From NCBI RefSeq assembly GCF_000472285.1, contig NZ_KI421421.1, forward strand, positions 264,784 through 328,783: a stretch of 64,000 nt of DNA. The letters are read 5' to 3'. This DNA is from Desulfuromonas sp. TF. Lineage in GTDB: Bacteria > Desulfobacterota > Desulfuromonadia > Desulfuromonadales > ATBO01. Below the pieces are notes generated by a model that worked only from the letters and a program-made list of their open reading frames with translations, searched no databases and had not been told where the DNA came from. Within the stretch, counting starts at the first letter, position 1, and each line of letters starts with the position of its first letter. This document shows, in pieces, positions 1 through 64,000 of the stretch. Both the position numbers and the translations under genes were made by a program.

Positions 1-1
1 C

Positions 2-427
2 CGTTATGCGGGGGAGCGTCTGGAGAGATTCTCCAAAATGGTGGAAACATTCAAGGGGGCGGCCCTGGGTGATGTGGATGCCATGTTCGGAGTTGGTTCA
101 TTTTACTGGCGCGGTGATGGCTTCGAAAAAGATTTTGATCAAGCGGTAAGATGGTGGAGGCTTGCGGCTCGGCTCGGGCACAAGAAGGCGAAAGCATTTC
201 TGGCGCGACTCGGTGACTTCGAAAAGAACGGCGCTTCGGGCGAGGGATCGCCGATGACCCGGGTAGGGCAGAAAGAGCTTCCCGCCACCCTGGTCTATCA
301 GATAGGCGTCGACCTTCTCGAAGGAGGGGGGAGTTCCGGGGAAATCCATCCTTCGTCAACCTGGATGAGTATGCTCCGGAAGAGCCGTCAGATCAATGGC
401 CGGCCCCTGAGCCTATCCAAGGAATAA
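2..427 (+). CDS. Sel1-repeat protein, 5' end outside window
   Basis: The reading frame is open at the left edge and already coding before the first ATG at 38, so this is probably the 3' part of a longer gene. Residues after that ATG form one clear Sel1/TPR-like repeat: an A-x-x-G-D-x-x-A-M-F-x-x-G start, the W-R-G-D-G-F-E-K-D turn and an A-V-R-W-W-R-L-A-A helix. The tail (about 70 residues) is low in recognisable motifs. Sel1 repeats normally mediate protein-protein contacts in signalling or envelope proteins; no catalytic domain is visible. The next gene is convergent, ending 8 bases downstream. Function beyond a scaffold role is unknown. Confidence 0.6.
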   Translation, partial: RYAGERLERFSKMVETFKGAALGDVDAMFGVGSFYWRGDGFEKDFDQAVRWWRLAARLGHKKAKAFLARLGDFEKNGASGEGSPMTRVGQKELPATLVYQIGVDLLEGGGSSGEIHPSSTWMSMLRKSRQINGRPLSLSKE

Positions 428-434
428 GAGGGAA

Positions 435-968
435 TCAGCTTTGCCCCTGGGTGGTCTCCGTCGGATGGAGAAGGAAGCGCAGTCCCAGGCGGGTGAGAAG
501 AAAGCCGCAGCATTTGTTGAGGCGATGTCGGCGGCTCAGGAAAGTGAAAAGGGGCGGACGCCGCATCCCCATTCTTTTCAGTTCTGCCAGCAGTTCAGGG
601 TGTTCGCCGAAGTTCAAGCCCGTGCGAAAAGCCGTGACGGCCAGCTCCTTCTCCCCGGCGATGAGAAAGACCCGACCGAGATGGAGATGATGGAGAGGAT
701 TTCCCGGTTCCCTGCGGACCGCTTCGCGGCAAAGGGCGAAAGCCTTCTCCATATCCTTCTCTTCCCTGGCCAGGCAATAGCCGAGACAGGAGAGGACGAC
801 GGGTGTGCGCTCATATCCGGAGGCTTCCTCAAAATGAAAACGGGCCAACCGGGTGTTTCCATTTTCGAGGGCGATAAGACCTCTCCGGATCAGAACGGTC
901 TGGTTGTTATGGAGGATCTTTTGCCTTCTTCCAGCGTTTTTTCTGTTTGCCGCATTCAGCCAAGCCAT
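435..968 (-). CDS. TPR-containing protein, 177 aa
   Basis: The start chosen is the ATG at 968, preceded by an AAGGGGAT ribosome-binding site; an in-frame start 54 bases upstream lacks one. Residues about 30-140 form two to three TPR-like helical pairs, with A-R-F-H-F-E-E-A-S-G-Y, a C-L-G-Y-C-L-A-R-E helix and H-L-H-L-G-R-V-F-L-I-A-G. The N-terminus is rich in Lys/Arg/Asn, and the C-terminus is basic with a hydrophobic end. No signal peptide is evident, so a cytosolic adaptor role is likely. It is convergent with the Sel1 protein, another helical-repeat protein. The family is too general to give a specific function. Confidence 0.65.
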   Translation of the reverse strand: MAWLNAANRKNAGRRQKILHNNQTVLIRRGLIALENGNTRLARFHFEEASGYERTPVVLSCLGYCLAREEKDMEKAFALCREAVRREPGNPLHHLHLGRVFLIAGEKELAVTAFRTGLNFGEHPELLAELKRMGMRRPPLFTFLSRRHRLNKCCGFLLTRLGLRFLLHPTETTQGQS

Positions 969-1259
969 GTCTTTTCTATCCCCTTTTGTTTTTGCCCTTG
1001 CCCTTTCCCCGATTTGCGGCATTGCCCGGACGCCACGCCAGATTACCCTCCTTCATAGCATGGAAGGCCGCTGCTTTGATGCCGAAGCTATGGCCATCTC
1101 CCCACATCCCTGATCAGATGCCTCTGCAAAGGGCAAGCCAGTATGGCGAAGACTGGAAGCCGTTTAATTCGGGGCTGGAAAAAGAAGGCGGAGAATGATC
1201 CGGGGAAAGGACGGAAGCCCGCTGTCTCTTTTTGTCAGATTCGTTCCGGGAAGGCCTAA

Positions 1260-1285
1260 GCGGTTTGCAATGAGAAGCAAACCGC
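1260..1285. promoter_or_regulatory. Perfect 8-bp inverted repeat upstream of acyl-CoA dehydrogenase
   Basis: GCGGTTTG and CAAACCGC are separated by 10 bases, 24 bases before the dehydrogenase start codon. It is not followed closely by a T-run, so it is more likely an operator or leader hairpin than a terminator. The rest of 969-1309 shows no convincing gene. Confidence 0.35.
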
Positions 1286-1309
1286 TGAATACCTGCTATT
1301 TTTTAGAAT

Positions 1310-3142
1310 ATGGAACATGGTGCGGAAGAGAAGAAATCCCTGGCTACTGCGGAGGCGGCCCGAGAAGCCGGAGGAACGAATCCAAGCTTTCTGGGCGAGC
1401 TGTTCATGGGCCGCCTGAGAACCGGGATGATCTTTCCCTGGCCGGCGCAGGATCCCGGGGAAAAGGCCGCCGGAGATGCGGTTCTGGAAAAGCTGAAATC
1501 CTTCCTGGAAGAACACGTGGATGCGGACCGCATCGACCGGGAGAAGGAGGTGCCCCGGAGCGTGATCGAGGGGCTGCGGGAGATGGGTCTCTTCGGCATC
1601 AAGATCCCTCGCGAGTACGGGGGCCTCGGATTGTCCCAGATCAACTACAACCGCATCCTTCATCTGGTCGCCAGCCATTGCGGATCGACGGCGCTGCTTC
1701 TTTCGGTGCACCAGAGCATCGGCGTTTCCCAGCCGGTGATGATGTTCGGCACCGAGGAACAGAGGCGCAGGTATCTTCCGCGTTTGGCCGCCGGCGCGAT
1801 CAGCGCCTTCGCCCTGACCGAGCCGGGGGTCGGCTCGGACCCCTCGCATATGACCACGACCGCCGTCCCCAGCGAAGACGGCTCGGCCTGGCTCATCAAC
1901 GGCCGTAAGCTGTGGACGACCAACGGACCGATTGCCGAACTGCTGGTGGTGACGGCGCGCACCAACGACCCCGAGGCGGACCGCCCCGAGATCACTGCCT
2001 TTATTGTGGAGGGGAAATCAGAGGGTCTTGTCACAGAGCACCGCTGCGATTTCATGGGACTTAAGGGGATCCGCAACGGCCTTCTCTCCTTTCACAACGT
2101 CCGGGTCTCAGGAGAAGATATTCTCACCGGTGTCGGCGAGGGACTGAAGCTGGCTCTGCGCACCCTCAACATAGGGCGGCTCTCCATTCCGGCCTTTTGC
2201 GGGGGGGTCATGAAGCACGCCCTGACCATCTGCCGCATTTGGGGGAACGAGCGGCGTCAGTGGGGCGTGCCGGTAGGGCGCCATGAGGCGGTGGCGGCCA
2301 AGATCGCCCGCATCGCCGCCGATGCCTTCGCCGTCGACAGTCTGGCCTGGCTTGGGGCGACCTTCGCAGACCGGGGGGAGCCGGACCTCCGCCTGGAGGC
2401 GGCGGCCGACAAGCTCTTCTGCACCAAGGCGATGTGGCGCGCCCTCGACGAGACCCTGCAGGTGCGCGGCGGGCGCGGCTATGAGACCGCTGACAGCCTG
2501 CGGGGCCGCGGCGAGGCGGGTATTCCCGTCGAGCGAATGCTGCGGGACGCCCGCCTCTATCTCATCGGCGAGGGGACGAGCGAGATCCTGCACCTCTTCA
2601 TCGCCCGCGAGGCTCTCGACCCCCATCTCAAGGCGACCGGCATCACCTCCATTGGTGATCCGGTGGACTTCAAAAAGGCTTTCAGGTTCTACATCCGCTG
2701 GTATCCGGGGCTGCTCCGACCAGGTTGCAGTGCCTCACGGAACGTCTCGCTCCCTCCGGGGCTGAGGAGGCATCTGCGATATGTCGAAAATGCCTCCCGC
2801 CGCCTGGCACGGGATCTTTTCCACATGATGGTGCGCCACGGGCAGGGTCTGCAGAGAAAGCAGATGGTGCTGGCGCGGCTGGTGGATGTGGGGGTGGAAC
2901 TCTTCGCCATGGGGGCGGTGCTTTCGCGGGCGGGGAGCCCGCAGGCTCCCTCAGGCGCTGAAGAATTGGCCGATCTGTTCTGCCGGCAGGCGCGTCGGCG
3001 CATCGGCAGCCTGCGCCGAGAGGCATATTGCAATGACGACAGGAGAGTTTACGACCTGTCCCGCAAGGTCCTGGAGGGGGAATTCCCCTGGCTGGAAGAG
3101 AACATCCTCTGCACCTGGAAGGGGGATGACGGGATCGGGTGA
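1310..3142 (+). CDS. Acyl-CoA dehydrogenase family protein, long form (610 aa)
   Basis: Likely a flavoprotein dehydrogenase that oxidises acyl-CoA thioesters in the cytosol and passes electrons to ETF. The order of elements is typical: N-terminal helical domain (M-G-L-F-G-I-K-I-P-R-E-Y-G-G), the FAD-loop sequence F-A-L-T-E-P-G-V-G-S-D, the W-T-T-N-G strand, and near residues 410-430 R-D-A-R-L-Y-L-I-G-E-G-T-S-E-I, whose Glu is the expected catalytic base. At 610 aa it is much longer than the roughly 380 aa of the short and medium-chain enzymes, and the extra C-terminal part resembles the VLCAD/ACAD9 layout. No strong ribosome-binding site precedes ATG 1310, but residues just before the conserved G-R-L-R-T region support a start at or near it. 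Substrate is unknown. Confidence 0.85.
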   Translation: MEHGAEEKKSLATAEAAREAGGTNPSFLGELFMGRLRTGMIFPWPAQDPGEKAAGDAVLEKLKSFLEEHVDADRIDREKEVPRSVIEGLREMGLFGIKIPREYGGLGLSQINYNRILHLVASHCGSTALLLSVHQSIGVSQPVMMFGTEEQRRRYLPRLAAGAISAFALTEPGVGSDPSHMTTTAVPSEDGSAWLINGRKLWTTNGPIAELLVVTARTNDPEADRPEITAFIVEGKSEGLVTEHRCDFMGLKGIRNGLLSFHNVRVSGEDILTGVGEGLKLALRTLNIGRLSIPAFCGGVMKHALTICRIWGNERRQWGVPVGRHEAVAAKIARIAADAFAVDSLAWLGATFADRGEPDLRLEAAADKLFCTKAMWRALDETLQVRGGRGYETADSLRGRGEAGIPVERMLRDARLYLIGEGTSEILHLFIAREALDPHLKATGITSIGDPVDFKKAFRFYIRWYPGLLRPGCSASRNVSLPPGLRRHLRYVENASRRLARDLFHMMVRHGQGLQRKQMVLARLVDVGVELFAMGAVLSRAGSPQAPSGAEELADLFCRQARRRIGSLRREAYCNDDRRVYDLSRKVLEGEFPWLEENILCTWKGDDGIG

Positions 3143-3157
3143 CGTTCCGTTACGTAC

Positions 3158-4171
3158 TCATCCGTTTTTTTGATATTCCCCGGGAAACCACACTCGGAAA
3201 GTGGTTCCCTCCTCTTCCGAGCTGGTGAAAGAGGCCTTGCCCTTCAGGTATCTGCTCAGCACGTGAATGCTGTAGGTCCCCAGTCCCCGTCCGGCTCCCT
3301 TGGTGCTGACGGACCTTGTGAAAATCCGGTCCCTCACATCCCTGGGGACAGCTCCCGAATTGTGAACGCTGAATTCGACCCCGCCGTCTGTCGCTCTGCA
3401 GCCGATGGTGACCGGTTCTCCCGAACGGGAAGCCTCCAGGGCATTTTTCACCATGTTGCCGAGTATCCGGTTGATCAGGACCTGGTCGCCGGTGAAGGTT
3501 ATCCCTTCGGCATCGCGTGCAATCCGAATATGGCGGTTTTTGCCGGCGGGATGATACTGGTAGAATTGAACGGTCTGGCGGATGATCTCCAGAGAATTCA
3601 GAATCGAAGGTTCAATCGGGAGTTCGTCGTGCTCGGCGGCTGCGAGGGCGCGCTGGGTTTCGATCTGATCGATGCTTTGTTCCGCCGCGGCTTGCAGCCA
3701 GTGATAAATTTCCTTTTTGTCGATATCGGGGTGGGCCTGGAGCAGTTCCGCAAAGCCGCGGATGCTGCCTGCCACATTAAGGATGTCGTGATAAAAGATC
3801 TTCTCCAGGGACCGGCGTCGCTGTTCCGTGACCTTCAACGCCGAGACCAGGTAGACCGTCAGGAGGAAAAACGCCAGCCTCACCAGCATGTTCCAGTAAT
3901 GGGCCAGGGTAAATGTGTAATCTTCGATATTGTCGGCGATCAGCCAGGCGATGGCGCTGAACAGCGAGAAGGCAAAGCCCGGCCAGCGGCCCAGCCGCCA
4001 GGTGACCAGATAGATCGGCAGCAGGTAAAAAATGGAGAAGGAGATTTCTCCGGTCAGGATGTCGATGAAGCTCAGGAGCAGAACCAGAAGCACGGCAAGG
4101 GCGACTGTCGCCAGTACAGGAAAGATCTCCCTGAATGAACGCCGATTCGCCATACCTGTCTCGTATTCCAT
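3158..4171 (-). CDS. Membrane-bound sensor histidine kinase
   Basis: A 337-aa kinase with about four membrane segments in residues 15-115, followed directly by a kinase core without PAS or HAMP. The phospho-acceptor region is F-Y-H-D-I-L-N (His near 128), the N-box is I-L-G-N-M-V-K-N-A-L-E-A-S, and the G-box is G-A-G-R-G-L-G-T-Y-S. The H-box is unusual because Ile follows the Asp, where HDL or HEL is common. The membrane part may sense a lipid-phase or small-molecule signal; no periplasmic domain of useful size is seen. No response regulator is adjacent, so it is an orphan here. It converges on the acyl-CoA dehydrogenase gene, 15 bases away. Confidence 0.8.
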   Translation of the reverse strand: MEYETGMANRRSFREIFPVLATVALAVLLVLLLSFIDILTGEISFSIFYLLPIYLVTWRLGRWPGFAFSLFSAIAWLIADNIEDYTFTLAHYWNMLVRLAFFLLTVYLVSALKVTEQRRRSLEKIFYHDILNVAGSIRGFAELLQAHPDIDKKEIYHWLQAAAEQSIDQIETQRALAAAEHDELPIEPSILNSLEIIRQTVQFYQYHPAGKNRHIRIARDAEGITFTGDQVLINRILGNMVKNALEASRSGEPVTIGCRATDGGVEFSVHNSGAVPRDVRDRIFTRSVSTKGAGRGLGTYSIHVLSRYLKGKASFTSSEEEGTTFRVWFPGEYQKNG

Positions 4172-4370
4172 TTGGGTTGCTTTCTTCAGGCAAATTGTAT
4201 CAGATCCGAGATGGTTTTTTGAGGGCGTGATTCAAACCACCGCCCCGGAGGCGCCGGACTCCGGATTCCTTTGACGCCGCTTCCCGTTCATCTCTTTTTG
4301 ATGGATTCCTGATACAGTTACCCGTACTATGGGCGCAAACCAATTACCACGAACAGGAAGGAAATTCAAA

Positions 4371-4850
4371 ATGGCACAGGCGAAAAAGGGCGACCGAGTT
4401 GCAATCAACTTTACCGGAACCCTCGAGGACGGAACCGTTTTTGACACCACCTTTGCAGATGACGATTGCAGTTCGGATGAATGCGGGACCGATGATTGCG
4501 GCTGCGAAACCGGGCCCATGGAGCTGATCATCGGTGAAGAGGAATTTTTTCCTCTGGTCGAGGAGGCGCTGATCGGAATGGCGCCGGGAGAGAAAAAGAC
4601 CGTCGTCATTCCCTCCGAGGAGGCTTTCGGTGAATATGACGAAGAGCAGGTCTTCTCGATAAAACGCAGCGAGGTTCCGGACCATATCCATCCCGAGGAA
4701 GGGCAGGAGCTTGAACTCACCGGAGAGGACGACGAGAGCGTCATTGTGACCGTGGTCGAAGTGACCGACGAGGAGATCACCCTGGACGCCAACCATCCCC
4801 TGGCCGGAGAAGACCTTTCCTTTGAGGTCGAACTGGTGGAGATCCTTTAG
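4371..4850 (+). CDS. FKBP-type peptidyl-prolyl isomerase, SlyD-like
   Basis: A cytosolic prolyl isomerase/chaperone of SlyD type. The start is the ATG at 4371 with an AGGAAGG site; the in-frame ATG 42 bases upstream has none. The protein (159 aa) has the FKBP strand V-A-I-N-F-T-G-T-L-E-D-G-T-V-F-D-T-T, the E-E-A-L-I-G-M-A-P-G-E-K-K loop, an inserted IF-like domain (A-F-G-E-Y to I-T-L) and the N-H-P-L-A-G-E-D-L signature. After the first strands lies an acidic insert with four Cys among Asp/Glu (about residues 25-44). Such an insert is known in deltaproteobacterial FKBPs, and metal binding is a reasonable inference. Monocistronic, with a hairpin downstream. Confidence 0.88.
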   Translation: MAQAKKGDRVAINFTGTLEDGTVFDTTFADDDCSSDECGTDDCGCETGPMELIIGEEEFFPLVEEALIGMAPGEKKTVVIPSEEAFGEYDEEQVFSIKRSEVPDHIHPEEGQELELTGEDDESVIVTVVEVTDEEITLDANHPLAGEDLSFEVELVEIL

Positions 4851-4916
4851 AGACTCGCTACACTGTCTCCGTGACAATGACATGGGGTGCATCATCCTGT
4901 AATTTTTTTGCATTGC

Positions 4917-4946
4917 GAAAGGCCTCCATCCCCATGGAGGCCTTTC
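4917..4946 (+). terminator. Perfect 13-bp hairpin after FKBP gene
   Basis: GAAAGGCCTCCAT and ATGGAGGCCTTTC are separated by four C residues. There is no downstream T-run, so termination may be weak or factor-dependent. Confidence 0.5.
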
Positions 4947-5026
4947 GTGCGTTCGGAATCCGTTTCCCGATTTCCCCTATGTTTACAGATTCTTACTTGA
5001 GGGGAAAGGGCAAAGATTCTTTCGCC

Positions 5027-5035
5027 TGCTATACT
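5027..5035 (+). promoter_or_regulatory. Extended -10 promoter for the GNAT gene
   Basis: TGCTATACT matches an extended -10 element (TGnTATAAT type), 36 bases before the GNAT start codon. No clear -35 is present at 16-18 bases. Confidence 0.4.
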
Positions 5036-5070
5036 TTGGTCATTCATTATCTTTTGGGAGGCAAGGCTGC

Positions 5071-5589
5071 ATGATCAACGAAATGGATGCCGAAAAGGAG
5101 CGGGTTGTTCGGATCCGCGAAATGACCATCGATGACCTCTCCGAGGTCTTTCATATCGGCGAGGAAATATTCACTTCCGAATACAGCCCCGTTCTGTATC
5201 GCTCCTGGGATGAGTATGAGATCACCACTCTTTTCAACTCGGACAGCGAGCTCTGCCTGGTCGCCGAAGCCGATGAAGAGATCCTCGGCTTCGCTCTGGG
5301 GACAACCGTGGAAAAACAGCATTCGGCCTGGAAATACGGTTATCTTGTCTGGCTCGGGGTACGTCGGGGGCTGCAGAAGGGGGGGACGGGAGAGAGGCTC
5401 TTCCGTGAACTCAAGCGGCGCATGGTCGATCAAGGGGTGCGCATGATGATCATCGACACCGATGCCGACAATCAGGCCGGCATCCGCTTCTTCAAAAAGC
5501 AGGGGTTCGGCAACATTCAGCAGCATGTCTACATGACATTGAACCTGAGCCGCCGACCGCGTCGCCGCAAGGGGGAAAGGCCGGAATGA
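5071..5589 (+). CDS. GNAT-family N-acetyltransferase
   Basis: A 172-aa acetyl-CoA-dependent transferase. After an I-R-E-M-T-I-D-D-L strand comes the core A-E-A-D-E-E-I-L-G-F-A-L-G-T, then the acetyl-CoA loop region L-G-V-R-R-G-L-Q-K-G-G-T-G-E-R-L-F (near residues 92-108), and finally N-Q-A-G-I-R-F-F-K-K-Q-G-F, typical of RimI-like enzymes. The C-terminal tail is strongly basic (R-R-P-R-R-R-K). It overlaps the next gene by 4 bases (ATGA), so it is translationally coupled to the M20 peptidase and may act on related amino-acid or peptide substrates; that link is inference. Confidence 0.85.
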   Translation: MINEMDAEKERVVRIREMTIDDLSEVFHIGEEIFTSEYSPVLYRSWDEYEITTLFNSDSELCLVAEADEEILGFALGTTVEKQHSAWKYGYLVWLGVRRGLQKGGTGERLFRELKRRMVDQGVRMMIIDTDADNQAGIRFFKKQGFGNIQQHVYMTLNLSRRPRRRKGERPE

Positions 5590-6761
5590 TGGACAAACGG
5601 CTGGACAGCGTATGGGGGGCCGTCGATCCTGAGCGCCTGCGCCGGACCCTCCTGGAGATGGTCGACATCTACTCCCCCTCGGGGAAGGAGGAGGACGTCC
5701 AGCTCTACCTTGAAAAGATCCTCCGGGATGCGGGACTTGCCGTGGAGCGCCAGCAGGTCGAGGAGGAGGAGCGCTACAATCTGCACGCGGTCATGGGACA
5801 GGGGGAGCCGCTCCTTTATCTGGTCGGCCATGTCGATACGGTGCCGGCTTGGGATCTCGAGGAATACGGGCCCGTGGAGGAATGGGGAATCGTTCGCGGA
5901 CTGGGTACGGCCGATATGAAGGGGGGGTGCGCCGCCATGCTGGAGGCCTGGCTGGCCCTGGCCACACTGCCGGAGGAGGAGCGGCCGCCGGTGGGACTGC
6001 TGCTGGTTGTGGGAGAGGAGGAGAACGGCGACGGCAGCGCCGCCTTTCTCCAGAGCCACCGACCCCCATGGGTCGTGATCGGCGAGCCGACTTCCCTGGC
6101 ACCCTGTTTCAGCCATTTCGGCTATCTGGAAGCGTCTCTGGTCACCCAGGGGCGGCGCATCCATTCGTCGCTGCCGGAGTTGGGGCACAACGCCGTCGAA
6201 TCGATGCTGCGAGTGTTGCTGCATCTGGGCAAGGCCCCCCTGTTCGACCGCGAAAGTTCCCAGATCGTCTACTCCATCCGGGAGATGAGCTCGTCGCGGG
6301 CCGGATTCGTCGTCCCCGACCGCTGCGAGGCGTTGATCGATCTGCATCTTCCCCCCGAAACCGATCCGAAAGAGATCCGCGGGGCGATGGAGGAACGGCT
6401 GTCCGGCGCCGAACGGTTCATCCCCGGGCTGAACCTGGAGATCTCCTTCGATTTTGCCTCCCAGGGCTACCATCTGGGGGGGGACAACCGGCTGGGGGAA
6501 ATCCTGGAGAGCATCTTCCCCCGGCTGAACCTGCCGCTGCAGTTCGTTCCTTTCCGCTCCCACTCGGACGGCAACCTCTTTTTCGAAGCAGGGGTCAAAC
6601 CCCTCGTTCTCGGCCCCGGGTCTCTGGAGACCGCCCATACCCCCGACGAGCAGACCTCATTGTCGGAGGTGGAAGCCGCCGCCAGGATCTATGCCGCGCT
6701 CTGCCTTGGCGCGGGGCAGGCAGGAATCCAGCCAGAGGAGAGCCGAGGCCGTTCTGTTTAA
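5586..6761 (+). CDS. M20-family metallopeptidase/deacylase (ArgE/DapE/ACY1 type)
   Basis: A 391-aa cytosolic zinc hydrolase. Metal ligands are visible in order: L-V-G-H-V-D-T-V-P (first His and Asp), G-L-G-T-A-D-M-K-G-G (bridging Asp), V-V-G-E-E-E-N-G-D-G (catalytic and metal Glu), I-G-E-P-T, and the C-terminal A-H-T-P-D-E-Q His. The dimerisation domain lies at about residues 180-290. The family cleaves N-acyl or peptide bonds of amino acids. Coupling to a GNAT gene suggests an acetylation/deacetylation pair, as in arginine or lysine biosynthesis variants, but the substrate cannot be read from sequence. The start is fixed by the 4-base overlap. Confidence 0.85.
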   Translation: MMDKRLDSVWGAVDPERLRRTLLEMVDIYSPSGKEEDVQLYLEKILRDAGLAVERQQVEEEERYNLHAVMGQGEPLLYLVGHVDTVPAWDLEEYGPVEEWGIVRGLGTADMKGGCAAMLEAWLALATLPEEERPPVGLLLVVGEEENGDGSAAFLQSHRPPWVVIGEPTSLAPCFSHFGYLEASLVTQGRRIHSSLPELGHNAVESMLRVLLHLGKAPLFDRESSQIVYSIREMSSSRAGFVVPDRCEALIDLHLPPETDPKEIRGAMEERLSGAERFIPGLNLEISFDFASQGYHLGGDNRLGEILESIFPRLNLPLQFVPFRSHSDGNLFFEAGVKPLVLGPGSLETAHTPDEQTSLSEVEAAARIYAALCLGAGQAGIQPEESRGRSV

Positions 6762-6788
6762 TGAGATCCGTCAGGAGAAGGCGGACGA

Positions 6789-6816
6789 TTTGACGGATTT
6801 GATGATATGGTACAAT
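6789..6816 (+). promoter_or_regulatory. Putative promoter for csbD-like gene
   Basis: TTTGAC and TACAAT are separated by 16 bases, 35 bases upstream of the start codon. Confidence 0.4.
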
Positions 6817-6850
6817 GATCTTGTAACCCCTGAATGAAAGGAGATCACTC

Positions 6851-7045
6851 ATGAATACCGAGCAAATGAAAGGTCAATGGATGCAGGTCAAGGGTGAGAT
6901 CAAGAAGCAGTGGGGCAAGCTCACCGACGACGAGCTGGACAGGATCGCCGGCGAGAGAGACAAGCTGGTCGGCAAACTGCAGGAAAAATACGGAATAACC
7001 AAGGAAGAAGCCGAAAGACAGGTCAGAGATTTCCGAATGCACTAG
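6851..7045 (+). CDS. CsbD-family stress-response protein
   Basis: A 64-aa, highly charged, helical protein. It shows the CsbD pattern: N-terminal M-K-G-Q-W-M-Q-V-K-G-E-I-K-K-Q-W-G-K-L-T-D-D-E-L, then a G-E-R-D-K-L-V-G-K-L-Q-E-K-Y-G-I segment and the closing E-A-E-R-Q-V-R-D-F. In other bacteria the family is under general-stress control; its biochemical role is not known. A good AAAGGAG site precedes the ATG. It is monocistronic, with its own putative promoter upstream and a strong terminator after it. Confidence 0.9.
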   Translation: MNTEQMKGQWMQVKGEIKKQWGKLTDDELDRIAGERDKLVGKLQEKYGITKEEAERQVRDFRMH

Positions 7046-7067
7046 GACTTGTCCTCAGCTTTCGATC

Positions 7068-7101
7068 AAAAAAAGGGCCGGCGCTTCGCCGGTCCTTTTT
7101 T
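7068..7101. terminator. Bidirectional intrinsic terminator
   Basis: A GC-rich stem (GGGCCGGCG / CGCCGGTCC) is flanked by an A-run on the left and six T on the right. It sits between two convergent genes (csbD-like and the glycosidase) and can serve both. Confidence 0.8.
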
Positions 7102-7122
7102 GCTGAAACAGATCCGGATTTT

Positions 7123-8325
7123 TTATCCGAACAGCGGCAGATCGTTCTCGAGAGCGGCGGCGGCGAGGAGGAAGAGGGCGGCGTTCCAGGATTGTCCCGG
7201 CATCCCGCCGGGGACACCGGTGCGGCCGTGAAACCATTCGTTGAACTCCCAGGCGTTGATCCGATTGAGAGCGGCCAGGCGCTCCATCTCGGCAAGGGCT
7301 TCATCGCCGCGGCCCTGCCGGATGAGGAGGAGCGCCCAGAAGGCGCCGACGAAGGGCCAGATGCCTCCGTTGTGGTACTGAAAGGGGAGATTCTGGCCGT
7401 GGCGCTCCATGTAGGCCCGCCATAGAGAGTGCTCCGGCTCGATGGGCGTGCCGACCACCCGGATGGGATAGGGGCGGTTGGCTTCCAGGGAAAGAAGCCC
7501 CTCGACGATCCTCTCCCCTTTGGCGGCCGAGGACAGGCCCGTGAGGGCGGCGAGCAGGTTGCCGAAGACGTCGACCTCTTCTCCCCAGAAAGAGAAATTG
7601 ACGAAGCTCAGGTAGAAGGGGGTCAGCTTCGCCTCCCTGCGGATGTAGTCGACCATCAGGGCGACGCGGCGATGCTCCGGCGCAGGCCCGTCGAAGGGAG
7701 AGAGAAGCTGATTGGCAAGATGAGCCGTGGATTCGGCGCCGGGCAGCCCGTAGAGCCCCTTGACCCAGTACCACAGGGCATTGGTGTAGAGGACGAAGCC
7801 CGAGCGGGGCATGATGTCGGCCCAGTCGCTGGCCTCGTTCTGCTGCAGCAGGTGCCAGACCGGATGCTCCTGACATCCGAGCCACTGCAGAGCGTGTTTG
7901 ATTTGTGACTCAAGCTGTCTTTCAAGTCCCTCGCCGGGAGCCAGGCGGTCGAAGAGGCGAACTGCGATCAGCCACCACAGGGTGGCGTCGATGCAGCCGG
8001 CATACCAGAAGTCGGCCTCTCCGGTCTCCGGCCGCACGAACTTGGAGATCTGACCGTTTCCCGCCTGAAAGGCGGCCAGGGTGAGCAGGCTGGCGCGCGC
8101 TCCGGAAATCAGTTCCTGCTCTCCGGAAGCGGCCATGCCGAGGGAGCAGATCGCGGCGTCGCGGCCGAAGATGCAGGTGTAATTGCGCCCCTCGGCCCGC
8201 GCCGACGGGGAGGCGGCCAGTATTCCGGCGGCGATCGTGTTGCCGCGCAGCAGTTCGATCGACCGCTGCCGACATTCGTCGATCAGGGTTGTGGCGCCGA
8301 TGGCCGAAAAAGGGGCCGTCTCCAT
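7123..8325 (-). CDS. (alpha/alpha)6-barrel glycoside hydrolase, GH100 invertase/debranching-like
   Basis: A 400-aa cytosolic protein. The ATG at 8325 has a GGAG site 8 bases before it; an upstream in-frame ATG (8364) is less well supported. Recognisable blocks are N-Y-T-C-I-F-G-R-D-A-A-I (substrate-pocket Arg-Asp), A-S-D-W-A-D-I-M-P-R-S-G-F-V-L-Y-T-N-A-L-W-Y (catalytic Asp region as in GH100 alkaline/neutral invertases), and Q-Y-H-N-G-G-I-W-P-F-V-G-A-F-W. The same fold occurs in amylo-alpha-1,6-glucosidases. It probably hydrolyses an alpha-glucoside such as sucrose or a glucan branch, which fits the glucan/trehalose genes 20 kb away, but the exact substrate is uncertain. No signal peptide. 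Confidence 0.72.
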   Translation of the reverse strand: METAPFSAIGATTLIDECRQRSIELLRGNTIAAGILAASPSARAEGRNYTCIFGRDAAICSLGMAASGEQELISGARASLLTLAAFQAGNGQISKFVRPETGEADFWYAGCIDATLWWLIAVRLFDRLAPGEGLERQLESQIKHALQWLGCQEHPVWHLLQQNEASDWADIMPRSGFVLYTNALWYWVKGLYGLPGAESTAHLANQLLSPFDGPAPEHRRVALMVDYIRREAKLTPFYLSFVNFSFWGEEVDVFGNLLAALTGLSSAAKGERIVEGLLSLEANRPYPIRVVGTPIEPEHSLWRAYMERHGQNLPFQYHNGGIWPFVGAFWALLLIRQGRGDEALAEMERLAALNRINAWEFNEWFHGRTGVPGGMPGQSWNAALFLLAAAALENDLPLFG

Positions 8326-8425
8326 CGTTGATCTCCGCCTGAGAAAATGCTTTTCGAGCGGCATTGTACGCTGTCCGCCCGATCGCTGGCAAGCCTCTTG
8401 CTCAGGCTATGCGGGGCGAACAGGC

Positions 8426-8453
8426 TTGCAATCCCTTCGATATGCGGTTAAAT
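8426..8453 (+). promoter_or_regulatory. Sigma-70-type promoter for haem sensor kinase
   Basis: TTGCAA and TTAAAT are separated by 16 bases, about 30 bases before the kinase start codon. It lies in the divergent spacer between the glycosidase and the kinase. Confidence 0.45.
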
Positions 8454-8485
8454 TCTATTAATTTTATATGCTGTCGAGTGAGCCC

Positions 8486-10072
8486 ATGCGTCTGCGCCTT
8501 ACCACAAAATTCACCCTGGTCACCAGTGCCGTTCTGGTTACGGCCATGGTTTTGTTCACCTATTTTGGTATCGGATCCCTGGAGCGGATCATTCAGGATG
8601 AGGCGGTCAAGGATATCGACAATCTCAGTGAAACGATCCTGCGGACAACCTACCATCAGATGCTGGAGGATGACCGGGAACTAGTATATCAGGCGATTGA
8701 AGAGGTCGGGTTCCAGAAAGGAGTCAGGCAGATCCGTCTGATCGACAAGGACGGCGTGATCCGCTACTCCACGCTTGAGCGGGAAATCGGGACCGAGGTC
8801 GACAAGAGCGGAGCCTCCTGCAATATGTGCCATGGCAAGCATGGTGATTCGCCCCTGGTGGCCGTTTCGTCCATGAGACGGAGCCGTAATTTCATCGATA
8901 GTGACGGCGAAGAAGTGATCGGGATGGCGAGGGGGATCTACAACCAGCCGACCTGCAGCATTGCGGCCTGTCATATTCATCCCCCTGGCGCCCAGTTGCT
9001 CGGCGTTCTGGATGTCACGGTCTCTATGAAGGAAATGACCAGCCAGATCAGCGGCTTCAGGCTGCAGATGATACTGTCCACCTTTGGGCTGCTGTTTGCC
9101 CTGGCTCTGAGTCTGGCTTTCGTCACCGGCCGGTTTGTTCATCGGCCGGTGCGCGACCTGCTGGCTCATACGCGGCGCCTGACCAGCGGCGACCTGGAGG
9201 GACGCATCGAGCCGCTGGCCCGGGATGAACTCGGGGAGTTGGAAGTGGCATTCAACGAGATGACCGGGAGTCTGCGTCAAGCGCAGTGGGAATTGCGGGA
9301 ACTGGCCAGTTCACTGGAAACCAAAGTCGAGCAACGCACCCGCGAGATCCGGGATATACAAGGCCACCTGGCGCGTTCGGAGAAGCTGGCGTCACTTGGG
9401 GAACTGGTGGCCGGTATCGCCCACGAAATCAACAATCCGCTGACGGGAATCATGGTTTTCTCCTCCATGATTCTGGAAGACGACCGCTTGCCGCAGGACA
9501 TGCGGAAGGATATGGAGGTCATTAACCGGGAGACGGAGCGCTGTTCCGGGATAGTTCGACGCCTGCTGGAATTCTCTCGGGAGACCCTCCCGCACAAGGC
9601 GCCGGAATTGATCAACCATCTGCTTGACAACACTCTGCATCTGCTGGAGAACCAGGCGACCTTTCACAATATCGATATCGCCCGTCATTATGCTTCCGAT
9701 CTGCCGCCGATCCTGGTCGACGGCAATCAGATCTGCCAAGTATGCATGAATATTCTGCTCAATGCCGCCCAAGCCATGCCTGGGGGGGGATCCCTGGCCC
9801 TCGCAACGGAGCTCTCTGAAGATGGAGAGTATCTGGCCGTCCGGTTCAGCGACACCGGGAGCGGCATACCGGAGAACGACCTCAAGCGGATCTTCGACCC
9901 ATTCTTCACCACCAAGGAGGAAGGCGGGACGGGGCTCGGACTGTCTGTTTCTTACGGAATCGTCGAAAATCATGGGGGAAAAATAACGGTGGACAGCCTA
10001 GTGGGGACGGGAACCACTTTTACGGTGCTGCTGCCGTTGAGATGGCCGGAAGAGGAAGAGGATCGAGTATAG
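8486..10072 (+). CDS. Sensor histidine kinase with periplasmic two-haem domain
   Basis: A 528-aa inner-membrane kinase. A first membrane helix (residues 7-30) leads to a periplasmic domain of about 160 residues with a CxxCH motif (C-N-M-C-H, near 111) and a C-x4-C-H motif (C-S-I-A-A-C-H, near 156). Both can bind c-type haem covalently, so a redox or ligand signal is likely. A second helix (about 195-215), a HAMP domain and a coiled coil precede HisKA (A-G-I-A-H-E-I-N-N-P-L, His near 312) and HATPase_c (N-I-L-L-N-A-A-Q, D-T-G-S-G-I-P, G-G-T-G-L-G-L). ATG 8486 was preferred over 8468 because GAGTGAG precedes it. The likely partner is the convergent NtrC-type regulator. Its sensor domain has a kinase-less paralogue at 16166. 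Confidence 0.88.
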   Translation: MRLRLTTKFTLVTSAVLVTAMVLFTYFGIGSLERIIQDEAVKDIDNLSETILRTTYHQMLEDDRELVYQAIEEVGFQKGVRQIRLIDKDGVIRYSTLEREIGTEVDKSGASCNMCHGKHGDSPLVAVSSMRRSRNFIDSDGEEVIGMARGIYNQPTCSIAACHIHPPGAQLLGVLDVTVSMKEMTSQISGFRLQMILSTFGLLFALALSLAFVTGRFVHRPVRDLLAHTRRLTSGDLEGRIEPLARDELGELEVAFNEMTGSLRQAQWELRELASSLETKVEQRTREIRDIQGHLARSEKLASLGELVAGIAHEINNPLTGIMVFSSMILEDDRLPQDMRKDMEVINRETERCSGIVRRLLEFSRETLPHKAPELINHLLDNTLHLLENQATFHNIDIARHYASDLPPILVDGNQICQVCMNILLNAAQAMPGGGSLALATELSEDGEYLAVRFSDTGSGIPENDLKRIFDPFFTTKEEGGTGLGLSVSYGIVENHGGKITVDSLVGTGTTFTVLLPLRWPEEEEDRV

Positions 10073-10170
10073 ATGACGGTTATGCGCACGCGCCGAGCGA
10101 ATCGGCCTCCGTCCGGGCTGGGGTAACCGGGCGGTCTGTTTTTGCCGTCATGCGGGGCTCATCTCGTCAT

Positions 10171-11592
10171 CTATGCATCCAGTCCCGTGGGCCGGTTGCG
10201 GGCCGAAAGGCCCTGTTTCTTGAGAAGTGCCTGGAAATTGGGACGAAGCATGCCCACTTCCTCGGCCGCCCGGGTCACATTCCATTTGTTCCGGCGCATG
10301 GCATCCAAAACGAAGGCCCTCTCGATGGTGTCGACGGCCTGCTCCCGCAACAGCCGTTTGCGTTCCTTCAGCTCTTCCACGGTCTGCGGCGCCTCCGTCA
10401 GCCCCGCCCCGTCTTTTTCTGCGGAAACCTGTAATTCCAGATCGACGCGCTGAACCAGATCTCCCTCCGCCAGGACCACTGCCCTCTCGATGAGATTTTC
10501 CAGCTCCCGGACGTTGCCGGGGAAATGGTAGTTCTCGAGGAGGGCCATGGCGTCGGGAGCCAGCCCCCGCATGTCCTTGCCGAGCTCTTCGGCAAAGCGG
10601 TTCAGAAAATGACCGACCAGTTGGCGAAGGTCCCCTTTTCTTTCCCGCAGGGGCGGCAATTCGATGGGGATGATATTGAGGCGGAAAAAGAGGTCTTCCC
10701 GGAAGCGGCCCGCGGCGACCATCTCGGGCAGGTTGGCGTTGGTCGCCGCCACCAGCCGGATGTCCATGGAAACCGGCTGGGTTCCACCGATCGGCAGTAC
10801 GGCCCGCTCCTGAAGGACTCGCAACAGCTTTGCCTGCGTCGTGAGGCTGATGTTGGCGATTTCATCCAGGAACAGAGTTCCTGAATCCGCGACCTTGAAC
10901 AGGCCGGTCTTGGTCTGGCTGGCACCGGTGAAAGAACCCTTGATGTGGCCGAACAGCTCGCTTTCGAGAAGATTTTCCGCAAGGGACGTGCAATCGACGG
11001 CGACAAAGGGAGCATTGCGGCGTGGGCTCTTGCGATGGATGGCCCGGGCAACCAGCTCCTTGCCGGTACCGCTCTCGCCCGTCACAAGCACCGTACTGTC
11101 CGTCGGCGCCACCTGCATGATCCGCCGGTAGACCCGCTGCATTTCCCCGCTACCGCCAATAAAGTCTTCGAATGCCTGAATCTCCTGCAGTTCACACTGC
11201 CGGTGCATGTCATCCACCAGGACGGGCTTCTGATCCAGTGCGCTGCGCACCTTTTCACTGATGATCTCGGGGGTGAAAGGCTTGGCGATATAGTCGATCG
11301 CTCCGTTTTTCATCGCCTCTACGGCCGTCTCCACGGTCGAATAACCGGTCATCATGATGATCGGCACTCCGGGATGGAGAATCCGGATCTGTCGTAATAC
11401 CTCCAGCCCTCCCATTCCCGGCATTTTGAGATCGGTGATGACGAGGGAAAAATCATGCTGATTCATGCGCTCCAGCCCGAGAAGTCCGCTCGGTGAGACG
11501 GCCACGGCATAACCTCTCGACTCAAGGACCCTGCGCAGACCTTCCCTGATCACCTCATCGTCGTCGATAACAAGAATCTGGGCCTGGTTCAT
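10171..11592 (-). CDS. NtrC-family sigma-54-dependent response regulator
   Basis: A 473-aa regulator. The receiver domain is intact (V-I-D-D-D-E near 10, phospho-acceptor in L-V-I-T-D-L-K-M-P-G-M-G-G, Lys in I-A-K-P-F). The AAA+ domain (about 145-375) has Walker A G-E-S-G-T-G-K-E, Walker B L-F-L-D-E-I-A, the R-finger region and W/F-P-G-N-V-R-E-L. The sigma-54 contact loop reads G-S-F-T-G-A rather than the usual G-A-F-T-G-A. The C-terminal Fis-type helix-turn-helix (R-N-K-W-N-V-T-R-A-A-E-E-V-G-M) binds DNA. It is convergent with the haem-sensor kinase and divergent from the sigma-54 promoter at 11909. The simplest reading is that it activates the cytochrome operon. Confidence 0.92.
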   Translation of the reverse strand: MNQAQILVIDDDEVIREGLRRVLESRGYAVAVSPSGLLGLERMNQHDFSLVITDLKMPGMGGLEVLRQIRILHPGVPIIMMTGYSTVETAVEAMKNGAIDYIAKPFTPEIISEKVRSALDQKPVLVDDMHRQCELQEIQAFEDFIGGSGEMQRVYRRIMQVAPTDSTVLVTGESGTGKELVARAIHRKSPRRNAPFVAVDCTSLAENLLESELFGHIKGSFTGASQTKTGLFKVADSGTLFLDEIANISLTTQAKLLRVLQERAVLPIGGTQPVSMDIRLVAATNANLPEMVAAGRFREDLFFRLNIIPIELPPLRERKGDLRQLVGHFLNRFAEELGKDMRGLAPDAMALLENYHFPGNVRELENLIERAVVLAEGDLVQRVDLELQVSAEKDGAGLTEAPQTVEELKERKRLLREQAVDTIERAFVLDAMRRNKWNVTRAAEEVGMLRPNFQALLKKQGLSARNRPTGLDA

Positions 11593-11908
11593 CGGTAAAC
11601 CCCCTTTAAATTAAAACACACCCATAATTGTCCGGCAAACCACCCGGCGAGTCAAGTATTACGTGAATAATATTTAATATTATATCCAGTTGTACAAAAC
11701 CATTATACATCCCGGACAGGTGATTGTTAATTCAATTAATTCAACAGGATAGATGTTTAAATGGCGAACCGCTCCGGGACTGGTCGGGTTCCTGTGCATA
11801 TTTCCTTCATACAGTCGCTGCCTTCTCCCTAACCGCTGTCCCGGATATTGTTATTTAAAAAGCCTTTATTACCAGCAAGTTACGTAAAAATTAAAAATAT
11901 TTTAAATT
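11593..11908. promoter_or_regulatory. AT-rich divergent regulatory region with repeated GTCC(C)GG motifs
   Basis: This 316-base spacer has no gene. Four copies of a TGTCC(C)GG core lie at 11629-11635, 11711-11718 (inverted), 11773-11780 (inverted, partial) and 11837-11844. They are in the range expected for enhancer sites of the adjacent NtrC-type activator. The assignment is inference; no other strong palindrome was seen. Confidence 0.35.
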
Positions 11909-11925
11909 AGGCACGGCCAATGCAC
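11909..11925 (+). promoter_or_regulatory. Sigma-54 promoter of the cytochrome operon
   Basis: AGGCACGGCCAATGCA gives GG at 11910-11911 and GC at 11922-11923 with exactly 10 bases between, as required for the -24/-12 elements. The predicted transcription start near 11935 leaves a leader of about 38 bases before the first gene. Confidence 0.75.
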
Positions 11926-11972
11926 TAGACATGGGTAACGGAACACAGCCCCCTGGGGGAAAGGAGAAAGCC

Positions 11973-12215
11973 ATGAAAAAGCTCGTAGTGCAAGGATTGC
12001 TGCTGTTTGGAGTTGCCGGTTCAGCCCTGGCATCCGGTGCGGCCGAAAGCGGGGGAGGCGGGTTCCTGATCGCCCTCTTTCTCGGCTTCTTTGCGGTCAT
12101 TGTCGTGTTCCAGCTCATTCCAAGCCTGATGGTCTTTTTCTCTGTCGTCAAGGAAATCTTCGCGCCCCGGCAGACCAAGGTCTCTGAGATCGTGAAGCAG
12201 GACGAGGCCAAGTAG
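11973..12215 (+). CDS. Small membrane protein A (80 aa), first gene of cytochrome operon
   Basis: The start is the ATG at 11973 after AAAGGAG. It has an apparent cleavable signal peptide (M-K-K-L-V-V-Q-G-L-L-L-F-G, cut after A-L-A), then a Gly/Ser linker and one strong membrane helix (F-L-I-A-L-F-L-G-F-F-A-V-I-V-V-F-Q-L), followed by a short charged tail. I do not recognise a named family. It has the same length (80 aa) and the same helix-end pattern Q-L-x-P-x-L-M as the protein at 12705, so the two look like paralogues. Position at the head of an Fe-S/cytochrome/NrfD operon suggests an accessory subunit of that membrane complex. Confidence 0.75.
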   Translation: MKKLVVQGLLLFGVAGSALASGAAESGGGGFLIALFLGFFAVIVVFQLIPSLMVFFSVVKEIFAPRQTKVSEIVKQDEAK

Positions 12216-12261
12216 CCGATCGCAGGATGAAGCCCGAACGGCAGCCATGGAGGCGCATGTG

Positions 12262-12651
12262 ATGCGCGGAATACTCATTGCCGACCAAGATCTGGAATCC
12301 AGGAAACGCATGGCGAATCTCTTTATCGAGGCGGGGTATCACGTCACGGTGACCGATTCGGCGGCAAGTGCCCTCTACGATGTCCTGAAAAAGACGGCGC
12401 AGGTGGTGATCCTGAGCAGCGAGTTCGACGAAGTCCGGGCAGCGGATCTGATCCCGCTGCTCAAGCGATGCAACCGCAACCTGACCGTCATCCTGGTTAC
12501 GGGAGAACTGCCGCTGCCGCTGGTTCGCAGGCTGCGGCGCGAAGGGATCTTCTATCACGCCCTCCGCCCTGTTCAGCCGGAAGACAGTGAAGAGATACGC
12601 CAGGCGGTAAGCTGTGCCTTCGCCAGCCTGGTCCAGCAGGAACCGAGGTGA
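12262..12651 (+). CDS. Degenerate response-regulator receiver (pseudo-receiver), 129 aa
   Basis: The start is the ATG at 12262 with GGAGG 7 bases before it. The protein follows a CheY-like alpha/beta pattern: I-L-I-A-D-Q-D at the first strand with the acidic pair, V-V-I-L-S-S-E-F at strand 3, V-I-L-V-T-G at strand 4, and Y-H-A-L-R-P-V at strand 5. The phospho-acceptor Asp is replaced by Ser in strand 3 and the conserved Lys by Arg in strand 5, so canonical phosphorylation is unlikely. No output domain is attached. It may act as a constitutive or protein-binding module within the operon it sits in; its partner is unknown. Confidence 0.7.
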   Translation: MRGILIADQDLESRKRMANLFIEAGYHVTVTDSAASALYDVLKKTAQVVILSSEFDEVRAADLIPLLKRCNRNLTVILVTGELPLPLVRRLRREGIFYHALRPVQPEDSEEIRQAVSCAFASLVQQEPR

Positions 12652-12668
12652 TCCACCGAATCGGTGGA
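12652..12668 (+). promoter_or_regulatory. Intergenic hairpin in cytochrome operon
   Basis: TCCACCG-AAT-CGGTGGA begins immediately after the pseudo-receiver stop codon. It has no T-run, so it may be an RNA-stability or processing element rather than a terminator. Confidence 0.4.
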
Positions 12669-12704
12669 CCGTACGATAATTCAACCAACCAAGAGGAGGA
12701 TGAC

Positions 12705-12947
12705 ATGAAAGTAACAGGGAAAGGGTTACCGGCACTGCTGTCTTTGTTCGTCGCCACACCGGCTTTCGCGGTGGATACCTCCCAGACCTATAACAGCGGC
12801 ATTCTGGTCTTGGGGTTCCTCGGATTTTGCGCCCTGATCCTGATGGTGCAACTCTTCCCGGCGCTGATGATGCTGTGCGGCTGGATCAAGGGGCTTTTCA
12901 AGGGGGCCGCGACGGCCGGGGAGAAAAAAAGCGCCAAATCCCATTGA
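12705..12947 (+). CDS. Small membrane protein B (80 aa), paralogue of protein A
   Basis: The start is the ATG at 12705 after AGAGGAGG. It has a signal peptide (cut near A-F-A), a single membrane helix (I-L-V-L-G-F-L-G-F-C-A-L-I-L-M-V-Q-L-F-P) and a lysine-rich tail. The Q-L-F-P-A-L-M-M-L motif after the helix corresponds to Q-L-I-P-S-L-M-V-F in the 11973 protein, and both are 80 aa, so they probably arose by duplication. The family is not recognised. It may be a single-helix subunit or assembly factor of the cytochrome/Fe-S/NrfD complex. Confidence 0.72.
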   Translation: MKVTGKGLPALLSLFVATPAFAVDTSQTYNSGILVLGFLGFCALILMVQLFPALMMLCGWIKGLFKGAATAGEKKSAKSH

Positions 12948-12990
12948 CCCACTCTTCGGTAACTTTGGACGACGACAAAGGAGATGAACC

Positions 12991-13176
12991 ATGATTGAGA
13001 TGCTGCAGAACTTTTTCCAGTCGATCGGGGAGGTGAGATCCGTGGTCACCCTCGTCGATTTCTATCAGTACATCAAAGGGGTGGAGTACCTGATCTGTGT
13101 CGCGTTCTTCATCTCTTTCCCGATGTTCTATCGTTATATCCATCACACTGACGCTCCCGGGCGGGATGGACGGTGA
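12991..13176 (+). CDS. Small single-helix membrane protein C (61 aa)
   Basis: A strong AAAGGAG site precedes the ATG. The N-terminal half is amphipathic (M-I-E-M-L-Q-N-F-F-Q-S-I-G), and one hydrophobic segment (Y-L-I-C-V-A-F-F-I-S-F-P-M-F-Y-R-Y-I) is followed by a short basic tail with two His. There is no signal peptidase site, so it is probably anchored with its C-terminus in the cytoplasm or as a hairpin. The family is not recognised. Its stop lies 32 bases before the start of the cytochrome gene. A role as a small subunit of the electron-transfer complex is inferred from context only. Confidence 0.65.
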   Translation: MIEMLQNFFQSIGEVRSVVTLVDFYQYIKGVEYLICVAFFISFPMFYRYIHHTDAPGRDGR

Positions 13177-13208
13177 GCGTGATGCGAACCAGAAAGGAGG
13201 ACGTCGTC

Positions 13209-13733
13209 ATGCTCATCAGGAAATGCCTGCTCGTTGCCTTCACCGGAATAGCCCTTGCCTTTCTGCCGGCCGGATTCGCCCTGGCCGGAGAGGGGCCGGA
13301 CCAGGTCGCCCTGGACTCTCTGGCCTCCCTTTACGAAGCGGTCGACTTCGACCATGCCATGCATGAAGCGGTGGCGGACGATTGCGCCACCTGCCATCAC
13401 CACACCACCGGCGATATTCCTCAGCCCCAGGAATGCCAGGGCTGCCACTATGCCGGCCAGCAGGCGGCGACGGTTTCCTGCCGGGATTGCCATCTGGCCG
13501 AGCCTTTTTCCGCACAGGTGCTGCGCGACAAGGATCAGAATGTCCAGCTTTATCACACGGACCAGGTGGGGCTCAAGGCGGCCTACCATCTTTCCTGCAT
13601 GGGCTGCCACAAGGAGATGGGTGGACCTGTCGGCTGCGAGGATTGCCACGCACGAACCGATGCCGGAGATGCCTTTTTCCATTCGGGGAGTTACTCACCG
13701 TCTTCCGCTCCGGCAAACGGTGCGGGTCACTGA
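13209..13733 (+). CDS. Periplasmic pentahaem c-type cytochrome (class III-like), 174 aa
   Basis: The start is the ATG at 13209 with AAAGGAGG before it. A signal peptide (M-L-I-R-K-C-L-L-V-A-F-T to A-L-A) directs export. Five CxxCH haem motifs are visible: C-A-T-C-H, C-Q-G-C-H, C-R-D-C-H, C-M-G-C-H and C-E-D-C-H, together with extra His residues (F-D-H-A-M-H, H-H-H) that can be distal ligands, as in cytochrome c3/c7-type folds. It is encoded directly before a Tat-exported ferredoxin and an NrfD-like membrane protein, the arrangement of Nrf/Hmc/Cbc-type quinone-linked complexes, so it likely exchanges electrons with the ferredoxin subunit in the periplasm. Confidence 0.9.
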   Translation: MLIRKCLLVAFTGIALAFLPAGFALAGEGPDQVALDSLASLYEAVDFDHAMHEAVADDCATCHHHTTGDIPQPQECQGCHYAGQQAATVSCRDCHLAEPFSAQVLRDKDQNVQLYHTDQVGLKAAYHLSCMGCHKEMGGPVGCEDCHARTDAGDAFFHSGSYSPSSAPANGAGH

Positions 13734-13784
13734 TCCCTGGCTGTGTGGTTTAACCCATCCATTCGGGAATGAAGGAGATGAGAG

Positions 13785-14726
13785 ATGAAGATAAATCGTA
13801 GACGTTTTCTGGCGGCCAGCCTGGCCGGAGGCACGGCCGCTGCCCTGGCCCCGGCCCGCAAGGCGATGGGTGCGGCAACCTTCGAGGGCTACCCGGACGG
13901 CATGGGGGTCCTGGTCGACCTGACCCGCTGCATCGGCTGTCGCAGCTGTGAAGCGGCCTGCAACAAGGAGCAGCAGCTCCCAGCTCCCAGCGAGCCTTTC
14001 GATGATCCGTCGGTGTTCGACCGAACTTTTCATGGCGGCACCCAGAAGCGGCGCCCCGATGAAAATCACCTCACGGTGGTCAATCGTTACCAGCCGGAGG
14101 GGCAGCAGGAGCCTGTTTACCGAAAGGTCCAATGCAACCATTGCAACGAACCGGCGTGCCTGACCTCCTGCTTCGTCAATGCCTATACTAAAACCAGTGA
14201 AGGGGCGGTCGTTTACAATTCCAAGGTTTGCGTCGGCTGCCGCAACTGCATGGTCGCCTGCCCATTCAACATCCCGGCGTACTCCTACTCGAGCGTGCTT
14301 AACCCGATGGTCAAGAAGTGCATCTTCTGCCACGAGACCCGGCTGAAAAACGGCAAGCCCCCGGCCTGCGTCGAGATCTGCCCCCAGGAAGCCCTCACTT
14401 TCGGTTATCGCAACGACCTGCTGAAGATCGCCAGGGAGCGGATCAAGATGTACCCGGGAACTTATGTGGATCACATCTACGGTGAGAAGGAAGTCGGCGG
14501 CACGGCCTGGATGTATCTCTCCAATGTGCCGTTCGACCAGGTCGGCTTCAACACCACCTTGCAGAAGGAGCCGATCATCAATAACGTCAAGGACTTTTTG
14601 AGCATGGTGCCGATGGTTCTGGCCATCTGGCCGGCCCTGTTCAGCGGCTTCCACCTGCTCTCTTCACGCAAGGGGAACCATGGTGAAGATCATGAACATC
14701 CGGAACAGGAGGAGACGAGACAATGA
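13785..14726 (+). CDS. Tat-exported 4x[4Fe-4S] ferredoxin subunit (HybA/HmcB/NrfC-like)
   Basis: The 313-aa protein begins with a twin-arginine signal (N-R-R-R-F-L-A-A-S). Four cysteine clusters follow: C-I-G-C-R-S-C-E-A-A-C, C-N-H-C-N-E-P-A-C-L-T-S-C, C-V-G-C-R-N-C-M-V-A-C-P, and C-I-F-C-H with a distant C-V-E-I-C-P, the usual arrangement for four cubane clusters in DmsB/NrfC/HybA proteins. A hydrophobic segment near the C-terminus (M-V-P-M-V-L-A-I-W-P-A-L-F-S-G-F) probably anchors it to the membrane, as in HybA. It overlaps the NrfD-like gene by 4 bases. It should carry electrons between the quinone-reactive NrfD protein and the pentahaem cytochrome. Confidence 0.9.
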   Translation: MKINRRRFLAASLAGGTAAALAPARKAMGAATFEGYPDGMGVLVDLTRCIGCRSCEAACNKEQQLPAPSEPFDDPSVFDRTFHGGTQKRRPDENHLTVVNRYQPEGQQEPVYRKVQCNHCNEPACLTSCFVNAYTKTSEGAVVYNSKVCVGCRNCMVACPFNIPAYSYSSVLNPMVKKCIFCHETRLKNGKPPACVEICPQEALTFGYRNDLLKIARERIKMYPGTYVDHIYGEKEVGGTAWMYLSNVPFDQVGFNTTLQKEPIINNVKDFLSMVPMVLAIWPALFSGFHLLSSRKGNHGEDHEHPEQEETRQ

Positions 14727-16071
14727 AACATCTGCTCGCAAGAGGCTGGTCGCCAGCCGAGTCGGTCAAGGAACTCGGTTCCGGCCGTGAAGGCCTGATA
14801 AGCAAACTTCTGCTCGGCCTGTCGCCGCGGGACTATCTCGCACAGGCCGTGCGCAATCCCTTCAACTGGATCCTGGGGCTGATCTTCGTCGTCGGGCTGC
14901 CGCTGATCGCCGGCCGTTTCTTTTTCGGTCTCGGTTGGGTGACCCACAGCTCAAACGATTATCCCTGGGGGCTGTTCCTCGGTTTCGGCCTCTTAACGCA
15001 TGGTGCCCCTCTCGGCCTCCGGCTTCATGCTCGGCACCACGGTGGAGGTTTTCGGCCGGCACGATTTCGAGCCGATAGAGCGGCTGGCCCTGCTCAACGG
15101 CCTGCTCGGTTATCTCTTTGCCGTCGTCTACCTGCTGGTCGACCTCGGCCAGCCCTGGCGCCTGCCGTACCCGATGACGGTCGCCTTCGGACCAGCGGCC
15201 GTCCTGTTCCTGGTCGGCTGGCATGTGGCAACCTATCTGTCGGTTCAGGTCGCGGAGGTTTCCTCCTCCTTTTTCGAGTGGATGGGGTGGCTGTGGGGCA
15301 AGCGCTTCATCCGGCGCATCACTCTTGGCCTGACGGTGTCCGGCCATCATCCTTTCCACTCTTCACCAGGGAGCCCTGGGGGCGCTCTTCACCTATGCAC
15401 CGGGCAAGGTCCATCCCCTGTGGTACTCGTCGTCCTTCCAGTGGATCTTCTTTTTCTGCTCGTCGATTCCCGGCGGCCTGTGCATGGTGATCGCGGTCAG
15501 CACCATCGCCAGGAAGACCATGGGCTGGCGCTGCGGAGAGGCCTTTCAGGAGAACCTCGACCGCCTGACCATCGCCCTGGCCAAGGGAGCGAGCATGGGG
15601 CTGATAACCTACCTGGTCATCAAGCTGGTCGGCGTTGCCCACGACAACGAATGGGCGTACCTGGCTACCGGCTGGGGGCAGTGGTTCATGCTGGAAATTG
15701 GTATCGGGGTTATCCTTCCGCTGATCCTGTTCGCCAGGGCCATCCATCATAACCGGGTAGGATTGGCGCGGTTCGCGGCCTTTATGACGGTCTTCGGCAT
15801 TGTTCTGAACCGTCTGAACACCGCGCTGATCTCCTTCAACTGGAATCTTTACCAGGAGATTCCCCACTGGAAGGAAGTGATGGTCAGCGTTACCATCTTT
15901 GCCCTGTACATCGTGACTTACCGCTTCATCCTCTATCGGCTGCCGATCCTGTATCGCCTTAAGGATCTCAAGGAGGTGGCCACCGAAACCGAACTGGCCG
16001 AGGAACCTGGCGGCTTGCGGGAAGGGATTGCCGCCCCCTCGGGCGCTTATCGCATTGCTGATGTCGAATGA
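14723..16071 (+). pseudogene. NrfD/HybB-like quinone-interacting membrane subunit, two +1 frameshifts
   Basis: The coding sequence is continuous in homology but split over three frames: 14723-14998, 15000-15344 and 15346-16071. Each junction is restored by removing one base (C at 14999 and C at 15345). The repaired product is about 448 aa, with eight or more membrane helices. Blocks read Y-P-W-G-L-F-L-G-F-G-L-L then M-V-P-L-S-A-S-G-F-M-L-G, V-S-G then I-I-L-S-T-L-H-Q-G-A-L-G, and C-S-S-I-P-G-G-L-C-M-V-I-A, as in HybB/HmcC proteins. It would be the quinone-reactive membrane subunit of the complex. Flanking frames show no other decay, so assembly error and a recent mutation are both possible. 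Confidence 0.85.
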
Positions 16072-16165
16072 CCGGGGCCGATGAGCCGGCTCGCCGTGGG
16101 GGCGGGCCGGCGATGGGCCGGCGAGGACGGAAGGGTCGGGGGAAGTTCCGTCAAGAGAGGTCGCC

Positions 16166-17077
16166 ATGTTAAAGAATCTTTGTACCAGGGCCATCTTGCC
16201 TGTCGCCCTGGCGGTTACAGGCTTCGTCGTCATGTGCTGCATTCTCTTCTATACCGTCGTCAAATCAGATCTCGCCGACCATGCCGCCGAGCAGTCCGCG
16301 GCTCTGGCGGGGACGGTCCTGAAGTCGACCCGCTACGCCATGCTGCGGGACGATCGTGAAACCCTGCGCAATATTCTGCAGAATATCGGGTCGCAAGGCG
16401 GCGTCGAACATGCCCGGATCTTCAACAAGGAAGGTCGGGTGATGTTTTCCGCGCACAGCGAGGAAGTGGCCCATACCCTTGACAAAAACGCTGAAGGATG
16501 TGTCGGATGCCATTCCGGGCCGATTCCCGTTGCCAATCCCGAACTGTCGCGGATGACCCGGCGCTTCGTCAACGGCGGCGGAGTGGAGATCCTGGCGGTG
16601 ACGGCGCCCGTCTACAACGAGCCGGCGTGCGTCGGCGGCGCCTGCCATGAGGCTCTCAGCCGGCGCAAGGTGCTCGGCATGCTCGATATCGGTCTCGACC
16701 AGGCGCCGCAGAAGGCGGCCCTGGCCACCTTACGTTTGCGAATGATCCTGTTCAGCCTGATGATCCTGGTGCTGACCGTCGGTGGAGTCGCGGCGCTGCT
16801 GAACCATCAGGTATTTCTTCCGATCCGGCGCCTGACGGACTTTACTGAAAATCTTTCTAATGGTATTTTAGACGAGGAATTTCCCCGGGGCTGCGGGGAA
16901 CTTGAGCGACTTGCCGGCCACCTGCACAGGATCGCGGTCGCCCGGAACGAGTCTTCGGAAAGTGCTGCAGGTCACGGCGCAGAGCCTGAGAAGGACTATG
17001 ATTCAAAAGCCTATCCAAGGGATATCGAACCAGAATTCCGACCGGCTTCGGCAGGAGATCCTGGACAGAATCCATAG
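16166..17077 (+). CDS. Kinase-less two-haem periplasmic sensor with HAMP (paralogue of the 8486 kinase)
   Basis: The start is the ATG at 16166 after AGAGAGG. The layout copies the sensor half of the kinase at 8486: a membrane helix (residues 11-30), a periplasmic domain with R-Y-A-M-L-R-D-D-R-E-T-L, a CxxCH (C-V-G-C-H) and a C-x4-C-H (C-V-G-G-A-C-H), a second helix (about 195-215) and a HAMP segment (L-P-I-R-R-L-T-D-F). No kinase or methyl-accepting domain follows. The last 45 or so residues are low complexity and overlap the next gene in another frame, so a frameshift near 16950 may have replaced the true C-terminus. It may report haem redox state to, or compete with, the kinase; this is inference. 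Confidence 0.72.
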   Translation: MLKNLCTRAILPVALAVTGFVVMCCILFYTVVKSDLADHAAEQSAALAGTVLKSTRYAMLRDDRETLRNILQNIGSQGGVEHARIFNKEGRVMFSAHSEEVAHTLDKNAEGCVGCHSGPIPVANPELSRMTRRFVNGGGVEILAVTAPVYNEPACVGGACHEALSRRKVLGMLDIGLDQAPQKAALATLRLRMILFSLMILVLTVGGVAALLNHQVFLPIRRLTDFTENLSNGILDEEFPRGCGELERLAGHLHRIAVARNESSESAAGHGAEPEKDYDSKAYPRDIEPEFRPASAGDPGQNP

Positions 17078-17525
17078 TCTGCAAGCCCGAGCCAACCGGG
17101 GGATCTGGCTGATCGCCGCTTTCCTGGCGCTCAGTATTGCCGCCTCGCGAGGTTTCGATCTGCTCCCCGAGCTTTCCGCCGGAGCCCGGCAATGGCTCGG
17201 CGCGGCGCCTCCGGTGCGCATGATTCAGCTGGCGCTGGTCATCTATGCCTTCAGCGCCTCGGTCCTGATCCTGTCGCGGATGGCCAGGGGGGAGCCGCAT
17301 GGAAGGAATTACACCCATGTCCTGTATCTGACGGCATTTTATGGATTTTTTCACTACGCCCAAGCCCTCAGCGACAATTTCTGGGCTGTGCTGGTTGCCG
17401 GAGGAACCGTTCTGGGGCTGGCGGCTTTCCAGGGCTGGTCCTACTGCACTTCGCAGATCCGCCAGGAAGAAGAGATGCTTCAAGACCTGGATCGGCGCAT
17501 CAGGAACAGGCTGACTCCTGAATGA
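16998..17525 (+). CDS. Four-helix membrane protein of unknown function
   Basis: A 175-aa protein starting at ATG 16998 after GAGAAGG. The start lies inside the preceding gene, and in-frame coding-like sequence extends about 80 bases further upstream, which raises the possibility of a frameshifted fusion with the haem sensor. After a charged, coiled-coil-like N-terminus (D-R-L-R-Q-E-I-L-D-R-I-H-S-L-Q), four hydrophobic segments are seen: G-I-W-L-I-A-A-F-L-A-L, I-Q-L-A-L-V-I-Y-A-F, V-L-Y-L-T-A-F-Y-G-F-F and F-W-A-V-L-V-A-G-G-T-V-L-G. A charged helix ends the protein. I do not recognise the family. It is the last gene of the redox operon. Confidence 0.6.
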   Translation: MIQKPIQGISNQNSDRLRQEILDRIHSLQARANRGIWLIAAFLALSIAASRGFDLLPELSAGARQWLGAAPPVRMIQLALVIYAFSASVLILSRMARGEPHGRNYTHVLYLTAFYGFFHYAQALSDNFWAVLVAGGTVLGLAAFQGWSYCTSQIRQEEEMLQDLDRRIRNRLTPE

Positions 17526-17645
17526 CAAAAACCACAGATCCGCAGACCTTCTCCATGAGTCCACGGCTTTTCTCTTCCGGTGGGGCTTTACAGCATGCCG
17601 CTGCATGGTAAGCTGATATTACCCCTCATAAAGGAGGAAGACAGC

Positions 17646-17699
17646 ATGACCGTCTCCGAGCCGCCGGGCCGCGTAGGAACCACCCCCCATAATCAATAA
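17646..17699 (+). CDS. Possible 17-aa small ORF with strong ribosome-binding site
   Basis: AAAGGAGG lies 7 bases before an ATG that opens a 17-codon frame (M-T-V-S-E-P-P-G-R-V-G-T-T-P-H-N-Q). The ribosome-binding site is among the best in the window, but the frame is short and could be a remnant 5' end or a leader peptide. A terminator follows 75 bases later. There is no known family. Confidence 0.3.
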   Translation: MTVSEPPGRVGTTPHNQ

Positions 17700-17773
17700 C
17701 ACTGAAAAAATATCTGGTAGATCCAGATGAAATCCCCAAAGGGGATACTGAAAGATTCGACATCAGTGATAAC

Positions 17774-17807
17774 GAAAGAGCCCCGGTTGCCGCCGGGGCT
17801 CTTTAAT
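17774..17807 (+). terminator. Intrinsic terminator closing the redox locus
   Basis: The stem AAAGAGCCCCGG / CCGGGGCTCTTT has a short loop and is followed by TTTAATTT. The remainder of 17526-18005 contains the small ORF and one more hairpin and otherwise shows nothing I can name. Confidence 0.75.
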
Positions 17808-17961
17808 TTAGGGCTCCCGACAGGGCGGGATGATCGGCCGCGAGAACTCCAACTCCTGCTTCGTCCATGGGAGAAGGAAATTTTTCTGAGGCAATCAGAG
17901 GGGGATTAGTACATAATGGGCGTAAAGGAACAACGATCGCCTCACCATGTTTATCACCTCC

Positions 17962-17983
17962 GCCGGACCCCCATTGGTCCGGC
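17962..17983 (+). promoter_or_regulatory. Hairpin upstream of dus gene
   Basis: GCCGGACC and GGTCCGGC flank a 6-base loop, 22 bases before the Dus start codon, followed by TTTG. It could be a leader hairpin or a weak terminator. Confidence 0.4.
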
Positions 17984-18005
17984 TTTGCCATACTTATAGA
18001 GAGAG

Positions 18006-19019
18006 ATGGACAGGATGTCTGACCGTTTCGAACGGGTCAAAAATGGAACAGCCGAAGCACTCCGGGAGCTCCCCTGGCCCTCGGGGCTCTCCCCCCTGAT
18101 GCTGGCTCCCATGCAGGGGGTGACTAATCGTGCCTTGCGCTCCCTCTTTATCGAGTGGGTGCGCCCCGATGTCGTCTTCACCGAGTTCATGCGGGTTCAC
18201 TCGGAGAGTGCCCGGCGCCGCCTCTCCGCCGGCGATCTGCGCGAGGCCGCTGCCGCTGAAGGGGGCGTTCCCCTGGTGGTACAGCTGATCGGCCATGGCC
18301 GCGAGGCCCTGGTCTCAGCGGCGCGGGCCGCCGAGGCGGCCGGAGCCCGGCATATCAACCTCAATATGGGATGTCCTTACGGACGCATGACCAAAGGCCT
18401 CACCGGCGGCGGGATGCTGCGCGAACCGGAGAAACTGGCGGAAATCATCCCCGCTCTCCGCGGGGCGATTTCAGGGACCTTTTCGGTGAAGATGCGGGCC
18501 GGCTACGAGGACTCCGCGCTGGTGCACTCTCTTATTCCTCTGCTCGAGGGCGCCGGGGTCGATTTCCTGGTGCTGCATCCCCGCACGGTGATCCAGCAGT
18601 ATACCGGGCGGGCGGACCATGCCGTGACTGCAGAGGTGGTGCGCCGGACGCGCCTGCCGGTGATCGCCAACGGCGACATCCGCAGCGCGGTCGAGGGTCT
18701 GCGGATCTTGCGGGAAACCGGCGCCGCCGGGCTCATGCTCGGCCGCGGCGCCGTCGCCGATCCTCTGCTGTTCGAGCGCCTGCGCGGGCGGGAGCCCGCC
18801 GAGCCTGAGCGGCGGGAGCGGGCGGCAATGCTGAGGAGGTATCTGGGGCAGACCCTGGAGCGCTACGGCGAGCTGTTCTGCGGCGAGGCCCAGGTGCTGG
18901 GCAAGGTCAAGGAAGTTCTGGCCTTCATGGACGATCCCGACTTCGGCGGGGAGATCAGACAGATGAAGAAGGCCAGGAGGGTGGACACCTTTGCCGCTCT
19001 GATCGAGGAACTGGCGTAA
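18006..19019 (+). CDS. dus: tRNA-dihydrouridine synthase
   Basis: A 337-aa FMN enzyme that reduces uridines in tRNA. Signature blocks: M-L-A-P-M-Q-G-V-T-N near residue 35, H-I-N-L-N-M-G-C-P (FMN and substrate loop with the catalytic Cys expected shortly after), K-M-R-A-G-Y, L-H-P-R-T, V-I-A-N-G-D-I and L-M-L-G-R-G-A. The catalytic Cys region reads G-C-P-Y-G-R-M-T-K-G-L-T-G-G-G, so the second Cys found in many Dus enzymes (GCP...C) is not obvious, and activity or specificity may differ. ATG 18006 and ATG 18015 are both possible starts. It is followed 2 bases later by a DUF3820 gene. Confidence 0.85.
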   Translation: MDRMSDRFERVKNGTAEALRELPWPSGLSPLMLAPMQGVTNRALRSLFIEWVRPDVVFTEFMRVHSESARRRLSAGDLREAAAAEGGVPLVVQLIGHGREALVSAARAAEAAGARHINLNMGCPYGRMTKGLTGGGMLREPEKLAEIIPALRGAISGTFSVKMRAGYEDSALVHSLIPLLEGAGVDFLVLHPRTVIQQYTGRADHAVTAEVVRRTRLPVIANGDIRSAVEGLRILRETGAAGLMLGRGAVADPLLFERLRGREPAEPERRERAAMLRRYLGQTLERYGELFCGEAQVLGKVKEVLAFMDDPDFGGEIRQMKKARRVDTFAALIEELA

Positions 19020-19021
19020 AA

Positions 19022-19240
19022 ATGGAATTTTCCTTGGATCACGCGGCGCTGCTGGAGCTGGCGGGGGCGCGCATGCCTTTCGGCAAGCATCAGGGATGGC
19101 TTCTCATCGATCTGCCTGAACCTTATGTCGTCTGGTTCGCCCAGCAAGGTTTCCCCGAGGGGAAACTCGGTACGATGCTGCGGGCGGTCTACGAAATCAA
19201 GGTCAACGGGCTGGAGTTCCTGTTCGATCCGCTGCGCTGA
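19022..19240 (+). CDS. DUF3820 family small protein
   Basis: A 72-aa protein with the DUF3820 pattern: M-P-F-G-K-H-Q-G near residue 18, L-I-D-L-P-E-P-Y-V-V-W-F and the C-terminal G-L-E-F-L-F-D-P-L. The family is small, conserved in proteobacteria and of unknown biochemical role. It follows the dus stop by 2 bases and so is probably co-translated with it. Confidence 0.85.
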   Translation: MEFSLDHAALLELAGARMPFGKHQGWLLIDLPEPYVVWFAQQGFPEGKLGTMLRAVYEIKVNGLEFLFDPLR

Positions 19241-19269
19241 AAACCCTGGAAACTTTCCCGCTCACGTCT

Positions 19270-19965
19270 CTACTGCAGGTCGAAAAGGATGAACCGGGAA
19301 GCCTCCCGTCCCGCCAGCTTCAGCATCTCCTCATCACTCACGGCGGCGCCGTCGCCGCTCTCCAGCCTCGTCCCGTTCAGATCGAGTGCCCCGTCGATCA
19401 CCTGCAGCCAGGCATGGCGGCCGGTGGGTAGAGACCATTCCAGGTTCCTGCCGGCCTCCAGTTTCGCGAAGTAAACGGCGGCATCCTGATGAAGGAGGGC
19501 CGACCCTTTCCGCCCGTCCCGGGAAATGAGGAGGCTCAGCTCGTTGGCTGGGGCCGAGGCGAAGCGCTTCATCTCATAGCCGGGGGGAAGACCTTTCTTC
19601 TCCGGAAAGATCCAGATCTGCAGCAGATGGACGGGCTCGTGGTCGGAAGGGTTCGCCTCGCTGTGGCGGATGCCGGCGCCGGCGGTGATGCGCTGGATTT
19701 CCCCGGCGCGGATGATCTCACGGTTTCCCATGTCGTCCCGGTGTTCCAGCGCCCCTTCGATGATGAAGGTGATGATCTCCATGTCGTGGTGGGGATGCAG
19801 GGGGAAGCCCCTGCCGGGCTGCACCCGATCCTCGTTGATGACCCGCAGGGCGCGGAAACCCATGTGGCCGGGATCGTGATATTCGCCGAAGGAAAAGGTA
19901 TGGCGGCTGTCCAGCCAGTCTTCCTGAACATGGCCGCGCTCCTGCGATTTGCGTACAGTGATCAT
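19270..19965 (-). CDS. Pirin-like bicupin (YhhW type)
   Basis: A 231-aa cupin. The start is the ATG at 19965 after AGGGAG; an upstream extension to 20061 has no such support. The N-terminal cupin carries metal ligands in H-P-H-H-D-M-E-I-I-T, preceded by S-F-G-E-Y-H-D-P-G-H-M-G-F, and I-R-H-S-E-A-N further on. The second cupin (about 140-231) is degenerate. Homologues of this type bind a metal, and some show quercetinase activity; the physiological substrate is unknown. It is convergent with the DUF3820 gene. Confidence 0.88.
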   Translation of the reverse strand: MITVRKSQERGHVQEDWLDSRHTFSFGEYHDPGHMGFRALRVINEDRVQPGRGFPLHPHHDMEIITFIIEGALEHRDDMGNREIIRAGEIQRITAGAGIRHSEANPSDHEPVHLLQIWIFPEKKGLPPGYEMKRFASAPANELSLLISRDGRKGSALLHQDAAVYFAKLEAGRNLEWSLPTGRHAWLQVIDGALDLNGTRLESGDGAAVSDEEMLKLAGREASRFILFDLQ

Positions 19966-20062
19966 GACGAAGCTCCCTGTTCGGGTTGCGTTTAATGATA
20001 TCGCCGCCGATAGGGATTTCAAATAGGCAAGTGAGAAGGTAATTGGGGAGGATGGCGCCATC

Positions 20063-21709
20063 TTACTTGAGGACCTTCAGCAGATGCGGCACCAGCTGTT
20101 TCTTGCGGGAGAGGACGCCCTTGAGCTCGTAGAGATTTTCCCCGGCCTGGGGATAGCCGATGATGTAGGGGAGTTCTCTGCTGCCGAGCGCCAGCAGCAG
20201 ACTGGTTTCCTGGACGATGTCGGTGACCAGAAGCCCGACGGTGCCGAGCCTCTTCTCCTCCTTCACCGCTTCCAGGGCCGCTTCGATTTCCTCTCTCAGC
20301 TCATGGAATTCCTGAAAACTGACCACTTCGACCTGACCGATGCCGAATTTCTTGTCGCCGGCGGAAAACTCTTTGAAGTCGGAAAGGACCAGTTCTCTGC
20401 GGGAAGGGTAGGCGGCCAGGGCGCTGCCGGCCTGAAAAATGCGGCGGCCGAACTCCTCGGGGTCGAGCGCGGCGAGACTCCCCAGCCAGACGGCGATCTC
20501 CCGGTCGATATCGGTGGTGGTCGGCGACTTGAGGATGACCGTATCGGAGAGGAGACCGGCAAGCATCAGGGCGGCGCACGAAGGCTCCGGGACGATGCCG
20601 GACTGCCGGTAGAGGGTGGCGACGACGGTGCAGGTGCTGCCGAGAGGCTGATTGATGAAGCGGATCGGCTGATCGGTATGAAAGTTGCCGAGGCGGTGGT
20701 GATCGACGATTTCGAGGATCTCGACCTTCTCGGCGCCGGAAACGGCCTGGGAGAGTTCGTTGTGATCGACCAGGATCAACTTGACCGGCGACGGCGCCAG
20801 CAGATTGCTCTTGGTGGCCATGCCGGCGACCCGGCCGTCCCGATCTAGAACGATGGCTCCGGGGTCGCTGCTGTGGAGTAGCTTGAACCGCAGATCGTCC
20901 ACCCGATCTCCCAGGCCGATGCGGGGGAACGAATCGACGACCAGTTTGCCCACCGGCGTCGCCAGCCGGGTCAGCCAGGCGCTGGTGGCCGTGTCGAAGG
21001 GAGTCGACAGGACCGTCACCCTTTTCTCCCGGGCCCTCTCCAGAATGGCAGCGGAAACCGGCAGGCCTCCGGTGACCACGAGGACGCGCACGCCGATGTC
21101 CACCGCTTCGCTCTGAATATTCTCCCGGTTGCCGGTGAGCAGGACCATGGTGCGGGGGTCGAGCCCCTGGATCTTGTCACGAAACGTCCCCGAGGCCATC
21201 GCCCCGACATAGAGTTTGAGCTCCTCCACGCTGTCGGCCTGGTGTTCGGTCAGGACCCTGGCCTGCAGGCAGGCCTGCACCGACCGCGGGGAGGCGAGCA
21301 CGCGGCGGATCTCTGCTTCGCGGCGCGGAATCAGAATATGCTCGGTGAGGCGCTTGAGGACCAGCAGTCCCAGAGGCCGCCGGTCGGCATCGACCACCGG
21401 CACCTGACGGATGTCGTGCCGGTGAAAGAGTTCCATCGCCTGGGACAGGGGCGTATCGGCCGTTATCGTGACTACCTGCTCGGCGATCACGTCGCGTACC
21501 CGGGGGTGCACGTCGTTGATCAGTTCCGGCAAGGGCAGGGAGAGCTCGTTGAGTACGAATTCCGTCTGCCGGTTCAGGTTCCCCGCCCGGGCGGGGCGTA
21601 CGTCGGTCATTCCCTGCCGCCGGCGCAACTCGGCGTAGGCCATGGCGCTGCAGACGGAGTCGGTATCGGGGTTGCGATGTCCGACGACGTAGATGATTTC
21701 GTTGCGCAT
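20063..21709 (-). CDS. ppaC: Family II (DHH) inorganic pyrophosphatase with CBS-DRTGG regulatory insert
   Basis: A 548-aa cytosolic Mn/Co-dependent enzyme that hydrolyses pyrophosphate. The start is the ATG at 21709 with GGAGAA before it. The DHH N-terminal motif V-V-G-H-R-N-P-D-T-D-S-V-C-S-A opens the protein, and the metal ligands continue at I-L-V-D-H-N-E and I-V-D-H-H-R-L-G. Between them lie a CBS repeat (about 65-115), a DRTGG-type domain and a second CBS repeat (ending A-G-M-A-T-K-S-N-L-L), the layout of adenine-nucleotide-regulated clostridial-type PPases. The DHHA2 tail carries S-D-T-V-I-L-K-S-P-T-T-T. It is monocistronic. Confidence 0.93.
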   Translation of the reverse strand: MRNEIIYVVGHRNPDTDSVCSAMAYAELRRRQGMTDVRPARAGNLNRQTEFVLNELSLPLPELINDVHPRVRDVIAEQVVTITADTPLSQAMELFHRHDIRQVPVVDADRRPLGLLVLKRLTEHILIPRREAEIRRVLASPRSVQACLQARVLTEHQADSVEELKLYVGAMASGTFRDKIQGLDPRTMVLLTGNRENIQSEAVDIGVRVLVVTGGLPVSAAILERAREKRVTVLSTPFDTATSAWLTRLATPVGKLVVDSFPRIGLGDRVDDLRFKLLHSSDPGAIVLDRDGRVAGMATKSNLLAPSPVKLILVDHNELSQAVSGAEKVEILEIVDHHRLGNFHTDQPIRFINQPLGSTCTVVATLYRQSGIVPEPSCAALMLAGLLSDTVILKSPTTTDIDREIAVWLGSLAALDPEEFGRRIFQAGSALAAYPSRRELVLSDFKEFSAGDKKFGIGQVEVVSFQEFHELREEIEAALEAVKEEKRLGTVGLLVTDIVQETSLLLALGSRELPYIIGYPQAGENLYELKGVLSRKKQLVPHLLKVLK

Positions 21710-21832
21710 CGTATATTCTCCAAAGGGGATCAATTAAGTCCGGTTTTCAGCGGTCTTTTTAACACAGATGCCTCGCGGAGCTAAAGTCATATTACCGCTG
21801 CTCCGATTGTTTTTCTCTTATATTCCTGCTTC

Positions 21833-22021
21833 AGAAACGGCCTGATCGAAGATGGCGAAACCTGGATGGAGATGATCAGAGCACGAAACCTCAGTTCTCA
21901 CACCTACAATCCCGAAACCGCCGAAAAAATAGTCGAAGATATTCGCAGCCGGTTCCATCCGGCCTTTGAGCAGATGATCAGGACGTTCGACGATCTGGCG
22001 GAAAATGCCGGGAATCATTGA
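21833..22021 (+). pseudogene. Truncated HI0074-family nucleotidyltransferase substrate-binding protein
   Basis: A start-less fragment whose translation (F-R-N-G-L-I-E-D-G-E-T-W-M-E-M-I, then R-N-L-S-S-H-T-Y-N-P-E-T-A-E) matches the C-terminal half of HI0074-type proteins, which partner MNT nucleotidyltransferases. The upstream part is missing; in-frame sequence before 21833 has no family resemblance and no start codon. Its stop overlaps the next ATG (TGATG), keeping the usual gene-pair arrangement. It is not expected to be functional. Confidence 0.7.
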
Positions 22022-22119
22022 TGCGTTACGGATTTAAAGAAAAGACTGTCGAGAGCATCCGTTCCGTTTTGGCGCGAGGGAAGTGTCCGAAGGAGGCGGG
22101 CGCGCTTCGGCCCGTATAG
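22021..22119 (+). pseudogene. N-terminal remnant of MNT nucleotidyltransferase
   Basis: After the TGATG overlap, the first 19 codons (M-R-Y-G-F-K-E-K-T-V-E-S-I-R-S-V-L-A-R) are typical of the start of MNT-domain nucleotidyltransferases. The frame then runs into a repeat element (22091-22133) and stops, so the catalytic G-S-R/D-x-D region is absent. The repeat probably marks the breakpoint. Confidence 0.6.
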
Positions 22120-22133
22120 TCCGACACCCTCCT
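22091..22133 (+). repeat. Internally deleted copy of the MITE-like element at 28621
   Basis: The last 31 bases (22103-22133) are identical to 28756-28786, the right end of the larger element, and the first 7 bases (AGGAGGC) match its left end. The interior is missing. Confidence 0.7.
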
Positions 22134-22273
22134 AGTCCCTTCCGGGCAATCTCAGGGGGGCTGCCCCTTGTGAAATGAGATCATTTGTTTTCTCGTGAAG
22201 CAAAAGTGCTGGAAACTATATATGGAAAAGACTATGATATTAAAAAAACCGATAAAAGAAGGCGGAAAAATTC

Positions 22274-22660
22274 ATGTTCAGACGTTCCCTCTTTGTTTTT
22301 ATCCTGGTGTTTCTTTCCGTTCTCCCTGCTGCCGCGGGATCCCGAAATATTTCGGCAGCCGAATCCCGAGCTCTTCTGCAAGAGAATGGTCGGATTTTTC
22401 TGCTGGACGTACGGAGTCCCGAAGAGTACCTGCAGGTCCGGATCGAGGGAGCACGCCTAATCCCGACCGATCAGTTCTTGCGTCGTCTGTCTGAAGTCCC
22501 CGGGGACCGTCCGATTCTGGTCTACTGCGCGGTGGGCTCACGCAGTTCCCAGGTGGCAGCCTATCTTGTTCGGCAGGGCTATTCCGAAGTCTACAATATG
22601 GAAGGTGGCATCTGGGGTTGGCAGCTGCGCGGGTTCCCGGTTCTCAAGGGAAGCCCATGA
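22274..22660 (+). CDS. Exported single-domain rhodanese
   Basis: A 128-aa protein with a signal peptide (M-F-R-R-S-L-F-V-F-I-L-V-F-L to A-A-A), then one rhodanese domain: L-L-D-V-R-S-P-E-E-Y near residue 42, I-P-T-D-Q-F, and the active-site loop V-Y-C-A-V-G-S-R-S with the catalytic Cys. The family moves sulfane sulfur; a periplasmic location suggests a role in sulfur or cyanide handling or thiol redox. It overlaps the GDPD gene by 4 bases. An AT-rich spacer upstream probably holds the promoter. Confidence 0.88.
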   Translation: MFRRSLFVFILVFLSVLPAAAGSRNISAAESRALLQENGRIFLLDVRSPEEYLQVRIEGARLIPTDQFLRRLSEVPGDRPILVYCAVGSRSSQVAAYLVRQGYSEVYNMEGGIWGWQLRGFPVLKGSP

Positions 22661-23382
22661 GTGCTGGATTTATGGATATTTTTTTCCTCTGGGCCCATCG
22701 GGGAGCTTCTGCGTCGGCTCCAGAGAATACCATGGCCGCCTTCCGGGCGGCGGAGTCCGCCGGCGCGGACGGCATTGAATTCGATGTGCGGTTAAGCCGG
22801 GATGGTGTGCCTGTTGTCATTCACGATGACACGGTGGACCGGACCACCGACGGACAGGGGCGGGTGAACCGGATGTCGGTCAGTGAACTGCAGAGCCTGG
22901 ATGCGGGGAGGTGGTTCGGTTCCGGTTTTACCGGCGAGCGCCTGCCGACAGTGGAAGAAGTGCTGCTCTGGGCGGGGGAAGGCCTGCGTCTGAACTTGGA
23001 GATCAAGGATCCCGATGCCGGAGCCCCAGTCCTTGAACTGCTCCGGTCCTATCCCCGTTCCAGGGCGCTGATTTCTTCTTTCGACCATGAAATCCTGTTC
23101 CGGCTGCGCCGGGCCGATCCCCTCCTGCCCCTGGCTTTTCTGCTCGATTCCCCCTTCTGGCGCCTGCCTCTGAAGAAGGCCGCGGAATGCGGGGCCGAGA
23201 GCCTCAACCCTCGACAGGACCGAGTCTCCCGAGCGATGATTGCGGCCAGTCACCGCCTCGGTCTGGCCGTCACGCCATACACAGTAGACGATCCGGGCCG
23301 ATTGGATGATCTCCTTCGTCTGGGTGTGAACGGAGTTTTCAGCAACCTGCCCTATGAAATCGTTGCTCGCCGGCATCGGTGA
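22657..23382 (+). CDS. Glycerophosphodiester phosphodiesterase
   Basis: A 241-aa cytosolic TIM-barrel enzyme that splits glycerophosphodiesters into glycerol-3-phosphate and an alcohol. The start is the ATG at 22657 (ATGA overlap with the rhodanese stop, AAGGGAAG before it). Catalytic blocks: W-A-H-R-G-A-S-A-S-A-P-E-N-T (His), G-I-E-F-D-V-R-L-S-R-D-G-V-P-V-V-I-H-D-D (Glu, Asp, second His), L-E-I-K and the C-terminal G-V-N-G-V-F-S-N-L-P. No signal peptide is seen, so substrates are probably lipid-turnover products in the cytosol. Confidence 0.92.
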   Translation: MSAGFMDIFFLWAHRGASASAPENTMAAFRAAESAGADGIEFDVRLSRDGVPVVIHDDTVDRTTDGQGRVNRMSVSELQSLDAGRWFGSGFTGERLPTVEEVLLWAGEGLRLNLEIKDPDAGAPVLELLRSYPRSRALISSFDHEILFRLRRADPLLPLAFLLDSPFWRLPLKKAAECGAESLNPRQDRVSRAMIAASHRLGLAVTPYTVDDPGRLDDLLRLGVNGVFSNLPYEIVARRHR

Positions 23383-23385
23383 GGT

Positions 23386-23426
23386 TTGATGCTTAGCCAT
23401 TCCTCTGAATTTTGCGGAGGCATCAA
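23386..23426. repeat. Short palindromic repeat related to the right end of the element at 25564
   Basis: TTGATGC and GCATCAA flank a segment (GCTTAGCCATTCCTCTGA) that is nearly identical to 25681-25697 (GCTTAGCCATCCTCTGA). It looks like an internally deleted, diverged copy of the MITE-like element. Confidence 0.55.
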
Positions 23427-23617
23427 GTTCGACTGGCCATCCAATTTATCATAGCTCCGGGATTCGTCAATCGGCATAAGTGGCTAGAATTGCGTTGAAA
23501 ATTTCCGAAACGACTTTGACATCCATCCGTTCGGTGTTAGACTGTCTTGAAGTCATCAAGTCGCCATAGGCTTCGGAACGTCGTCTTGCTAAGAAAACAC
23601 CGGATGTGGACCCTGCC

Positions 23618-24262
23618 ATGCTGCACAGCCCAAACGATATCCGTTCCATTGTCTTCGATCTCGACGGCACTTTGTATCTTCGCCCGGAGGTGGGCGAGGA
23701 AATCTTCACGGCTGCCGCAGGGCTTGTTTCCGAAAGCAGGGGCATCTCGATAACGGAGGCGAAGCAGATGCTGCGCCGGGCTCGGCAGCGACTGACCGAA
23801 ACTCTGGAAGAGACGCCCACCCTGACCCACACCTGCCAGGAACTAGGAATCGACATCCGCTCGTTTCACCATGCCTTGCTGAAGAAGGTGCGTCCCGAGC
23901 GTTATCTCGAGGCGGACCCCATTCTGTACGCTCTGCTCGATTCCCTCCAAGACCGTTACGATCTCTATCTTTATACGAATAACAGCCTCCCGCTGGCTCA
24001 GAAGATTCTGGCGCTGCTCGGCATCGAGGAGCTTTTCAGGCGTCTCTACACCATCGAGTTCACTTGGTCTCCCAAACCCGATCCGGAGTCTTTCCATCAC
24101 GTGCTCGAGGATATCGGAGGGCCTCCGGAAAGCTTTCTTTTCGTCGGGGATCGCCCGCAGGTGGACCTGAAAATCGCCGAATCCCTCCAAATTCCAACCA
24201 TCTTTATCAGCGATCCCGAGGACCTGCTGCAGATACATAAAGTCCTTGGGCTGATCCCCTGA
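23618..24262 (+). CDS. HAD-superfamily hydrolase (pyrimidine 5'-nucleotidase/phosphatase-like)
   Basis: A 214-aa cytosolic phosphatase. ATG 23618 was chosen; a GTG 12 bases upstream is also possible. Motif I is V-F-D-L-D-G-T-L-Y, motif II is L-Y-T-N-N (Thr/Asn instead of Ser/Thr-Gly), motif III is the Lys in S-P-K-P-D-P, and motif IV is F-V-G-D-R-P-Q-V-D. A helical C1 cap (about residues 25-95) is present. This pattern is close to the SDT1/pyrimidine 5'-nucleotidase group, but the natural substrate is unknown. Confidence 0.85.
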   Translation: MLHSPNDIRSIVFDLDGTLYLRPEVGEEIFTAAAGLVSESRGISITEAKQMLRRARQRLTETLEETPTLTHTCQELGIDIRSFHHALLKKVRPERYLEADPILYALLDSLQDRYDLYLYTNNSLPLAQKILALLGIEELFRRLYTIEFTWSPKPDPESFHHVLEDIGGPPESFLFVGDRPQVDLKIAESLQIPTIFISDPEDLLQIHKVLGLIP

Positions 24263-24390
24263 AATCAGTCCTCTGCACTTCATGGGTCCATGTAGTTCTG
24301 TCATGTAGTTCTTGCTATCCCGCCTCCGCTGAGTTAAAATCGCCGCTTCATTTTACGGGTTCTCGTCCGCCGATATCGCCTGGATCAGCT

Positions 24391-25566
24391 ATGACCGAAC
24401 AGCCGCATCCGGAATCCAAACCGGAACTTGAACAATTCGTCCGTCACCGCATCGCGGAAGCGGGAGGAATCTCCTTTGCCGAATACATGAGACTCTGTCT
24501 CTACCATGAGGAGTACGGCTATTATATGGCTCCTCGTACCCGCATCGGCAAGCAGGGAGACTTTTTCACCTCCTCCAGCGTCCATTCCCTCTTCGGCCGT
24601 CTGGTCGCCCGCCAGATGGGTCAGATGTGGGAGCTGATGGGGAAAGGGACTTTTACGGCGGCCGAGCAGGGCGCCGGAGAAGGTCACCTCTGTCTGGACA
24701 TTCTCAATGCGGTCCGCGACGAGAATCCTGATTTTTACCGTGCTCTGCGCTACCGCTTGGTGGAACTCAGTCCCGACAACCGCCACCGTCAGCGGAAGCT
24801 GCTGGAAAGACACCTGGATCGCATCGACTGGTGCTCCCTGGAAGAGCTGGCCGGGATGGAAGGTTGTTTCCTCAGCAATGAACTGGTGGATGCCTTTCCC
24901 GTTCATCTGGTGGAGAAGCGCGGCGGGGAGCTGCGAGAAGTTTTTGTGGTGACTCGCGGCGACGAGTTTGCCGAAGAACTGAGAGCCCTTTCCACGGAGG
25001 AAATCGACCTGCACTTTCGCGAACTCGGGGTGGCTCCCGTCGAAGGGAATCGCGCTGAAGTCAACCTGGACGCGGGAAGATGGATGGAGCAGGTCGGTCG
25101 TCTGCTCAACCGCGGCTTCGTCATCACTATTGACTACGGTTATCCGGCCGCAGAGCTGTATGCTCCCTTCCGCCGGCAGGGAACTCTGATGTGCTATCAT
25201 CGGCACACCTCCAGCGACAATCCTTATCGAAACCTCGGCTGTCAGGATATTACCGCCCATGTCGACTTTTCTTCTCTGCAGATTTCCGGTGAAAAGACGG
25301 GTCTGACCCCTCTCTACTTCGGCGAGCAGTATCGCTTCCTCATGGGACTCGGCTTTGTCGAGGGGCTGATCGAGCTGCAGGCCCGTGAGGCGGATGAGAA
25401 CCGGGCCCGTGCTCTTCGCCTGACCCTCAAGAACCTTATTCTTCCCGAGGGGGGAATGGGAGAAACCTTCAAGGTTCTGGTGCAGGGCAAGGGGATTGGA
25501 AGGCCGGAGCTGATGTGCGCGCGGCGCATACGGGACATTCACCTGCCCTTGGCCGGTTTCGTTTGA
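24391..25566 (+). CDS. MidA/NDUFAF7-family SAM-dependent protein methyltransferase
   Basis: A 391-aa protein of the DUF185 family. In mitochondria the relative NDUFAF7 methylates an arginine in a complex I subunit. Blocks include E-Y-G-Y-Y-M, I-G-K-Q-G-D-F-F-T-S, the SAM-binding E-Q-G-A-G-E-G-H-L-C (usually E-x-G-x-G), L-S-N-E-L-V-D-A-F-P-V-H and I-D-Y-G-Y-P. The stop codon TGA (25564-25566) is the first three bases of an inserted repeat, so the original C-terminus may have been slightly different. Bacterial substrates are not established. Confidence 0.88.
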   Translation: MTEQPHPESKPELEQFVRHRIAEAGGISFAEYMRLCLYHEEYGYYMAPRTRIGKQGDFFTSSSVHSLFGRLVARQMGQMWELMGKGTFTAAEQGAGEGHLCLDILNAVRDENPDFYRALRYRLVELSPDNRHRQRKLLERHLDRIDWCSLEELAGMEGCFLSNELVDAFPVHLVEKRGGELREVFVVTRGDEFAEELRALSTEEIDLHFRELGVAPVEGNRAEVNLDAGRWMEQVGRLLNRGFVITIDYGYPAAELYAPFRRQGTLMCYHRHTSSDNPYRNLGCQDITAHVDFSSLQISGEKTGLTPLYFGEQYRFLMGLGFVEGLIELQAREADENRARALRLTLKNLILPEGGMGETFKVLVQGKGIGRPELMCARRIRDIHLPLAGFV

Positions 25567-25715
25567 TGGCGTCGCAAAAAGTCCGCCCTACGGCGTTACG
25601 GCGTTTTTTCAGGATCTCGACATACCTGATGTATGCCTGCGCCCCTGAAAAACCACCAGGCCTTGTAGGACGAAATTTTTGCTTAGCCATCCTCTGAGTT
25701 TTTGCGACGCCATCA
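25564..25715. repeat. MITE-like element with 17-bp perfect terminal inverted repeats
   Basis: TGATGGCGTCGCAAAAA at the left end is the exact reverse complement of TTTTTGCGACGCCATCA at the right end; total length is 152 bp. No transposase is encoded. The left end supplies the stop codon of the methyltransferase gene. Partial similarity of its right half to 23386-23426 points to a family. Confidence 0.75.
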
Positions 25716-25812
25716 TTTTTGATCAGCCCTGGAATTTCCCTGCTGGGATTTTCCGGACTCCGGACCATACGGAGAGTTTTGGGAATTATAGGATTTGTCA
25801 CGGCCGCCCGGG

Positions 25813-25841
25813 TTGCACTCAACTGCAGGGGCGGCTATACT
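25813..25841 (+). promoter_or_regulatory. Sigma-70 promoter for NifU-like gene
   Basis: TTGCAC and TATACT are separated by exactly 17 bases, with the start codon 25 bases downstream of the -10. Confidence 0.65.
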
Positions 25842-25865
25842 TAACCACAATAGAGGAGGTTACTC

Positions 25866-26087
25866 ATGAAAACGCGAGTTCAGGAAGTTCTGAATATGGT
25901 CCGTCCCGCTCTGCAGGCTGACGGCGGCGATGTCGAGCTGGTGGACGTCTCCGACGACGGAGTGGTCAGCGTTCGCCTGACCGGCGCCTGCGGGTCCTGC
26001 CCCATGTCCACCATGACGCTTAAGATGGGAATCGAAAGAACTCTCAAGGAAAAGGTTCCCGAAGTCAAAGAGGTCGTCCAGGTGTAA
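25866..26087 (+). CDS. NifU C-terminal-domain Fe-S scaffold protein
   Basis: A 73-aa stand-alone Nfu domain that carries or delivers Fe-S clusters. The motif C-G-S-C-P-M-S near residues 40-46 supplies two Cys, preceded by [13 protein letters not shown] and followed by [12 protein letters not shown]. It has a clear AGAGGAGG site and a good promoter. It is followed 24 bases later by a small unknown gene, with which it shares a terminator. Confidence 0.92.
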
Positions 26088-26111
26088 ACCAGCCAGTTCA
26101 GGGAGGTTGTC

Positions 26112-26306
26112 ATGATCAAGGTCAAGACCTTCGGTGAACCCCTCGCCCCCTTCAAGGCCCAGAGGGAGTTGCATGAACTCGACGAGCGGATCAACTCTTT
26201 CATCAGGGAAAACAAGGTTACCAGGGTGGTTTCGGTCAGCGACTCGACCACCATGGAGGAAGGGTCGACCATTGGGCTGATCCGGGTGCTTGTTTATGAG
26301 GATTAA
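26112..26306 (+). CDS. Conserved small protein of unknown function (64 aa)
   Basis: A compact alpha/beta-looking protein: I-K-V-K-T-F-G, a helix L-H-E-L-D-E-R-I-N-S-F-I-R-E-N, and a strand pair V-V-S-V-S-D-S-T / I-G-L-I-R-V-L-V-Y. GGGAGG precedes the ATG. It is co-transcribed with the NifU-like scaffold gene, so a role near Fe-S metabolism is possible but unproven. No Cys, no signal peptide. Confidence 0.7.
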   Translation: MIKVKTFGEPLAPFKAQRELHELDERINSFIRENKVTRVVSVSDSTTMEEGSTIGLIRVLVYED

Positions 26307-26339
26307 CCCCCCTGACCGGGACGACACATCGTAAAGAGA

Positions 26340-26367
26340 AAAAAAGGAGCCTGCGGGCTCCTTTTTT
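26340..26367 (+). terminator. Intrinsic terminator after the nfu operon
   Basis: AAAAAGGAGCC-TGCG-GGCTCCTTTTTT, with A-rich and T-rich flanks. Confidence 0.85.
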
Positions 26368-26548
26368 GGTGCCGGAGGCAGACTTGAATGCCGCGTCAGC
26401 AGGAGGATAAGGGCCGGATCACTCCTCACGCATCAAAGACTCAGCTACCCCCATTGACACTCCATGGGAACGTGTTTAAAAATGAATTCAAGGGGACCTG
26501 ATGGAATTTTTTCGGCACCGTGGGTGGACTGCCGAAGGAGAATAGAAG

Positions 26549-27049
26549 ATGAAACGAATCGTTCTATATACAGCGACAGCATTCATCGCCGGACTGTTCT
26601 CGTCCGGGCTGGCCCTCGCGGCCGGGGAGTCATATTCAGGCAGTGAGAGGGGGACAGTGGAAGAACGGCATACTGACGTTCCCGAAACGGGCATTACGGG
26701 AAGTGTAACATCCTTCCAGTTGAACGAAGAGCAGATCAGTGAAGTGCAGCAGATCCTGCAGGACGAAGGGTATGATGTAGCGATCAGCGGCGAGCTCGAC
26801 TCGGATACAATCAGTGCTCTTGAAGAGTTCCAACGTTCCGAAGGTCTGGTCGTTACCGGCGAGCCGGACGAGAATACCCTGAGGGCTCTGGCGCCCACCG
26901 CCGAGGAGCAGGAGTTCTTCGGACTGTCGCCGGAATTCGGCGAGGAGGAGAGCACGAGCGAAGGAGTAGAGTCGTTGGAAGAAGGTGAAACATTGGAACA
27001 GGCACCGATGGAAGAGCGGATTCAGGAAACCCCAAGGGCCATCGACTGA
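26549..27049 (+). CDS. Exported peptidoglycan-binding-domain protein
   Basis: A 166-aa protein with a signal peptide (M-K-R-I-V-L-Y-T-A-T-A-F-I-A-G-L to A-L-A). Residues about 55-115 form a PG_binding_1 domain: Q-I-S-E-V-Q-Q-I-L-Q-D-E-G-Y, then G-E-L-D-S-D-T-I-S-A-L-E-E-F-Q-R-S-E-G-L and T-G-E-P-D-E-N-T-L-R-A-L. The tail is Glu-rich and likely disordered. No catalytic domain is present, so it is probably a cell-wall-binding structural protein. AAGGAGA precedes the ATG; a terminator follows. Confidence 0.85.
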   Translation: MKRIVLYTATAFIAGLFSSGLALAAGESYSGSERGTVEERHTDVPETGITGSVTSFQLNEEQISEVQQILQDEGYDVAISGELDSDTISALEEFQRSEGLVVTGEPDENTLRALAPTAEEQEFFGLSPEFGEEESTSEGVESLEEGETLEQAPMEERIQETPRAID

Positions 27050-27083
27050 CCGAGGTCGTCCCATAACCACCACCCACGTTCCG

Positions 27084-27108
27084 GCCGGGAGCCATCTCCC
27101 GGCTTTTT
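27084..27108 (+). terminator. Intrinsic terminator after PG-binding gene
   Basis: GCCGGGAG-CCAT-CTCCCGGC followed by TTTTT. Confidence 0.85.
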
Positions 27109-27192
27109 CCATTCCGTACTCTGATTATCTGATTACCCTTTCTATCCTAGCATCATGCATGCCGCCGTTTCGTTCCGGCCCTCACTCAGGGC

Positions 27193-28494
27193 TCAGGCGT
27201 ACCAGTCCGCGCGGCTCAGCGGCAGCCCGCTGTCGCCGTTCTCCGGTCGGACCAGCAGCGTCTGGTAAAGATTGAGACGACCTACGCCGAATCCATAGGC
27301 CGACCCGGCCATGTAGATCCTCCAGACCCGATAAGTCACTTCGTCAGTGAATCGGAGAATCTGTTCGCGGCGTCCCTCCAATCGCCGCACCCAGCGGCGC
27401 AGGGTCATGGCGTAATGTTCGCGCAGGCTCTCCACGTCGCGAATCTCGAATCCGCAGCCCTCCGCCGTGCGCAGAGTGGTAGCGATCGGAAGGCATTCGC
27501 CGTCGGGAAAGACGTATCGATTGATGAAGGAAGGGCCTTCCTGAAGAGGTTGAGCAAGGGTGGAGGCGATGCCATGATTGAGAAAGGCCCCGCCGGGGCG
27601 CAACAGGCGCCAGGCTTTGGCAAAATAATCTCCCAACCGCGATTCGCCCACGTGCTCGAACATTCCCACGCTGACCAGCTTGTCGTATCGACTTGTTTCA
27701 GCCACTTCCCGATAATCGCAGACCTCAGCCCGGCATCGGTCCCCCAGCCCCAGCTCCCTGATACGCTGGTTCGCCAGTTCAGCTTGCGGCCGGCTTAGAG
27801 TGATCCCGTGCGCCTCCACCCCGTAATGCCTGGCGGCATGGATGATCAGGCCGCCCCAGCCGCAGCCGATATCGAGGAGACGGTCGCCCTTCTTCAGACG
27901 CAGTTTCCGGCAGAGGTAGTCGAGCTTGCGCTCCTGCGCCGCCTCCAGAGTTTCATCGGGAGCGGAGAAGTAGGCACAGGAGTAGACCATCTGCTGGTCC
28001 AGCCACAAGCGGTAGAAATCGTTGGAGACGTTGTAATGATAGGTGACGGCCAGCGAATCCCGCCCCGCGGAGTGGACAGCGCCCCTGAGCCTGGCCGGCC
28101 GACGCAGGGACCCTGGCCGTTCCTGCGCCGGGAGACTCAGCAGATAGAGCGCCCGGCGCAGATTTTCGAACAGGGAAGGGCGCTGCTCAAGAATATAATC
28201 GACCAGGCTGAAGGCCGCTTCGAGATCTCCCTCGAGATCGAAATCGTCATAGATATAGGCTTCCCCCAGGGTGAGCTGATTCGGCGGCAGAAACATCCGC
28301 CGCAGGGCGCCCGGGTGCTTGAGAACCAGGGTGAACCGCGGACGGAGTTCCGGAGTCGGACTCCAGGTTGTCCCTTCCCAGAGGCGAACGGCAAAAGGGC
28401 ATTTCCTGTGCTTCTCCAGCAGGTTCTGGAGAAAGGATAAGGCGCCTATTGCGGCGCGCTCCTGATGCCTTATTGCATGAACCAGCATGTTCAT
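27193..28494 (-). CDS. cfa: Cyclopropane-fatty-acyl-phospholipid synthase
   Basis: A 433-aa SAM-dependent enzyme that methylenates unsaturated phospholipid acyl chains at the membrane. The start is ATG 28494, or ATG 28488 two codons later, after AAGGGGG. An N-terminal lipid-binding part (L-G-E-A-Y-I-Y-D-D-F-D-L-E-G-D) precedes Y-H-Y-N-V-S-N-D-F-Y, the SAM site L-L-D-I-G-C-G-W-G-G-L, the G-I-T-L-S-R-P-Q motif, and M-F-E-H-V-G. The C-terminus carries R-V-W-R-I-Y-M-A-G-S-A. It is monocistronic. Confidence 0.93.
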   Translation of the reverse strand: MNMLVHAIRHQERAAIGALSFLQNLLEKHRKCPFAVRLWEGTTWSPTPELRPRFTLVLKHPGALRRMFLPPNQLTLGEAYIYDDFDLEGDLEAAFSLVDYILEQRPSLFENLRRALYLLSLPAQERPGSLRRPARLRGAVHSAGRDSLAVTYHYNVSNDFYRLWLDQQMVYSCAYFSAPDETLEAAQERKLDYLCRKLRLKKGDRLLDIGCGWGGLIIHAARHYGVEAHGITLSRPQAELANQRIRELGLGDRCRAEVCDYREVAETSRYDKLVSVGMFEHVGESRLGDYFAKAWRLLRPGGAFLNHGIASTLAQPLQEGPSFINRYVFPDGECLPIATTLRTAEGCGFEIRDVESLREHYAMTLRRWVRRLEGRREQILRFTDEVTYRVWRIYMAGSAYGFGVGRLNLYQTLLVRPENGDSGLPLSRADWYA

Positions 28495-28620
28495 CTTCCC
28501 CCTTTGTTGTTTGTTAATTATATATAAAAGGTTTTCCTCTTTTCGCAACTGCCGGAACTGCCGCTTGTTTCAAATCTCCCTCGACTTGCCTGGACGCCGA
28601 TCCTTGATAGAGTAATCTCT

Positions 28621-28786
28621 AGGAGGCTGTCGGACTATCCATTGAGCCGGCTGCAAATTCGGCTGCTTGGCCCATATTTCAGCTCTTTTTCGGCCCATAG
28701 CTATGGCTATGAGCTCTCAAACGAGCCAATATCTGGTCTCAAGCTTCCAAATTTTCGCTTCGGCCCGTATAGTCCGACACCCTCCT
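28621..28786. repeat. MITE-like element with 18-bp terminal inverted repeats
   Basis: AGGAGGCTGTCGGACTAT on the left pairs with ATAGTCCGACACCCTCCT on the right (one mismatch); length is 166 bp. No coding capacity. An internally deleted relative lies at 22091-22133. It occupies most of the spacer before glgE; the rest of 28495-28871 shows no gene. Confidence 0.75.
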
Positions 28787-28871
28787 TGGAATTCATTGAA
28801 TGTCCGGGAATCCGGAAACTTCCGGAACCGGTTTCCCCCTATGTGAATCAGTGCATTGAAAAGGATTACCA

Positions 28872-30917
28872 ATGGCCTTCGGCAAGGAAGAACCTATCCA
28901 ACTCGTTCGAACTGAAGAAGACGGCATGAAAGCAGACGGCGACGGCCGCCGCCGGGTGGTTATCGAAGGGGTTGCGCCCGAAATCGATGGCGGCCGCTTC
29001 CCCATCAAGAGAGTCGTCGGGGAGAAAGTCGTCGTCCAGGCCGACCTGTTCGGAGACGGTCATGATTCGGTGAGCGCCTTTCTCCTTTACCGAAGCCGGA
29101 AGGAATACCAGTGGCATAAGATTCCCATGGTTCCTCTGGTCAACGATCGCTGGGAAGCAAGCTTTACGGCAGAGGAATTGGGAACATGGCATTATACCAT
29201 CGAGGGCCGCATCGACCATTTCCGCACCTGGCGAAAGGACCTGACAAAAAAATTCGAGGCGGGGCAGGATCTCGAAATCGACCGGATCATCGGCGGTGAA
29301 CTTATCGACGCGGCAGTTGAACGGGCCGGCAGCGAGGATGCGCAGATGCTCAAATCCTGGGCCGTTCGAATACGTCAGGCCGAGGATGATTCCCAGGTGC
29401 TGGCCCTGGCCGGCAGGGAAGAACTGGCCGAGTTGATGGATATCCATTACGATCCGGAGCTCGCCGCTTTTTACGAAAAAACCCTGGCGGTGACGGTAGA
29501 GCCCGTCGAAGCCCTGTTCAGCGCCTGGTACGAAATCTTTCCCCGTTCCTGCTGCGCCGAAGAAAACGGCCACGGGACATTCCGGGAATGCGAACGGCTC
29601 CTGCCGGAGATCGCTCGGATGGGGTTCGATGTCGTCTATTTCCCGCCTATTCACCCGATCGGACGAACAAACCGCAAGGGGAAAAACAATGCCGTGGTCG
29701 CTGGTGAGGAAGATCCCGGCTCCCCATGGGCCATTGGCGCCGCGGATGGAGGCCACCTGGAGGTCCATCCGCAATTAGGTCCCTTGGAGGATTTCGAGCG
29801 GTTCGTCCTCCGGGCCCGGGAACTGGGGATCCGGATCGCTCTGGATGTCGCTTTTCAGTGCTCCCCCGACCATCCCTATGTGCGGGAGCATCCGGCCTGG
29901 TTCCGATGGCGGCCGGACGGGACCGTGCAGTTTGCGGAAAACCCGCCGAAGAGATATGAGGACATCATTCCCTTCGATTTCGAGACCGATGCCTGGCAGG
30001 ACTTGTGGCGGGAGCTGAAGAGCGTCTTTGACTTCTGGATTGAGCGGGGCGTCACCATCTTCCGGGTCGACAACCCCCATACCAAGCCCTTTCCTTTCTG
30101 GGAATGGGTGATCGCGGAGATCAAGCGGGACAGGCCCGAGGCCATCTTCCTCTCCGAGGCGTTCACCCGGCCCAAAGTCATGTACCGTCTGGCAAAGGGC
30201 GGATTCAGCCAGTCTTATACCTATTTCTCCTGGCGCAATACCAAATGGGAGCTGGAGCAGTATCTCACCGAGCTGTGCCGCCCCCCTGTGCGAGAGTTTT
30301 TCCGGCCGAATTTCTGGCCCAATACTCCGGACATCCTCCCCGAGTTTCTCCAGTACGGGGGGCGGCCGGCTTTCATCATCCGCTACATCTTGGCGGCCAC
30401 CCTTTCCAGCAATTACGGAATATACGGTCCACCTTTCGAACTCTTCGTCAACGAGGCGCTGCCCGGCAAAGAGGAGTATTTCGATTCGGAAAAATACGAA
30501 ATCAAATGTTGGGACTGGAGCAATCCGAGGCACATGCGTGAGCTGATTGCCCAGGTCAACCGCATCCGCCGCGAGAATGCCGCCCTGCAGACCACCTGGA
30601 ATGTCCGCTTCTGCGAAACGGACAGCGACGAAGTCCTCTGCTATACCAAAGCAAGCGAAGACGGAACGAACCTGCTGCTGATCACGGTCAGCCTCGATCC
30701 CTTCAGCCGGCGTTCGGCCAAAATCAAGGTCCCACTGGAAGATCTCGCCATCCCAGCCGGTCAACCTTACCTGGTCCATGAACTGCTCAGCGACAGCCGG
30801 GGCATCTGGCACAGGGACTGGAACGAAGTGGAGCTCGATCCCGGGGCGATTCCGGCGAAAATTTTCCGTCTGCACCGCCGTCTGCGGCGGGAGCAGGATT
30901 TCGATTATTTTATGTGA
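28872..30917 (+). CDS. glgE: Alpha-1,4-glucan:maltose-1-phosphate maltosyltransferase
   Basis: A 681-aa cytosolic GH13_3-type enzyme that transfers maltosyl units from maltose-1-phosphate to alpha-glucan. An N-terminal DUF3416 beta-domain (about 1-200) leads to a GH13 barrel. Visible are F-S-A-W-Y-E-I-F-P-R-S, V-V-Y-F-P-P-I-H-P-I-G, R-K-G-K-N-N, F-R-V-D-N-P-H-T-K-P-F (nucleophile Asp near 400), F-L-S-E-A-F-T-R-P (acid/base Glu near 429) and Y-G-I-Y-G-P-P-F-E. The next gene makes the maltose-1-phosphate donor. AAAGGAT precedes the ATG. Confidence 0.95.
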   Translation: MAFGKEEPIQLVRTEEDGMKADGDGRRRVVIEGVAPEIDGGRFPIKRVVGEKVVVQADLFGDGHDSVSAFLLYRSRKEYQWHKIPMVPLVNDRWEASFTAEELGTWHYTIEGRIDHFRTWRKDLTKKFEAGQDLEIDRIIGGELIDAAVERAGSEDAQMLKSWAVRIRQAEDDSQVLALAGREELAELMDIHYDPELAAFYEKTLAVTVEPVEALFSAWYEIFPRSCCAEENGHGTFRECERLLPEIARMGFDVVYFPPIHPIGRTNRKGKNNAVVAGEEDPGSPWAIGAADGGHLEVHPQLGPLEDFERFVLRARELGIRIALDVAFQCSPDHPYVREHPAWFRWRPDGTVQFAENPPKRYEDIIPFDFETDAWQDLWRELKSVFDFWIERGVTIFRVDNPHTKPFPFWEWVIAEIKRDRPEAIFLSEAFTRPKVMYRLAKGGFSQSYTYFSWRNTKWELEQYLTELCRPPVREFFRPNFWPNTPDILPEFLQYGGRPAFIIRYILAATLSSNYGIYGPPFELFVNEALPGKEEYFDSEKYEIKCWDWSNPRHMRELIAQVNRIRRENAALQTTWNVRFCETDSDEVLCYTKASEDGTNLLLITVSLDPFSRRSAKIKVPLEDLAIPAGQPYLVHELLSDSRGIWHRDWNEVELDPGAIPAKIFRLHRRLRREQDFDYFM

Positions 30918-30927
30918 AAATGAGGAG

Positions 30928-33900
30928 ATGGACCTGGACATGCCCTCAAAGGATGCCCTGCCCGACGACAATCCGCAGTGGTACCGCGACGCGCTGATCT
31001 ATCAGCTCCACGTCAAGGCCTTTCACGATTCGGACGGCAACGGAATCGGCGATTTCCGCGGGCTGATGGAGAAGCTGGATTATCTGCATGACCTCGGCAT
31101 CACCGCGGTCTGGCTTCTGCCTTTCTATCCATCGCCCCTGCGGGACGACGGCTACGACATCGCCGATTACTACAGGGTCAATCCCAGCTACAACACACTT
31201 GCCGATTTCAAGCGTTTTCTCAAGGCGGCCCACGCTCGCGGCATCCGGGTGATCACCGAGCTCGTTCTCAACCACACGTCGGATCAGCACCCCTGGTTCC
31301 AGCGGGCCCGCCGGGCGCGCCCCGGTTCGGTCCACCGCAATTACTATGTCTGGAGCGACACGCCGGAGAAGTACCGCGACGCTCGGATCATCTTTCAGGA
31401 TTTCGAAACCTCCAACTGGAGCTGGGATCCGGTGGCAAAAGCCTATTACTGGCACCGTTTCTACGCCCATCAGCCCGATCTCAACTTCGAGAGCCCGGCG
31501 GTGCAAAGGGAGATGTTTCGCGTCATCGATTTCTGGTTCGGGATGGGGGTGGACGGAGTCCGCCTCGACGCCGTCCCCTATCTGTTTGAACGGGAGGGGA
31601 CCAACTGCGAGAACCTTCCGGAAACCCATGCTTTTCTCAAGAAGCTGCGCGCCCATGTCGATGCCGGTTTCAAGGACCGCATGCTGCTGGCTGAGGCCAA
31701 CCAGTGGCCCGAAGACGCCGTCGCGTACTTCGGGGAGGGGGATGAGTGCCACATGGCTTTTCATTTTCCGATCATGCCCCGTATGTACATGGCGCTGCAG
31801 ATGGAAGACCGGTTTCCCCTCATCGACATTCTGGAACAGACTCCCGCCATTCCTGACTCCTGTCAGTGGGCCATCTTTCTTCGCAATCATGACGAGCTGA
31901 CCCTGGAGATGGTCACCGATGAGGAGCGCGACTATATGTACCGGGTCTACGCCAGCGATCCGCGGGCCCGCATCAATCTGGGGATCCGCCGGCGGCTGGC
32001 GCCCCTGCTGGCAAACAGCCGGCGGCGGATCGAATTGATGAATTTCCTTCTCTTCAGTCTGCCGGGAACGCCCATTATTTATTACGGCGACGAGATCGGA
32101 ATGGGAGACAATTATTACCTCGGGGACCGGGACGGGGTGCGCACTCCGATGCAATGGAGCCCGGACCGCAACGCCGGCTTCTCCCGCGTCAATCCTCAGA
32201 GACTTTATATGCCGGTGGTCATCGAGCCGGAGTATCATTACGAGTCGGTGAATGTGGAAAACCAGGTCAGCAATACCACCTCCCTCCTCTGGTGGATGCG
32301 GCGCGTCATCTCCATGCGCAAACGGCTCAAGGCTCTCGGCAGCGGCACCATGGAGATGCTGCTCCCGGACAACCCCAAGGTTCTGGCGTTCATTCGCAGC
32401 CAGGGCGACGAAATCCTTCTGGTGGTGGTCAATCTCTCCCGCTTCGCTCAGGTGGCCCGGCTCGATCTCTCCGGTTATGCCGGACTGGTTCCGGAAGAGG
32501 TGTTCAGCCGCAACCTCTATCCGGTCATTCGCAAGGAGCCCTATATCCTGACCCTTGGCGTTCATGACTACTACTGGTTCCATCTGCGCCCGACCCGGGA
32601 ACAGATGCTGGAGACCGAACTGCCGCGACTCTCCCTCAGGAGCGGTAGCCCCTGGGAGGCTGTCCTTAAGGGGAAGACGGGAGAGCGCTTCGCCGACCTG
32701 ATCGCCGATTATCTTCCCCGCTGCCGCTGGTTCCGGAGCAAAGCCCGCCTCGTCAGCCAGGTCGAACTGGTGGACAGCCTTCCCCTCGGGACCGAATCAA
32801 GAGCCAGCCGGCTGGTTCTTTTCAAGGTGAGCTATACGGAAGGCCTGGCGGAAACCTACCTTCTTCCCCTGGCCTGGCTGCCCCGGGAGCAGGCCGAACG
32901 CCTTCTGGAGGAAGAGCCCCGGGCCCGCATCGCTTTCCTGAACCTGGGAGACGAAGAGGGGATGCTCTTCGATGCAGTCCATGACGAAAATTTCCGGGAC
33001 AGTCTGCTGCAACTGATCGCCCGCCGCCGGAAGCTGAAAGGAGAACGGGGTGAGCTTGCCGCGGCTCCAGGAAGCCGCTTTCGCGAACTGAGAGGAGGAG
33101 CGGGAACCCTCCTTCCTTCCCGCGTGTTGAAGACCGAACAGAGCAACAGCTCGGTGCAGTACGGCGACCGCTTTTTCCTCAAGCTCTACAGGCAGCCTGA
33201 CACCGGCATCAACCCCGACCCGGAAATCACGCGCTTTCTTACCGAAAAAGCTCGATTCCCCCGAATTCCTCCCTTTGCCGGTCTGCTCGAGTACCACCTC
33301 CCGGGAAAAGATCCCATGACCATCGGACTGCTGCAGGGGTATGTCTCCAATCAGGGGGATGCCTGGGGGTTCACCCTCGATGTTCTCTCCCGTTATATCG
33401 AACGGGTATTGACCCTCCATCACACTATGCCGTCTTCACCTGAGCCCTGTCCTTCCCTTTTCGACTGCGATTATGCCGAACTGCCGGAGAAGATGCATGA
33501 ACTGATCGGGACGTTTTACCTGGAGATGGCGGCGCTGCTGGGCCGCAGGACCGCGGAAATGCATCGGGCCCTGGCGGTAAACACCGCCGGCCCGGTCTGG
33601 CGGCCGGAGGAGTTCTCGCTTCTCTACCAGCGCTCCGTCTACCAGTCGATGCGCAGCCTTTGCCGGCGCTCTTTCCAGGCTCTGGCCCAGAATCTTGACC
33701 GGCTGACGGAGAAGAATCGGGCGGCGGCCGAGGGCATTCTGACGATGGAAAAGGAGATCCTCCTGCGCTTTGGAAGGATCCGCGAACGCAAGCTTTCGGC
33801 AAGCAAGATTCGCATCCATGGGGATTACCATCTGGGTCAGGTCCTGTTCACCGGCAAGGATTTCATCATCATCGACTTCGAGGGGGAGCCGGCGCGCACC

Positions 33901-34281
33901 CTGAGCGAGCGGCGCCTGAAGCGTTCGCCCCTGAGGGATGTGGCCGGGATGATCCGCTCGTTCCATTATGCCGCCTTCACCGCCTTGCATCGGCATGTCC
34001 GGAATCATTCGAACGATCAGATGATTCTCGAGCCCTGGCTGAAGACCTGGTACACTTATGTCGCCGGGGCTTTTCTGGACGCCTACCGGCAGCAGCTGGG
34101 AGAGACCGAGCTGCTGCCGGCGGAGAGCGCGGATGTGGAGCTGATGCTGAATGCTTACCTTCTGGAAAAAGCGGTCTACGAACTCGGCTATGAACTCAAC
34201 AACCGTCCCGACTGGGTGGCGATTCCCATGAACGGGATCGAAATAATTCTCGGCGCCTCGACCGGTGCGTCGGAGAAATGA
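30928..34281 (+). CDS. treS: Trehalose synthase-maltokinase fusion (TreS-Mak)
   Basis: A 1117-aa bifunctional protein: the N-terminal GH13 part interconverts trehalose and maltose, and the C-terminal part phosphorylates maltose to maltose-1-phosphate. The GH13 part shows A-L-I-Y-Q-L-H-V-K-A-F, G-V-R-L-D-A-V-P-Y-L (Asp near 212), L-L-A-E-A-N-Q-W-P (Glu) and F-L-R-N-H-D-E-L-T-L. The maltokinase part starts near residue 590 (R-C-R-W-F-R-S-K-A-R) and has I-R-I-H-G-D-Y-H-L-G-Q-V-L (catalytic Asp) and I-I-D-F-E-G-E-P. Start codons at 30928 and 30940 are both possible; GAGGAG sits just before the first. It lies 10 bases after glgE. Confidence 0.95.
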   Translation: MDLDMPSKDALPDDNPQWYRDALIYQLHVKAFHDSDGNGIGDFRGLMEKLDYLHDLGITAVWLLPFYPSPLRDDGYDIADYYRVNPSYNTLADFKRFLKAAHARGIRVITELVLNHTSDQHPWFQRARRARPGSVHRNYYVWSDTPEKYRDARIIFQDFETSNWSWDPVAKAYYWHRFYAHQPDLNFESPAVQREMFRVIDFWFGMGVDGVRLDAVPYLFEREGTNCENLPETHAFLKKLRAHVDAGFKDRMLLAEANQWPEDAVAYFGEGDECHMAFHFPIMPRMYMALQMEDRFPLIDILEQTPAIPDSCQWAIFLRNHDELTLEMVTDEERDYMYRVYASDPRARINLGIRRRLAPLLANSRRRIELMNFLLFSLPGTPIIYYGDEIGMGDNYYLGDRDGVRTPMQWSPDRNAGFSRVNPQRLYMPVVIEPEYHYESVNVENQVSNTTSLLWWMRRVISMRKRLKALGSGTMEMLLPDNPKVLAFIRSQGDEILLVVVNLSRFAQVARLDLSGYAGLVPEEVFSRNLYPVIRKEPYILTLGVHDYYWFHLRPTREQMLETELPRLSLRSGSPWEAVLKGKTGERFADLIADYLPRCRWFRSKARLVSQVELVDSLPLGTESRASRLVLFKVSYTEGLAETYLLPLAWLPREQAERLLEEEPRARIAFLNLGDEEGMLFDAVHDENFRDSLLQLIARRRKLKGERGELAAAPGSRFRELRGGAGTLLPSRVLKTEQSNSSVQYGDRFFLKLYRQPDTGINPDPEITRFLTEKARFPRIPPFAGLLEYHLPGKDPMTIGLLQGYVSNQGDAWGFTLDVLSRYIERVLTLHHTMPSSPEPCPSLFDCDYAELPEKMHELIGTFYLEMAALLGRRTAEMHRALAVNTAGPVWRPEEFSLLYQRSVYQSMRSLCRRSFQALAQNLDRLTEKNRAAAEGILTMEKEILLRFGRIRERKLSASKIRIHGDYHLGQVLFTGKDFIIIDFEGEPARTLSERRLKRSPLRDVAGMIRSFHYAAFTALHRHVRNHSNDQMILEPWLKTWYTYVAGAFLDAYRQQLGETELLPAESADVELMLNAYLLEKAVYELGYELNNRPDWVAIPMNGIEIILGASTGASEK

Positions 34282-34294
34282 TCGGGATGTGATC

Positions 34295-36139
34295 ATGGAA
34301 GTCGGTGCAAGCTATCTCGGAAACGGAAGCTGCCGGTTCACCGTCTGGGCTCCCAGGGCGGATTCGGTGGAGGTTCATCTCCCGGGATCTCCCGAGCGGC
34401 TGGTACCGCTGAAGGCCGGGGAGCTGGGATACTGGGAGGATGTCGTTACCGGGGTGAGCCCCGGAAGCCGGTATTTCTTCCGCCTGAATGGTGAACACGA
34501 CCGACCCGATCCGGCTTCCCGGTATCAGCCTGAAGGAGTTCACGGCCCTTCGGAAATTATCGACCAGAGTGCCTTTCCCTGGTCGGATCACAACTGGGGC
34601 GGCATCCCCCTTGAAGATTTCGTCATCTACGAGCTGCACGTCGGGACATTCACCCCGGAGGGGACCTTCGCAGCCGTCATCCCCCATCTGCCGGAACTGC
34701 ACGAAATGGGAGTGACCGCCATTGAAATCATGCCTGTCGCCCAGTTCCCCGGCGAGCGCAACTGGGGGTACGACGGAGCTTACCCTTTCGCCGTACAGAC
34801 GAGCTACGGCGGCCCGTCCGGATTCAAGGCCCTGGTGGATGCCTGCCACCGGGAAGGCCTCTCTCTCATTCTCGATGTCGTTTACAACCATCTGGGGCCC
34901 GAGGGGAATTACCTGCGGGAATTCGCTCCCTACTTCACCGACCGATACCGCACCCCCTGGGGGGAGGCGATCAACTTCGACGGACCCGGCAGCGACGAGG
35001 TTCGCGCCTATTTCATCGAGAACGCCCTTGCCTGGTTCCGGGATTACCATGTCGATGCCCTGCGTCTCGATGCCGTCCATGCGATCTTCGATTTTTCCGC
35101 CAGAAATTTTCTGCAGGAGTTGGCGGAGAGAACCGGTGAGTACTCGCAGGAAGCGGGACGGCCGCATCTCCTGATCGCCGAAAGCGATCTTGACGATGTG
35201 CGTCTCATCCGCACGGCGGAGCAGGGCGGATACGGCCTTCATGCCCAGTGGCATGACGATTTTCATCATGCCCTGCACACTCTTCTGACCGAGGACAGGG
35301 AAGCCTATTATCAGGATTTCGGGTCGACCGCGGACCTCTGCAAGGCCTTTCGCGAAGGCTTCGTCTATGACTGGCGCTATTCACCGTACCGGCAGAGGCG
35401 CCACGGCAGCTCCTCGCGGGAGCAGCCCGCAAGGCAGTTCGTGGTCTGTTCGCAGAACCATGATCAGATCGGAAACCGGATGCAGGGGGAGCGGCTGATT
35501 ACGGTGGCCGGTTTCGCGGCCGCTAAAACAGCAGCCGCGGCAGTCCTCTTATCTCCCTATATCCCGCTCCTTTTCATGGGCGAGGAATATGGGGAGGAAG
35601 CTCCTTTCCTTTTTTTCGTAAGTTTCCCCGATCCGGACCTTGCCGAGGCGGTGCGGAGCGGCCGCCGGGAGGAATTCAGGGCCTTCTCATGGAAAGGCGA
35701 GCCTCCCGATCCGCAGGATCCCGAAACCTTCCGCCGCTCCCGATTGAAGCGGGAACAGCGCCATCACGGTCGCAACCGGACGATGTTCGATTTCTATCGG
35801 CAATTGCTGCGCCTGCGCAAGGAACTTCCGGCGCTGCGCCATCCGGACAAGGAAAATCTCGAGGCGGGAACCCAGGCGGGTACGTCGGTATTGTGGCTGA
35901 GCCGCTGGAAAGGCGTCGATCGGGTAATCGCCCTGTTCAATCTCGGAGGGGAAAAGGTCTCCCTGAATTTCCCGGCAGCCTCCGGCAGCTGGAAAAAGCT
36001 TCTCGATTCAGCGGAAGAGCTATGGCAGGGACCCGGCTCGCTTCTGCCCCAACACCTGACCGGCTCCGAAGCGGTCGTTCTGCCGCCACTGAGTTGTGCC
36101 CTTTACCGGCTGGAGCCCAAGCATGATAAAGTCCAATAG
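34295..36139 (+). CDS. treZ: Malto-oligosyltrehalose trehalohydrolase
   Basis: A 614-aa GH13_10 enzyme that releases free trehalose from maltooligosyl-trehalose. It has an N-terminal CBM48-like E-set domain (F-T-V-W-A-P-R-A-D-S-V), then I-Y-E-L-H-V-G-T-F, N-W-G-Y-D-G-A-Y-P-F, D-V-V-Y-N-H-L-G-P-E-G-N, A-L-R-L-D-A-V-H-A (Asp near 256), I-A-E-S-D-L-D-D (Glu near 291) and Q-N-H-D-Q-I-G-N-R. The start at ATG 34295 is 13 bases after treS. The partner TreY is encoded 2.5 kb downstream, with a GH57 gene in between. Confidence 0.95.
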   Translation: MEVGASYLGNGSCRFTVWAPRADSVEVHLPGSPERLVPLKAGELGYWEDVVTGVSPGSRYFFRLNGEHDRPDPASRYQPEGVHGPSEIIDQSAFPWSDHNWGGIPLEDFVIYELHVGTFTPEGTFAAVIPHLPELHEMGVTAIEIMPVAQFPGERNWGYDGAYPFAVQTSYGGPSGFKALVDACHREGLSLILDVVYNHLGPEGNYLREFAPYFTDRYRTPWGEAINFDGPGSDEVRAYFIENALAWFRDYHVDALRLDAVHAIFDFSARNFLQELAERTGEYSQEAGRPHLLIAESDLDDVRLIRTAEQGGYGLHAQWHDDFHHALHTLLTEDREAYYQDFGSTADLCKAFREGFVYDWRYSPYRQRRHGSSSREQPARQFVVCSQNHDQIGNRMQGERLITVAGFAAAKTAAAAVLLSPYIPLLFMGEEYGEEAPFLFFVSFPDPDLAEAVRSGRREEFRAFSWKGEPPDPQDPETFRRSRLKREQRHHGRNRTMFDFYRQLLRLRKELPALRHPDKENLEAGTQAGTSVLWLSRWKGVDRVIALFNLGGEKVSLNFPAASGSWKKLLDSAEELWQGPGSLLPQHLTGSEAVVLPPLSCALYRLEPKHDKVQ

Positions 36140-36150
36140 CGGCTTTTTTC

Positions 36151-36227
36151 ACCGCAGAGGTCGCGGAGGTCGCGGAGAAACCCTTGTTTAAATAGGTTGC
36201 CTCCGCGACCTCCGCGTTCTCTGCGGT
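36151..36227. repeat. Inverted-repeat element 1 (CGCAGA/CGCGGAGGT family)
   Basis: ACCGCAGAGGTCGCGGAGG is repeated in inverted form at the right end, with two mismatches over 27 bp; each arm itself contains a direct repeat GGTCGCGGA. It fills the spacer between treZ and the GH57 gene and could fold as a long RNA hairpin. Confidence 0.7.
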
Positions 36228-36256
36228 AAATTTGTATTTTTATTGGAGCATCAAGT

Positions 36257-38683
36257 ATGAATAAATATGTCTGCATCCACGGTCATTTTTATCAGCCTCC
36301 CCGGGAAAACCCCTGGCTGGAAGAGATCGAACTGCAGGATTCGGCCTACCCGTTCCATGACTGGAATGAGCGGATTTCCGCCGAATGCTATGCACCCAAT
36401 TCCGCGGCGCGCATCCTCGATTCCGAAAAGCGCATTTGCGAGATCATCAACAATTACGGCCGCATCAGTTTCAACTTCGGACCGACCCTGCTGTCCTGGA
36501 TGGAACGGGCCCAACCGACAGTTTATCAGGCGATCATCGAGGCCGACCGGCGAAGCCGGAAGCGGTTCTCCGGGCACGGTTCGGCCCTGGCACAGGCGTA
36601 CAACCACATCATCATGCCTCTGGCCAATCAGCGCGACAAGCTGACTCAGGTTCTCTGGGGAGTGGCCGACTTCCGGCACCGCTTCGGCCGTGAGCCGGAG
36701 GGGATGTGGCTCCCCGAGACCGCGGTCGATCTGGAGACTCTCGATGTCATGGCGGAGCAGGGCATCCGCTTCACCATCCTGGCTCCCAGCCAGGCGGAGA
36801 AGGTGCGCCGGATCGACGAGGAAAACTGGCGGGATGTGAGCGGCTCCAGAATCGATCCCAGGATGCCCTATCTCTGCAAACTTCCTTCGGGCCGACGGAT
36901 GGTCCTCTTTTTCTACGACGGGCCGACCTCCCGGGACGTGGCCTTCAGCGGGCTGCTCCGCGACGGCGCCGGCTTTGCCGAGAGGCTCCTCGCCGGCTTC
37001 AGCGGCGGTCAGCCGCAGATGTTCCATATCGCCACCGACGGAGAAACTTACGGACACCATCACCGCTTCGGCGAGATGGCCCTGGCCTATTGCCTTCGGC
37101 ATATCGAGAACGAAGAACGGGCGCAACTGACCATATACCCGGAATATCTCGCAAAGCATCCGCCGACCCATGAGGTCGAGATCATCGAAAACACTTCCTG
37201 GAGCTGCGCCCACGGGGTGGAGCGCTGGCGTTCCGACTGCGGGTGCCGAATCGGCGGAGACAACGACTGGAACCAGGCATGGCGGGGTCCCCTTCGGAAG
37301 GCCCTCGACTGGCTGCGGGATGAAATTGTCTCTCCCTATGAGAAGGAAATGTCCCTTCTCGCCGGCGATCCCTGGGACGCCCGGGATGCCTATATCGAGG
37401 TGATTCTCGACCGTTCGCCGGAGAAGGTGAAGGATTTCCTGGCCCGCCAAGCCGGTCGGGATCTCTCGGCCGGGGAACAGACCCGGGCTCTGCGGCTGCT
37501 GGAGATGCAGCGGCACGCCATGCTGATGTACACGAGCTGCGGCTGGTTCTTCGACGAAATCTCAGGCATCGAGTCCACTCAGGTCCTCTTCTATGCCGGC
37601 CGCGTCGTGCAACTGGCCCGCGAGGCTTGCGGCATCGATCTGGAGACGCCGTTTCTGAACCGGCTGGAGTCGGCTCCCAGCAACCTTCCCCGGGTGGGAA
37701 ACGCCGCCCGCATTTTCGAGCGAGAGGTAAAGCCGGAAGAGCTCGACCTGATCCGGGTGGCCGCCCACCATGCCATTGCGTCGGAATTCGACGAAGGTGG
37801 CGAAACGGATGAGGGCGGCCATTCGATCTACTGCTATGCGGTCGAGAGGTCCGAACACACCGTCTACCCCGGAGGAAGGATGAAGCTGGCCGTCGGCCGA
37901 GCCCACATCCGTTCCGCCATTACCTGGAACGAAGAGGAATTCACCTTTGCCGTCCTGCACCTCGGCGGACACCATCTCAACGCCGGGATTCGACCTTTCG
38001 AAAGTGACGCGGCTTTTGCCGACATGCAGGAAGCGGTCAGCAACGCTTTTGAAAGAAGCGACATCCCGGCGGTGATCCGGGAGATGGACCGGCATTTCGG
38101 CAGTCATAACTATACGCTGTGGCATCTCTTCCGGGATGAACGGCGCCGGGTGGTCGGCCAGGTGATCGCCCAGAACCTGGAAGAGATCGAGAGCACGTTC
38201 CGGAACCTCTACGAGAACCAGTTCACCCTCCTGCGGTTCCTGCGGGAGATCCGCATGCCGATCCCCAAGCCTCTCGCCCTTCCGGCGGAGGTGGTTCTGG
38301 TTTCCCGTCTCCGCGACCTTCTGGAAAAAAGACAGCCTCCGACCGAGGAACTCCGGCAACTGGCCGACGAGATCGAGCTTCTCGAACTCTCGCTGGATGA
38401 TCCCATGCTCGGAATGGCCGCCGGGCGACAGATCGCCCGGCAGTTGAAAAAGCTCGGCCTTCCCACCGGCAATCTTGCCTTGCTGCTGTCTCTGATCGAG
38501 ACCCTCGAGGTGCTCCACTCCCTGCCGATCCGCCTCGATCTATGGCAGGCGCAGAATCTCTATTGGGAAATCCATCGCAACCGCCGGGCGGAAAGCGATG
38601 CAGTAAAAGGGGAGAAGCCCTTCGCCGAGTGGGACGATGCCTTTCGACGGCTCGGCGATCTGCTGGAGGTGAGAATTACCTGA
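36257..38683 (+). CDS. GH57-family glycoside hydrolase (DUF3536-type)
   Basis: An 808-aa enzyme. The N-terminal GH57 barrel shows C-I-H-G-H-F-Y-Q-P-P-R-E-N, I-S-F-N-F-G-P-T-L-L, G-M-W-L-P-E-T-A-V-D (Glu near 152, likely nucleophile) and H-I-A-T-D-G-E-T-Y-G-H-H (Asp near 260). The large C-terminal part (about 300-808) matches no activity I know. GH57 includes amylases, 4-alpha-glucanotransferases and branching enzymes. Location between treZ and treY, and the lack of a separate branching enzyme here, point to alpha-glucan remodelling. Its TGA overlaps the treY ATG (TGATG), so the two are coupled. Confidence 0.85.
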   Translation: MNKYVCIHGHFYQPPRENPWLEEIELQDSAYPFHDWNERISAECYAPNSAARILDSEKRICEIINNYGRISFNFGPTLLSWMERAQPTVYQAIIEADRRSRKRFSGHGSALAQAYNHIIMPLANQRDKLTQVLWGVADFRHRFGREPEGMWLPETAVDLETLDVMAEQGIRFTILAPSQAEKVRRIDEENWRDVSGSRIDPRMPYLCKLPSGRRMVLFFYDGPTSRDVAFSGLLRDGAGFAERLLAGFSGGQPQMFHIATDGETYGHHHRFGEMALAYCLRHIENEERAQLTIYPEYLAKHPPTHEVEIIENTSWSCAHGVERWRSDCGCRIGGDNDWNQAWRGPLRKALDWLRDEIVSPYEKEMSLLAGDPWDARDAYIEVILDRSPEKVKDFLARQAGRDLSAGEQTRALRLLEMQRHAMLMYTSCGWFFDEISGIESTQVLFYAGRVVQLAREACGIDLETPFLNRLESAPSNLPRVGNAARIFEREVKPEELDLIRVAAHHAIASEFDEGGETDEGGHSIYCYAVERSEHTVYPGGRMKLAVGRAHIRSAITWNEEEFTFAVLHLGGHHLNAGIRPFESDAAFADMQEAVSNAFERSDIPAVIREMDRHFGSHNYTLWHLFRDERRRVVGQVIAQNLEEIESTFRNLYENQFTLLRFLREIRMPIPKPLALPAEVVLVSRLRDLLEKRQPPTEELRQLADEIELLELSLDDPMLGMAAGRQIARQLKKLGLPTGNLALLLSLIETLEVLHSLPIRLDLWQAQNLYWEIHRNRRAESDAVKGEKPFAEWDDAFRRLGDLLEVRIT

Positions 38684-41472
38684 TGCGTATTCCAAATTCC
38701 AGTTATCGACTTCAGTTTACGCCCGAATTCGGTTTCCGACAGGCCCGCGTCCTCCTTCCCTATCTTCAGGAGCTGGGGATATCCGACATTTACGCTTCGC
38801 CTGTTTTCCGTTCTCGGACGGGAAGCACTCACGGCTACGATGTCGTGAATCACGGCGAGCTCAATCCGGAGCTCGGCTCCGCGGATGATTTCACGGCGCT
38901 CACCGATGAAGTAGGGAAAAGGTCTATGGGGTGGCTGCAGGATATCGTTCCCAACCACATGGCCTTCGACAGCCAGAACCCGCTCCTGGTCGACCTCCTG
39001 GAGAACGGTCCCGCTGGTGATGCCTTCCACTTCTTCGATATCGACTGGGAACATTATTATGAAGGCATTCGCGGCAAGGTCCTGGCTCCTTTTCTAGGCA
39101 GTTTCTTCGGGACCGCGCTGGAAAACGGCGAACTGAAGCTGAGTTTTGATGGCGAGGGTTTCGCCGTCTTCTATTATGCCCTGCGCTTTCCTCTGGCCAT
39201 CGAATCGTACCTGAGCGTCCTCGGTCAAGTCGCGTCCCGCCTGCGTAAGGCCCTCGGCGACGAACACCCCGATTACATCCAGTTTCTCGGCGTTCTTTAT
39301 GTCATCAAGACTCTCTGGGCCGGCGCCAGCAACCATGACCGCCACGATCAGGTCAAGTTCATCAAGCAGACCCTGTGGACCCTTTACCGGCGCAACGATA
39401 TCGTCCGGAAGGCGATCGACGCGGCAACCGCCTTTTTTCAGGGTAAGCCCGGCAACCCGGAAAGCTTCAATCCTCTGGAAAGCCTGCTCGCCGAACAGCG
39501 ATTCCGCCTTTCCTACTGGAAGGTCGCCACCGAGGAGATCAATTACCGGCGCTTCTTCAGCATAAACGACCTCATCTCTCTGCGCATGGAAGAGACGGAA
39601 GTCTTCGACCGGGTACACGAACTGGTTCTTCGCCTGGTCAGGGAGGGACGGGTCACCGGTCTGCGCGTCGACCATATCGACGGCCTCTACAGTCCGCGCG
39701 ACTACCTGGAACGGCTGCGGGAGAAGGCGGGAGATATTTATGTGGTGGTGGAAAAGATTCTCGGTACCGGCGAGGAGTTGCCCTCCTGGCCCGTCGCCGG
39801 AACGAGCGGCTATGATTTTCTCAGCCGGCTCAACGGCTTTTTCTGCCGCCCTTCCGGAAAAGAGGCATTTTCAGCTCTGTATCGCCGCTTTACCGGCCTG
39901 GATACGACGTGCGGCGAACTGATTTATGCCAAAAAGAGGCTGATCATCGAAAAGCATATGTTCGGCGACGTCAATAATCTTGCCCACCTGCTGAAGGGTA
40001 TTGCCAGCCGTCACCGCGACGGCAGCGATATCACCATGGACAGCCTGAAGCGGACCCTCATCGAGGTCATGGCCCTCTTTCCCGTTTATCGGTCCTATCT
40101 GGAGAAGAAGGAAAACAGGGAGCACGACCGGAAAGTCATTGCCAAGGTGCTGGAGAGTGCCCGGGAGAACAATCCCGCTCTCCTTCACGAACTCGATTTT
40201 CTGGAAAAAATTCTCCTGGCCGACATGGGCGAGGCGCCGGTCGAGGAGGAGCGTGCTCTGTGGCTTCATTTCGTTCAGCGCTTCCAGCAGTACACCGGCC
40301 CGCTGATGGCCAAGGGTTTCGAGGACACGCTGCTGTACGTCTATAACCGACTGCTCTCTCTCAACGAGGTGGGGGGAAATCCCGAAGAGTTCGGCCTGAC
40401 CGGGGAGAACTTCCATTCCTTCCTCGGTGAGCGGCATACTAAGTGGCCGCATGCCCTGAATGCCACGGCCACCCACGACACCAAGCGGGGCGAAGATGTG
40501 CGGGCCCGCCTCAATATCCTGTCGGAAATCCCCCAGGAATGGCGCCAGCAGATTCAGCTCTGGAGCCGTCTCAACCGCGGTCGGAAGCGAACGGTCCGGC
40601 GGCGGCGCGCTCCCGATCGCAATGACGAGTATTTTTTGTATCAGACCCTGCTGGGAGTCTGGCCATGGGATGAGGCGGAGTTGCCGGAGTTAAAGGAGCG
40701 CCTGCGCGATTACCTGGTCAAGGCGGTGCGGGAAGCCAAGGAGCACACCGCCTGGCTCAAGCCCGATTCGGACTATGAAGAGGCTTACCTGGGCTTTGCC
40801 GAGCAGATTCTGAAGCCCGGCCGCGACAACGCCTTTCTTCGGGAGTTTCTCCCCTTCCAGCGCAAGATCGCCTGTTTCGGCGTCTACAATTCCCTTGCCC
40901 AGACTCTGATCAAGATCACCGCTCCGGGTGTTCCGGACTTCTATCAGGGGACGGAGTTCTGGGATCTCTCTCTTGTCGATCCCGACAATCGTCGAGCGGT
41001 GGACTACGAACGGCGGCGGAAGGCTTTGGAAAATTTAAAGGCAGGATGGAAGAGCGGAAGAGAGCATCTGTTCAGGGAACTGCTGGAGAATCCCAGAGAT
41101 GGACGGATCAAGCTTTTTGTGATCCACAGGGGACTGCAAGCACGCATGGAACACCCTCAGCTCTTCGGCTCAGGGGACTATCTCCCCCTGGAGAGCGGCG
41201 GAACCCATGGCGAACATATCTTCGCCTTTGCACGACGGCTCGGAGACACCTGGTCGATTACGGCCGTACCCCGGTTCCTGACCGGGCTGGTGGGGGAGGG
41301 AGACCTTCCTCTGGGGGAATATGTCTGGGAGGATACGCACATTATTCTTCCCCCCGAGTGCAGCGCCGACTGGCGGGATGCCCTGACCGGAGAGAAGCTG
41401 AGCGCCGTGGGGAGACTGCCGATGGAAAAAGTATGGCGGCGCCTGCCCGTGGCCCTTTTGACGAACCATTGA
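38683..41472 (+). CDS. treY: Maltooligosyl trehalose synthase
   Basis: A 929-aa GH13_26 enzyme that converts the reducing-end glucose of alpha-glucan chains into a trehalose unit. The start is ATG 38683, overlapping the GH57 stop, with GGAGGTGAG upstream. Hallmarks: S-Y-R-L-Q-F-T-P-E-F-G-F, Y-A-S-P-V-F-R-S-R-T-G-S-T-H-G-Y-D, D-I-V-P-N-H-M-A, G-L-R-V-D-H-I-D-G-L (Asp near 328), V-V-V-E-K-I-L (Glu near 355), A-T-A-T-H-D-T-K-R-G-E-D and P-G-V-P-D-F-Y-Q-G-T-E. It is the last gene of the trehalose block. Confidence 0.95.
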   Translation: MRIPNSSYRLQFTPEFGFRQARVLLPYLQELGISDIYASPVFRSRTGSTHGYDVVNHGELNPELGSADDFTALTDEVGKRSMGWLQDIVPNHMAFDSQNPLLVDLLENGPAGDAFHFFDIDWEHYYEGIRGKVLAPFLGSFFGTALENGELKLSFDGEGFAVFYYALRFPLAIESYLSVLGQVASRLRKALGDEHPDYIQFLGVLYVIKTLWAGASNHDRHDQVKFIKQTLWTLYRRNDIVRKAIDAATAFFQGKPGNPESFNPLESLLAEQRFRLSYWKVATEEINYRRFFSINDLISLRMEETEVFDRVHELVLRLVREGRVTGLRVDHIDGLYSPRDYLERLREKAGDIYVVVEKILGTGEELPSWPVAGTSGYDFLSRLNGFFCRPSGKEAFSALYRRFTGLDTTCGELIYAKKRLIIEKHMFGDVNNLAHLLKGIASRHRDGSDITMDSLKRTLIEVMALFPVYRSYLEKKENREHDRKVIAKVLESARENNPALLHELDFLEKILLADMGEAPVEEERALWLHFVQRFQQYTGPLMAKGFEDTLLYVYNRLLSLNEVGGNPEEFGLTGENFHSFLGERHTKWPHALNATATHDTKRGEDVRARLNILSEIPQEWRQQIQLWSRLNRGRKRTVRRRRAPDRNDEYFLYQTLLGVWPWDEAELPELKERLRDYLVKAVREAKEHTAWLKPDSDYEEAYLGFAEQILKPGRDNAFLREFLPFQRKIACFGVYNSLAQTLIKITAPGVPDFYQGTEFWDLSLVDPDNRRAVDYERRRKALENLKAGWKSGREHLFRELLENPRDGRIKLFVIHRGLQARMEHPQLFGSGDYLPLESGGTHGEHIFAFARRLGDTWSITAVPRFLTGLVGEGDLPLGEYVWEDTHIILPPECSADWRDALTGEKLSAVGRLPMEKVWRRLPVALLTNH

Positions 41473-41493
41473 GTCATGCATCCCCGAAAAACA

Positions 41494-41580
41494 TTTTCAT
41501 CCGCAGATGCCGCAGATAAGCTCGGTAAAACCCCGCATCCTGATTTCTCTGCGTGAATCTGCGTAATCTGCGGATGAAAA
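41494..41580. repeat. Inverted-repeat element 2 (CGCAGAT family)
   Basis: TTTTCATCCGCAGAT is repeated in inverted form at the other end (24-bp arms, two mismatches), with internal direct repeats of CGCAGAT. It follows the treY stop by 21 bases and may act as transcript end or stability element. The rest of the spacer to 41700 shows nothing recognisable. Confidence 0.7.
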
Positions 41581-41700
41581 AAGATTTCGGAGCTAATCGT
41601 TATAAGGCAACCCGACGGGGACAGGAATGCCTCGAGCCGTGCCGGGAACGGCTGGCGCCTTATCCCGGCCTACATGACCCTGTGCTTGAGTATAGTAGAC

Positions 41701-42843
41701 TTATCCCTCGCCGTGCAGAAAGCGTGAAAGCCGGAGGAGGAGGCCCTGGCGGGTGATCAGGGCGCCTTTCGGGCAGAGTTCCTGGCAGCAGAAACAGCGG
41801 ATGCAGCGATCATAGTCGATGTGCAGCCGGCCGTCGGCGATCTTCATGACTTCGGGCGGACAATGCCTGGTGCACAGGCCGCACAGTTCGCAGCAGGACA
41901 TGTCCGGCTCAGGTCGGGCGGTGAGGGCCTGCTTGAGTGGTCTTTTGAGGAAGGGGGGAAGGCCGAAATTGACGTCGGTCGATTTTGCCGGTCGGAAGCG
42001 GCGGGGGCGCAAGGAGGCCAGCGCGGCTCCGAGCAGTTCGATTTCTTCCAGGCGGCTGCCGGGACGGGCGATTTCCCTGGCGACTCTCTGGGTCCAGATC
42101 GCCGAGGGGGGCATGCCGACCAGTTCCGCTGCGACCGTATCCACCGCCAGGGGGCTGTCCCCGGAGATAAGGGCGCCGATGTGCACCGGATCGCCGCTGC
42201 CGGGGCCGTCGCCCTCCATGGCGGTGACGGCATCGACGATGGTGAGAGCCGGACGGATGGTTTCGGCCAGGTCGAGCAGCATGAGGGCGAAGAAAGATTT
42301 GTCGGTCCCCGCCTGCAGATGAAGGCGGGGCTTGCGCATACCCACCACCGCACCGAAGAGGTTCTTCACGCCGCAGGTCAGGCCCATCATCTGATGGGTC
42401 TTGAGTTTGGGGAGGTTGATGACGATGTCGGCCTCCAGCACATCCCGGGCGATTTCCATCTCGTGAAAAGTGCTCCTCCCCGAATGTACTTTAACCGACT
42501 CACTGAAGGGAGCGAAGGAAGCCCCGGTTTCTTCGACGACCGTCATGATGCCGCAGCTTCGGGCCACCTGACGGGGTGTGCCGATGCCCGGGGAGTCTCC
42601 GACCCTGACGATTCCTCCGGCCCTCTGGGCCAGGCGGATCACCTCGCGGACGATTTCCGGGTGGGTGGTCACCGCCTTGTCCGGTGTTTTGCCCGACAGC
42701 ATGTTGGGTTTGATCAGAACCTTCTGCCCCGGGCGGACGAAGGCGGTCATTCCTCCCAGGGGATCGAGCACCTCAGCCATGGCGTTCCTCACCCCCTCCC
42801 GGACGTAATTGGAGCAGGCTGCCAGCGAAACCCGATACGTCAT
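41701..42843 (-). CDS. DUF362 protein with C-terminal 2x[4Fe-4S] ferredoxin
   Basis: A 380-aa cytosolic protein. The DUF362 part (1-about 300) shows V-L-I-K-P-N-M-L, T-H-P-E-I-V-R-E, G-D-S-P-G-I-G-T, I-N-L-P-K-L-K-T-H, G-V-K-N-L-F-G and D-A-V-T-A-M-E-G-D-G-P. The C-terminus carries two clusters of Cys (C-E-L-C-G-L-C-T-R-H-C-P and C-I-R-C-F-C-C-Q-E-L-C-P) for two [4Fe-4S] centres. The family is common in anaerobes and its reaction is unknown. It overlaps the yjbQ stop by 4 bases, so the two are coupled. Confidence 0.88.
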   Translation of the reverse strand: MTYRVSLAACSNYVREGVRNAMAEVLDPLGGMTAFVRPGQKVLIKPNMLSGKTPDKAVTTHPEIVREVIRLAQRAGGIVRVGDSPGIGTPRQVARSCGIMTVVEETGASFAPFSESVKVHSGRSTFHEMEIARDVLEADIVINLPKLKTHQMMGLTCGVKNLFGAVVGMRKPRLHLQAGTDKSFFALMLLDLAETIRPALTIVDAVTAMEGDGPGSGDPVHIGALISGDSPLAVDTVAAELVGMPPSAIWTQRVAREIARPGSRLEEIELLGAALASLRPRRFRPAKSTDVNFGLPPFLKRPLKQALTARPEPDMSCCELCGLCTRHCPPEVMKIADGRLHIDYDRCIRCFCCQELCPKGALITRQGLLLRLSRFLHGEG

Positions 42844-43235
42844 CCTTTCATCACTTTCAGGTGAAGCTTGCGCCGCCGCGGCCCGTCGAACTCACAGAAG
42901 TAGATCCCCTGCCAGGTCCCAAGCACCGGTTCCCCATCCTCGATCAGGACAGTTTCACTTGCCCCCACCAGGGTGCTTTTGATGTGAGCGGCGCTGTTCC
43001 CCTCGCCGTGCCGATAGCCGTCATTCATAGGGACGATCTTGTTCAGCTCCATGATCATATCCCGAACCACATCGGGATCGGCGTTCTCGTTGATGGTCAA
43101 CGCCGCGGTGGTATGTGGGACGAACAGAAAAACCACTCCGACCCGTACCCCTGAGTCGCGGATAGCCCGGCGCACCTCCCCGGTGACGTCGATCATCTCT
43201 ACCTGCATCCGGCTGGAAATCTCGATGGTCTTCAT
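42840..43235 (-). CDS. yjbQ: YjbQ/UPF0047 family protein
   Basis: A 131-aa single-domain protein with the UPF0047 pattern: V-G-V-V-F-L-F-V-P-H-T-T-A-A-L-T-I-N-E-N-A-D-P-D-V, H-G-E-G-N-S-A-A-H-I-K, and the end signature L-G-T-W-Q-G-I-Y-F-C-E-F-D-G-P-R. Members have been reported with weak thiamine-phosphate-synthase-like activity; the main role is not settled. The His-rich pocket fits a metal or phosphate site. It is first in a two-gene operon with the DUF362 protein. Confidence 0.93.
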   Translation of the reverse strand: MKTIEISSRMQVEMIDVTGEVRRAIRDSGVRVGVVFLFVPHTTAALTINENADPDVVRDMIMELNKIVPMNDGYRHGEGNSAAHIKSTLVGASETVLIEDGEPVLGTWQGIYFCEFDGPRRRKLHLKVMKG

Positions 43236-43260
43236 GGCTACTCAGAAGATGGCGATGCCA

Positions 43261-44094
43261 TCATGGTTCTGGCTCCCTTATGCTTTGGGCGATCGCCTCT
43301 ATCGCCCGGCTTCGGTACAGAACAGAGGCGTGTCCCATCCCGGTCAATTCGATATTTCGCACCCCCGCAAGACGACCATTTTCAAAGGGTAGAATCATGT
43401 TGTCGTGTCGGTTGACGATGGCGGTCAGACGCACCTCCGTGGGCAGGGGGGCTGCAGCGAGGCGTTGGAGAAACTCCGAGCCCGGCAAAAGGTGTTTCCC
43501 CAGGGGGGTCAGGGCAAAAGGGACGAGTTTGGAGCCTCCGTTCGGGCAGGAGAGCAGAACGCAGGCTTCGACTTTCTGCTCTCCTCCGCGGAGCTGAATG
43601 TAGTTGCGGGCGATCATTCCTCCCATGGAATGCCCCACCAGGTGGATCTTGTCGACTCCGGAGGAGTGCCGCAGTTCATCCACCTTTTTTGATACCCGTT
43701 CGGTCAACCTTTCCACATCATACCACGGGGGGAGATTGATCGCGTAAAGAGCCTTGTATCCCCGGTTGCGAAGGCGGAACCTGGCCCAGAGCCAGCAGGC
43801 GCGGTTGTGGAAGAGTCCGTGCAGAAGGAGAACCGGAGTGTCGCCGCCATCCGTCGCCGGTTTCTCCTTGAAGCTGAACCAGCCCAGGGGATGAAGCAGT
43901 ACGGTTACGAAGAGAAGCAGCGTCTCCGTCGTGATCAGTTTCGCGGCAAACCAGAGACGCCCGGGGACGAAACGCTCCTGCATCAAGACCGGTTCACGAT
44001 TGGCATATTCGTACCAGGCAATGGCGTAGCTGAGAATGACGACCGCTGCCACAATGCCGAATAGAAGTTCTAAGATGGCGAAAAGAATACACAT
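43261..44094 (-). CDS. Membrane-anchored alpha/beta-hydrolase (lipase/esterase-like)
   Basis: A 277-aa protein starting at ATG 44094 after AGGAGG. The N-terminal hydrophobic segment (I-L-E-L-L-F-G-I-V-A-A-V-V-I-L-S-Y-A) and a second near 60 suggest a membrane anchor. The hydrolase part has V-L-L-L-H-G-L-F-H-N (oxyanion region), the nucleophile elbow L-V-G-H-S-M-G-G-M (Ser), and T-G-M-G-H-A-S-V-L (catalytic His) near the end. It resembles triacylglycerol lipase-type enzymes; lipid or ester substrates are inferred. Confidence 0.85.
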   Translation of the reverse strand: MCILFAILELLFGIVAAVVILSYAIAWYEYANREPVLMQERFVPGRLWFAAKLITTETLLLFVTVLLHPLGWFSFKEKPATDGGDTPVLLLHGLFHNRACWLWARFRLRNRGYKALYAINLPPWYDVERLTERVSKKVDELRHSSGVDKIHLVGHSMGGMIARNYIQLRGGEQKVEACVLLSCPNGGSKLVPFALTPLGKHLLPGSEFLQRLAAAPLPTEVRLTAIVNRHDNMILPFENGRLAGVRNIELTGMGHASVLYRSRAIEAIAQSIREPEP

Positions 44095-44409
44095 ATTTCC
44101 TCCTGATCCCGAATAGTATGGCATGCTGCCTGGAAGCCGTCAACTATGGACGGGCAGAGATGAAGAAATACAAGGCATCGGAAAGAGTATAAAGAAAAAT
44201 AGAAATGAAACCTTTTGGCCCGATTCCTGCTTTTGAAAAAGGCAGATTATGTTTTAATAGACATAGTATCAATACAAATTTGATCACCCATTGAAATTCA
44301 GCCGAAACCGTCATTTATTTCTACACCATTTTGTCTTCTTATGACATTTTAAACTTTCTGCTGTTTAATGAAGTAGATTTGTCAGTACCTGTATTTGAAG
44401 GAGGAGTTC
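44095..44409. other. AT-rich intergenic region without a visible gene
   Basis: A divergent spacer between the hydrolase and xerC. It is clearly more AT-rich than its surroundings and presumably holds both promoters. I could not define a confident -35/-10 pair and see no repeat or RNA. Confidence 0.5.
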
Positions 44410-45309
44410 GTGAAAAAGCTGATGTCCAGTTTTGAAAGGCATCTTGTCGTCGAGAGAAACGTTTCCGACCATACGCGCCGTGCCTACCTCCGTGATCTGG
44501 AAGGTTTCCGGACGTTCCTGGCTGAAAACCTGCCGGGAAAGGATAGCGGCGAAGAACTCCTCCGACGGGTGGATCACCTCACGCTGCGGCGCTATATGGC
44601 CCAGCTTCACAGGACCAACCGTAAGACCACCATCGGCCGCAAGCTGGCCGCCATCAGGACCTTCTTTCGCTATCTGGTGAGGGAGGGGGTCGTCAAGGCC
44701 AATCCCGGTGAGATGGTGAGCACCCCCCGGCAGGAAAAGTATCTGCCCAAGACCCTGTCCGTAGACGAGGCGTTCGCTCTGATGGAAAGCGGCGAGGGCT
44801 CCGGTCTGCTCGCCATGCGCGACAGGGCCATCGTCGAAATGCTGTACTCCTGCGGCCTGCGAGTCAGCGAACTGACCGCTCTGGACGTCGGCAGCGTTTC
44901 TCTTGAGGAGGGCCTGGTCCGAGTCCTCGGCAAAGGGAGCAAGGAGCGCATCGTGCCGGTCGGCCGCCAGGCTAGGGAGGTCCTGAGGCTCTATCTTGAC
45001 GAGAGGAATGCGCCTCCCGATGGAGAGCCCCTCTTTCTCAACCATCGGGGAGGGAGGCTGACCCCGCGCAGCATTCAGCGTCACCTGAAAAAGTATCTGC
45101 TCATGGCCGGCATTCTCAAGGAGGCCACCCCCCACAGCCTGCGTCATTCCTTCGCGACGCATCTCCTGGACGGCGGAGCCGACCTGAGGGCCATCCAGGA
45201 GCTGCTCGGCCACGCGTCCCTCTCAACAACTCAAAAATACACACAGGTGAGCGTCGATCACCTCACCGCCGTTTACGACAAGGCTCATCCTCGCAGCAGG
45301 AAAAAATAA
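44410..45309 (+). CDS. xerC: Tyrosine recombinase XerC/D
   Basis: A 299-aa recombinase. The start is the GTG at 44410 with AAGGAGG 6 bases before it. The SAM-like core-binding domain (1-about 100) includes N-V-S-D-H-T-R-R-A-Y-L-R-D-L. Catalytic residues are present: Arg in C-G-L-R-V-S-E-L, Lys in G-K-G-S-K-E-R, H-S-L-R-H-S-F (His and Arg), G-H-A-S-L-S-T-T-Q-K-Y (His and the Tyr nucleophile). Length and motifs fit chromosome-dimer resolution rather than phage integrases, and no phage or plasmid genes surround it. Confidence 0.9.
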   Translation: MKKLMSSFERHLVVERNVSDHTRRAYLRDLEGFRTFLAENLPGKDSGEELLRRVDHLTLRRYMAQLHRTNRKTTIGRKLAAIRTFFRYLVREGVVKANPGEMVSTPRQEKYLPKTLSVDEAFALMESGEGSGLLAMRDRAIVEMLYSCGLRVSELTALDVGSVSLEEGLVRVLGKGSKERIVPVGRQAREVLRLYLDERNAPPDGEPLFLNHRGGRLTPRSIQRHLKKYLLMAGILKEATPHSLRHSFATHLLDGGADLRAIQELLGHASLSTTQKYTQVSVDHLTAVYDKAHPRSRKK

Positions 45310-45328
45310 CCAAAATAGTCATAAATGC

Positions 45329-45356
45329 TTGACAGGGTTTCTTTGCAGGCTAAACT
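45329..45356 (+). promoter_or_regulatory. Sigma-70 promoter of peroxiredoxin gene
   Basis: TTGACA and TAAACT are separated by 16 bases; the start codon lies 33 bases after the -10. Confidence 0.6.
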
Positions 45357-45389
45357 ACTCGGAAACACTTCAGCAAAGGAGGATTTGTC

Positions 45390-45917
45390 ATGTCTGTTCT
45401 TCAGGTGGGCCAACCGGCGCCCGACTTTACCATGGAAGGGGTTTCCGGCAAGGAATTCAAGGAGTTTTCCCTCTCCGATTTTCATGGACGGTGGGTGGTG
45501 CTCTTCTTCTACCCTCTCGATTTCACCTTCGTCTGCCCAACCGAAATCGTCGGGTTCAATGACCGATATAAGGAATTCCAGAAGCTGAACGCGGAAATCC
45601 TCGGTGCCAGCGTCGACTCCAAGTTTTCTCATCTGGCCTGGATCAGCCAGGAACTGGGCGACCTCCATTACCCCCTCCTCTCCGATATCACCAAGGATGT
45701 GGCGCGCAAGTACGGCATCCTGATCGAGCAGCAGGGTATCAGTCTGCGCGGCCTCTATATCATCGATCCCAACGGTCTTCTGCGCTATGAGCTCGTGCAT
45801 GATCTCGGAGTCGGCCGCAGTGTCGATGAGACTCTCAGGGTCCTCGAGGCCCTGCAGACCGGCGAACTCTGCCCCATCAACTGGAAAAAGGGAGTGAAAA
45901 CTCTGGGGAAGGGGTAG
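45390..45917 (+). CDS. Typical 2-Cys peroxiredoxin (AhpC/Prx1 group)
   Basis: A 175-aa cytosolic thiol peroxidase that reduces H2O2 and alkyl hydroperoxides. The peroxidatic Cys is in F-Y-P-L-D-F-T-F-V-C-P-T-E near residue 50, the catalytic Arg context follows in L-R-G-L-Y-I-I-D-P, and the resolving Cys is in T-G-E-L-C-P-I-N-W near 163. AAAGGAGG precedes the ATG. It is monocistronic with its own promoter and terminator, a common set-up in anaerobes for oxygen protection. Confidence 0.95.
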   Translation: MSVLQVGQPAPDFTMEGVSGKEFKEFSLSDFHGRWVVLFFYPLDFTFVCPTEIVGFNDRYKEFQKLNAEILGASVDSKFSHLAWISQELGDLHYPLLSDITKDVARKYGILIEQQGISLRGLYIIDPNGLLRYELVHDLGVGRSVDETLRVLEALQTGELCPINWKKGVKTLGKG

Positions 45918-45942
45918 ACTCTCCAGTTGGGCAATCTCGCAC

Positions 45943-45973
45943 AAAAAAAGCGGCCTTTCGGCCGCTTTTTTTC
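45943..45973. terminator. Bidirectional terminator between peroxiredoxin and HAF lipoprotein genes
   Basis: AAAAAAAGCGGCC-TTTC-GGCCGCTTTTTTT, symmetrical, between two convergent genes. Confidence 0.85.
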
Positions 45974-46024
45974 GGTGTCCTTTTTTTCAAGTTCAGGGGT
46001 GTCGGTTTTTCGACTCCCTCCTTC

Positions 46025-47074
46025 CTACCGGGGATTCGCCAAGAAAGCCCGGAAACAGCCGGCGGTCTCCGTCCAGCCGACGATCTGCCCGCTGTTATTC
46101 ATATCCGAAACCTCCACGTATCCCCCGCCGAGCTGCTCCAGATCGATCAGTTCGCCATCCTTCAGGAGGTAAATGGCTTTCTCCGTTCCCACGCTGGCCT
46201 TGATCAGGATGTCACCGGCATCGTTGATGGCCACGGCGCTGCTGTAGGTCCATTCCTGTTCGGCAAGCGCCGTCATGCGGCCGTTTTCCCAGGAAAAGGC
46301 CTGGTATCTCCCGTCGGCCGTCTGGGACCAGCCGACGATCTGACCCGATTCGTTGATATCCGTACCCTGGGTGCTCGCCCCCCCGAGGGTTCCAAGATCG
46401 ACCATGGAGCCGTCGCTTTGTGCCAGCAGGGTGTGGAATCCGTTCTGTCGAAGCTCTTTGATGAGGACCTGTCCGGCATCGTTCATCTCGACGGCATAGG
46501 CGTTGAGGTCCGGAGCGAGAAAAAGAGGGGACCCCTCCTCATCGAGAAAGCTCTGTTCCGTCTCTCCTGTGTGACGGCCCACGACCCGCCCTTGGGAATC
46601 AAGGGCGTAGGCTCTGCTCGGCCCCTCGGGCAAATCGAACAGGTAAACCTGGTCGGTATAAATGAAAGCTTCGGTCCCCGTATCCGTGAACAGCCAGCCG
46701 ACCACCTCTCCGGCATCATTCAGATCCATGGCCTGGGCCGAATCGACCAGATGCTTCATGGTGCCTTCGGTCCAGCGGAAGATGTGCTGGGCACCTCCGG
46801 CTGTCAGATAATTGCCGAGGACCTGTCCGGAATCGCTGATAGCAATGGCATAGCTCTCTTCCCCGAGGGTGCCGAGCAGCTGCATCTGATAAGCCGAGCT
46901 GGATATGGTGCTCTGCGCAGGAGACGTGGTGCTGACGGCCGTCGATTCGGAAGTGCTGACTCCCTTCCCACCGCCACCGCCACCGCCACCGCCTCCGCCA
47001 CCGCCGCAGCCGGTCAAGGTAACGGAGAGCAGCAGAGCGGATAAAGCGCCTGTAATCCAAAGAATCTTTTTCAT
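46025..47074 (-). CDS. HAF-repeat lipoprotein
   Basis: A 349-aa exported protein. The lipobox L-T-G-C-G near residue 21 follows a hydrophobic signal (L-W-I-T-G-A-L-S-A-L-L-L-S-V), and the mature protein starts with 13 Gly in a row, then a Ser/Thr linker. The rest consists of repeated units with A-x-x-I-N-D-x-G-Q-V-V-G-W and F-x-W-x-x-G-x-M motifs, as in the HAF/DUF3466 type of beta-propeller-like surface proteins. Function is unknown. A near-consensus sigma-54 promoter lies 57 bases upstream, and the next gene upstream encodes a sigma-54 activator, which probably controls it. Confidence 0.82.
   Translation of the reverse strand: MKKILWITGALSALLLSVTLTGCGGGGGGGGGGGGGKGVSTSESTAVSTTSPAQSTISSSAYQMQLLGTLGEESYAIAISDSGQVLGNYLTAGGAQHIFRWTEGTMKHLVDSAQAMDLNDAGEVVGWLFTDTGTEAFIYTDQVYLFDLPEGPSRAYALDSQGRVVGRHTGETEQSFLDEEGSPLFLAPDLNAYAVEMNDAGQVLIKELRQNGFHTLLAQSDGSMVDLGTLGGASTQGTDINESGQIVGWSQTADGRYQAFSWENGRMTALAEQEWTYSSAVAINDAGDILIKASVGTEKAIYLLKDGELIDLEQLGGGYVEVSDMNNSGQIVGWTETAGCFRAFLANPR
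46968..47010. repeat. CCACCG microsatellite encoding a poly-Gly run
   Basis: Consecutive CCACCG-type hexamers encode 13 glycines directly behind the lipidated Cys. Slippage here would change the linker length in multiples of one or two residues, or shift the frame. Confidence 0.65.
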
Positions 47075-47130
47075 GGCTTACCTCCTGGTGGTTCCCATTC
47101 AGAACAGAGCGTTGTCTTTGTCTGAATAGA

Positions 47131-47147
47131 TTGCCAGAGACGTGCCA
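47131..47147 (-). promoter_or_regulatory. Sigma-54 promoter of the HAF lipoprotein gene
   Basis: On the minus strand TGGCACGTCTCTGGCAA has GG at 47146-47145 and GC at 47134-47133, 10 bases apart, with the full TGGCACG -24 block. The remaining spacer to 47334 shows no gene. Confidence 0.78.
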
Positions 47148-47334
47148 TGAGTGTAACTACTTTATATTACAATATAAATTCATTGCTGGGAGGTTGAGGG
47201 CGGAGCGTGTGACGAAAAGTTGACTCGGCGGAAGAAGGGGTTTATTCGTCTAACTAGGCCTGGAAAGCGGCTTCGGCGATATGGGAAATGGAAAAGGGGG
47301 TGATAAGGGGCGAGTCGGTATTCCGACAGCCGGA

Positions 47335-48762
47335 TCAGGACAGCTCCAGACCTTTTTTCTTGATCTTATCGAGGAGGGTGGTCCGATTGAGGTTCAACAG
47401 GCGGGCCGCCTCCTTCTTGTTGCCGCTGGACAGATTCAGAGCCTGACGGATCAGCCTGGACTCGAATTCGTCCACCAGGGCGTTGAAGTCGATGCCGGCC
47501 GAAGACCACGAGGGGCCGGATTCGGTCACGCCGTCTCGATACTCCTCCTCGCTGGTCGGGGCGGGATTGACCGCATCCGGCGCATACTTCTCGGGCAGGT
47601 CCGACAAGTCGATGGAACCGCCGCCGTGCAGGATGACCAGGCGCTGGACGAGATTTTCCAGCTCCCGGACGTTGCCAGGCCAGGAGTATTTCTTCAGTGC
47701 CGCCACCGCTCCGGGTTCGAAGCCGCGCAGCCGGTACTTGCGGTTTCGATTGTAGACCCGCACGAAATTTTCGATGAGCAGTGGAATGTCTTCTTTCCGC
47801 TCGCGCAGGGGGGGGATGGTCAGGGGAATGACATTGAGGCGGTAAAAGAGATCCTCGCGGAAGCGGCCCTCGGCAACCATCTGTTCGAGGTCCCGGTGGG
47901 TTGCGGCGACGATCCGCACGTCGACGGGGATCGGCTTCAATCCTCCCACCGGTTCGAAGGTCTTCTCCTGAAGGACGCGAAGGAGCTTGGCCTGCAGGGA
48001 GGGTTTCATGTCGCCGATCTCGTCCAGAAAGATGGTGCCCCCGTCGGCGAATTGAAAGCGCCCCATTTTGGCGCTCACCGCGCCGGTGAAAGCCCCCTTG
48101 AGGTGGCCGAAAAGCTCGCTCTCCAGCAGCTCGTCGGGAATCGCCGCGCAGTTGACGGGAACGAAGTTTCTGCCCTTGCGGCCGCTGAACGCGTGGATGG
48201 CTCGGGCCACCAGCTCCTTGCCGGTGCCGCTTTCTCCCCGGACAAGAACCGTGCTGTCGGCATCCTCGGCGACTCTTTCGATCATTTCGAACAGTGTCCG
48301 CATGTTCTGGGTGTTTCCGATGATGCCGTAGAAGCCGTCGCTCTTGCGGACCTTGAAGCCGCGCGTCTCCTTGTGGTTGATGAGGTCATGGTGAGAAAGG
48401 CCCCTGGCGGAGGCAATAATGGCTTCTCCTGTGTGATAGGGATAATTGAGATAGGTGAAACAGCCCATCTTCAACGCCTGCACGATGGCCTCCTGATTTC
48501 CGAGGGGGACGCAGGGAATGGTGATGACATGGGAAAACTTCCGATGAACGTTTTTCAGAAGATCGATCTGTTCGTCCGAGGTATGGAGATTGCCCGCAAT
48601 CAGGACGCAGATATCCTCCTGGGCCAGGATATCCAACACCTCCAGGGCCGTGGCGGCCTCGGCAACCACGCAGTCGATATTCTTGCGCAGCGCCATGGCC
48701 AGCTCCTCCCTGGCGGCGGGATCTTTCTCCACGAGCAGGATGCTGCGCAGGATGCTGGCCAT
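47335..48762 (-). CDS. Sigma-54-dependent activator with degenerate receiver
   Basis: A 475-aa regulator starting at ATG 48762 after AAAAGG. The N-terminal receiver-like domain (1-about 120) starts I-L-L-V-E-K-D but lacks the phospho-acceptor Asp (strand 3 reads V-L-I-A-G-N-L-H) and the conserved Lys (Y-L-N-Y-P), so it is unlikely to be phosphorylated. The AAA+ domain is complete: G-E-S-G-T-G-K-E, the intact G-A-F-T-G-A loop, G-G-T-I-F-L-D-E-I-G, and W-P-G-N-V-R-E-L-E. The C-terminus is a Fis-type helix-turn-helix (N-K-K-E-A-A-R-L-L-N-L-N-R-T). It lies next to a sigma-54 promoter for the lipoprotein gene. The activating signal is unknown. Confidence 0.92.
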   Translation of the reverse strand: MASILRSILLVEKDPAAREELAMALRKNIDCVVAEAATALEVLDILAQEDICVLIAGNLHTSDEQIDLLKNVHRKFSHVITIPCVPLGNQEAIVQALKMGCFTYLNYPYHTGEAIIASARGLSHHDLINHKETRGFKVRKSDGFYGIIGNTQNMRTLFEMIERVAEDADSTVLVRGESGTGKELVARAIHAFSGRKGRNFVPVNCAAIPDELLESELFGHLKGAFTGAVSAKMGRFQFADGGTIFLDEIGDMKPSLQAKLLRVLQEKTFEPVGGLKPIPVDVRIVAATHRDLEQMVAEGRFREDLFYRLNVIPLTIPPLRERKEDIPLLIENFVRVYNRNRKYRLRGFEPGAVAALKKYSWPGNVRELENLVQRLVILHGGGSIDLSDLPEKYAPDAVNPAPTSEEEYRDGVTESGPSWSSAGIDFNALVDEFESRLIRQALNLSSGNKKEAARLLNLNRTTLLDKIKKKGLELS

Positions 48763-48796
48763 GGAATTTTCCTTTTTAGGCAATAAAAAAATCCTA

Positions 48797-48880
48797 TCCG
48801 CAGATTTCGCAGATGTCACAGATAAAAAACCCTGAATTTTCATTGTTTTAAAATCTGCGTTCATCTGCGTCATCTGCGGA
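48797..48880. repeat. Inverted-repeat element 3 (CGCAGAT family)
   Basis: The left arm TCCGCAGATTTCGCAGAT has an inverted partner at the right end (TCCGCAGATGACGCAGAT read on the other strand), each arm holding about three CGCAGAT-like units. It lies after the end of the 1998-aa gene and before the activator gene. Confidence 0.7.
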
Positions 48881-48952
48881 AGAATCTGACTGATTCTGTT
48901 TTGAATATCTCTTTATAACGTACCTGCAGGGATTTTGAAAGCTTGAAGGCGA

Positions 48953-51900
48953 TCAGAGGTTCTGCATCTGGCGGGCGGCTTCCCGGACGCTCTCCTGGTC
49001 GAACTTGAGCCGGAAGGCGACGAAGGGGCCCTGGGCCGTGAAGTCGGCTTTCGAGAAGTCCTCGTCCTCAAAGCCGAGGAAATTGTATCCGAGGCTGACC
49101 CAGGCATTCGTCGCCACGTTGCAGCCGATGGACACGCCGGTGCCGAAGTCGATCTGCCCGCTCTCCCAGGAGTGGAGCATCCCCCCCCGAAGGCCGATGT
49201 CCCATCGTTCGTCGAGGTCGTAGCGCCCTTCCACTCCGATCAGGTCGGTGAAGCCGTCGTAGGAGTCGCCATCGATGTTCTCCTGCACATACTTGGCCCC
49301 GTACTGCAGGGAGAGCTGGGTCCTGCGGTTCGGCTTGTAGTTGGCGTTCAGGTTGTTGACCAGGCGCCAGTTGTTGAAGCCGAAGTCCTCGGAGGACTCC
49401 TGTTCGAAGCGGTAATCCAGCCGGTTGAGGACGATCCAGCGGGTGTACAGGGGGCGGTAGGCGAGGCCGAAGCGGAGTTCGCCGTCCGTCCGCTCCGCCG
49501 TCCGGGATTCGGTGGTGAAGATCTGGGCCCGGGCCGAAAGGCCCAGCCCCCGGTGGACCTCACCCACGATGGCGCTGAAGAAACCCCATTTGTCCTCGGT
49601 CTCGCCGTCGCGGTATTCGATCCGGTTGGCCCAGGACCACTTCTCCAGCTTGTAGGTCGCCCCCAGGGAGACGGCGGTGAAATCCTCGGTTTCCCCCGAG
49701 GCGGGAGGCACGTCCGTGTCGAAGTCCTCGGCGTCCGCCTCCCTCATGGTGTGGCTGCGGTCGAAGCTGCCGTCCAGGCTCCAGCGCTCGCTCACCTGCC
49801 AGGTCTGCCCCAGGCCGAAGAGGGCGAACATCCTGGGGCCGTATTCCCCCGTCTGCTGCTCGAGGGAGCTGCTCACGGTGCCGCCGGTCCAGGGAGTGGT
49901 CTTGACGCCGACGCGGGTGGTCTGTGTTTCGGTATCGTCGTCCCGGGTGAATTCCTGGGCCGCGAAGAGGGTGGTGGACTGGGTGAGCTTGAAGTCGGCG
50001 CCCAGGGTGGTGCGGGTGGGGAAGTCCCCGCTTTCGTTCTTGCCTCCGAGGGACTGCTCGTGGACGGCGCGCAGCAGGAGGCGCTCATGGGCCTGCCAGG
50101 TTCCGCCGAAGAGGGCCTGGGTGGAGCGCTCCGTCTCGCCTCCTTCGAAATCGTCCACCGCCATTCGCAGGCCGGTGGTCAGGCTGTAGCGTCTGGCCTG
50201 CCAGGTGAGATCGGTCTGGGCCACGTCCCGCACCGCGTCCGTCTCCAGGTTCACCTGGCGGTAGAGCTGTCCTCCGAGCTCCAGCTCGTTCGTGAGGCGA
50301 TAGACCCCTTCACCTCCGAACTTGCGCGTCCCTTCCTCGCTTCCGCTCTGCTGGCCGAGACCGAAGCCGTTCTCTAGTTCGCGGACGTAGAGCCTTCCGT
50401 CCATCTTCTCGGCGCGGTGCTCCACCTCGGCCAGCCAGGCGCTCCCATTCCGGGAGACGCCCGGCGATTCCGAATCGCTGGTGGAGACCTCCGCCTTCAG
50501 CCGGGTCTCCTCCGTGATGTCCCAGGTGGCGTCCAGCCCGTAGAGGTCGCCTTCGGCGTTGTCCTGTTCCTCGTGGATGGCGGTGGCCCCGACCTCGATC
50601 CCCTTCTCCGGCCAGCGCAGCGCGGCGCGGCCGCCGTAGTTGAGGGAGGCTTCACCCTTCCCTATGACCTCGTAATCGACCACGATGGTGACGGGATTGA
50701 AGTTCTCGTCGCGGCTGGGGATCGGCTCCTTGAAGAAGAGAGTGCCGTCGGAGTAGTCGATGTTGTAGTCGATATGGCGGGTGAGCTCCCGGGAGGAGAC
50801 GATCACCTCGCTGCGCAGCCGGTCGCGCACCTCGATGGTTACCTCCTCCGAGTTGAGGACGATGTCCCTGCGGGAGAGGCGGTAGAGCCCCGAGGTGCCG
50901 TCGCCGCGGATCTCGTCCTTGACGAAGCCCTGCTCGGTGTCGCTGGCGAAGAGGTTGAAGGTCGCGTACTTGCCGTTGTACTCCGATTTGAAGCCGGTCA
51001 GTCTTCGGCTGTAGCGGGAGAGCTCGGTCTGGGTCAGCCCGGTGTCGTAGTCGCCGAAGAGGGCATAGAACTGCTCCCGCTCCAGCTTGACGTAGAGCTT
51101 CTCGGCGCTGGCGGCGTCGTAGGCCTGCTGGCTGGCGTCGCCGTAGAGGGTGTAGTAGGTGTCCGGATCGATGATCTGGAGCAATTCCTCGTCCTTGCGG
51201 TCCGGCTTGTCCGAGTCGTAGGCCAGAGTCAGCAGCCACTTGCCGAGAATCCGTCCCTTGCCGAAGAAGGCCACCCGGCCGTCCTCGTAAAGGTCCTCCT
51301 CCACGTTCGAAGGCAGGTTTTCCATGTTGCCGGACACATCGTTGTACCCCACGGTTCCTTCTGCCAAGCCGACCAGGATCCAGTCGCGGAGCTGGGGCTG
51401 GAGCCAGGCCCGGATCTCCTGATCGCGGTCGGCCAGCTTGAAGCGAAGGACCACCTCACCCGAGCGGCTGGTCGGCTCCAGTTGGATCAGGGCGACGCCG
51501 TCCGGGCCGACCTGGAAGTGGGGCCGGAAGTCCTGCTCCTCCGCCTCGACATTGCGGGCGACGGTCTCCTTCCGGTCCCAGGCCGCGTAGGGTAGGTCCA
51601 CCGCGAAGTCGCCGACCACCCCTTCCCGGGCTGGGTATCCGTCCTTGTCGGTCAGGCGCACGGCGATGACGGAGGGATTCTTGCCGTCGGCGATGAGGGC
51701 GGAATGCTCCGGGGAAAGGACGACCTTCACCGGGGGGCCGGAATAATGCACGTTGCGCTTCAGACGATGGATGACGGCGGCGTCGGCGTTGCGGACGACC
51801 AGCTCGAAGGCGTTGTCCCCGTCGTGAATCCCGATCCCCCGCCATTGGCTGACCGCCACCGTGCCGGCGCCGTTCGCGAGGGTTCCCTCGAAGGAAAGGG

Positions 51901-54900
51901 CGTGCACCGGCTTGCCGTCGAGGAGGAGTTCCACCTTCTCTTTCGGATGGTGCTTGACGGCCGCCTTGATGCTGGGGATAGGCGGTCCGTAAGAGGGTTG
52001 AGGCCAGATCCACTCCCGGCCGGGCTGGGCTTTTTCGACCCAGGTTTTGTCGATCTCGGGCATGCGGTCGCCGGGGAGAACCGGGGGCTGATTCAGGTTT
52101 TCGAGAGAGCCTTCGCCCGGACGCAGTCCCTCGGTTTCGGTCTTCTGCTCGCCGCTCCGGTCCTTCAGCATCTGAAGGCTGCGCGTCTCGGAAACCTTTT
52201 CGCACTGGAACCGCACCTCCACCCTGCGGTTCAGGGCGCGTCCCTCCGCGGTGGAATTGTCCGCGATGGGTCTGGTCTCACCCATGCCGGACAGGACGAT
52301 TTGGGAGGGGGGCAGCCCCAGGGCGTCGCCGAGATAGCGGCCGACGCTCTTCGCCCGGGCGTCTGAAAGGGCGAAATTATCGGTGTAGAGATGAAGGTTA
52401 TGCTGTGCGATGGGGATGTTGTCGGTATGTCCCACGACGTAGAGCCGACAAACATCCAGCTTCCTGAGCTTCTCGACGAGTGCGTCCAACTCGGCGTTGT
52501 CCTGCTCGGAAAGCTCGGTCCCCCGTGTGGGGAAATGGGGGCGCACGATGAACTCGGGGAGGAGGTCCCGGCTGTAGTCCGAACGGGCCCGCAGGAGGTT
52601 TTCGGCCATCGGAGTGCGCTGGTTCTTCTTCTGCGGGGAGTCGAAGGTCAGAAGCGCCCGAACCGGCAGTTCCGCCGGAGCCTTCAGGTCGACCTCGCAG
52701 CGGAAAGACACCTCCGCCACCCTGCCTGCGGCAAAGTCGCCGAGACCGAAGGTCGAAATGTTTCCGAACCCGGCCTTAGGATCGTCGAGGGGCGCGCTGT
52801 CCAGAGCGCCGGACCCCGGGACGTACCGAAGCCCCTCGGGAAGGATGAGGGAGAGACGCAGGTTGTCCACTGGGACGCCGCCGGTGCGGATCGGCAGCCG
52901 GAAAGACGCCTTATCCCCGTCCAGGGAGCCGTTCAGTTCGAGACTCACCTCTCCTTGCGCCCGGGGCTTTAGCGCTACGTGGAAGTCTGTGCGCCACATG
53001 GACCCGCCCTGCAGGTCGACGAACTGGGAGTAGGTCCTTCCGGCGAAGCGGCTGTTCTTCTCGCAGGCGACCGCCTCGTATTTTTCCGGCAGGGAGTCGA
53101 GGTCGAGCTGGACCACGTGGACGCCGGGTCGGACCCCCTCGAAGTGGAACATCCCGTTCTCGTCGGAGACGACGTAGGTGCCGTCCTCCAGGTAGATGCG
53201 CGCTCCGGCGAGTCCGTCCGTCTCCTCCGGCTCCGGTTCGCCGCAACCGCCGGTGAAGACACGCCCCATCAGGAAGGTGGTGCTTCGGAAGAAGTCTTCT
53301 TCGACGATCACCGTGGCCCTGGCGGTATTGGAAACGGTCCCCGAGGCGGTCACTGCCTCGGCGGTGTTGATCGCCTCCCCGGGACGGGCGCCGGCGGTTA
53401 TCTCCGCCACGTAGCGAAGCTCCCTTCTGCCCGCCGCGGGAAGGGCTCCCAAGGCGAAGTTCAGGGTCCGGCCATCGGCGGAAATGGCCGGGTCGGCGAT
53501 CCGGTTTCCGTCCAGGCGAGCGGAGCCGCTCCGGTAGCGGAAGCCCTTCGGCAGGCGGTCGGTCACGGTGGCCGCGGCGGTGGGGATGGTGTCGGGGTTT
53601 TCGACTTCCACGCGGTAGGGGACGAAATCGCCGACGGCCGCCCTGTCCTTGCCGGCGGTCTTCCTGAGCCAGACCCCGTCGGCGGCCACGGGGTCGACGG
53701 GAATGTCGATGCGCAGGGCCGGCCCCGGGTTGAGGGAAAACGGCTCGTTCCGGGATCCGGCAACGAGGGCGAAGGGGGCTCCGGGGAGGTCCTGCAGGTC
53801 CGCATCGGAGACGGCGGAGGGCGCGGTGTAACCGGGCGGGGTATTGATGTCCAGGCGGTAGTTCCCCGGAGCCACGAAGGGGAAACGATAGGCGCCGCGA
53901 CTGAAAGTGTACACGTTGCCGACGCTGTCGGTCGCGGTCCCTCCCGAAGTGAGGACGGAGGGATAGAGACTGATGCCGTCATCGCCGAAGACCGTGGCCG
54001 GCTCTCCCGTTTCCGCGTTCACCAGGGTGACGACCACTCCGTCCACCGGCAGGCCCGTCCGGCTGTCGAAGACGATGCCGAAGGGGTCGAAAAGGGAGGA
54101 GGATACCGAGGAGTCACTGCCGTCCATGATGTCGACGTAGCGCCCCTCCACCGTTCCTGCCTCCAGGACCTCCAGACGGCCGTCGTAGGGTGCCCCCGGC
54201 TGGCCGGTGGACTGGATGTAGCCGATGAAGACGCCCGTATCCGGCCCCGTCTCGGTCAGGCGCAGGACCTCCACGTCACCCGTTCCGGTGGCGGTGACCG
54301 TCACCAGGACCGTTTCGGCCATCTGCCGGTTCACGTTCTGGTCCGGATCGCTCAGACGGAGGAAGACCGCTTCGCCGCGGTGATAGATGGACGAAGCGGC
54401 GAGGGGGATATCCCCCTGCTCCAGGGCGATGGCGTTCCCCGAAGGGGGCTGGACCGGTGCGGAAAGGACCTGGAAGTCGCTCTCGGCCGCGGCGGCGGTC
54501 CGGTAGGAGGTGGTCGGCACGGGGACGTATTTCATCTCGGTGGAGGTGGGGGCGTATTTCAGGAACTCGAGGGTCGAGGGGGTGCGCGGCGCCGCCACGG
54601 AGAGGAGGCGGACCGTGTTGGAGGGAATGACGGTGTGCGCGTCCGTTCCGAAGGAGACCGCCGCCGTGTTCTCGATCGCCGTCCCGGCGGGGGTGAGGGC
54701 GAAAGCGGGGATGGCTCCGAGGAGGTACAGGAGGACGGCCAGGGAGAGGAGCAGCGCCTTTCCGTAGCGGCCCCGCCCGACAAAGGACGCGGCCGACACG
54801 GAAAGACGGGCGGACCGGTCTGCAGACCGGCCCGCCATGCGGATTGCAGTTGACTCATGACGTAGAGCGCAAAGGTCCCCCATCCCGGCGGGTTTGCCGG

Positions 54901-54949
54901 GTTTCGGGTGCGGCTTGGTGGCCGGGATGGGGGGGAGCGCATTGAACAT
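48953..54949 (-). CDS. Giant outer-membrane protein (1998 aa): DUF11-like, SdrD-like, OmpA, Ig-like and beta-barrel segments
   Basis: An export segment lies at residues 64-85 (A-L-L-L-S-L-A-V-L-L-Y-L-L-G-A-I). A DUF11-like domain (about 425-545) has V-G-D-F-V-P-Y-R-V-E-V-E-N. An SdrD/carboxypeptidase-regulatory-like domain (576-616) reads G-A-R-I-Y-L-E-D-G-T-Y-V-V-S-D-E-N-G. An OmpA domain (about 800-915) has V-V-G-H-T-D-N-I-P-I and N-R-R-V-E-V, expected to grip peptidoglycan. An Ig-like domain is near 1075-1120. From about 1185 on, alternating aromatic/charged strands suggest a large beta-barrel. Peptidoglycan-binding, surface-exposed and pore-like parts in one chain suggest an anchor or exporter for the secreted DUF11 proteins encoded before it. 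I cannot name a characterised homologue. The exact start is uncertain (in-frame Met at 54883 and 54838). Confidence 0.8.
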   Translation of the reverse strand: MFNALPPIPATKPHPKPGKPAGMGDLCALRHESTAIRMAGRSADRSARLSVSAASFVGRGRYGKALLLSLAVLLYLLGAIPAFALTPAGTAIENTAAVSFGTDAHTVIPSNTVRLLSVAAPRTPSTLEFLKYAPTSTEMKYVPVPTTSYRTAAAAESDFQVLSAPVQPPSGNAIALEQGDIPLAASSIYHRGEAVFLRLSDPDQNVNRQMAETVLVTVTATGTGDVEVLRLTETGPDTGVFIGYIQSTGQPGAPYDGRLEVLEAGTVEGRYVDIMDGSDSSVSSSLFDPFGIVFDSRTGLPVDGVVVTLVNAETGEPATVFGDDGISLYPSVLTSGGTATDSVGNVYTFSRGAYRFPFVAPGNYRLDINTPPGYTAPSAVSDADLQDLPGAPFALVAGSRNEPFSLNPGPALRIDIPVDPVAADGVWLRKTAGKDRAAVGDFVPYRVEVENPDTIPTAAATVTDRLPKGFRYRSGSARLDGNRIADPAISADGRTLNFALGALPAAGRRELRYVAEITAGARPGEAINTAEAVTASGTVSNTARATVIVEEDFFRSTTFLMGRVFTGGCGEPEPEETDGLAGARIYLEDGTYVVSDENGMFHFEGVRPGVHVVQLDLDSLPEKYEAVACEKNSRFAGRTYSQFVDLQGGSMWRTDFHVALKPRAQGEVSLELNGSLDGDKASFRLPIRTGGVPVDNLRLSLILPEGLRYVPGSGALDSAPLDDPKAGFGNISTFGLGDFAAGRVAEVSFRCEVDLKAPAELPVRALLTFDSPQKKNQRTPMAENLLRARSDYSRDLLPEFIVRPHFPTRGTELSEQDNAELDALVEKLRKLDVCRLYVVGHTDNIPIAQHNLHLYTDNFALSDARAKSVGRYLGDALGLPPSQIVLSGMGETRPIADNSTAEGRALNRRVEVRFQCEKVSETRSLQMLKDRSGEQKTETEGLRPGEGSLENLNQPPVLPGDRMPEIDKTWVEKAQPGREWIWPQPSYGPPIPSIKAAVKHHPKEKVELLLDGKPVHALSFEGTLANGAGTVAVSQWRGIGIHDGDNAFELVVRNADAAVIHRLKRNVHYSGPPVKVVLSPEHSALIADGKNPSVIAVRLTDKDGYPAREGVVGDFAVDLPYAAWDRKETVARNVEAEEQDFRPHFQVGPDGVALIQLEPTSRSGEVVLRFKLADRDQEIRAWLQPQLRDWILVGLAEGTVGYNDVSGNMENLPSNVEEDLYEDGRVAFFGKGRILGKWLLTLAYDSDKPDRKDEELLQIIDPDTYYTLYGDASQQAYDAASAEKLYVKLEREQFYALFGDYDTGLTQTELSRYSRRLTGFKSEYNGKYATFNLFASDTEQGFVKDEIRGDGTSGLYRLSRRDIVLNSEEVTIEVRDRLRSEVIVSSRELTRHIDYNIDYSDGTLFFKEPIPSRDENFNPVTIVVDYEVIGKGEASLNYGGRAALRWPEKGIEVGATAIHEEQDNAEGDLYGLDATWDITEETRLKAEVSTSDSESPGVSRNGSAWLAEVEHRAEKMDGRLYVRELENGFGLGQQSGSEEGTRKFGGEGVYRLTNELELGGQLYRQVNLETDAVRDVAQTDLTWQARRYSLTTGLRMAVDDFEGGETERSTQALFGGTWQAHERLLLRAVHEQSLGGKNESGDFPTRTTLGADFKLTQSTTLFAAQEFTRDDDTETQTTRVGVKTTPWTGGTVSSSLEQQTGEYGPRMFALFGLGQTWQVSERWSLDGSFDRSHTMREADAEDFDTDVPPASGETEDFTAVSLGATYKLEKWSWANRIEYRDGETEDKWGFFSAIVGEVHRGLGLSARAQIFTTESRTAERTDGELRFGLAYRPLYTRWIVLNRLDYRFEQESSEDFGFNNWRLVNNLNANYKPNRRTQLSLQYGAKYVQENIDGDSYDGFTDLIGVEGRYDLDERWDIGLRGGMLHSWESGQIDFGTGVSIGCNVATNAWVSLGYNFLGFEDEDFSKADFTAQGPFVAFRLKFDQESVREAARQMQNL

Positions 54950-54970
54950 GAAAAGCCAATCTCGTTGTAT

Positions 54971-56047
54971 TTATTGAATTTCGACCTGGAACTTGACGGT
55001 TGCTGATTCGCCGGCATCCAGTTCGATGCCGTTCACCGTCACGGTGTTGGTGCCGGTGATGTTCCAATTCCCTTCGTCATCACCATCTGCGTCGGTGAGG
55101 GTCGTTTCTGCCCCCCCATAAAGGTTTGGCGCGTCCACCTTGATGGTACCGGTGGAGAAAGCGACAGTGCCGGCGGTAATTTCGGTGTCCAAGCTGTCAC
55201 TGACCGTGATGCCTGTGGCGGTGGCCGAAGCGCCGCCGCCGTTGCTGATGGTGATGGTATATTCCACCGTCTCGCCGGGGATGTAGTAACCGGTGCCACC
55301 GATGACGGCCGAGGACTTTGAGATGGAAAGCTGGGCAGTGCCGACAGTGTAGGTTCCGGAATCCGAGTGCTTACCATCGGTGACGGCGTCGGCGTCGACG
55401 GTGGCGGTGCCGGCGGCGTCGACAAAAATGATATCCTCAAGGCCGACAGTATTGCCGCCGGTCTCTGCGAGGGCGATTCCACCGGCGCCGTTGCCGTCCC
55501 AAGCCGTGGCGATCAGGTGGTATACGTCAGTCTGGGTGTCAGCGGCCGTACCCGGGGCATCCGCAACGATGAAGATGACTTGATCAGCATCCTTGGCCAG
55601 GCTTATGTAAGGCGTAGCGCTGATATTGGTGTCAGAGCCGCTGCTAAAGATGCCGTCCCCATCGTCTTCCCAGACCTGGACGGGGGTATCCATGTTGAAA
55701 GTGTTCGCGCCTTCTTCGGTGGTCAGCTTGAGCTGCAGGGATTCCGCAGCCTTGGTATTGCTGTTGTTGGTCACTGTGAACGTGAGGGCATAGCCGGTAC
55801 CGTTGGGGACTACGGTGGCACCACCGTTGTTCGCCACCACCGGATCGATCTTGTAGTCGACCACGAATTCAGCGGGGGTGCTGGAAATCGATGGGGGGGA
55901 TACGGTGCCGATCTTGTAGTCGATGGTGGCACTGTTGCTGATGGTCTCTCCGGAATCGGTGCCGCCGGCAAACGCCTGCGAAGCCCCGAAGAGCAGCAGG
56001 GCGACCGCCGCGAGGGCGGTCAGGTGAGTGGTGAATCGATGTTTCAT
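54971..56047 (-). CDS. Secreted DUF11-like protein, 358 aa
   Basis: The start is ATG 56047 after AAAGGAGG. A signal peptide (T-A-L-A-A-V-A-L-L-L-F-G-A-S-Q-A-F-A) leads to a protein rich in Thr, Gly, Ala, Asp and poor in Cys. Two beta-rich modules are seen: residues about 30-200 (Y-A-L-T-F-T-V-T-N-N-S-N-T) and a C-terminal DUF11 domain (I-P-G-E-T-V-E-Y-T-I-T-I-S-N-G-G). Asp-rich stretches such as D-A-D-G-D-D-E-G-N could bind Ca2+. DUF11 domains are found in bacterial surface and extracellular repeat proteins. It ends 21 bases before the giant protein starts and is probably its partner or substrate. Confidence 0.8.
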   Translation of the reverse strand: MKHRFTTHLTALAAVALLLFGASQAFAGGTDSGETISNSATIDYKIGTVSPPSISSTPAEFVVDYKIDPVVANNGGATVVPNGTGYALTFTVTNNSNTKAAESLQLKLTTEEGANTFNMDTPVQVWEDDGDGIFSSGSDTNISATPYISLAKDADQVIFIVADAPGTAADTQTDVYHLIATAWDGNGAGGIALAETGGNTVGLEDIIFVDAAGTATVDADAVTDGKHSDSGTYTVGTAQLSISKSSAVIGGTGYYIPGETVEYTITISNGGGASATATGITVSDSLDTEITAGTVAFSTGTIKVDAPNLYGGAETTLTDADGDDEGNWNITGTNTVTVNGIELDAGESATVKFQVEIQ

Positions 56048-56184
56048 GGTCTTCCTCCTTTGGGGGTGAGTGTTTACGGATTGATTCTTGCCTCTTGCCT
56101 GTTTCATGTGCTTCTCCTTTTCTGCTGTTTCGCTTTCTGCGGATCCGGTTCATCGCGGCCGGTGGCCCCGATGAAGGCTGTGGA

Positions 56185-56676
56185 CTATTTCAACCGGGCG
56201 CGGAACTCGACCTGCGCCGTCTCGTTCGGCGGCAGGGGAGTGGTCCGCGTCCAGCGGATGTGGGTGACGTCGACGGAGGCGGCGGGGCGTTTGGTCCCGT
56301 CGGGCTCGGTGACCATGAGCTCGAGCAGGGGCCCGAAGGTTTGTCCGCCGTCCACGGAGTAGGTGACAACGGCGTCATTCCCTTCGGCCGAGGCGCCGAC
56401 ATAGATCATGTGCTCGGGGATGGCGTTGTTGATGACGACATCGTCGGCGGGCGCCTCCCCCTTGTTGATGTATGTGTTGATGAAGATGACCTCTTCCCCC
56501 GGGAGGACCTTGGTTGCGGGCTGCCGCACCAATTCCTTTTCCCCCTTCTCGTTGATCACTGACTTCTCGACGAGAGCCGAGGACTGGATCTCGATGGGGG
56601 CATCCTGCGCCGCGGCCGGGCCGGCGAAAGCGGTCAGGAAGAGGATTGTTATTAGAGCCGGAATGGTTCGTTTCAC
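56185..56676 (-). CDS. Small secreted DUF11-like protein, 163 aa
   Basis: The start codon is GTG at 56676, with AAAGGAGT 7 bases upstream. The signal peptide (I-P-A-L-I-T-I-L-F-L-T-A-F-A-G-P-A-A-A) is followed by one DUF11-like beta domain: V-L-P-G-E-E-V-I-F-I-N-T-Y-I-N-K-G, V-V-I-N-N-A-I-P-E-H-M-I-Y-V, and a C-terminal N-E-T-A-Q-V-E-F-R-A. No Cys in the mature part. It lies 12 bases after the 323-aa gene, so the two are tightly linked. It may be a minor or capping subunit relative to the longer paralogues; this is inference. Confidence 0.78.
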   Translation of the reverse strand: MKRTIPALITILFLTAFAGPAAAQDAPIEIQSSALVEKSVINEKGEKELVRQPATKVLPGEEVIFINTYINKGEAPADDVVINNAIPEHMIYVGASAEGNDAVVTYSVDGGQTFGPLLELMVTEPDGTKRPAASVDVTHIRWTRTTPLPPNETAQVEFRARLK

Positions 56677-56688
56677 GGGTGTACTCCT

Positions 56689-57660
56689 TTAATCGATGGT
56701 GACCTGAAAAGTGACTGTTTTCGCCGTATCCTGCAGGTCGCCGAGGCGGACGGTGACCGTGTCCCCGGCCACCTCGCCGGCGTCGCCGTCCGTGGCGTCG
56801 GTGAGAGCGCCTCCATCGACCTTGAGCGAGTCGTCGACGTAGGTCGTGCTGGCCGGGATGGGATCGGTGAGGGTGACGGTTTTGGCCGTGCCGCTGCCGG
56901 TGGCGGTGAGCTCGATGGAGTAGGTGACGACCGCCGCGGGCATTGGCTCGCTCCCCCCGTAGGGGTCGACGACCGACTGGGACTTGACGACCGTGACATC
57001 GACGGCGGAGATCTGGAGAGTTGCCTCATCGCTCGCGCCGGCGCCGGTGGCGCCGACCACGGCGTTGACTCCCCCGTCTCCCGCCCCGGCGAAGGCGGTT
57101 CCGGGAGCGCCGGTCCCGGTCTTGGCGACTGCGGTGAGACCGGACTTGCCCAGATCGGAGTCGTTGACGCCGGCGGGGATGTTATTGACCACGAAGAGGG
57201 CGATCGAGGCGTCGGCGGCCAGCGCGGGATCGTTGACTCCGGCGCCGTACAGGGTGTCGGTTCCGGCGTCATACTGGCCGTTGTCGTTGGCGTCGAGGTA
57301 GACCCCGGAGAGGGTCGGGTCGAAATGGTCTCCGCCGAGGCCGTTGTCGACCGTCAGGGTGAACGCCTCGCCGCCGTTGCCGGTGTTGGTCAGCAGGAAG
57401 GTGGCCACCTTGCCGGTCTCCCCCGCCTTGCCCAGGATGTTTGACGAGTCCTGCCATGCCAGGGTGACGTCGAGGACCTCGGCGACCTGGAGGGTGACCT
57501 CGTTGCTATCCTGGTTGACCGTCGTGGTATCGACGACGAAGGAAACGCTCGCCTTGTTGGTGATGTTGGTTCCGGCCGCCGTCCCCGCGGCGAGCGCCGG
57601 CAGTGCCGGCAGCAGCCAGAGGGCCGAGGCCACGATCAGCAGTAGAAGTATCCGTCTCAT
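56689..57660 (-). CDS. Secreted DUF11-like protein, 323 aa
   Basis: The start is ATG 57660 after AAAGGAGAAAGG. It has a signal peptide (I-L-L-L-L-I-V-A-S-A-L-W-L-L-P-A to A-L-A). The N-terminal module starts A-G-T-N-I-T-N-K-A-S-V-S-F, comparable to I-S-N-S-A-T-I-D-Y in the 358-aa protein and I-E-N-T-A-A-V-S-F in the giant one, so these secreted proteins share a start module. The linker has D-A-N-D-N-G-Q-Y-D-A-G-T-D, an EF-like acidic loop. A C-terminal DUF11 domain (A-A-V-V-T-Y-S-I-E-L-T-A-T-G-S-G) ends the protein. Role unknown; probably an extracellular structural protein. Confidence 0.8.
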   Translation of the reverse strand: MRRILLLLIVASALWLLPALPALAAGTAAGTNITNKASVSFVVDTTTVNQDSNEVTLQVAEVLDVTLAWQDSSNILGKAGETGKVATFLLTNTGNGGEAFTLTVDNGLGGDHFDPTLSGVYLDANDNGQYDAGTDTLYGAGVNDPALAADASIALFVVNNIPAGVNDSDLGKSGLTAVAKTGTGAPGTAFAGAGDGGVNAVVGATGAGASDEATLQISAVDVTVVKSQSVVDPYGGSEPMPAAVVTYSIELTATGSGTAKTVTLTDPIPASTTYVDDSLKVDGGALTDATDGDAGEVAGDTVTVRLGDLQDTAKTVTFQVTID

Positions 57661-57765
57661 TTCATTCCTTTCTCCTTTCCTTTGCGCAGAGGGATCTCTG
57701 AAGTTTCCTGTCTGTTTTCCGAGGCTTTTCGGATTCATGTTTTTTCCTTTTCATTCAATGGCGGG

Positions 57766-60700
57766 TTATCGCACCCGGACATAAAAGACGATGCTGAAGC
57801 TCGGGTGACTGGTGCCGTCCGAGGGGAGAAACGTGCTCATGGGGTTGACGATGATCTTGCGCACCGCCGGGTCGACGCCGTTGCCGTCGGCGCTGGGCGA
57901 AATCGGGTTGTCGGACGCGTCGCGGTAGACGACGTCGGCGGCCCCGTTGAAGGTCAGGCCGCTGGATATGGCGCCGTCGATGAAGGTGACAGGGCTGCCG
58001 TTTACCACCAGGTCGGTCTGGGCGGGAATCTGGTCGGAGAGGGTCACCGAGTCGGCGTCCGCGGAACCATATCCTGTGTTGGTGGCGAAGATCGTGTAGC
58101 GCATCACCGCCCCGGGGATGGAATAGGGGTTGGTGGTGCCGTGAACGGGGTCGGAGAAGGTCTGTACCATCTTCACCAGGGTGATGTCCGGCAGCCCCAG
58201 GTTGAATATTCCCGCGCCATCGTCCGAGATAGTCCCTTCCGTCCCCTCCTCGGCCGTGACGGTGACCGTCCAGGTCCCTGTCGGACCCGCGGTCGGAGCG
58301 GGGTAGGCGTACTCGAAGGTCTTGGTCAGCGTCCCCGAATCGGCCACCTGGGTCATGGCGGCATCGCTTACCACGGTTGTGCCGTTGGGGTTCTTGAGGG
58401 TGATCGTGGCCGAGGTGATGTCGAAGCTGCCGAAGGGATCGCTCACCACCGCCCTGAGGTAGACCGGCTGTCCTCCCCCGATGTAGCCGTTGGCGGGAGT
58501 GGCCGTCGAAGGATAGGCCGCACTGTAGCCCGTGACGCTGTCCACGTTGATGACGTTCAGGGAGGGGAGGGAGATGAAGGAGTTGTTCCCTCCGCTCGTC
58601 GGATAGACGAGGACGCTGCCGGTGGTGCCTGTATTGTTCACGGTGAGGTTCCAGGTCTGACCGGCGCCGCAGAAATGGTTTCCCGGGACCGTCAGGTTGT
58701 TGAAGGACACCAGGGTCGGGGTGGTCGGCAGATACGGATTGTTGACGGCGGTCCCGTCGAAGATCTTCGATTCGGAGTAGGTGGGTCCTCCGCCGGAGCA
58801 GGCGACATTGACCTGTACGGTCCGGCTCTGGCTTGCGGCGCTGCTGGCCAGATACAGGTTGACGGGGATGATCGCCAGGGGAGTCACGTCCGGACTGATC
58901 GTCACCGGAGAGGCCAGGGCCGGGTTAAGGGCCCACGTTCGCGAAGTGCCTTGGCCGATGGTCACCGAGCTCTGGGCGCCCGCGGGTTTCGAGCGGGAAA
59001 GCTTGTAGGAGGCGGCGCCGTCATGGAGATACAGCAGTTTGTTCCCCGCCCCGGCAATCGCCGAGGGGGAAACGATGAGGGTGGAGGTGCAGGGGGAAGC
59101 GCCGATTCCGCCGGGATTGGAGATGGAGGCGCAGTTGTTGATAGTCGTGCCCGCCGACGTGCCCATCGGAATGGTCGCGTCGAACACGACGGATACCGAA
59201 CCGCCGGCCGGGACCGTGACGCCGGTGGCGGAAAGGGTCTGGCCCGAGAAGCCGCAGGTCGCGCCCGCGGGGCAGGAGACGACCGTCAGTCCGCTGAGGT
59301 CACTGGAGACCGCGTCGGTGAGAGAAACGTTCGTGGCCTCGACCCCCGCGGTTTCCTTGAGGGTGACGGTGTAGCGGATGACGTCCCCGGGATCGGACTC
59401 GCCGCCGTTGCCGTCCTGCCAGGTTTTGGTGGAGGTGGAAAGATTCGATACACCCACCGCCAGGGATGCGGAGGCCGTATCGCCGACGTAGCCTTCGGCG
59501 CTGGTGACCGTTCCGGTGCTGTTGTTATAAACTCCGTCGACGGCGCTGGTCACCTTCGCCGTGATCGTGCAGCTTCCGCCGGCAGGGATCGTCCCGCCGC
59601 TGAGGGCAAGGGACGAGCCGCCGCCGACCGCCGTCACTGAGCCGCCGCAGGAGTTCGTGACGCCGGGAACGGCGGCGTTGAAGAGGTCGGACGGATAGGT
59701 GTCGGTGAACGTCACTCCTGTCGCCGCGGCAAGATTGGTATTCTGAAGGGTGATGGTTAGGGCCGTCTCCCCGTTCGCGGAGATGGACGGCGGGGCGAAG
59801 GACTTTGAGACGACCAGTTTGGTGACGACGTCGTTGACGTCGGCTGCCGAATTGTTTTCAGCGTCGACGGTGACAATGGCCGTATTGGTCAGCGGTCCCG
59901 CAGGGGCGGAGGCGCTCACGGTGGCGCCGATGGTGAAGGTGACACTGCTGTTCACCGGCATGGAGGGAATGATGATCCCTCCGCCCTGCATGGTGGAGAT
60001 GGGGAGAGAACCCGGGCAGGTCGCCCCACCGGCGGCGGAACAGCCGAGGCTGTCGACCGTCAGGTAGGCGACCGCCGGATCCTGAAAGATCGCATTGCTC
60101 AGAGTAGCGCCCGTGGTGTTGGTGATGGTGACGGAATACGTGGTGCCGTCACCGGCGGTGATGGTGTTGATGCCGTCCGATTTGCTGATGGTGGGCAGAA
60201 CTACTAGGCTCACAGTGCTCTTGAGGACGTCCGCCTCCACCGTGCCGTCAGGGACGTTGCATTTGGATTTTGTATTGGGAACCGGATGCTCCGCAGTTTC
60301 ACAGAGATTTCCGCTCTGATTGTCCCAACTCGTGACGAATGGAATGAAAAGCCTCCCCCCGCTCAGGTTGACGGCTTGGCAGGACACCGGGACTCCAGTC
60401 ATTCGCACCACGCCGGAGCCCGTACCTCCGCCGATGCCACTGTTGCCGTCGCCGCAGGTGTCCGGGGAGCCTTCGAGATCGAAGAACGGGCTGGCAGGCG
60501 GGAGGATGGAAACGGTACAGCCTGTAGATCCCCCGTCGGACGGATGCGTTGCGGGACTTTTCCCATCCTTGGCGAAGAAAATGCCGACATCGTAACGGTC
60601 AGGTGAAGCGAAATTGACGGTCACATCCAGGTCGACAGTGACGGGCTCGCCGCCGACGCAGGACGTGGGACCGCCCGGGACAATCGTTATGCCTGTGATC

Positions 60701-60888
60701 GAGACATCATTGGCGGTGCAGTTCAGGTTGGAGCCGAATCGTTCCGCCGCGCACTGGCTCGGGCCATAAGCATAAGCCGCAGCCATACTGAAAAGCTGGC
60801 AGGCGAGCGACAGCAAGATGGCGATAGTTGCGTTTGTGATGATGTTTTTCCTGATGCGGTTAATCTTCAAGTCATATCTCTTCAGCAA
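57766..60888 (-). CDS. Large secreted multi-DUF11 protein, 1040 aa
   Basis: The frame opens with TTG at 60888; a second TTG at 60870 with AAGAGA upstream is an equally good start, and no ATG fits. A signal peptide (I-A-I-L-L-S-L-A-C-Q-L-F-S-M-A-A-A-Y-A) is followed by a Cys-containing N-terminal domain (to about 225) and at least three DUF11 modules (I-T-A-G-D-G-T-T-Y-S-V-T-I-T-N-T, I-S-A-N-G-E-T-A-L-T-I-T-L-Q-N-T, D-P-G-D-V-I-R-Y-T-V-T-L). Later beta domains lead to a fourth DUF11-like end (I-P-G-A-V-M-R-Y-T-I-F-A-T-N). Paired Cys may form disulfides. It is the longest secreted member of the operon and a candidate fibre or adhesin. Confidence 0.82.
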   Translation of the reverse strand: MLKRYDLKINRIRKNIITNATIAILLSLACQLFSMAAAYAYGPSQCAAERFGSNLNCTANDVSITGITIVPGGPTSCVGGEPVTVDLDVTVNFASPDRYDVGIFFAKDGKSPATHPSDGGSTGCTVSILPPASPFFDLEGSPDTCGDGNSGIGGGTGSGVVRMTGVPVSCQAVNLSGGRLFIPFVTSWDNQSGNLCETAEHPVPNTKSKCNVPDGTVEADVLKSTVSLVVLPTISKSDGINTITAGDGTTYSVTITNTTGATLSNAIFQDPAVAYLTVDSLGCSAAGGATCPGSLPISTMQGGGIIIPSMPVNSSVTFTIGATVSASAPAGPLTNTAIVTVDAENNSAADVNDVVTKLVVSKSFAPPSISANGETALTITLQNTNLAAATGVTFTDTYPSDLFNAAVPGVTNSCGGSVTAVGGGSSLALSGGTIPAGGSCTITAKVTSAVDGVYNNSTGTVTSAEGYVGDTASASLAVGVSNLSTSTKTWQDGNGGESDPGDVIRYTVTLKETAGVEATNVSLTDAVSSDLSGLTVVSCPAGATCGFSGQTLSATGVTVPAGGSVSVVFDATIPMGTSAGTTINNCASISNPGGIGASPCTSTLIVSPSAIAGAGNKLLYLHDGAASYKLSRSKPAGAQSSVTIGQGTSRTWALNPALASPVTISPDVTPLAIIPVNLYLASSAASQSRTVQVNVACSGGGPTYSESKIFDGTAVNNPYLPTTPTLVSFNNLTVPGNHFCGAGQTWNLTVNNTGTTGSVLVYPTSGGNNSFISLPSLNVINVDSVTGYSAAYPSTATPANGYIGGGQPVYLRAVVSDPFGSFDITSATITLKNPNGTTVVSDAAMTQVADSGTLTKTFEYAYPAPTAGPTGTWTVTVTAEEGTEGTISDDGAGIFNLGLPDITLVKMVQTFSDPVHGTTNPYSIPGAVMRYTIFATNTGYGSADADSVTLSDQIPAQTDLVVNGSPVTFIDGAISSGLTFNGAADVVYRDASDNPISPSADGNGVDPAVRKIIVNPMSTFLPSDGTSHPSFSIVFYVRVR

Positions 60889-60937
60889 TGGCGTTCAGCT
60901 TAGAATCGCGATCAAAAGCACAATCCGGCATAAACAA

Positions 60938-61423
60938 TCAGGAGGAATACGAAACCATCAGCCCTTCCGCGAACGCATCCTGTTCACAGGCGCACTCCGA
61001 AAGAAGGGAGATCACGCTTTCCACAATTTCAATGCGACATGTATTTGCGTTGCCACAGCCGTTCAGCTCCGACGGCAGGTTTTTCTGAATGTAGTCACGT
61101 ACGACGGGGACGTAGCGATGGCCGGCAAAGTCGCCATCGAGCAGCGATCCGAAAAAGCCGTCCAGTTGTCGGCGAATGCCTGCATAGGCGGAGGGGCTTC
61201 CGGTTTTTCCGTCCGCCGCCCAGGGACCCTGGCAGGCCGCCGTCAGGCTTTTTCCGAGAACCCGCAGGCGCGCCGCCAGTTCGAGGGCCAGCTCTTCGGC
61301 GTGCAGCCGAAGCTGATGAAAAGCCTGAGTGGTTTGCGAATCGATCGGCCGACTGTTCGCAGAGGTCCTTTCCTGCAAGGAAGAACCGGCGCGAAGAAGG
61401 CAATTGGGGTTTATTGATTTCAT
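60938..61423 (-). CDS. Unknown protein, first gene after the tandem riboswitches (161 aa)
   Basis: The start is ATG 61423, 34 bases after the riboswitch terminator; GGAAGA lies upstream. The protein looks helical and cytosolic: T-T-Q-A-F-H-Q-L-R-L-H-A-E-E-L-A-L-E-L-A-A-R-L, then L-D-G-F-F-G-S-L-L-D-G-D-F-A-G-H-R-Y and a C-terminal half with several Cys (C-G-N-A-N-T-C, L-S-E-C-A-C-E). No family is recognised and there is no signal peptide. As the first gene read when the riboswitches allow transcription, it could be a regulator or chaperone for the secreted proteins. Confidence 0.6.
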   Translation of the reverse strand: MKSINPNCLLRAGSSLQERTSANSRPIDSQTTQAFHQLRLHAEELALELAARLRVLGKSLTAACQGPWAADGKTGSPSAYAGIRRQLDGFFGSLLDGDFAGHRYVPVVRDYIQKNLPSELNGCGNANTCRIEIVESVISLLSECACEQDAFAEGLMVSYSS

Positions 61424-61456
61424 GTCCGTCTTCCGTCCGGTGGCGCAGCTAAAATG

Positions 61457-61484
61457 AAAAAAACCCATGCTTGGGGAGCATGGG
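61457..61484 (-). terminator. Terminator of proximal GEMM-I riboswitch
   Basis: Read on the minus strand: CCCATGC-TCCCCAA-GCATGGG followed by seven T. It forms the expression platform of the aptamer at 61510-61626. Confidence 0.85.
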
Positions 61485-61509
61485 CCTGGGCGCACGGGTG
61501 CGCTAATCC

Positions 61510-61626
61510 ATACTCCCCGTCTCTTCGGTAGCCCGGCTGCCCTTTCCGCCTTTGCTGCGTGTCGGCGGGGGAGGGCCCGTGGCTTTGCGTCCCTGGATCT
61601 CTCCAGGTTTGCCGTTATCGGAGTAT
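61510..61626 (-). promoter_or_regulatory. GEMM-I (cyclic-di-GMP-I) riboswitch, proximal copy
   Basis: On the minus strand, P1 pairs ATACTCC with GGAGTAT. Inside are the conserved GGCAAACC, a P2 stem (CCTGG/CCAGG), GGGACGCAAAGCC and the P3 region ending GGCTACCG. The base preceding the conserved G of GCAAACC (position 20 of the Vc2 numbering) is G, as in c-di-GMP-binding members. A terminator follows, so it is predicted to control read-through into the surface-protein operon. Confidence 0.9.
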
Positions 61627-61726
61627 GGGTGGGTTAAAATGTTGTGGCGCGGGTTTTGTTGTTGCGGGGGAAGCCGCGGGGCGGGTTCCCTCCTGAAAAA
61701 GCGGCATCAAGCCGCAAGAAAACAGT

Positions 61727-61757
61727 AAAAAGCCCATGCTCAGCGGGAAGCATGGGC
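61727..61757 (-). terminator. Terminator of distal GEMM-I riboswitch
   Basis: Read on the minus strand: GCCCATGCT-TCCCGCTG-AGCATGGGC followed by five T. Confidence 0.82.
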
Positions 61758-61778
61758 CGGGCGCACAATTGCGCTTGT

Positions 61779-61891
61779 CCATACTCCCCTTCTCTTCGGT
61801 AGCCCGGCTGCCTTTTCCGCCTGCGTGTCGGAGGAGGGCCCGTGGCTTTGCGTCCCTGGATTTCTCCAAGTTTGCCATTATCGGAGTATGG
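61779..61891 (-). promoter_or_regulatory. GEMM-I (cyclic-di-GMP-I) riboswitch, distal copy
   Basis: Same elements as the proximal copy: P1 CCATACTCC/GGAGTATGG, GGCAAACTTGG, GGGACGCAAAGCC and GGGCTACCG. Position 20 is again G. The two aptamers are in series on one leader, each with its own terminator. Sequence before each aptamer is also duplicated (61626-61716 resembles 61891-61980), which shows a tandem duplication of the whole control unit. Confidence 0.9.
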
Positions 61892-62052
61892 TGGGGTTAA
61901 AAATGTGATGTTGCGGGTTTTTCTTACGGGGGAAGCCGCGGGGCGGGTTCCCTCCTGGGCAACCGGCATTACGCCAAAGATAAAAAAGAAGCACAGTTAA
62001 TGTCGAACGAACTGGTAATGACGTCGACATCGGATTTATCGTTTCATTAAAT

Positions 62053-62069
62053 ATCCACGATTTGTGCCA
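62053..62069 (-). promoter_or_regulatory. Possible sigma-54-like promoter upstream of the tandem riboswitches
   Basis: On the minus strand TTGGCACAAATCGTGGA has a full TGGCAC -24 block, but its -12 reads GTGGA (GG instead of GC) at the correct spacing. It lies directly after the sigma-54 activator gene at 62157. The rest of 61980-62156 shows no gene. Confidence 0.4.
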
Positions 62070-62156
62070 AAAAATTAATGCTGTATTTCAGTAATATAGT
62101 GGGTTCCGGCGAAAAGCATTGAGTATCGAGTATCCATTTTGGATATCCAAAATAAA

Positions 62157-63536
62157 TCAATCATCCGAGTCGTCATCCATCCCATACCGCGCCATCCGGC
62201 GGCGGAAAGTGTAGTAATTCATGTCAAGAAGACGCGCGGCGACCATCTTTTTCCCTCCCGCCGCGGCCAATGCGCGCTTCAGTGCCCATTTTTCAACTTC
62301 GGCCATTTTGAAGGGAAGATCGTCCGGGGAAACTTCGAATGATTGACCTTGGGCGGCGGAAATTCTCGCCGCGGGGTCGATCTCTCCGAGGATGCCCTGC
62401 AGGATGGCGGGGGAGATCACGTCGTCCGCCATGATCGCGGCGTGCTTGATGACATTGCGCAGCTCACGGACATTCCCGGGCCATGAATGGGACTGCAGCA
62501 TGGTCATGCCGTCCGCGGAAATCTCCAGCGGAGGCCTGCCGATTTCATGACAGGCTTCGCGCAGAAACTTCCCGGCCAGAGCCGGAATGTCTTCGGGAAT
62601 GACGCGAAGAGGGGGCATCTCGATCATGAAGGTTGCGAGACGGTAATAAAGGTCCTGACGGAAGTTGCCCGCCGCGGCCTCGGCCGCCAGGTCCTTGTTG
62701 CTGGCGGCGATTATGCGGATATCGGCGTGCGCCTTGCGGTTGCTGCCGAGGGGGTGATAGCTTTTTTCCTCTACCAGTTGAAGGAGCAGCGCCTGCACGG
62801 CGGGTGGGGCGGCATCGATATCGTCGAGGAAGAGGGTCCCGCCCTTGGCGGCGGTGACCAGACCCTCCCGCTTTCGTTCGGCACCTGTGAAGGCTCCCTT
62901 TTCATGGCCGAACAGGTCGGCGGCTACCAGCGATTCGGGAATGGCGCCCAACTGGACGGTCACGAACGGTTTGTCGGCGCGGGGGCTGAGATCGTGGATC
63001 ATCGACGCCAGCCTCGATTTGCCGGCACCGGTCTCGCCCTGGACCAGAACGGCATAGTTGCTGCGGGCGATCCGCACCACTTGGCCGGCGATTTTTTTCA
63101 GTTTCGGCCCTTTGCCGAGCATCTGCTCGACGGATTGGCGCAGTTCGCTGTTGAGGCCGAGCAGCTGTTTTCTCTGCAGAACCGGCAGCGCCGCCTTCTC
63201 AAGGGTGGAGATCAGCTTGTCGTCTTCGCACGGCTTCGGAACGAATCCCGCGACACCGAGTTCGATGCCGCGAAGCAAATAGGGAACATCGGAAAAGGCA
63301 CTGAAAAAGACCACCGGAGTTTCGGGACTGAGCCGACGTAGCTGTTCAGTCAAGGCGATGCCGTCCATCTCCGGCATGATGATGTCAGTGAGCACGAGGT
63401 CAGGTTTTTCCTTGAGGAAAAGATCCAGAGCCTCACGCCCGTTGGTGGCGATGAGCACTTTGCGGCAATGGGGAGACAGAAGATCTCCCACGGCCTTGCG
63501 CAGGAGTTTCTGATCTTCCACAAAAAGCAATTTCAT
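62157..63536 (-). CDS. NtrC-family sigma-54 response regulator with riboswitch leader
   Basis: A 459-aa regulator. In-frame ATGs at 63560, 63554 and 63536 all lack a good ribosome-binding site; 63536 opens the receiver cleanly (M-K-L-L-F-V-E-D-Q). The receiver is intact (L-V-L-T-D-I-I-M-P-E-M-D-G; Lys in V-P-K-P). The AAA+ domain has G-E-T-G-A-G-K-S (A/S for the usual T/E), G-A-F-T-G-A, G-G-T-L-F-L-D-D-I-D and W-P-G-N-V-R-E-L-R, and the C-terminal Fis-type helix-turn-helix reads G-G-K-K-M-V-A-A-R-L-L-D-M. No kinase is adjacent. Its gene lies just upstream of, and in the same direction as, the surface-protein operon, which it probably activates. Confidence 0.92.
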   Translation of the reverse strand: MKLLFVEDQKLLRKAVGDLLSPHCRKVLIATNGREALDLFLKEKPDLVLTDIIMPEMDGIALTEQLRRLSPETPVVFFSAFSDVPYLLRGIELGVAGFVPKPCEDDKLISTLEKAALPVLQRKQLLGLNSELRQSVEQMLGKGPKLKKIAGQVVRIARSNYAVLVQGETGAGKSRLASMIHDLSPRADKPFVTVQLGAIPESLVAADLFGHEKGAFTGAERKREGLVTAAKGGTLFLDDIDAAPPAVQALLLQLVEEKSYHPLGSNRKAHADIRIIAASNKDLAAEAAAGNFRQDLYYRLATFMIEMPPLRVIPEDIPALAGKFLREACHEIGRPPLEISADGMTMLQSHSWPGNVRELRNVIKHAAIMADDVISPAILQGILGEIDPAARISAAQGQSFEVSPDDLPFKMAEVEKWALKRALAAAGGKKMVAARLLDMNYYTFRRRMARYGMDDDSDD

Positions 63537-63584
63537 ATGTTTAAGTATGTTCATCAACATATAAACAAATCATCTTTACATCAC

Positions 63585-63620
63585 AAAAACGCCCATTTTT
63601 CTCGTCGGGAAAAATGGGCG
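63585..63620 (-). terminator. Terminator of third GEMM-I riboswitch
   Basis: Read on the minus strand: CGCCCATTTTT-CCCGACGAG-AAAAATGGGCG followed by five T, about 50 bases before the regulator gene. A second imperfect hairpin (63630-63652) lies between it and the aptamer. Confidence 0.82.
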
Positions 63621-63656
63621 TAAGAATTCCCTTGGATACACAGGGAATCTTCATGG

Positions 63657-63746
63657 CCCTCTCTTCGGCGACTCGGCTGCTCGTATGTGTGCGAGCCCGT
63701 GGTTCTGCGTCACCGGGTTGCCCCGGCTTTGCTATTATCGGAGAGG
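63657..63746 (-). promoter_or_regulatory. GEMM-I riboswitch, possible cGAMP-type, upstream of sigma-54 regulator
   Basis: On the minus strand: CTCTCCGATAATAGCAAAGC, a P2 stem CCGGG-GCAA-CCCGG with a GNRA loop, TGACGCAGAACCACGGGC, and the P3 end GCCGAGTCGCC, closed by P1 with GAGAG. The base at position 20 is A here (TAGCAAA) while both tandem copies have G (GGCAAA). G20A is the change known to move GEMM-I RNAs toward cyclic AMP-GMP, as in Geobacter. Confidence 0.8.
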
Positions 63747-64000
63747 ATTTTAAATTTAGTATTCTAAACAATATATTAAGTCGAAAATTTTTGAAAAAGT
63801 CAAAGGAAAATAGAGGTTCCGACCGGCCCTCTGCATCCTATTCATTAAAGAGCCAATTTAAACCCCTGTTTTATTTTCTGTCAAGATGATATTCCATTTT
63901 ATGAAACTGCGCAATTTAAAAAGGGAATTTATTTAAAATAGAGCAAAGATTGTGCCAGAGGAGAATTGCTGGGGGAAGGGATGTAAATTCAACGGAATAG
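63747..64000. other. AT-rich end of window, no gene seen
   Basis: Presumably the promoter region of the regulator transcript at 63746. No convincing ORF, repeat or RNA could be assigned; no confident promoter pair was found. Confidence 0.4.

Follow-up and report, generated by a model that had tools for sequence, protein, structure and literature searches.

A CbcSTU-like operon with a split membrane subunit gene

The window, as we call the whole 64,000-nucleotide stretch of Desulfuromonas sp. TF DNA analysed here, encodes a multihaem cytochrome, a 4Fe-4S protein and a membrane subunit of HybB/HmcC type side by side (Table 1), the gene content of the CbcSTU (Cbc4) complex described for Geobacter, a common respiratory complex of the iron-reducer type. 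The order cytochrome, 4Fe-4S protein, integral membrane subunit is shared with Geobacter CbcSTU as set out in the relevant parts of PMC11434368 and PMC10989804, and loci from Geotalea and Citrifermentans have the same gene order as the window. Unlike in Geobacter CbcSTU, the membrane subunit gene of the window is out of frame, occupying three reading frames rather than a single open one; the CbcS-like cytochrome, moreover, has five CXXCH motifs, versus the four haems listed for a G. metallireducens CbcS in the portion of PMC10989804 that treats it.

Table 1. Features of the cbcU-like gene and its neighbourhood (window coordinates)
Feature	Position	Strand	Remarks
Small membrane-protein-like ORF	11931..12215	+	in 18 of 34 related loci
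Response-regulator receiver protein	12247..12651	+	in 20 of 34 related loci
Small membrane-protein-like ORF	12648..12947	+	in 19 of 34 related loci
Small ORF	12991..13176	+	in 29 of 34 related loci
CbcS-like class III/c7-type cytochrome	13173..13733	+	intact; five CXXCH motifs
CbcT-like (HmcB/HybA-type) 4Fe-4S protein	13785..14726	+	intact
cbcU-like gene (HmcC/HybB-type, NrfD-fold integral membrane subunit)	14723..16071	+	out of frame at two junctions
cbcU-like piece 1, residues 1-92	14723..14998	+	ribosome-binding-like AGGAGGAG upstream
cbcU-like junction 1	14993..14999	+	TTA (Leu91), ACG, extra base; net +1
cbcU-like piece 2, 115 codons	15000..15344	+	most conserved portion of the gene
cbcU-like junction 2	15344..15345	+	GGCC preceding ATC; one surplus base
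cbcU-like piece 3, 241 residues and stop	15346..16071	+	–
Membrane sensor-like protein	16166..17077	+	one CXXCH motif; in 22 of 34 related loci

The neighbourhood is a recurrent one. Across 34 named loci, the 4Fe-4S protein is found in all 34, the cytochrome in 33, the sensor in 22 and the response regulator in 20, and the locus of one relative used repeatedly below (G134) shows the same surroundings for the cbcU-like gene. When the ORFs of four relatives served as queries against window positions 5000-22000, the cbcU-like gene was the only one found split, which bears out the description of the operon as otherwise intact in a first-pass annotation made from the DNA letters.

Identity and fold of the membrane subunit

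In a CbcSTU (Cbc4)-like complex, the predicted product is the membrane subunit that binds quinone; it is of HmcC/HybB type and has an NrfD fold. The best NCBIfam matches of two intact relatives are to HmcC (359-361 bits) and to the HybB-type model PRK10881 (161-163 bits), over nearly the full model length; these scores fall below both curated cut-offs, 550 bits for the HmcC equivalog NF045714 (against 361.2 and 359 for the two relatives) and 450 bits for the HybB-type model, so the relatives are filed under neither equivalog. The label "NrfD-like" given earlier holds at the level of fold, while at the level of family the closest model is HmcC: neither intact relative matches Pfam NrfD model PF03916, and the cbcU-like gene of the window reaches 15.4 bits with it, under a cut-off of 25.8.

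Evidence for the fold comes from an AlphaFold2 model of the intact G134 relative, a poor one (pLDDT 58, pTM 0.54) that was used for fold matching and rough junction placement only. Its nine best Foldseek matches are chains C and F (ActC and ActF) of alternative complex III, at TM scores of about 0.50-0.60 and 12-16% identity for this low-confidence model. An NrfD/ActC-type helical-bundle fold is thus supported for the modelled cbcU-like protein; alternative complex III shares this fold with it but has different partners. A phmmer search of PDB sequences with an intact relative returned nothing at E 0.01.

Two net +1 changes within one gene

With all frames read, the cbcU-like gene consists of three successive open frames, 14723-15001, 14997-15347 and 15346-16071. 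Reading through both junctions gives 92+115+241 = 448 residues of membrane protein. When the three pieces were used as tblastn queries against 65 loci, they were found to abut in one frame in close relatives, with zero spare bases; at one locus (L003), for example, residue 92 of piece 1 ends at base 1155 and residue 2 of piece 2 begins at 1156. Because the pieces join without a spare base in relatives, each junction in the window carries a net +1, and the proposal that one 448-residue protein is restored across two +1 events is confirmed. Each piece by itself matches NCBIfam HmcC (E values of 6.6e-9, 1.9e-24 and 1.4e-63, in order) as well as the HybB-type model, and a codon hidden Markov model with frame-change moves independently places the second junction at 15342, while not calling the first. 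Since each piece alone matches the same family, and since the second junction is also called by the HMM, the three-frame gene is more than a chance arrangement.

The two junctions differ in detail. At junction 2 the extra C is indistinguishable from its neighbour. At junction 1, the Leu91 codon TTA, four bases before the extra base, looks like a substitution; TTA is rare in this genome, accounting for 156 of 105,753 codons in its long ORFs. Junction 1 is most simply described as a clean insertion of one C, and a C before AT is the simplest placement at both sites, as had been noted at first pass; from the sequence around Leu91, however, junction 1 is probably a compound local change with a net effect of +1, and a clean insertion there is doubtful. 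A direct 10-base repeat, GCATGGTGCC, occurs at 14602-14611 and 14998-15007, its second copy covering the extra base of junction 1. Templated mutation through this repeat was considered and set aside, one chance match being by our rough estimate not rare enough to support such a claim.

Conservation in relatives

All relatives compared belong to the same order as the source genome and come from other genera and families. Piece 2 is detected at E <= 1e-20 in 56 of 136 genomes of the order, the window's own included, and at 56 of the 57 places in the 55 relatives it belongs to an open frame 418 or more residues long, the remaining place being a contig end. For a tally of frame at the junctions, 76 related loci were reduced by 12 with the same core DNA to 64 distinct places, distant loci (L015-L031; 17 loci, about 30% identity) being left aside. 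A single frame runs through both junctions at 62 of these 64. The other two are Geotalea toluenoxydans JCM 15764 (L062), with its own different frameshift elsewhere in the gene in an error-ridden assembly, and a locus (L133, genome G109) at which the gene runs off the contig. The window's two shifts are shared by none of the 64.

Apart from the disruptions themselves, relaxed constraint is not seen. Among 45 intact homologues (two of whose rows, L003 and L032, share the same core DNA), conservation reaches 95% or more in 161 columns, of which the pieces in the window keep 160. The one deviating column is residue 91, Leu in the window against Phe in 45 of 45, and in 62 of 62 intact sequences of the larger set. 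As nine of these 161 columns are no more than two residues away from a junction, the coincidence of Leu91 with junction 1 is suggestive rather than decisive. Differences between the window and G134 are concentrated at third codon positions in every piece, as would be expected for a coding gene. The calculated chance that no conserved residue would be hit is 0.044 with 10 random substitutions and 0.002 with 20; with its conserved columns kept, the gene can be a pseudogene of very recent origin at most.

The same conservation of protein content across all three pieces, together with CAT as the in-frame codon at both shifts, could be read as a sign of programmed +1 recoding, by ribosomal frameshifting or 4-base decoding, that yields the full-length protein. 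We regard this as very improbable. The sites are not conserved, given the tally above; a slippery run is lacking, for homopolymers within 40 bases reach five at most and that one lies off the junction; CAT is an ordinary codon here (1,420 of 105,753 training codons); and inspection by eye revealed no 7-base motif common to both sites. According to the discussion of programmed sites in PMC3711429, such a site should comprise seven or more bases kept by purifying selection. Recoding, which had already been ranked as the less likely option at first pass, thus finds no backing in either a slippery run or a conserved site. The specific version in which a genuinely shifted gene is expressed full-length through two lineage-specific +1 sites, both at a CAT codon, would make a respiratory complex conditional on decoding, and seems more improbable still.

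No more credible is separate translation of the pieces as subunits of a split protein. ATG codons do occur at 15000 and at 15484, the latter overlapping the stop of the first ORF, but neither is preceded by a ribosome-binding-like sequence, and a product begun at 15484 would lack 46 residues at the start of piece 3, the conserved IILSTLHQGALG block among them. Both junctions, furthermore, fall inside predicted helices (86-112 and 192-224 in the low-confidence model of the relative) rather than between them.

Frameshifts elsewhere in the genome

The frame-change HMM was first run over the window plus 20 stretches, which together span 464 kb with 502 gene starts and gave 23 raw events, and then over a further 800 kb with 863 gene starts, where 8 of 25 raw events passed the filter; the total sample was 1.264 Mb. 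Events at overlapping genes, stretch ends and N gaps, and those from short downstream-tail frames, were dropped; three others (L084:14191, L084:17227 and L082:437) were judged from their reading frames alone to be gene ends or remnants. Besides the cbcU-like gene, only two real-looking frameshifted genes emerged, neither doubly shifted and both named by eye: a long Hsp70-like gene whose frame changes at eight consecutive G (L085 near 3758; G000:C16), through homopolymer error or possibly phase variation, and a LysE-like gene with one frame change on the minus strand (L162; G000:C7 near 267249). The HMM recovered 241 of 436 planted insertions, and 218 of 330 away from gene ends, so a few further shifts were probably missed.

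Systematic assembly error, one of the explanations first offered, is not supported, because shifts are rare in the 1.264 Mb and the operon neighbours are in frame; on the same two observations we reject homopolymer-type error as a cause acting across the genome. What a systematically poor assembly looks like is illustrated by the same locus in G. toluenoxydans JCM 15764 (2861-10061 of L062), where 5 of 10 ORFs are split by comparison with Geotalea sp. SG265, a pattern unlike that of the window genome. With 3 to 8 random shifts, the expected number of chance pairs within one gene is 0.006 to 0.06. A pair is therefore unlikely to reflect independent random events, which points to a local cause: relaxed selection after a first inactivation, or a bad patch of consensus sequence.

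Recent inactivation or a local error

The second of these causes, in which the organism has an undamaged cbcU gene and the draft is in error over a few hundred bases, comes close to an even chance in our judgement. In its favour are the position of the two shifts within 350 bases of each other, the survival of 160 of the 161 conserved columns, and the rare-codon anomaly beside the extra base of junction 1, which suggests several wrong bases together. Gaps of 10 N are numerous in the draft, and the flanks of some are duplicated: scaffolds are joined in this way at L067 14767, L079 3470, L081 12281 and L085 4796, with flanks identical over 70-77 bases, suggesting a scaffolded short-read draft with sequence duplicated at the joins. 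Against such an error, the window contains no N, the DNA occurs only once in the genome, the sampled sequence showed no second gene with two shifts, and neither site has a long homopolymer. Insertions outside homopolymers are uncommon errors in short-read assemblies. Antonov et al. 2013, in the part of PMC3711429 concerned with unclustered frameshifted genes, expected one category of them to be sequencing errors, which favours a local error here. The singleton frameshifted genes of GeneTack, as treated there, likewise have a frame change absent from homologues; the window gene differs in having two.

The reading we favour, at about even probability, is that the cbcU-like frame was lost very recently in the sequenced strain or population, one of the options raised at first pass; the data are compatible with this, and about equally so with a purely local consensus error. 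On this account we infer that the organism itself carries the extra bases and that function has been lost. Inactivation fits the confinement of frame changes to the cbcU-like gene within its neighbourhood, and the rarity of shifts elsewhere, combined with the improbability of a chance pair, is in keeping with an initial hit after which selection was relaxed. A gene that had gained two indels should nevertheless show more damage, given that its only altered conserved column is the one at junction 1, and neither junction lies in the sort of homopolymer at which slippage is usual. The double frameshift itself, whatever its origin, is genuine and well characterized, an anomaly of a familiar sort.

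If recent inactivation is correct, a normally intact, strongly conserved quinone-subunit gene would have lost its frame very recently. Translation would start at 14723, with the only good ribosome-binding site, lose the frame after residue 92 and end at 15490; the product as written from 14723 has one hydrophobic segment and 163 wrong residues, among them 27 Lys/Arg. No usable quinone subunit would then be produced, and it follows that the co-encoded ferredoxin and multihaem cytochrome would lose their connection to the menaquinol pool if no other membrane subunit took over. The earlier statement that these two proteins lose their quinone site is a fair inference for this complex. The genome holds no second close copy of the cbcU-like gene; seven of its other genes, however, score above the cut-off for the NrfD family, so the loss may be tolerable, disabling one complex and not necessarily all quinone-linked complexes.

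Should the bases prove real, a relative of the metal reducers would have lost, in nature, one of its several quinone-linked membrane complexes, which would offer a small natural test of the degree to which a Cbc4-type complex is dispensable. Should they prove to be errors, the locus would illustrate how a draft of good appearance can disrupt a single conserved gene unnoticed, with the result that automatic annotation would wrongly call the complex incomplete.

Elsewhere in the window, on the minus strand at 61523-61885 and 63664-63743, are two neighbouring c-di-GMP-I-GGC (RF03167) riboswitch matches and, nearby, a third match, to c-di-GMP-I (RF01051).

Follow-up and report, generated by a model that had tools for sequence, protein, structure and literature searches.

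The minus strand of the window (the whole 64,000-nucleotide stretch of Desulfuromonas sp. TF DNA analysed here) carries a five-gene cassette, B to F, that probably encodes a surface-fibre system under second-messenger control, in which DUF11 subunits would be joined by donor strands and the giant protein F would act as the outer-membrane and peptidoglycan anchor. At the sequence level, the proposal draws on the gene order, the aptamers, the conserved synteny, the truncated C-termini, the matching N-termini and the OmpA domain. Hereafter, a last DUF11 domain that appears to lack its final strand region is termed an acceptor, and an N-terminal extension resembling that region is termed a donor. 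The features are listed in Table 1.

Table 1. Features of the cassette and its flanks
Feature	Position	Strand	Evidence or remark
Sigma-54 consensus TGGCACAATCTTTGCT upstream of gene U	63942-63957	-	perfect, 0 mismatches
GEMM-I aptamer preceding activator gene U	63664-63743	-	A at Vc2 position 20, cGAMP-type signature
Intrinsic terminator behind the aptamer of U	63589-63621	-	terminator scan
Gene U (467 aa), receiver, sigma-54 AAA activator and HTH	62157-63560	-	Pfam
GEMM-I aptamer 1	61794-61885	-	G at position 20, c-di-GMP-type signature
Intrinsic terminator behind aptamer 1	61731-61758	-	terminator scan
GEMM-I aptamer 2	61523-61622	-	G at position 20, c-di-GMP-type signature
Intrinsic terminator behind aptamer 2	61461-61487	-	terminator scan
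Gene A, between the aptamers and B	60938-61423 (ORF opens 61495)	-	small protein without known domain
Gene B (1040 aa)	57766-60888	-	DUF7933 and several complete DUF11 domains
Truncated C-terminal DUF11 domain of B (putative acceptor)	57769-58173	-	DUF11 models
Gene C (349 aa)	56689-57738	-	putative donor N-terminus and acceptor C-terminus
Putative donor module of C (residues 49-79)	57502-57594	-	matches internal-DUF11 model positions 93-121
Truncated C-terminal DUF11 domain of C (residues 267-347)	56692-56988	-	aligned to positions 13-90
Gene D (163 aa)	56185-56676	-	single truncated DUF11 domain, without donor N-terminus
Gene E (378 aa)	54971-56107	-	putative donor N-terminus and acceptor C-terminus
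Putative donor module of E (GGTDSGETISNSATIDYK...)	55856-55966	-	motif/alignment
Truncated C-terminal DUF11 domain of E (putative acceptor)	54974-55330	-	DUF11 models
Gene F (1998 aa)	48953-54949	-	signal, putative donor module, CarboxypepD_reg, DUF11, OmpA and a large predicted barrel; anchor or conduit in our proposal
Putative donor module of F (residues 86-113, LTPAGTAIENTAAVSF...)	54611-54694	-	internal-DUF11 model
OmpA peptidoglycan-binding domain of F (residues 806-908)	52226-52534	-	Pfam
Predicted barrel region of F (~residues 1190-1998)	48956-51382	-	AlphaFold2, Pfam and Foldseek
Gene R, NtrC-like sigma-54 activator immediately downstream of F	47335-48873	-	Pfam

Organization of the cassette

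The genes B, C, D, E and F are separated by gaps of only 12-77 nt, and no terminator-like site was found between them on the minus strand. An earlier reading of the sequence alone had proposed one minus-strand unit of five exported genes, preceded by two GEMM-I aptamers and a gene for a sigma-54 activator. Our analysis confirmed all three elements, the activator gene being U and the two tandem aptamers being detected with E values of 1e-13 to 1e-14. DUF11 domains, which the same reading had assigned to all five proteins, are clear in B and F, both of which pass the Pfam cut-off (PF01345). The complete proteins C, D and E fall below it, but the isolated C-terminal domains of C and E score 26.4 and 25.5 bits, respectively, against a cut-off of 24.6. 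The largest DUF11-rich protein of the cassette is the 1040-residue B, which has a truncated last domain, lacks a donor N-terminus and is thus of the acceptor-only type.

The ATG of gene A at 61423 is positioned past the terminator, and homologues of A were found only in two loci, L043 and L054. At the other end of the cassette, the position of gene R directly after F is repeated in locus L039. Further downstream (46025-47074, minus strand) lies a gene for a HAF-repeat protein with a poly-glycine run behind a lipoprotein-like signal, and its homologue in L039 occupies the same place.

DUF11 domains divided between proteins

We built a model of internal DUF11 domains from 17 seeds, 15 from B and two from F. 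Alignment to this model indicates that the N-terminal module of C, E and F represents the closing part of a DUF11 domain (model positions ~90-121), and that B, C, D and E stop at positions ~94-102, just short of the piece held in the module. Protein C shows both ends, terminating at residue 349, two residues past its acceptor alignment. The N-terminal module of F aligns weakly to positions 97-112, and residues 126-161 of D align weakly to positions 55-92.

The same pattern was seen over all loci. Counting the scorable terminal matches only, the projected protein ends lie at position 94 for E (n=32), 97 for C (n=29) and 101-102 for B (n=6) and D (n=4). By comparison, the internal DUF11 domains of B and F extend to positions 112 and 118, respectively, and the donor pieces begin at positions 88-91. 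Using models of the C and E families, we found that 224 proteins of type B, C, D or E terminate at most three residues from the same point of the domain, a coincidence that is built into the model for C and E and is independent for B (45 proteins) and D (54 proteins). The donor motif IxNxAxxx[FY] is present in 35/48 C, 53/70 E and 54/78 F proteins, compared to 2/47 B and 5/65 D proteins. The sequence-only reading had attributed this N-terminal module to all five proteins; it holds for C, E and F, but not for B and D, in the window and mostly across the loci. Moreover, 48 of 78 internal DUF11 copies run on into IxNxA, compared to 14% of random windows of B and F.

In a joining test, the mature N-termini of C, E and F extended the DUF11 match of C and E acceptors in register in 82-89% of trials, and with B and D acceptors the match continued across the joint in 46-65%. 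The controls gave 5-22% for B N-termini, 18-43% for D N-termini and 15-43% for shuffled donors; D N-termini gain some score as well, since they form the start of a DUF11 domain. The gain is small, averaging +1.9 bits per pair. A second model built from the internal domains of F only gave the same direction, and single examples from the window scored with the Pfam model gained 1.5-4.8 bits upon joining, compared to 1.3 for the control.

In a distant relative, locus L057 encodes a 938-residue protein whose acceptor domain runs straight into a donor piece, in frame and within one chain; we regard it as the proposed joint fused in nature. A similar fusion was sought in the long F proteins (2155-2813 residues) and rejected, as a complete DUF11 domain is absent at the E/F junction. 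Mutual information over 85 C/E sequences, a sample of low power, revealed no enrichment between donor and acceptor (0.64, compared to 0.55 for other cross-domain pairs) and gave the proposed complementation no support. A sequence search found no solved DUF11 structure. The AlphaFold2 model of the E monomer has a mean pLDDT of 92 and a pTM of 0.83, with the donor region at ~95. Given this confident placement in the monomer, the donor of E may fold on its own protein.

The giant protein F

Pfam matched CarboxypepD_reg, DUF11 and OmpA (4.3e-16) domains in F. Two residues of the OmpA domain, D843 and R865, are nearly invariant among 21 homologues, and we take them to be the peptidoglycan-binding Asp and Arg of OmpA domains. 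As the donor module is N-terminal to the OmpA domain, the donor would be periplasmic unless it threads the barrel.

AlphaFold2 prediction of residues 915-1998 with 20 homologues gave 32 long antiparallel, barrel-like strands starting at about residue 1419, with a mean pLDDT of 70 and a pTM of only 0.53. Within the barrel half, the strands show alternating hydrophobic and polar faces (z = 6.4 compared to shuffled strands). Foldseek search with the model returned mainly large outer-membrane proteins, including SlpA, SprA, the Mtr complex, LptD and TonB-dependent receptors, with TM-scores against solved barrels of mostly ~0.2, and Pfam OMP_b-brl was matched in 8 of 20 family members. Taken together, the predicted strands, the alternation of faces, the Foldseek matches and OMP_b-brl make it likely that the C-terminal region of F is an outer-membrane barrel, with about 32 strands predicted. 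The combination of DUF11, OmpA and barrel segments in one protein had been suggested from the letters alone. The two domains are confirmed here and the C-terminal region is predicted as a many-stranded barrel, so that the lack of a barrel prediction, which the earlier reading would have counted against itself, did not occur. Members of this giant barrel family currently carry no annotation beyond “DUF11 domain-containing protein” or “TonB-dependent receptor”.

The N-terminus of F (54694-54949, minus strand) has an extension of ~60 residues ahead of the hydrophobic core of the signal, which resembles an extended signal peptide. It includes an arginine-rich, SARLS-like stretch that is also present in some homologues.

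Conservation of the cassette

Of 98 relatives sampled from the same order, 41 have a relative of the F barrel, as do 29 of 395 genomes from the phylum. One genome collection yielded 455 candidate loci, the best 80 of which were retained. The loci span Desulfuromonadales, Desulfobacterales, other Desulfobacterota, Nitrospirota and Gammaproteobacteria, and the cultured hosts include Geomonas, Desulfatibacillum alkenivorans and Marinobacterium profundum.

Synteny was counted over 63 distinct loci with an F protein longer than 1500 residues and at least 2.5 kb of upstream sequence. Beside F, a D gene is present in 61 loci, a C or E gene in 61 and two C/E-type genes in 47. DUF11 genes thus accompany the giant in 61/63 loci, so that a giant without them, which the earlier reading would have counted against its own proposal, is not the pattern observed. 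Using five protein profiles, we found that C-D-E-F or D-E-F adjoins F at nearly every locus with sufficient flank. The position of B is more variable: it lies upstream in 32 of 55 loci having at least 5.5 kb and downstream of F in several lineages, and its length varies widely from locus to locus. Among more distant plasmid relatives, DUF11 genes adjoin in the two annotated cases considered (Acinetobacter and Phyllobacterium).

The source genome itself contains a second, split version with a GEMM-I aptamer on another contig (C14, locus L058, 4718-18541, minus strand). Its long DUF11 open reading frames of 1981 and 841 residues overlap, perhaps owing to a frame error, and its 1728-residue barrel protein has OmpA-type repeats.

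Riboswitches and probable sigma-54 control

The three GEMM-I aptamers of the window score 70.3, 67.1 and 53.9 bits with the covariance models, each above its gathering score (59, 59 and 35, respectively). Aptamers are also found immediately ahead of the orthologous operons. A G at Vc2 position 20 denotes the c-di-GMP type and an A marks the cGAMP class. We read position 20 off the alignment, locating it by the J1/2 and J2/3 limits published for the cGAMP riboswitch (PMC6274999). The specificity position is G in both operon aptamers of the window and in the Geomonas loci, and A in the aptamer of U and in about 12 orthologous operons. Judged by this signature, the operon aptamers of the window would be of the c-di-GMP type and about half of the orthologous operons of the cGAMP type. 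Orthologous leaders with A at this position usually also read GACGCAGA rather than GACGCAAA; the two changes are linked and might define a subclass.

Rfam labels the operon aptamers as c-di-GMP-I-GGC, yet they have an A after GACGC where the consensus of that model has a G. With this substitution, the bases that contact the ligand match those of canonical c-di-GMP-I, and the assignment at 61523-61622 and 61794-61885 possibly mislabels ordinary c-di-GMP-I aptamers. Folding of both operon leaders showed that P1 and the terminator form together, and that the 3' strand of P1 could alternatively pair with the 5' arm of the terminator. In locus L087 (17766-18954, plus strand), four GEMM-I aptamers lie within ~1.2 kb, followed by another B-type gene at 19074.

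Several orthologous loci also have gene U upstream of B. A candidate sigma-54 site directly ahead of the operon (62054-62069) was rejected, as it has two mismatches and such sites occur at chance number. Apart from the perfect site upstream of U, the remaining matches in the window have one or two mismatches each, and their number equals chance.

Proposed assembly and alternative explanations

In the assembly that we propose, B, C, D and E are exported subunits of the Ig-like DUF11 type, each without the final strand region of its last domain. C, E and F would supply this region as an N-terminal extension, so that subunits join head to tail via donor-strand complementation. The far end would be formed by the acceptor-only B or D, the middle by C and E, which have both donor and acceptor, and the base by the donor-only F; these three kinds of protein provide the ends needed for a tip, a shaft and a base. 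B is the proposed tip or adhesin. The barrel of F, with its ~32 predicted strands, would hold the chain in the outer membrane and may double as an exit pore, and the OmpA domain would tie F to the peptidoglycan. The GEMM-I aptamers and their terminators would gate expression, and the upstream sigma-54 activator probably does so as well. Physical complementation, polymerization, the order of subunits, the outer-membrane route and the adhesive role are what we infer. The sequence-only reading had envisaged an envelope or fibre system with F as peptidoglycan-linked anchor or conduit, which fits the present findings, but it overlooked that the shared module corresponds to the part absent from the truncated C-terminal DUF11 domains.

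A different account of the same genes makes F a secretion channel dedicated to B-E, which would be separate surface or released proteins rather than a polymer, the module being a recognition tag for F. The near-constant adjacency of DUF11 genes to F, the very large barrel, the T9SS channel SprA among the Foldseek matches and the position of the module directly behind the signal peptide all agree with it. We nevertheless consider this account unlikely: B and D lack the module, so a common tag could not serve all cargo, F carries the module itself, and the module, by homology the final part of a DUF11 domain, matches the point of truncation. In addition, no SprA_N match was found in the F-barrel family members or in the whole genome, a negative to be read with the fact that the control genomes gave none either.

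The E monomer model, in which the N-terminal region is ordered (pLDDT ~95, pTM 0.83), would also suit circularly permuted DUF11 proteins, in which the N-terminal strand of C or E completes the last domain of the same protein and yields monomers instead of a chain. This is improbable, because B and D are truncated without a donor and F has a donor without a truncated last domain, so that self-completion fails for three of the five proteins. Least probable, and only a slim chance in our estimate, is a periplasmic tether, in which the DUF11 proteins connect F with the peptidoglycan and strengthen the envelope, leaving the surface empty. The OmpA domain of F and the location of the donor end on its N-terminal side are compatible with such a tether, but the length of B varies between loci as expected for an exposed tip, the second-messenger control is of the biofilm type, and surface filaments made of DUF11 repeats are known from elsewhere (PMC13319060).

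If the donor-strand fibre is correct, it would represent a fibre class in Gram-negative bacteria of several phyla with no recognizable chaperone or usher, and would give a role to the DUF11 repeats and to the giant barrel family. The occurrence of c-di-GMP-type and cGAMP-type aptamers by lineage would allow a direct test of signal-specificity exchange on one conserved operon. Since cultured hosts are available, the system is testable.

Comparison with known systems

In Geobacter, GEMM-I aptamers of the GEMM-Ib (cGAMP) regulon, sometimes in tandem, precede genes for surface and extracellular electron-transfer functions, and G. sulfurreducens has tandem GEMM-I aptamers before an operon, as described in the part of the regulon account considered here (PMC6456294), which makes no mention of a DUF11 cassette. 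Different from that cGAMP regulon, the operon aptamers of the window have the c-di-GMP-type base.

The likeness of F to SprA consists in a very large single-chain outer-membrane barrel (Foldseek E value 6e-07, TM-scores ~0.2). Kinship with SprA and the T9SS found no support: neither a PDB profile search nor Pfam gave a match, and no further T9SS parts were recognized in the cassette. The T11SS was rejected, since the literature match concerned DUF1194, a different family. A search of the open-access literature found no description of the B-C-D-E-F cassette.

GhlA of Litorilinea aerophila forms a filament of 49 DUF11 domains arranged as beads on a string (PMC13319060). GhpA and GhlA are each one giant chain, whereas the cassette, which has no comparable single chain of dozens of domains, splits the array over several proteins with breaks inside a domain, and differs further in its riboswitch control and barrel anchor.

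In chaperone-usher pili, Ig-like subunits without a last strand are completed by the N-terminal extension of the next subunit and assembled at an outer-membrane barrel (PMC9715654). The truncated Ig-like subunits and donor N-terminal extensions of this pathway appear to fit the sequence logic of the cassette. However, those pili are built from pilin-family subunits instead of DUF11 domains, neither chaperone (PapD-like) nor usher families are among the Pfam matches of the operon proteins, and the cassette has at its base a protein in which a very large barrel is combined with OmpA and DUF11 domains. For archaeal threads (Saci_0406), donor-strand complementation links the subunits head to tail, and no chaperone-usher pathway is known for them (PMC9715654). 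They have one main subunit and, unlike the cassette, neither an outer membrane nor an OmpA anchor. From the DUF11 filaments found elsewhere and the donor-strand complementation of pili and threads, we infer that the same principle may operate here.

It is quite possible, though short of probable, that the cassette represents a new class of outer-membrane fibre, in which DUF11 arrays are cut inside a domain and rejoined by donor strands without chaperone or usher, one protein that combines the donor, the OmpA domain and a barrel of at least 30 strands serves for assembly and anchoring, and orthologous operons respond to either c-di-GMP or cGAMP. Neither the principle nor the building blocks are new, and there is a substantial chance that the assembly machinery belongs to a new class.

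Follow-up and report, generated by a model that had tools for sequence, protein, structure and literature searches.

What is sensed by the riboswitch in front of the sigma-54 regulator gene of Desulfuromonas sp. TF, and how does it relate to the two aptamers of the same class that precede the operon behind that gene? The window, by which the whole analysed stretch of 64,000 nucleotides is meant, contains three GEMM-I aptamers in a cmscan search, all on the minus strand. Two of them form a tandem pair about 1.8 kb downstream of the third and have G at position 20 (Vc2 numbering), the ligand-specificity position, and for the third an earlier note had claimed an A at this position and a likely function as cGAMP sensor. 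The elements of the third leader are the following:

63664..63743, minus strand: third GEMM-I (c-di-GMP-I, RF01051) aptamer, sub-type A20 / G21-C46 / G48-C90
63733, minus strand: A equivalent to G20 of Vc2 (A14 of Gs1761), model position 11 in the cmscan alignment
63705, minus strand: G48, paired with C90 by alignment and covariation; A in G20 aptamers
63670, minus strand: C90, paired with G48 by alignment and covariation; U in most G20 aptamers
63741..63746, minus strand: 5' strand of P1, CCUCUC, from the folds
63655..63663, minus strand: 3' strand of P1, GAGAGGGCC, with the 5' arm of the terminator as alternative partner (antiterminator), from the folds and a duplex test
63589..63621, minus strand: intrinsic terminator downstream of the aptamer and ahead of the regulator gene, with a 13-pair stem and then a U run, from the folds

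The third aptamer is a GEMM-I RNA, as RF01051 matches it in the whole-window search with 53.9 bits (cut-off 35, E 9.7e-8) and it has the P1-P2-P3 fold, a GNRA loop in P2 and C92/C93. It falls outside the c-di-GMP-I-GGC family (RF03167), which in a search of a small region at relaxed thresholds gave 49.8 bits and thus stayed under the cut-off of 59, and the first G of which is an A here. The reading of TAGCAAA in this aptamer and of (T/C)GGCAAA in the tandem pair proved correct in letters and coordinates, and the covariance-model alignment assigns 63733 to Vc2 position 20, which excludes that the A lies at another position. In the RF01051 alignment, this is the unpaired base preceding the G-C pair that starts P2, and the covariance-model alignment also keeps G21-C46. 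Absent from the earlier note was that the third aptamer has a G-C pair at 48-90 where A-U is usual.

The background on cGAMP riboswitches used here comes from passages of PMC6274999, PMC9262584, PMC8835794, PMC6456294, PMC7288161 and PMC9481103. The argument that A20 in Geobacter favours cGAMP is not supported in the form in which it had been put forward, as the receptors in question pair C-G next and not G-C: in the Gs1761 structure as described, P2 starts with C15-G40 after A14 (PMC6274999), and for pilM a U15-G38 wobble in lower P2 is given (PMC9262584). Because it is of the AGC type, the third aptamer agrees with the cGAMP receptors at position 20 and not at 21-46. Its description as a likely cGAMP sensor keeps the support of A20 and gains that of a Hypr-type GGDEF protein encoded in the genome, and it has against it the G21-C46 pair in place of the receptors' C21-G46.

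In the whole genome of the strain (4.40 Mb in 17 contigs), RF01051 has 27 matches, 26 of them above the cut-off, which were grouped by the letters at positions 20-22 and 45-46 of the oriented sequences. A20 is not rare among them (10 of the 27, eight of type AGC and two of type ACU). The GGC group (G20, G21-C46) comprises ten aptamers and one relative (L025), the AGC group (A20, G21-C46) eight, with the third aptamer of the window as L015, and the ACU...GGAAAG group two (L019, L026), which are classic cGAMP-type riboswitches. Six more combine G20 with a flipped C21-G46 pair (L010, L011, L016, L018, L024 and the sub-threshold L027); the first five of these have ON-like platforms, genes for isochorismatase-like, alpha/beta hydrolase and subtilase proteins are among those behind them, and in L024 the ligand-pairing base at position 92 is a U. 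Seven of the eight AGC aptamers have G48 together with C90, the exception being L012 with A48 and G90, and none of the ten GGC aptamers has G48: all have A48, and all but L013 (C90) have U90.

The same association is found in the order, for which 88 genomes of at least 90% completeness were searched with fixed-shape patterns. There are 137 A20 aptamers in these genomes, 87 with A48 and 50 with G48, which means that about a third of the A20 aptamers of the same shape have G48; one of the 50, in G134, does not fold, is likely a chance match and was left out of the Fisher test and of the locus set. With these patterns, no G20/G48 aptamer was found in the 88 genomes, as opposed to 187 G20/A48 aptamers, and the Fisher test (A20: 49 G48 and 87 A48; G20: 0 and 187) gives p = 9e-22, uncorrected for relatedness. 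Eighty A20 loci were fetched, consisting of every credible A20/G48 locus from other genomes (43) and of 37 of the 86 A20/A48 loci from other genomes, the latter hand-picked to spread over genomes. G48 is opposite C90 in 41 of the 43, and A48 is opposite U90 in 36 of the 37; exceptions are L093 (G48, U90) and L127 (A48, C90), and L091, which was counted as a G48 exception, is mis-anchored and has C90 by eye.

A draw of 394 genomes from the phylum, searched with an R20/G48 pattern, added 18 matches, 16 with A20 (the one in G506 looks like chance) and two with G20. These two, in G481 and G405 of one genus, both have C90, and by eye C90 is present in all 13 of those loci outside the order that look real among the 14 fetched, both G20 loci included. 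The two (L277, L278) are the only G20/G48/C90 aptamers found, and a similar locus of the same family (L283) has A20. A rule that G48 is forbidden on G20 would hold in the order and was given up on account of them. Since C90 faces G48 and U90 faces A48 almost throughout, 48-90 is, judged by covariation, a true pair, the G-C form of which appears strongly yet not absolutely tied to A20. In the description of structure 4YAZ, these positions correspond to A42-U73, the first pair of P3, beside the ligand (PMC6274999).

The genes behind the A20 aptamers are suggestive of signalling and redox functions and not decisive. Behind A20/G48 aptamers (42 genes, as one of the 43 loci has no open reading frame) there are six FAD/4Fe-4S oxidoreductases and three response regulators, and behind the 37 A20/A48 aptamers there are six response regulators, four GGDEF and three PilZ proteins. 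In 11 A20/G48/C90 loci (L085, L088, L090, L094, L100-L102, L104-L106, L120) the 3' strand lies inside the terminator, which is the ON-like arrangement.

As to the direction of switching, the terminator of the third leader is separate from the aptamer and begins 49 nt past position 90. In folds of the growing transcript, P1 is present up to 128 nt. Transcripts of 132 to 152 nt show an antiterminator instead, the 3' strand of P1 and some adjacent bases being paired to the 5' arm of the later terminator, and from 156 nt on both P1 and the terminator are formed. Both tandem leaders fold in the same order, the orthologous leader described below less cleanly. Among 2000 shuffles, an antiterminator duplex as good was obtained 22 times for the third leader, 8 times and never for the first and second tandem leader, and 334 times for the ortholog, the duplex of which is therefore no better than that of many shuffles. 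The predicted alternation of the P1 3' strand between P1 and the terminator 5' arm is that of a Cd1-like OFF switch, and the third aptamer as well as the tandem pair are predicted to be OFF switches. As the full-length minimum-energy fold of the third leader already has the terminator without ligand, such an OFF function needs kinetic control, and because the folds are equilibrium folds of ligand-free fragments, the direction is a prediction. The five G20 aptamers with flipped pair mentioned above and the two ACU aptamers, all of them C21-G46, have their 3' strand inside the terminator (ON-like). The ON and OFF labels of all surveyed loci are predictions, and the terminator finder misses or mispicks hairpins at some loci, with none found in L001, L027, L091, L093 and L122.

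Downstream of the third leader, the following features were assigned:

62157..63560, minus strand: NtrC-type response regulator of 467 aa with receiver (PF00072), sigma-54 AAA+ (PF00158) and Fis-type HTH (PF02954) domains
62128..62148, minus strand: imperfect inverted repeat GGATATCCAAAATGGATACTC, by eye, a likely activator site
62054..62069, minus strand: sigma-54-like -24/-12 element TGGCACAAATCGTGGA, GG-N10-GG and not the usual GG-N10-GC
61794..61885, minus strand: tandem aptamer 1, G20/A48/U90, c-di-GMP-I-GGC (RF03167), 70.3 bits
61731..61758, minus strand: terminator of tandem aptamer 1, by terminator search and folds
61523..61622, minus strand: tandem aptamer 2, G20/A48/U90, c-di-GMP-I-GGC (RF03167), 67.1 bits
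61461..61487, minus strand: terminator of tandem aptamer 2, by terminator search and folds
60938..61495, minus strand: first gene after the tandem switches, 185 aa as listed, no Pfam match; the true start may be an ATG further in
57766..60888, minus strand: open reading frame of a large surface protein with DUF11/DUF7933 repeats (Pfam)
48953..57738, minus strand: open reading frames of further cluster genes, DUF11-type proteins and a 1998-aa DUF11/OmpA protein (Pfam)

Inverted repeats and sigma-54-like elements are found behind the regulator genes also elsewhere, which suggests that the operon downstream is a sigma-54-dependent target of the regulator. Past the stop codon of the regulator gene, repeats like GGATATCCAAAATGGATACTC are also present in L261, L262, L263 (where one half is clearest) and L264. 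The element TGGCACAAATCGTGGA differs by one letter in the orthologous locus L262, and the element TGGCACAAAT(C/A)GTGGA is present at +90 in both riboswitch-bearing loci. In L263, TGGCACAACTTCTGCT has the canonical spacing GG-N10-GC, whereas the -12 part in the window is GG and not GC. The GGC aptamer in L271 precedes a protein that resembles, by eye, the 185-aa one.

Orthologs of the regulator (E <= 1e-90) are encoded in eight of 136 genomes, the own one included. In G012, which belongs to another family, the regulator is 76% identical and has an aptamer before it (46.5 bits) and a GGC aptamer after it (60.5 bits), the latter followed, by eye, by a protein resembling the 185-aa one and then by DUF11-like proteins. 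Read by eye, the downstream aptamer has G20, A48 and U90, and as the upstream one has A20, A48 and U90, it seems that A20 ahead of the regulator was retained and the 48-90 pair was swapped as a unit. The claim that the locus reads two dinucleotides is thereby strengthened in its architecture, the order A20 aptamer, regulator, G20 aptamer and operon recurring in an orthologous locus of another family, and it stays tentative in its ligands. No aptamer was found around the orthologous regulators of G019 (77%) and G240 (66%), and G203 has an A20/G48/C90 aptamer behind a relative with 52% identity; the riboswitch layer thus appears to come and go, and the two regulators without aptamer indicate that it is not essential to the circuit. 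A scan of named genomes for synteny with the regulator as query gave nothing informative among the 80 relatives retained out of 591, the top segments of which are 31-40% identical.

A source of cGAMP is predicted. The Hypr-type Ser (NDTHGHLAGS) is found in one of the 22 GGDEF domains of the own genome, that of L044 (contig C7:18807-19265), a protein composed of receiver and GGDEF parts with 6d9m as best PDB match and the Hypr Ser aligned. The description of 6d9m fits the lysozyme-fused GacA structure reported in PMC6456294, and L044 is predicted to be a GacA-like Hypr GGDEF protein, that is, a cGAMP synthase. Presence or absence of Hypr proteins was useless as a test of the ligand: the motif pattern, which ends two bases into the last codon and does not distinguish Ser from Arg, has matches in every one of the 88 genomes of the order, and co-occurrence is therefore uninformative.

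The reading that we prefer, at a probability of just under one half, is that the third aptamer is an A20-sub-type GEMM-I switch that binds cGAMP better than does a G20 aptamer, perhaps also c-di-GMP, and turns the sigma-54 activator OFF. The preference for cGAMP is what we infer here; the sequences themselves show which letters the aptamer has, its predicted fold and terminator, the covariation of G48 with C90 and the recurring A20/G20 layout. In favour of cGAMP are A20, the predicted synthase L044, the two classic cGAMP-type riboswitches of the genome and the gain in cGAMP affinity described for an A20 aptamer of Desulfobacca (PMC9481103). L044 would make 3',3'-cGAMP, which the third aptamer would bind better than a G20 aptamer does, ligand binding would stabilise P1 and keep its 3' strand from the terminator 5' arm, and the terminator would form and shut off the activator gene. 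The activator probably recognises the inverted repeat downstream of its own gene and activates the sigma-54-like promoter of the surface-protein operon, the transcript of which would additionally have to pass two G20 OFF switches for c-di-GMP. As the activator would be OFF with cGAMP and the operon OFF with c-di-GMP, expression of the operon would require low levels of both signals, which amounts to a NOR-like layout over two transcripts.

Less likely, though the best of the alternatives, is that the third aptamer is a plain c-di-GMP OFF switch and that both transcripts answer c-di-GMP at different thresholds. The A20 aptamer of Desulfobacca acetoxidans, which apart from this base is described as highly similar to the G20 aptamers beside it, gained affinity for cGAMP and retained most of that for c-di-GMP (PMC9481103), and the G-to-A exchange at this position in Cd1 (G11A) left c-di-GMP binding largely intact (PMC9262584); both speak for such a switch. 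It would also suit two other A20 aptamers of the genome, L012 and L017, which directly precede the Asp-type (canonical) GGDEF genes L035 and L046 and could exert negative feedback on c-di-GMP, but a cross-talk from cGAMP to c-di-GMP is possible there and fits equally. If G20 and A20 were exchanged by neutral drift, however, G48-C90 should be found on G20 as well, where it occurs 0 times against 187 in the 88 genomes and twice elsewhere, and the ortholog has retained A20 despite its changed 48-90 pair.

Somewhat less probable again is a dual sensor with similar affinities for cGAMP and c-di-GMP, by which the regulator would be shut by whichever dinucleotide abounds. The affinities described for the Desulfobacca aptamer (PMC9481103) would fit this directly, and position 20 is described in PMC9262584 as contributing to selectivity rather than acting as a strict filter, but the G48-C90 pair, which is no part of the Desulfobacca argument, may sharpen selectivity. 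That the A20/G48/C90 aptamer is degraded, binds no dinucleotide and leaves the terminator as a constitutive attenuator is very improbable. In its favour are a Rfam score lower than that of the tandem pair (53.9 bits against 70.3 and 67.1, the latter two with another model) and the non-standard pairs 52-87 and 49-90 of the Rfam alignment. Against it, the mismatch at 49-90 vanishes with a 48-90 pairing as given for 4YAZ (P3 A42-U73, PMC6274999), the core letters are unchanged in dozens of A20/G48 loci, and the antiterminator beats all but 22 of 2000 shuffles.

The cGAMP-preferring OFF switch can be extended by a further proposal, which is tentative and rather doubtful: RNAs of the type A20/G21-C46/G48-C90 might form a separate cGAMP-sensing lineage of the order, in which G48-C90 would act as a further specificity determinant in place of the C21-G46 flip of the Geobacter receptors, and the locus might be a two-dinucleotide gate over two transcripts. 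That A20 and G20 aptamers stand side by side in one genome is already known from what is described in PMC9481103. A G48-C90 pair linked to A20, and an A20 switch on the activator of a G20-controlled operon, were not found in the literature searched, the coverage of key primary reports being incomplete, and a search on A48 and the selectivity of cGAMP riboswitches gave nothing. Should the proposal be true, GEMM-I RNAs would have reached cGAMP specificity by two routes, C21-G46 or G48-C90, position 20 alone would be unfit for ligand annotation, and cGAMP and c-di-GMP would act at successive steps of one pathway, beyond the Geobacter examples. Should it be false, with c-di-GMP as ligand throughout, the locus would be a warning against taking A20 as a sign of cGAMP. 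Three natural RNAs within 2.3 kb and a pair-swapped ortholog are a compact test set for the way in which a riboswitch changes its ligand.

Among known systems, the GEMM-Ib cGAMP riboswitches of Geobacter (Gs1761/pgcA and pilM/Gm0970) share with the third aptamer the GEMM-I fold, A20 and C92, which serves the G half of the ligand. Classic members, however, have C21-G46 (ACU...GGAAAG) and A48-U90, whereas the third aptamer has G21-C46 and G48-C90, and pilM was published as an ON switch, with the 3' strand inside the terminator in L019 and L026, whereas the third aptamer has a separate terminator and is predicted to be OFF; of the GEMM-Ib features tested it thus has A20 and lacks both the C21-G46 pair and the ON-type platform. 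With the c-di-GMP-I and c-di-GMP-I-GGC aptamers of the Vc2 type, it has in common the G21-C46 start of P2, the GNRA loop, P3 and C92, and its platform is like that of the tandem aptamers, which are of the RF03167 type, but it has A for the first G of GGC and G48-C90 for A48-U90. Cluster 3 of Desulfobacca acetoxidans, compared by its description in PMC9481103, also has A20 near c-di-GMP-I aptamers, both kinds close together; there, an AdoCbl riboswitch is on the same transcript and ON switching is predicted, whereas in the window two transcripts would be connected via a sigma-54 activator. The logic of switching is like that described for Cd1 of Clostridioides difficile (PMC9262584), where the bound aptamer and the terminator can also coexist and an antiterminator competes with them in an OFF switch, although Cd1, unlike the third aptamer, has G at the specificity position and controls other genes.
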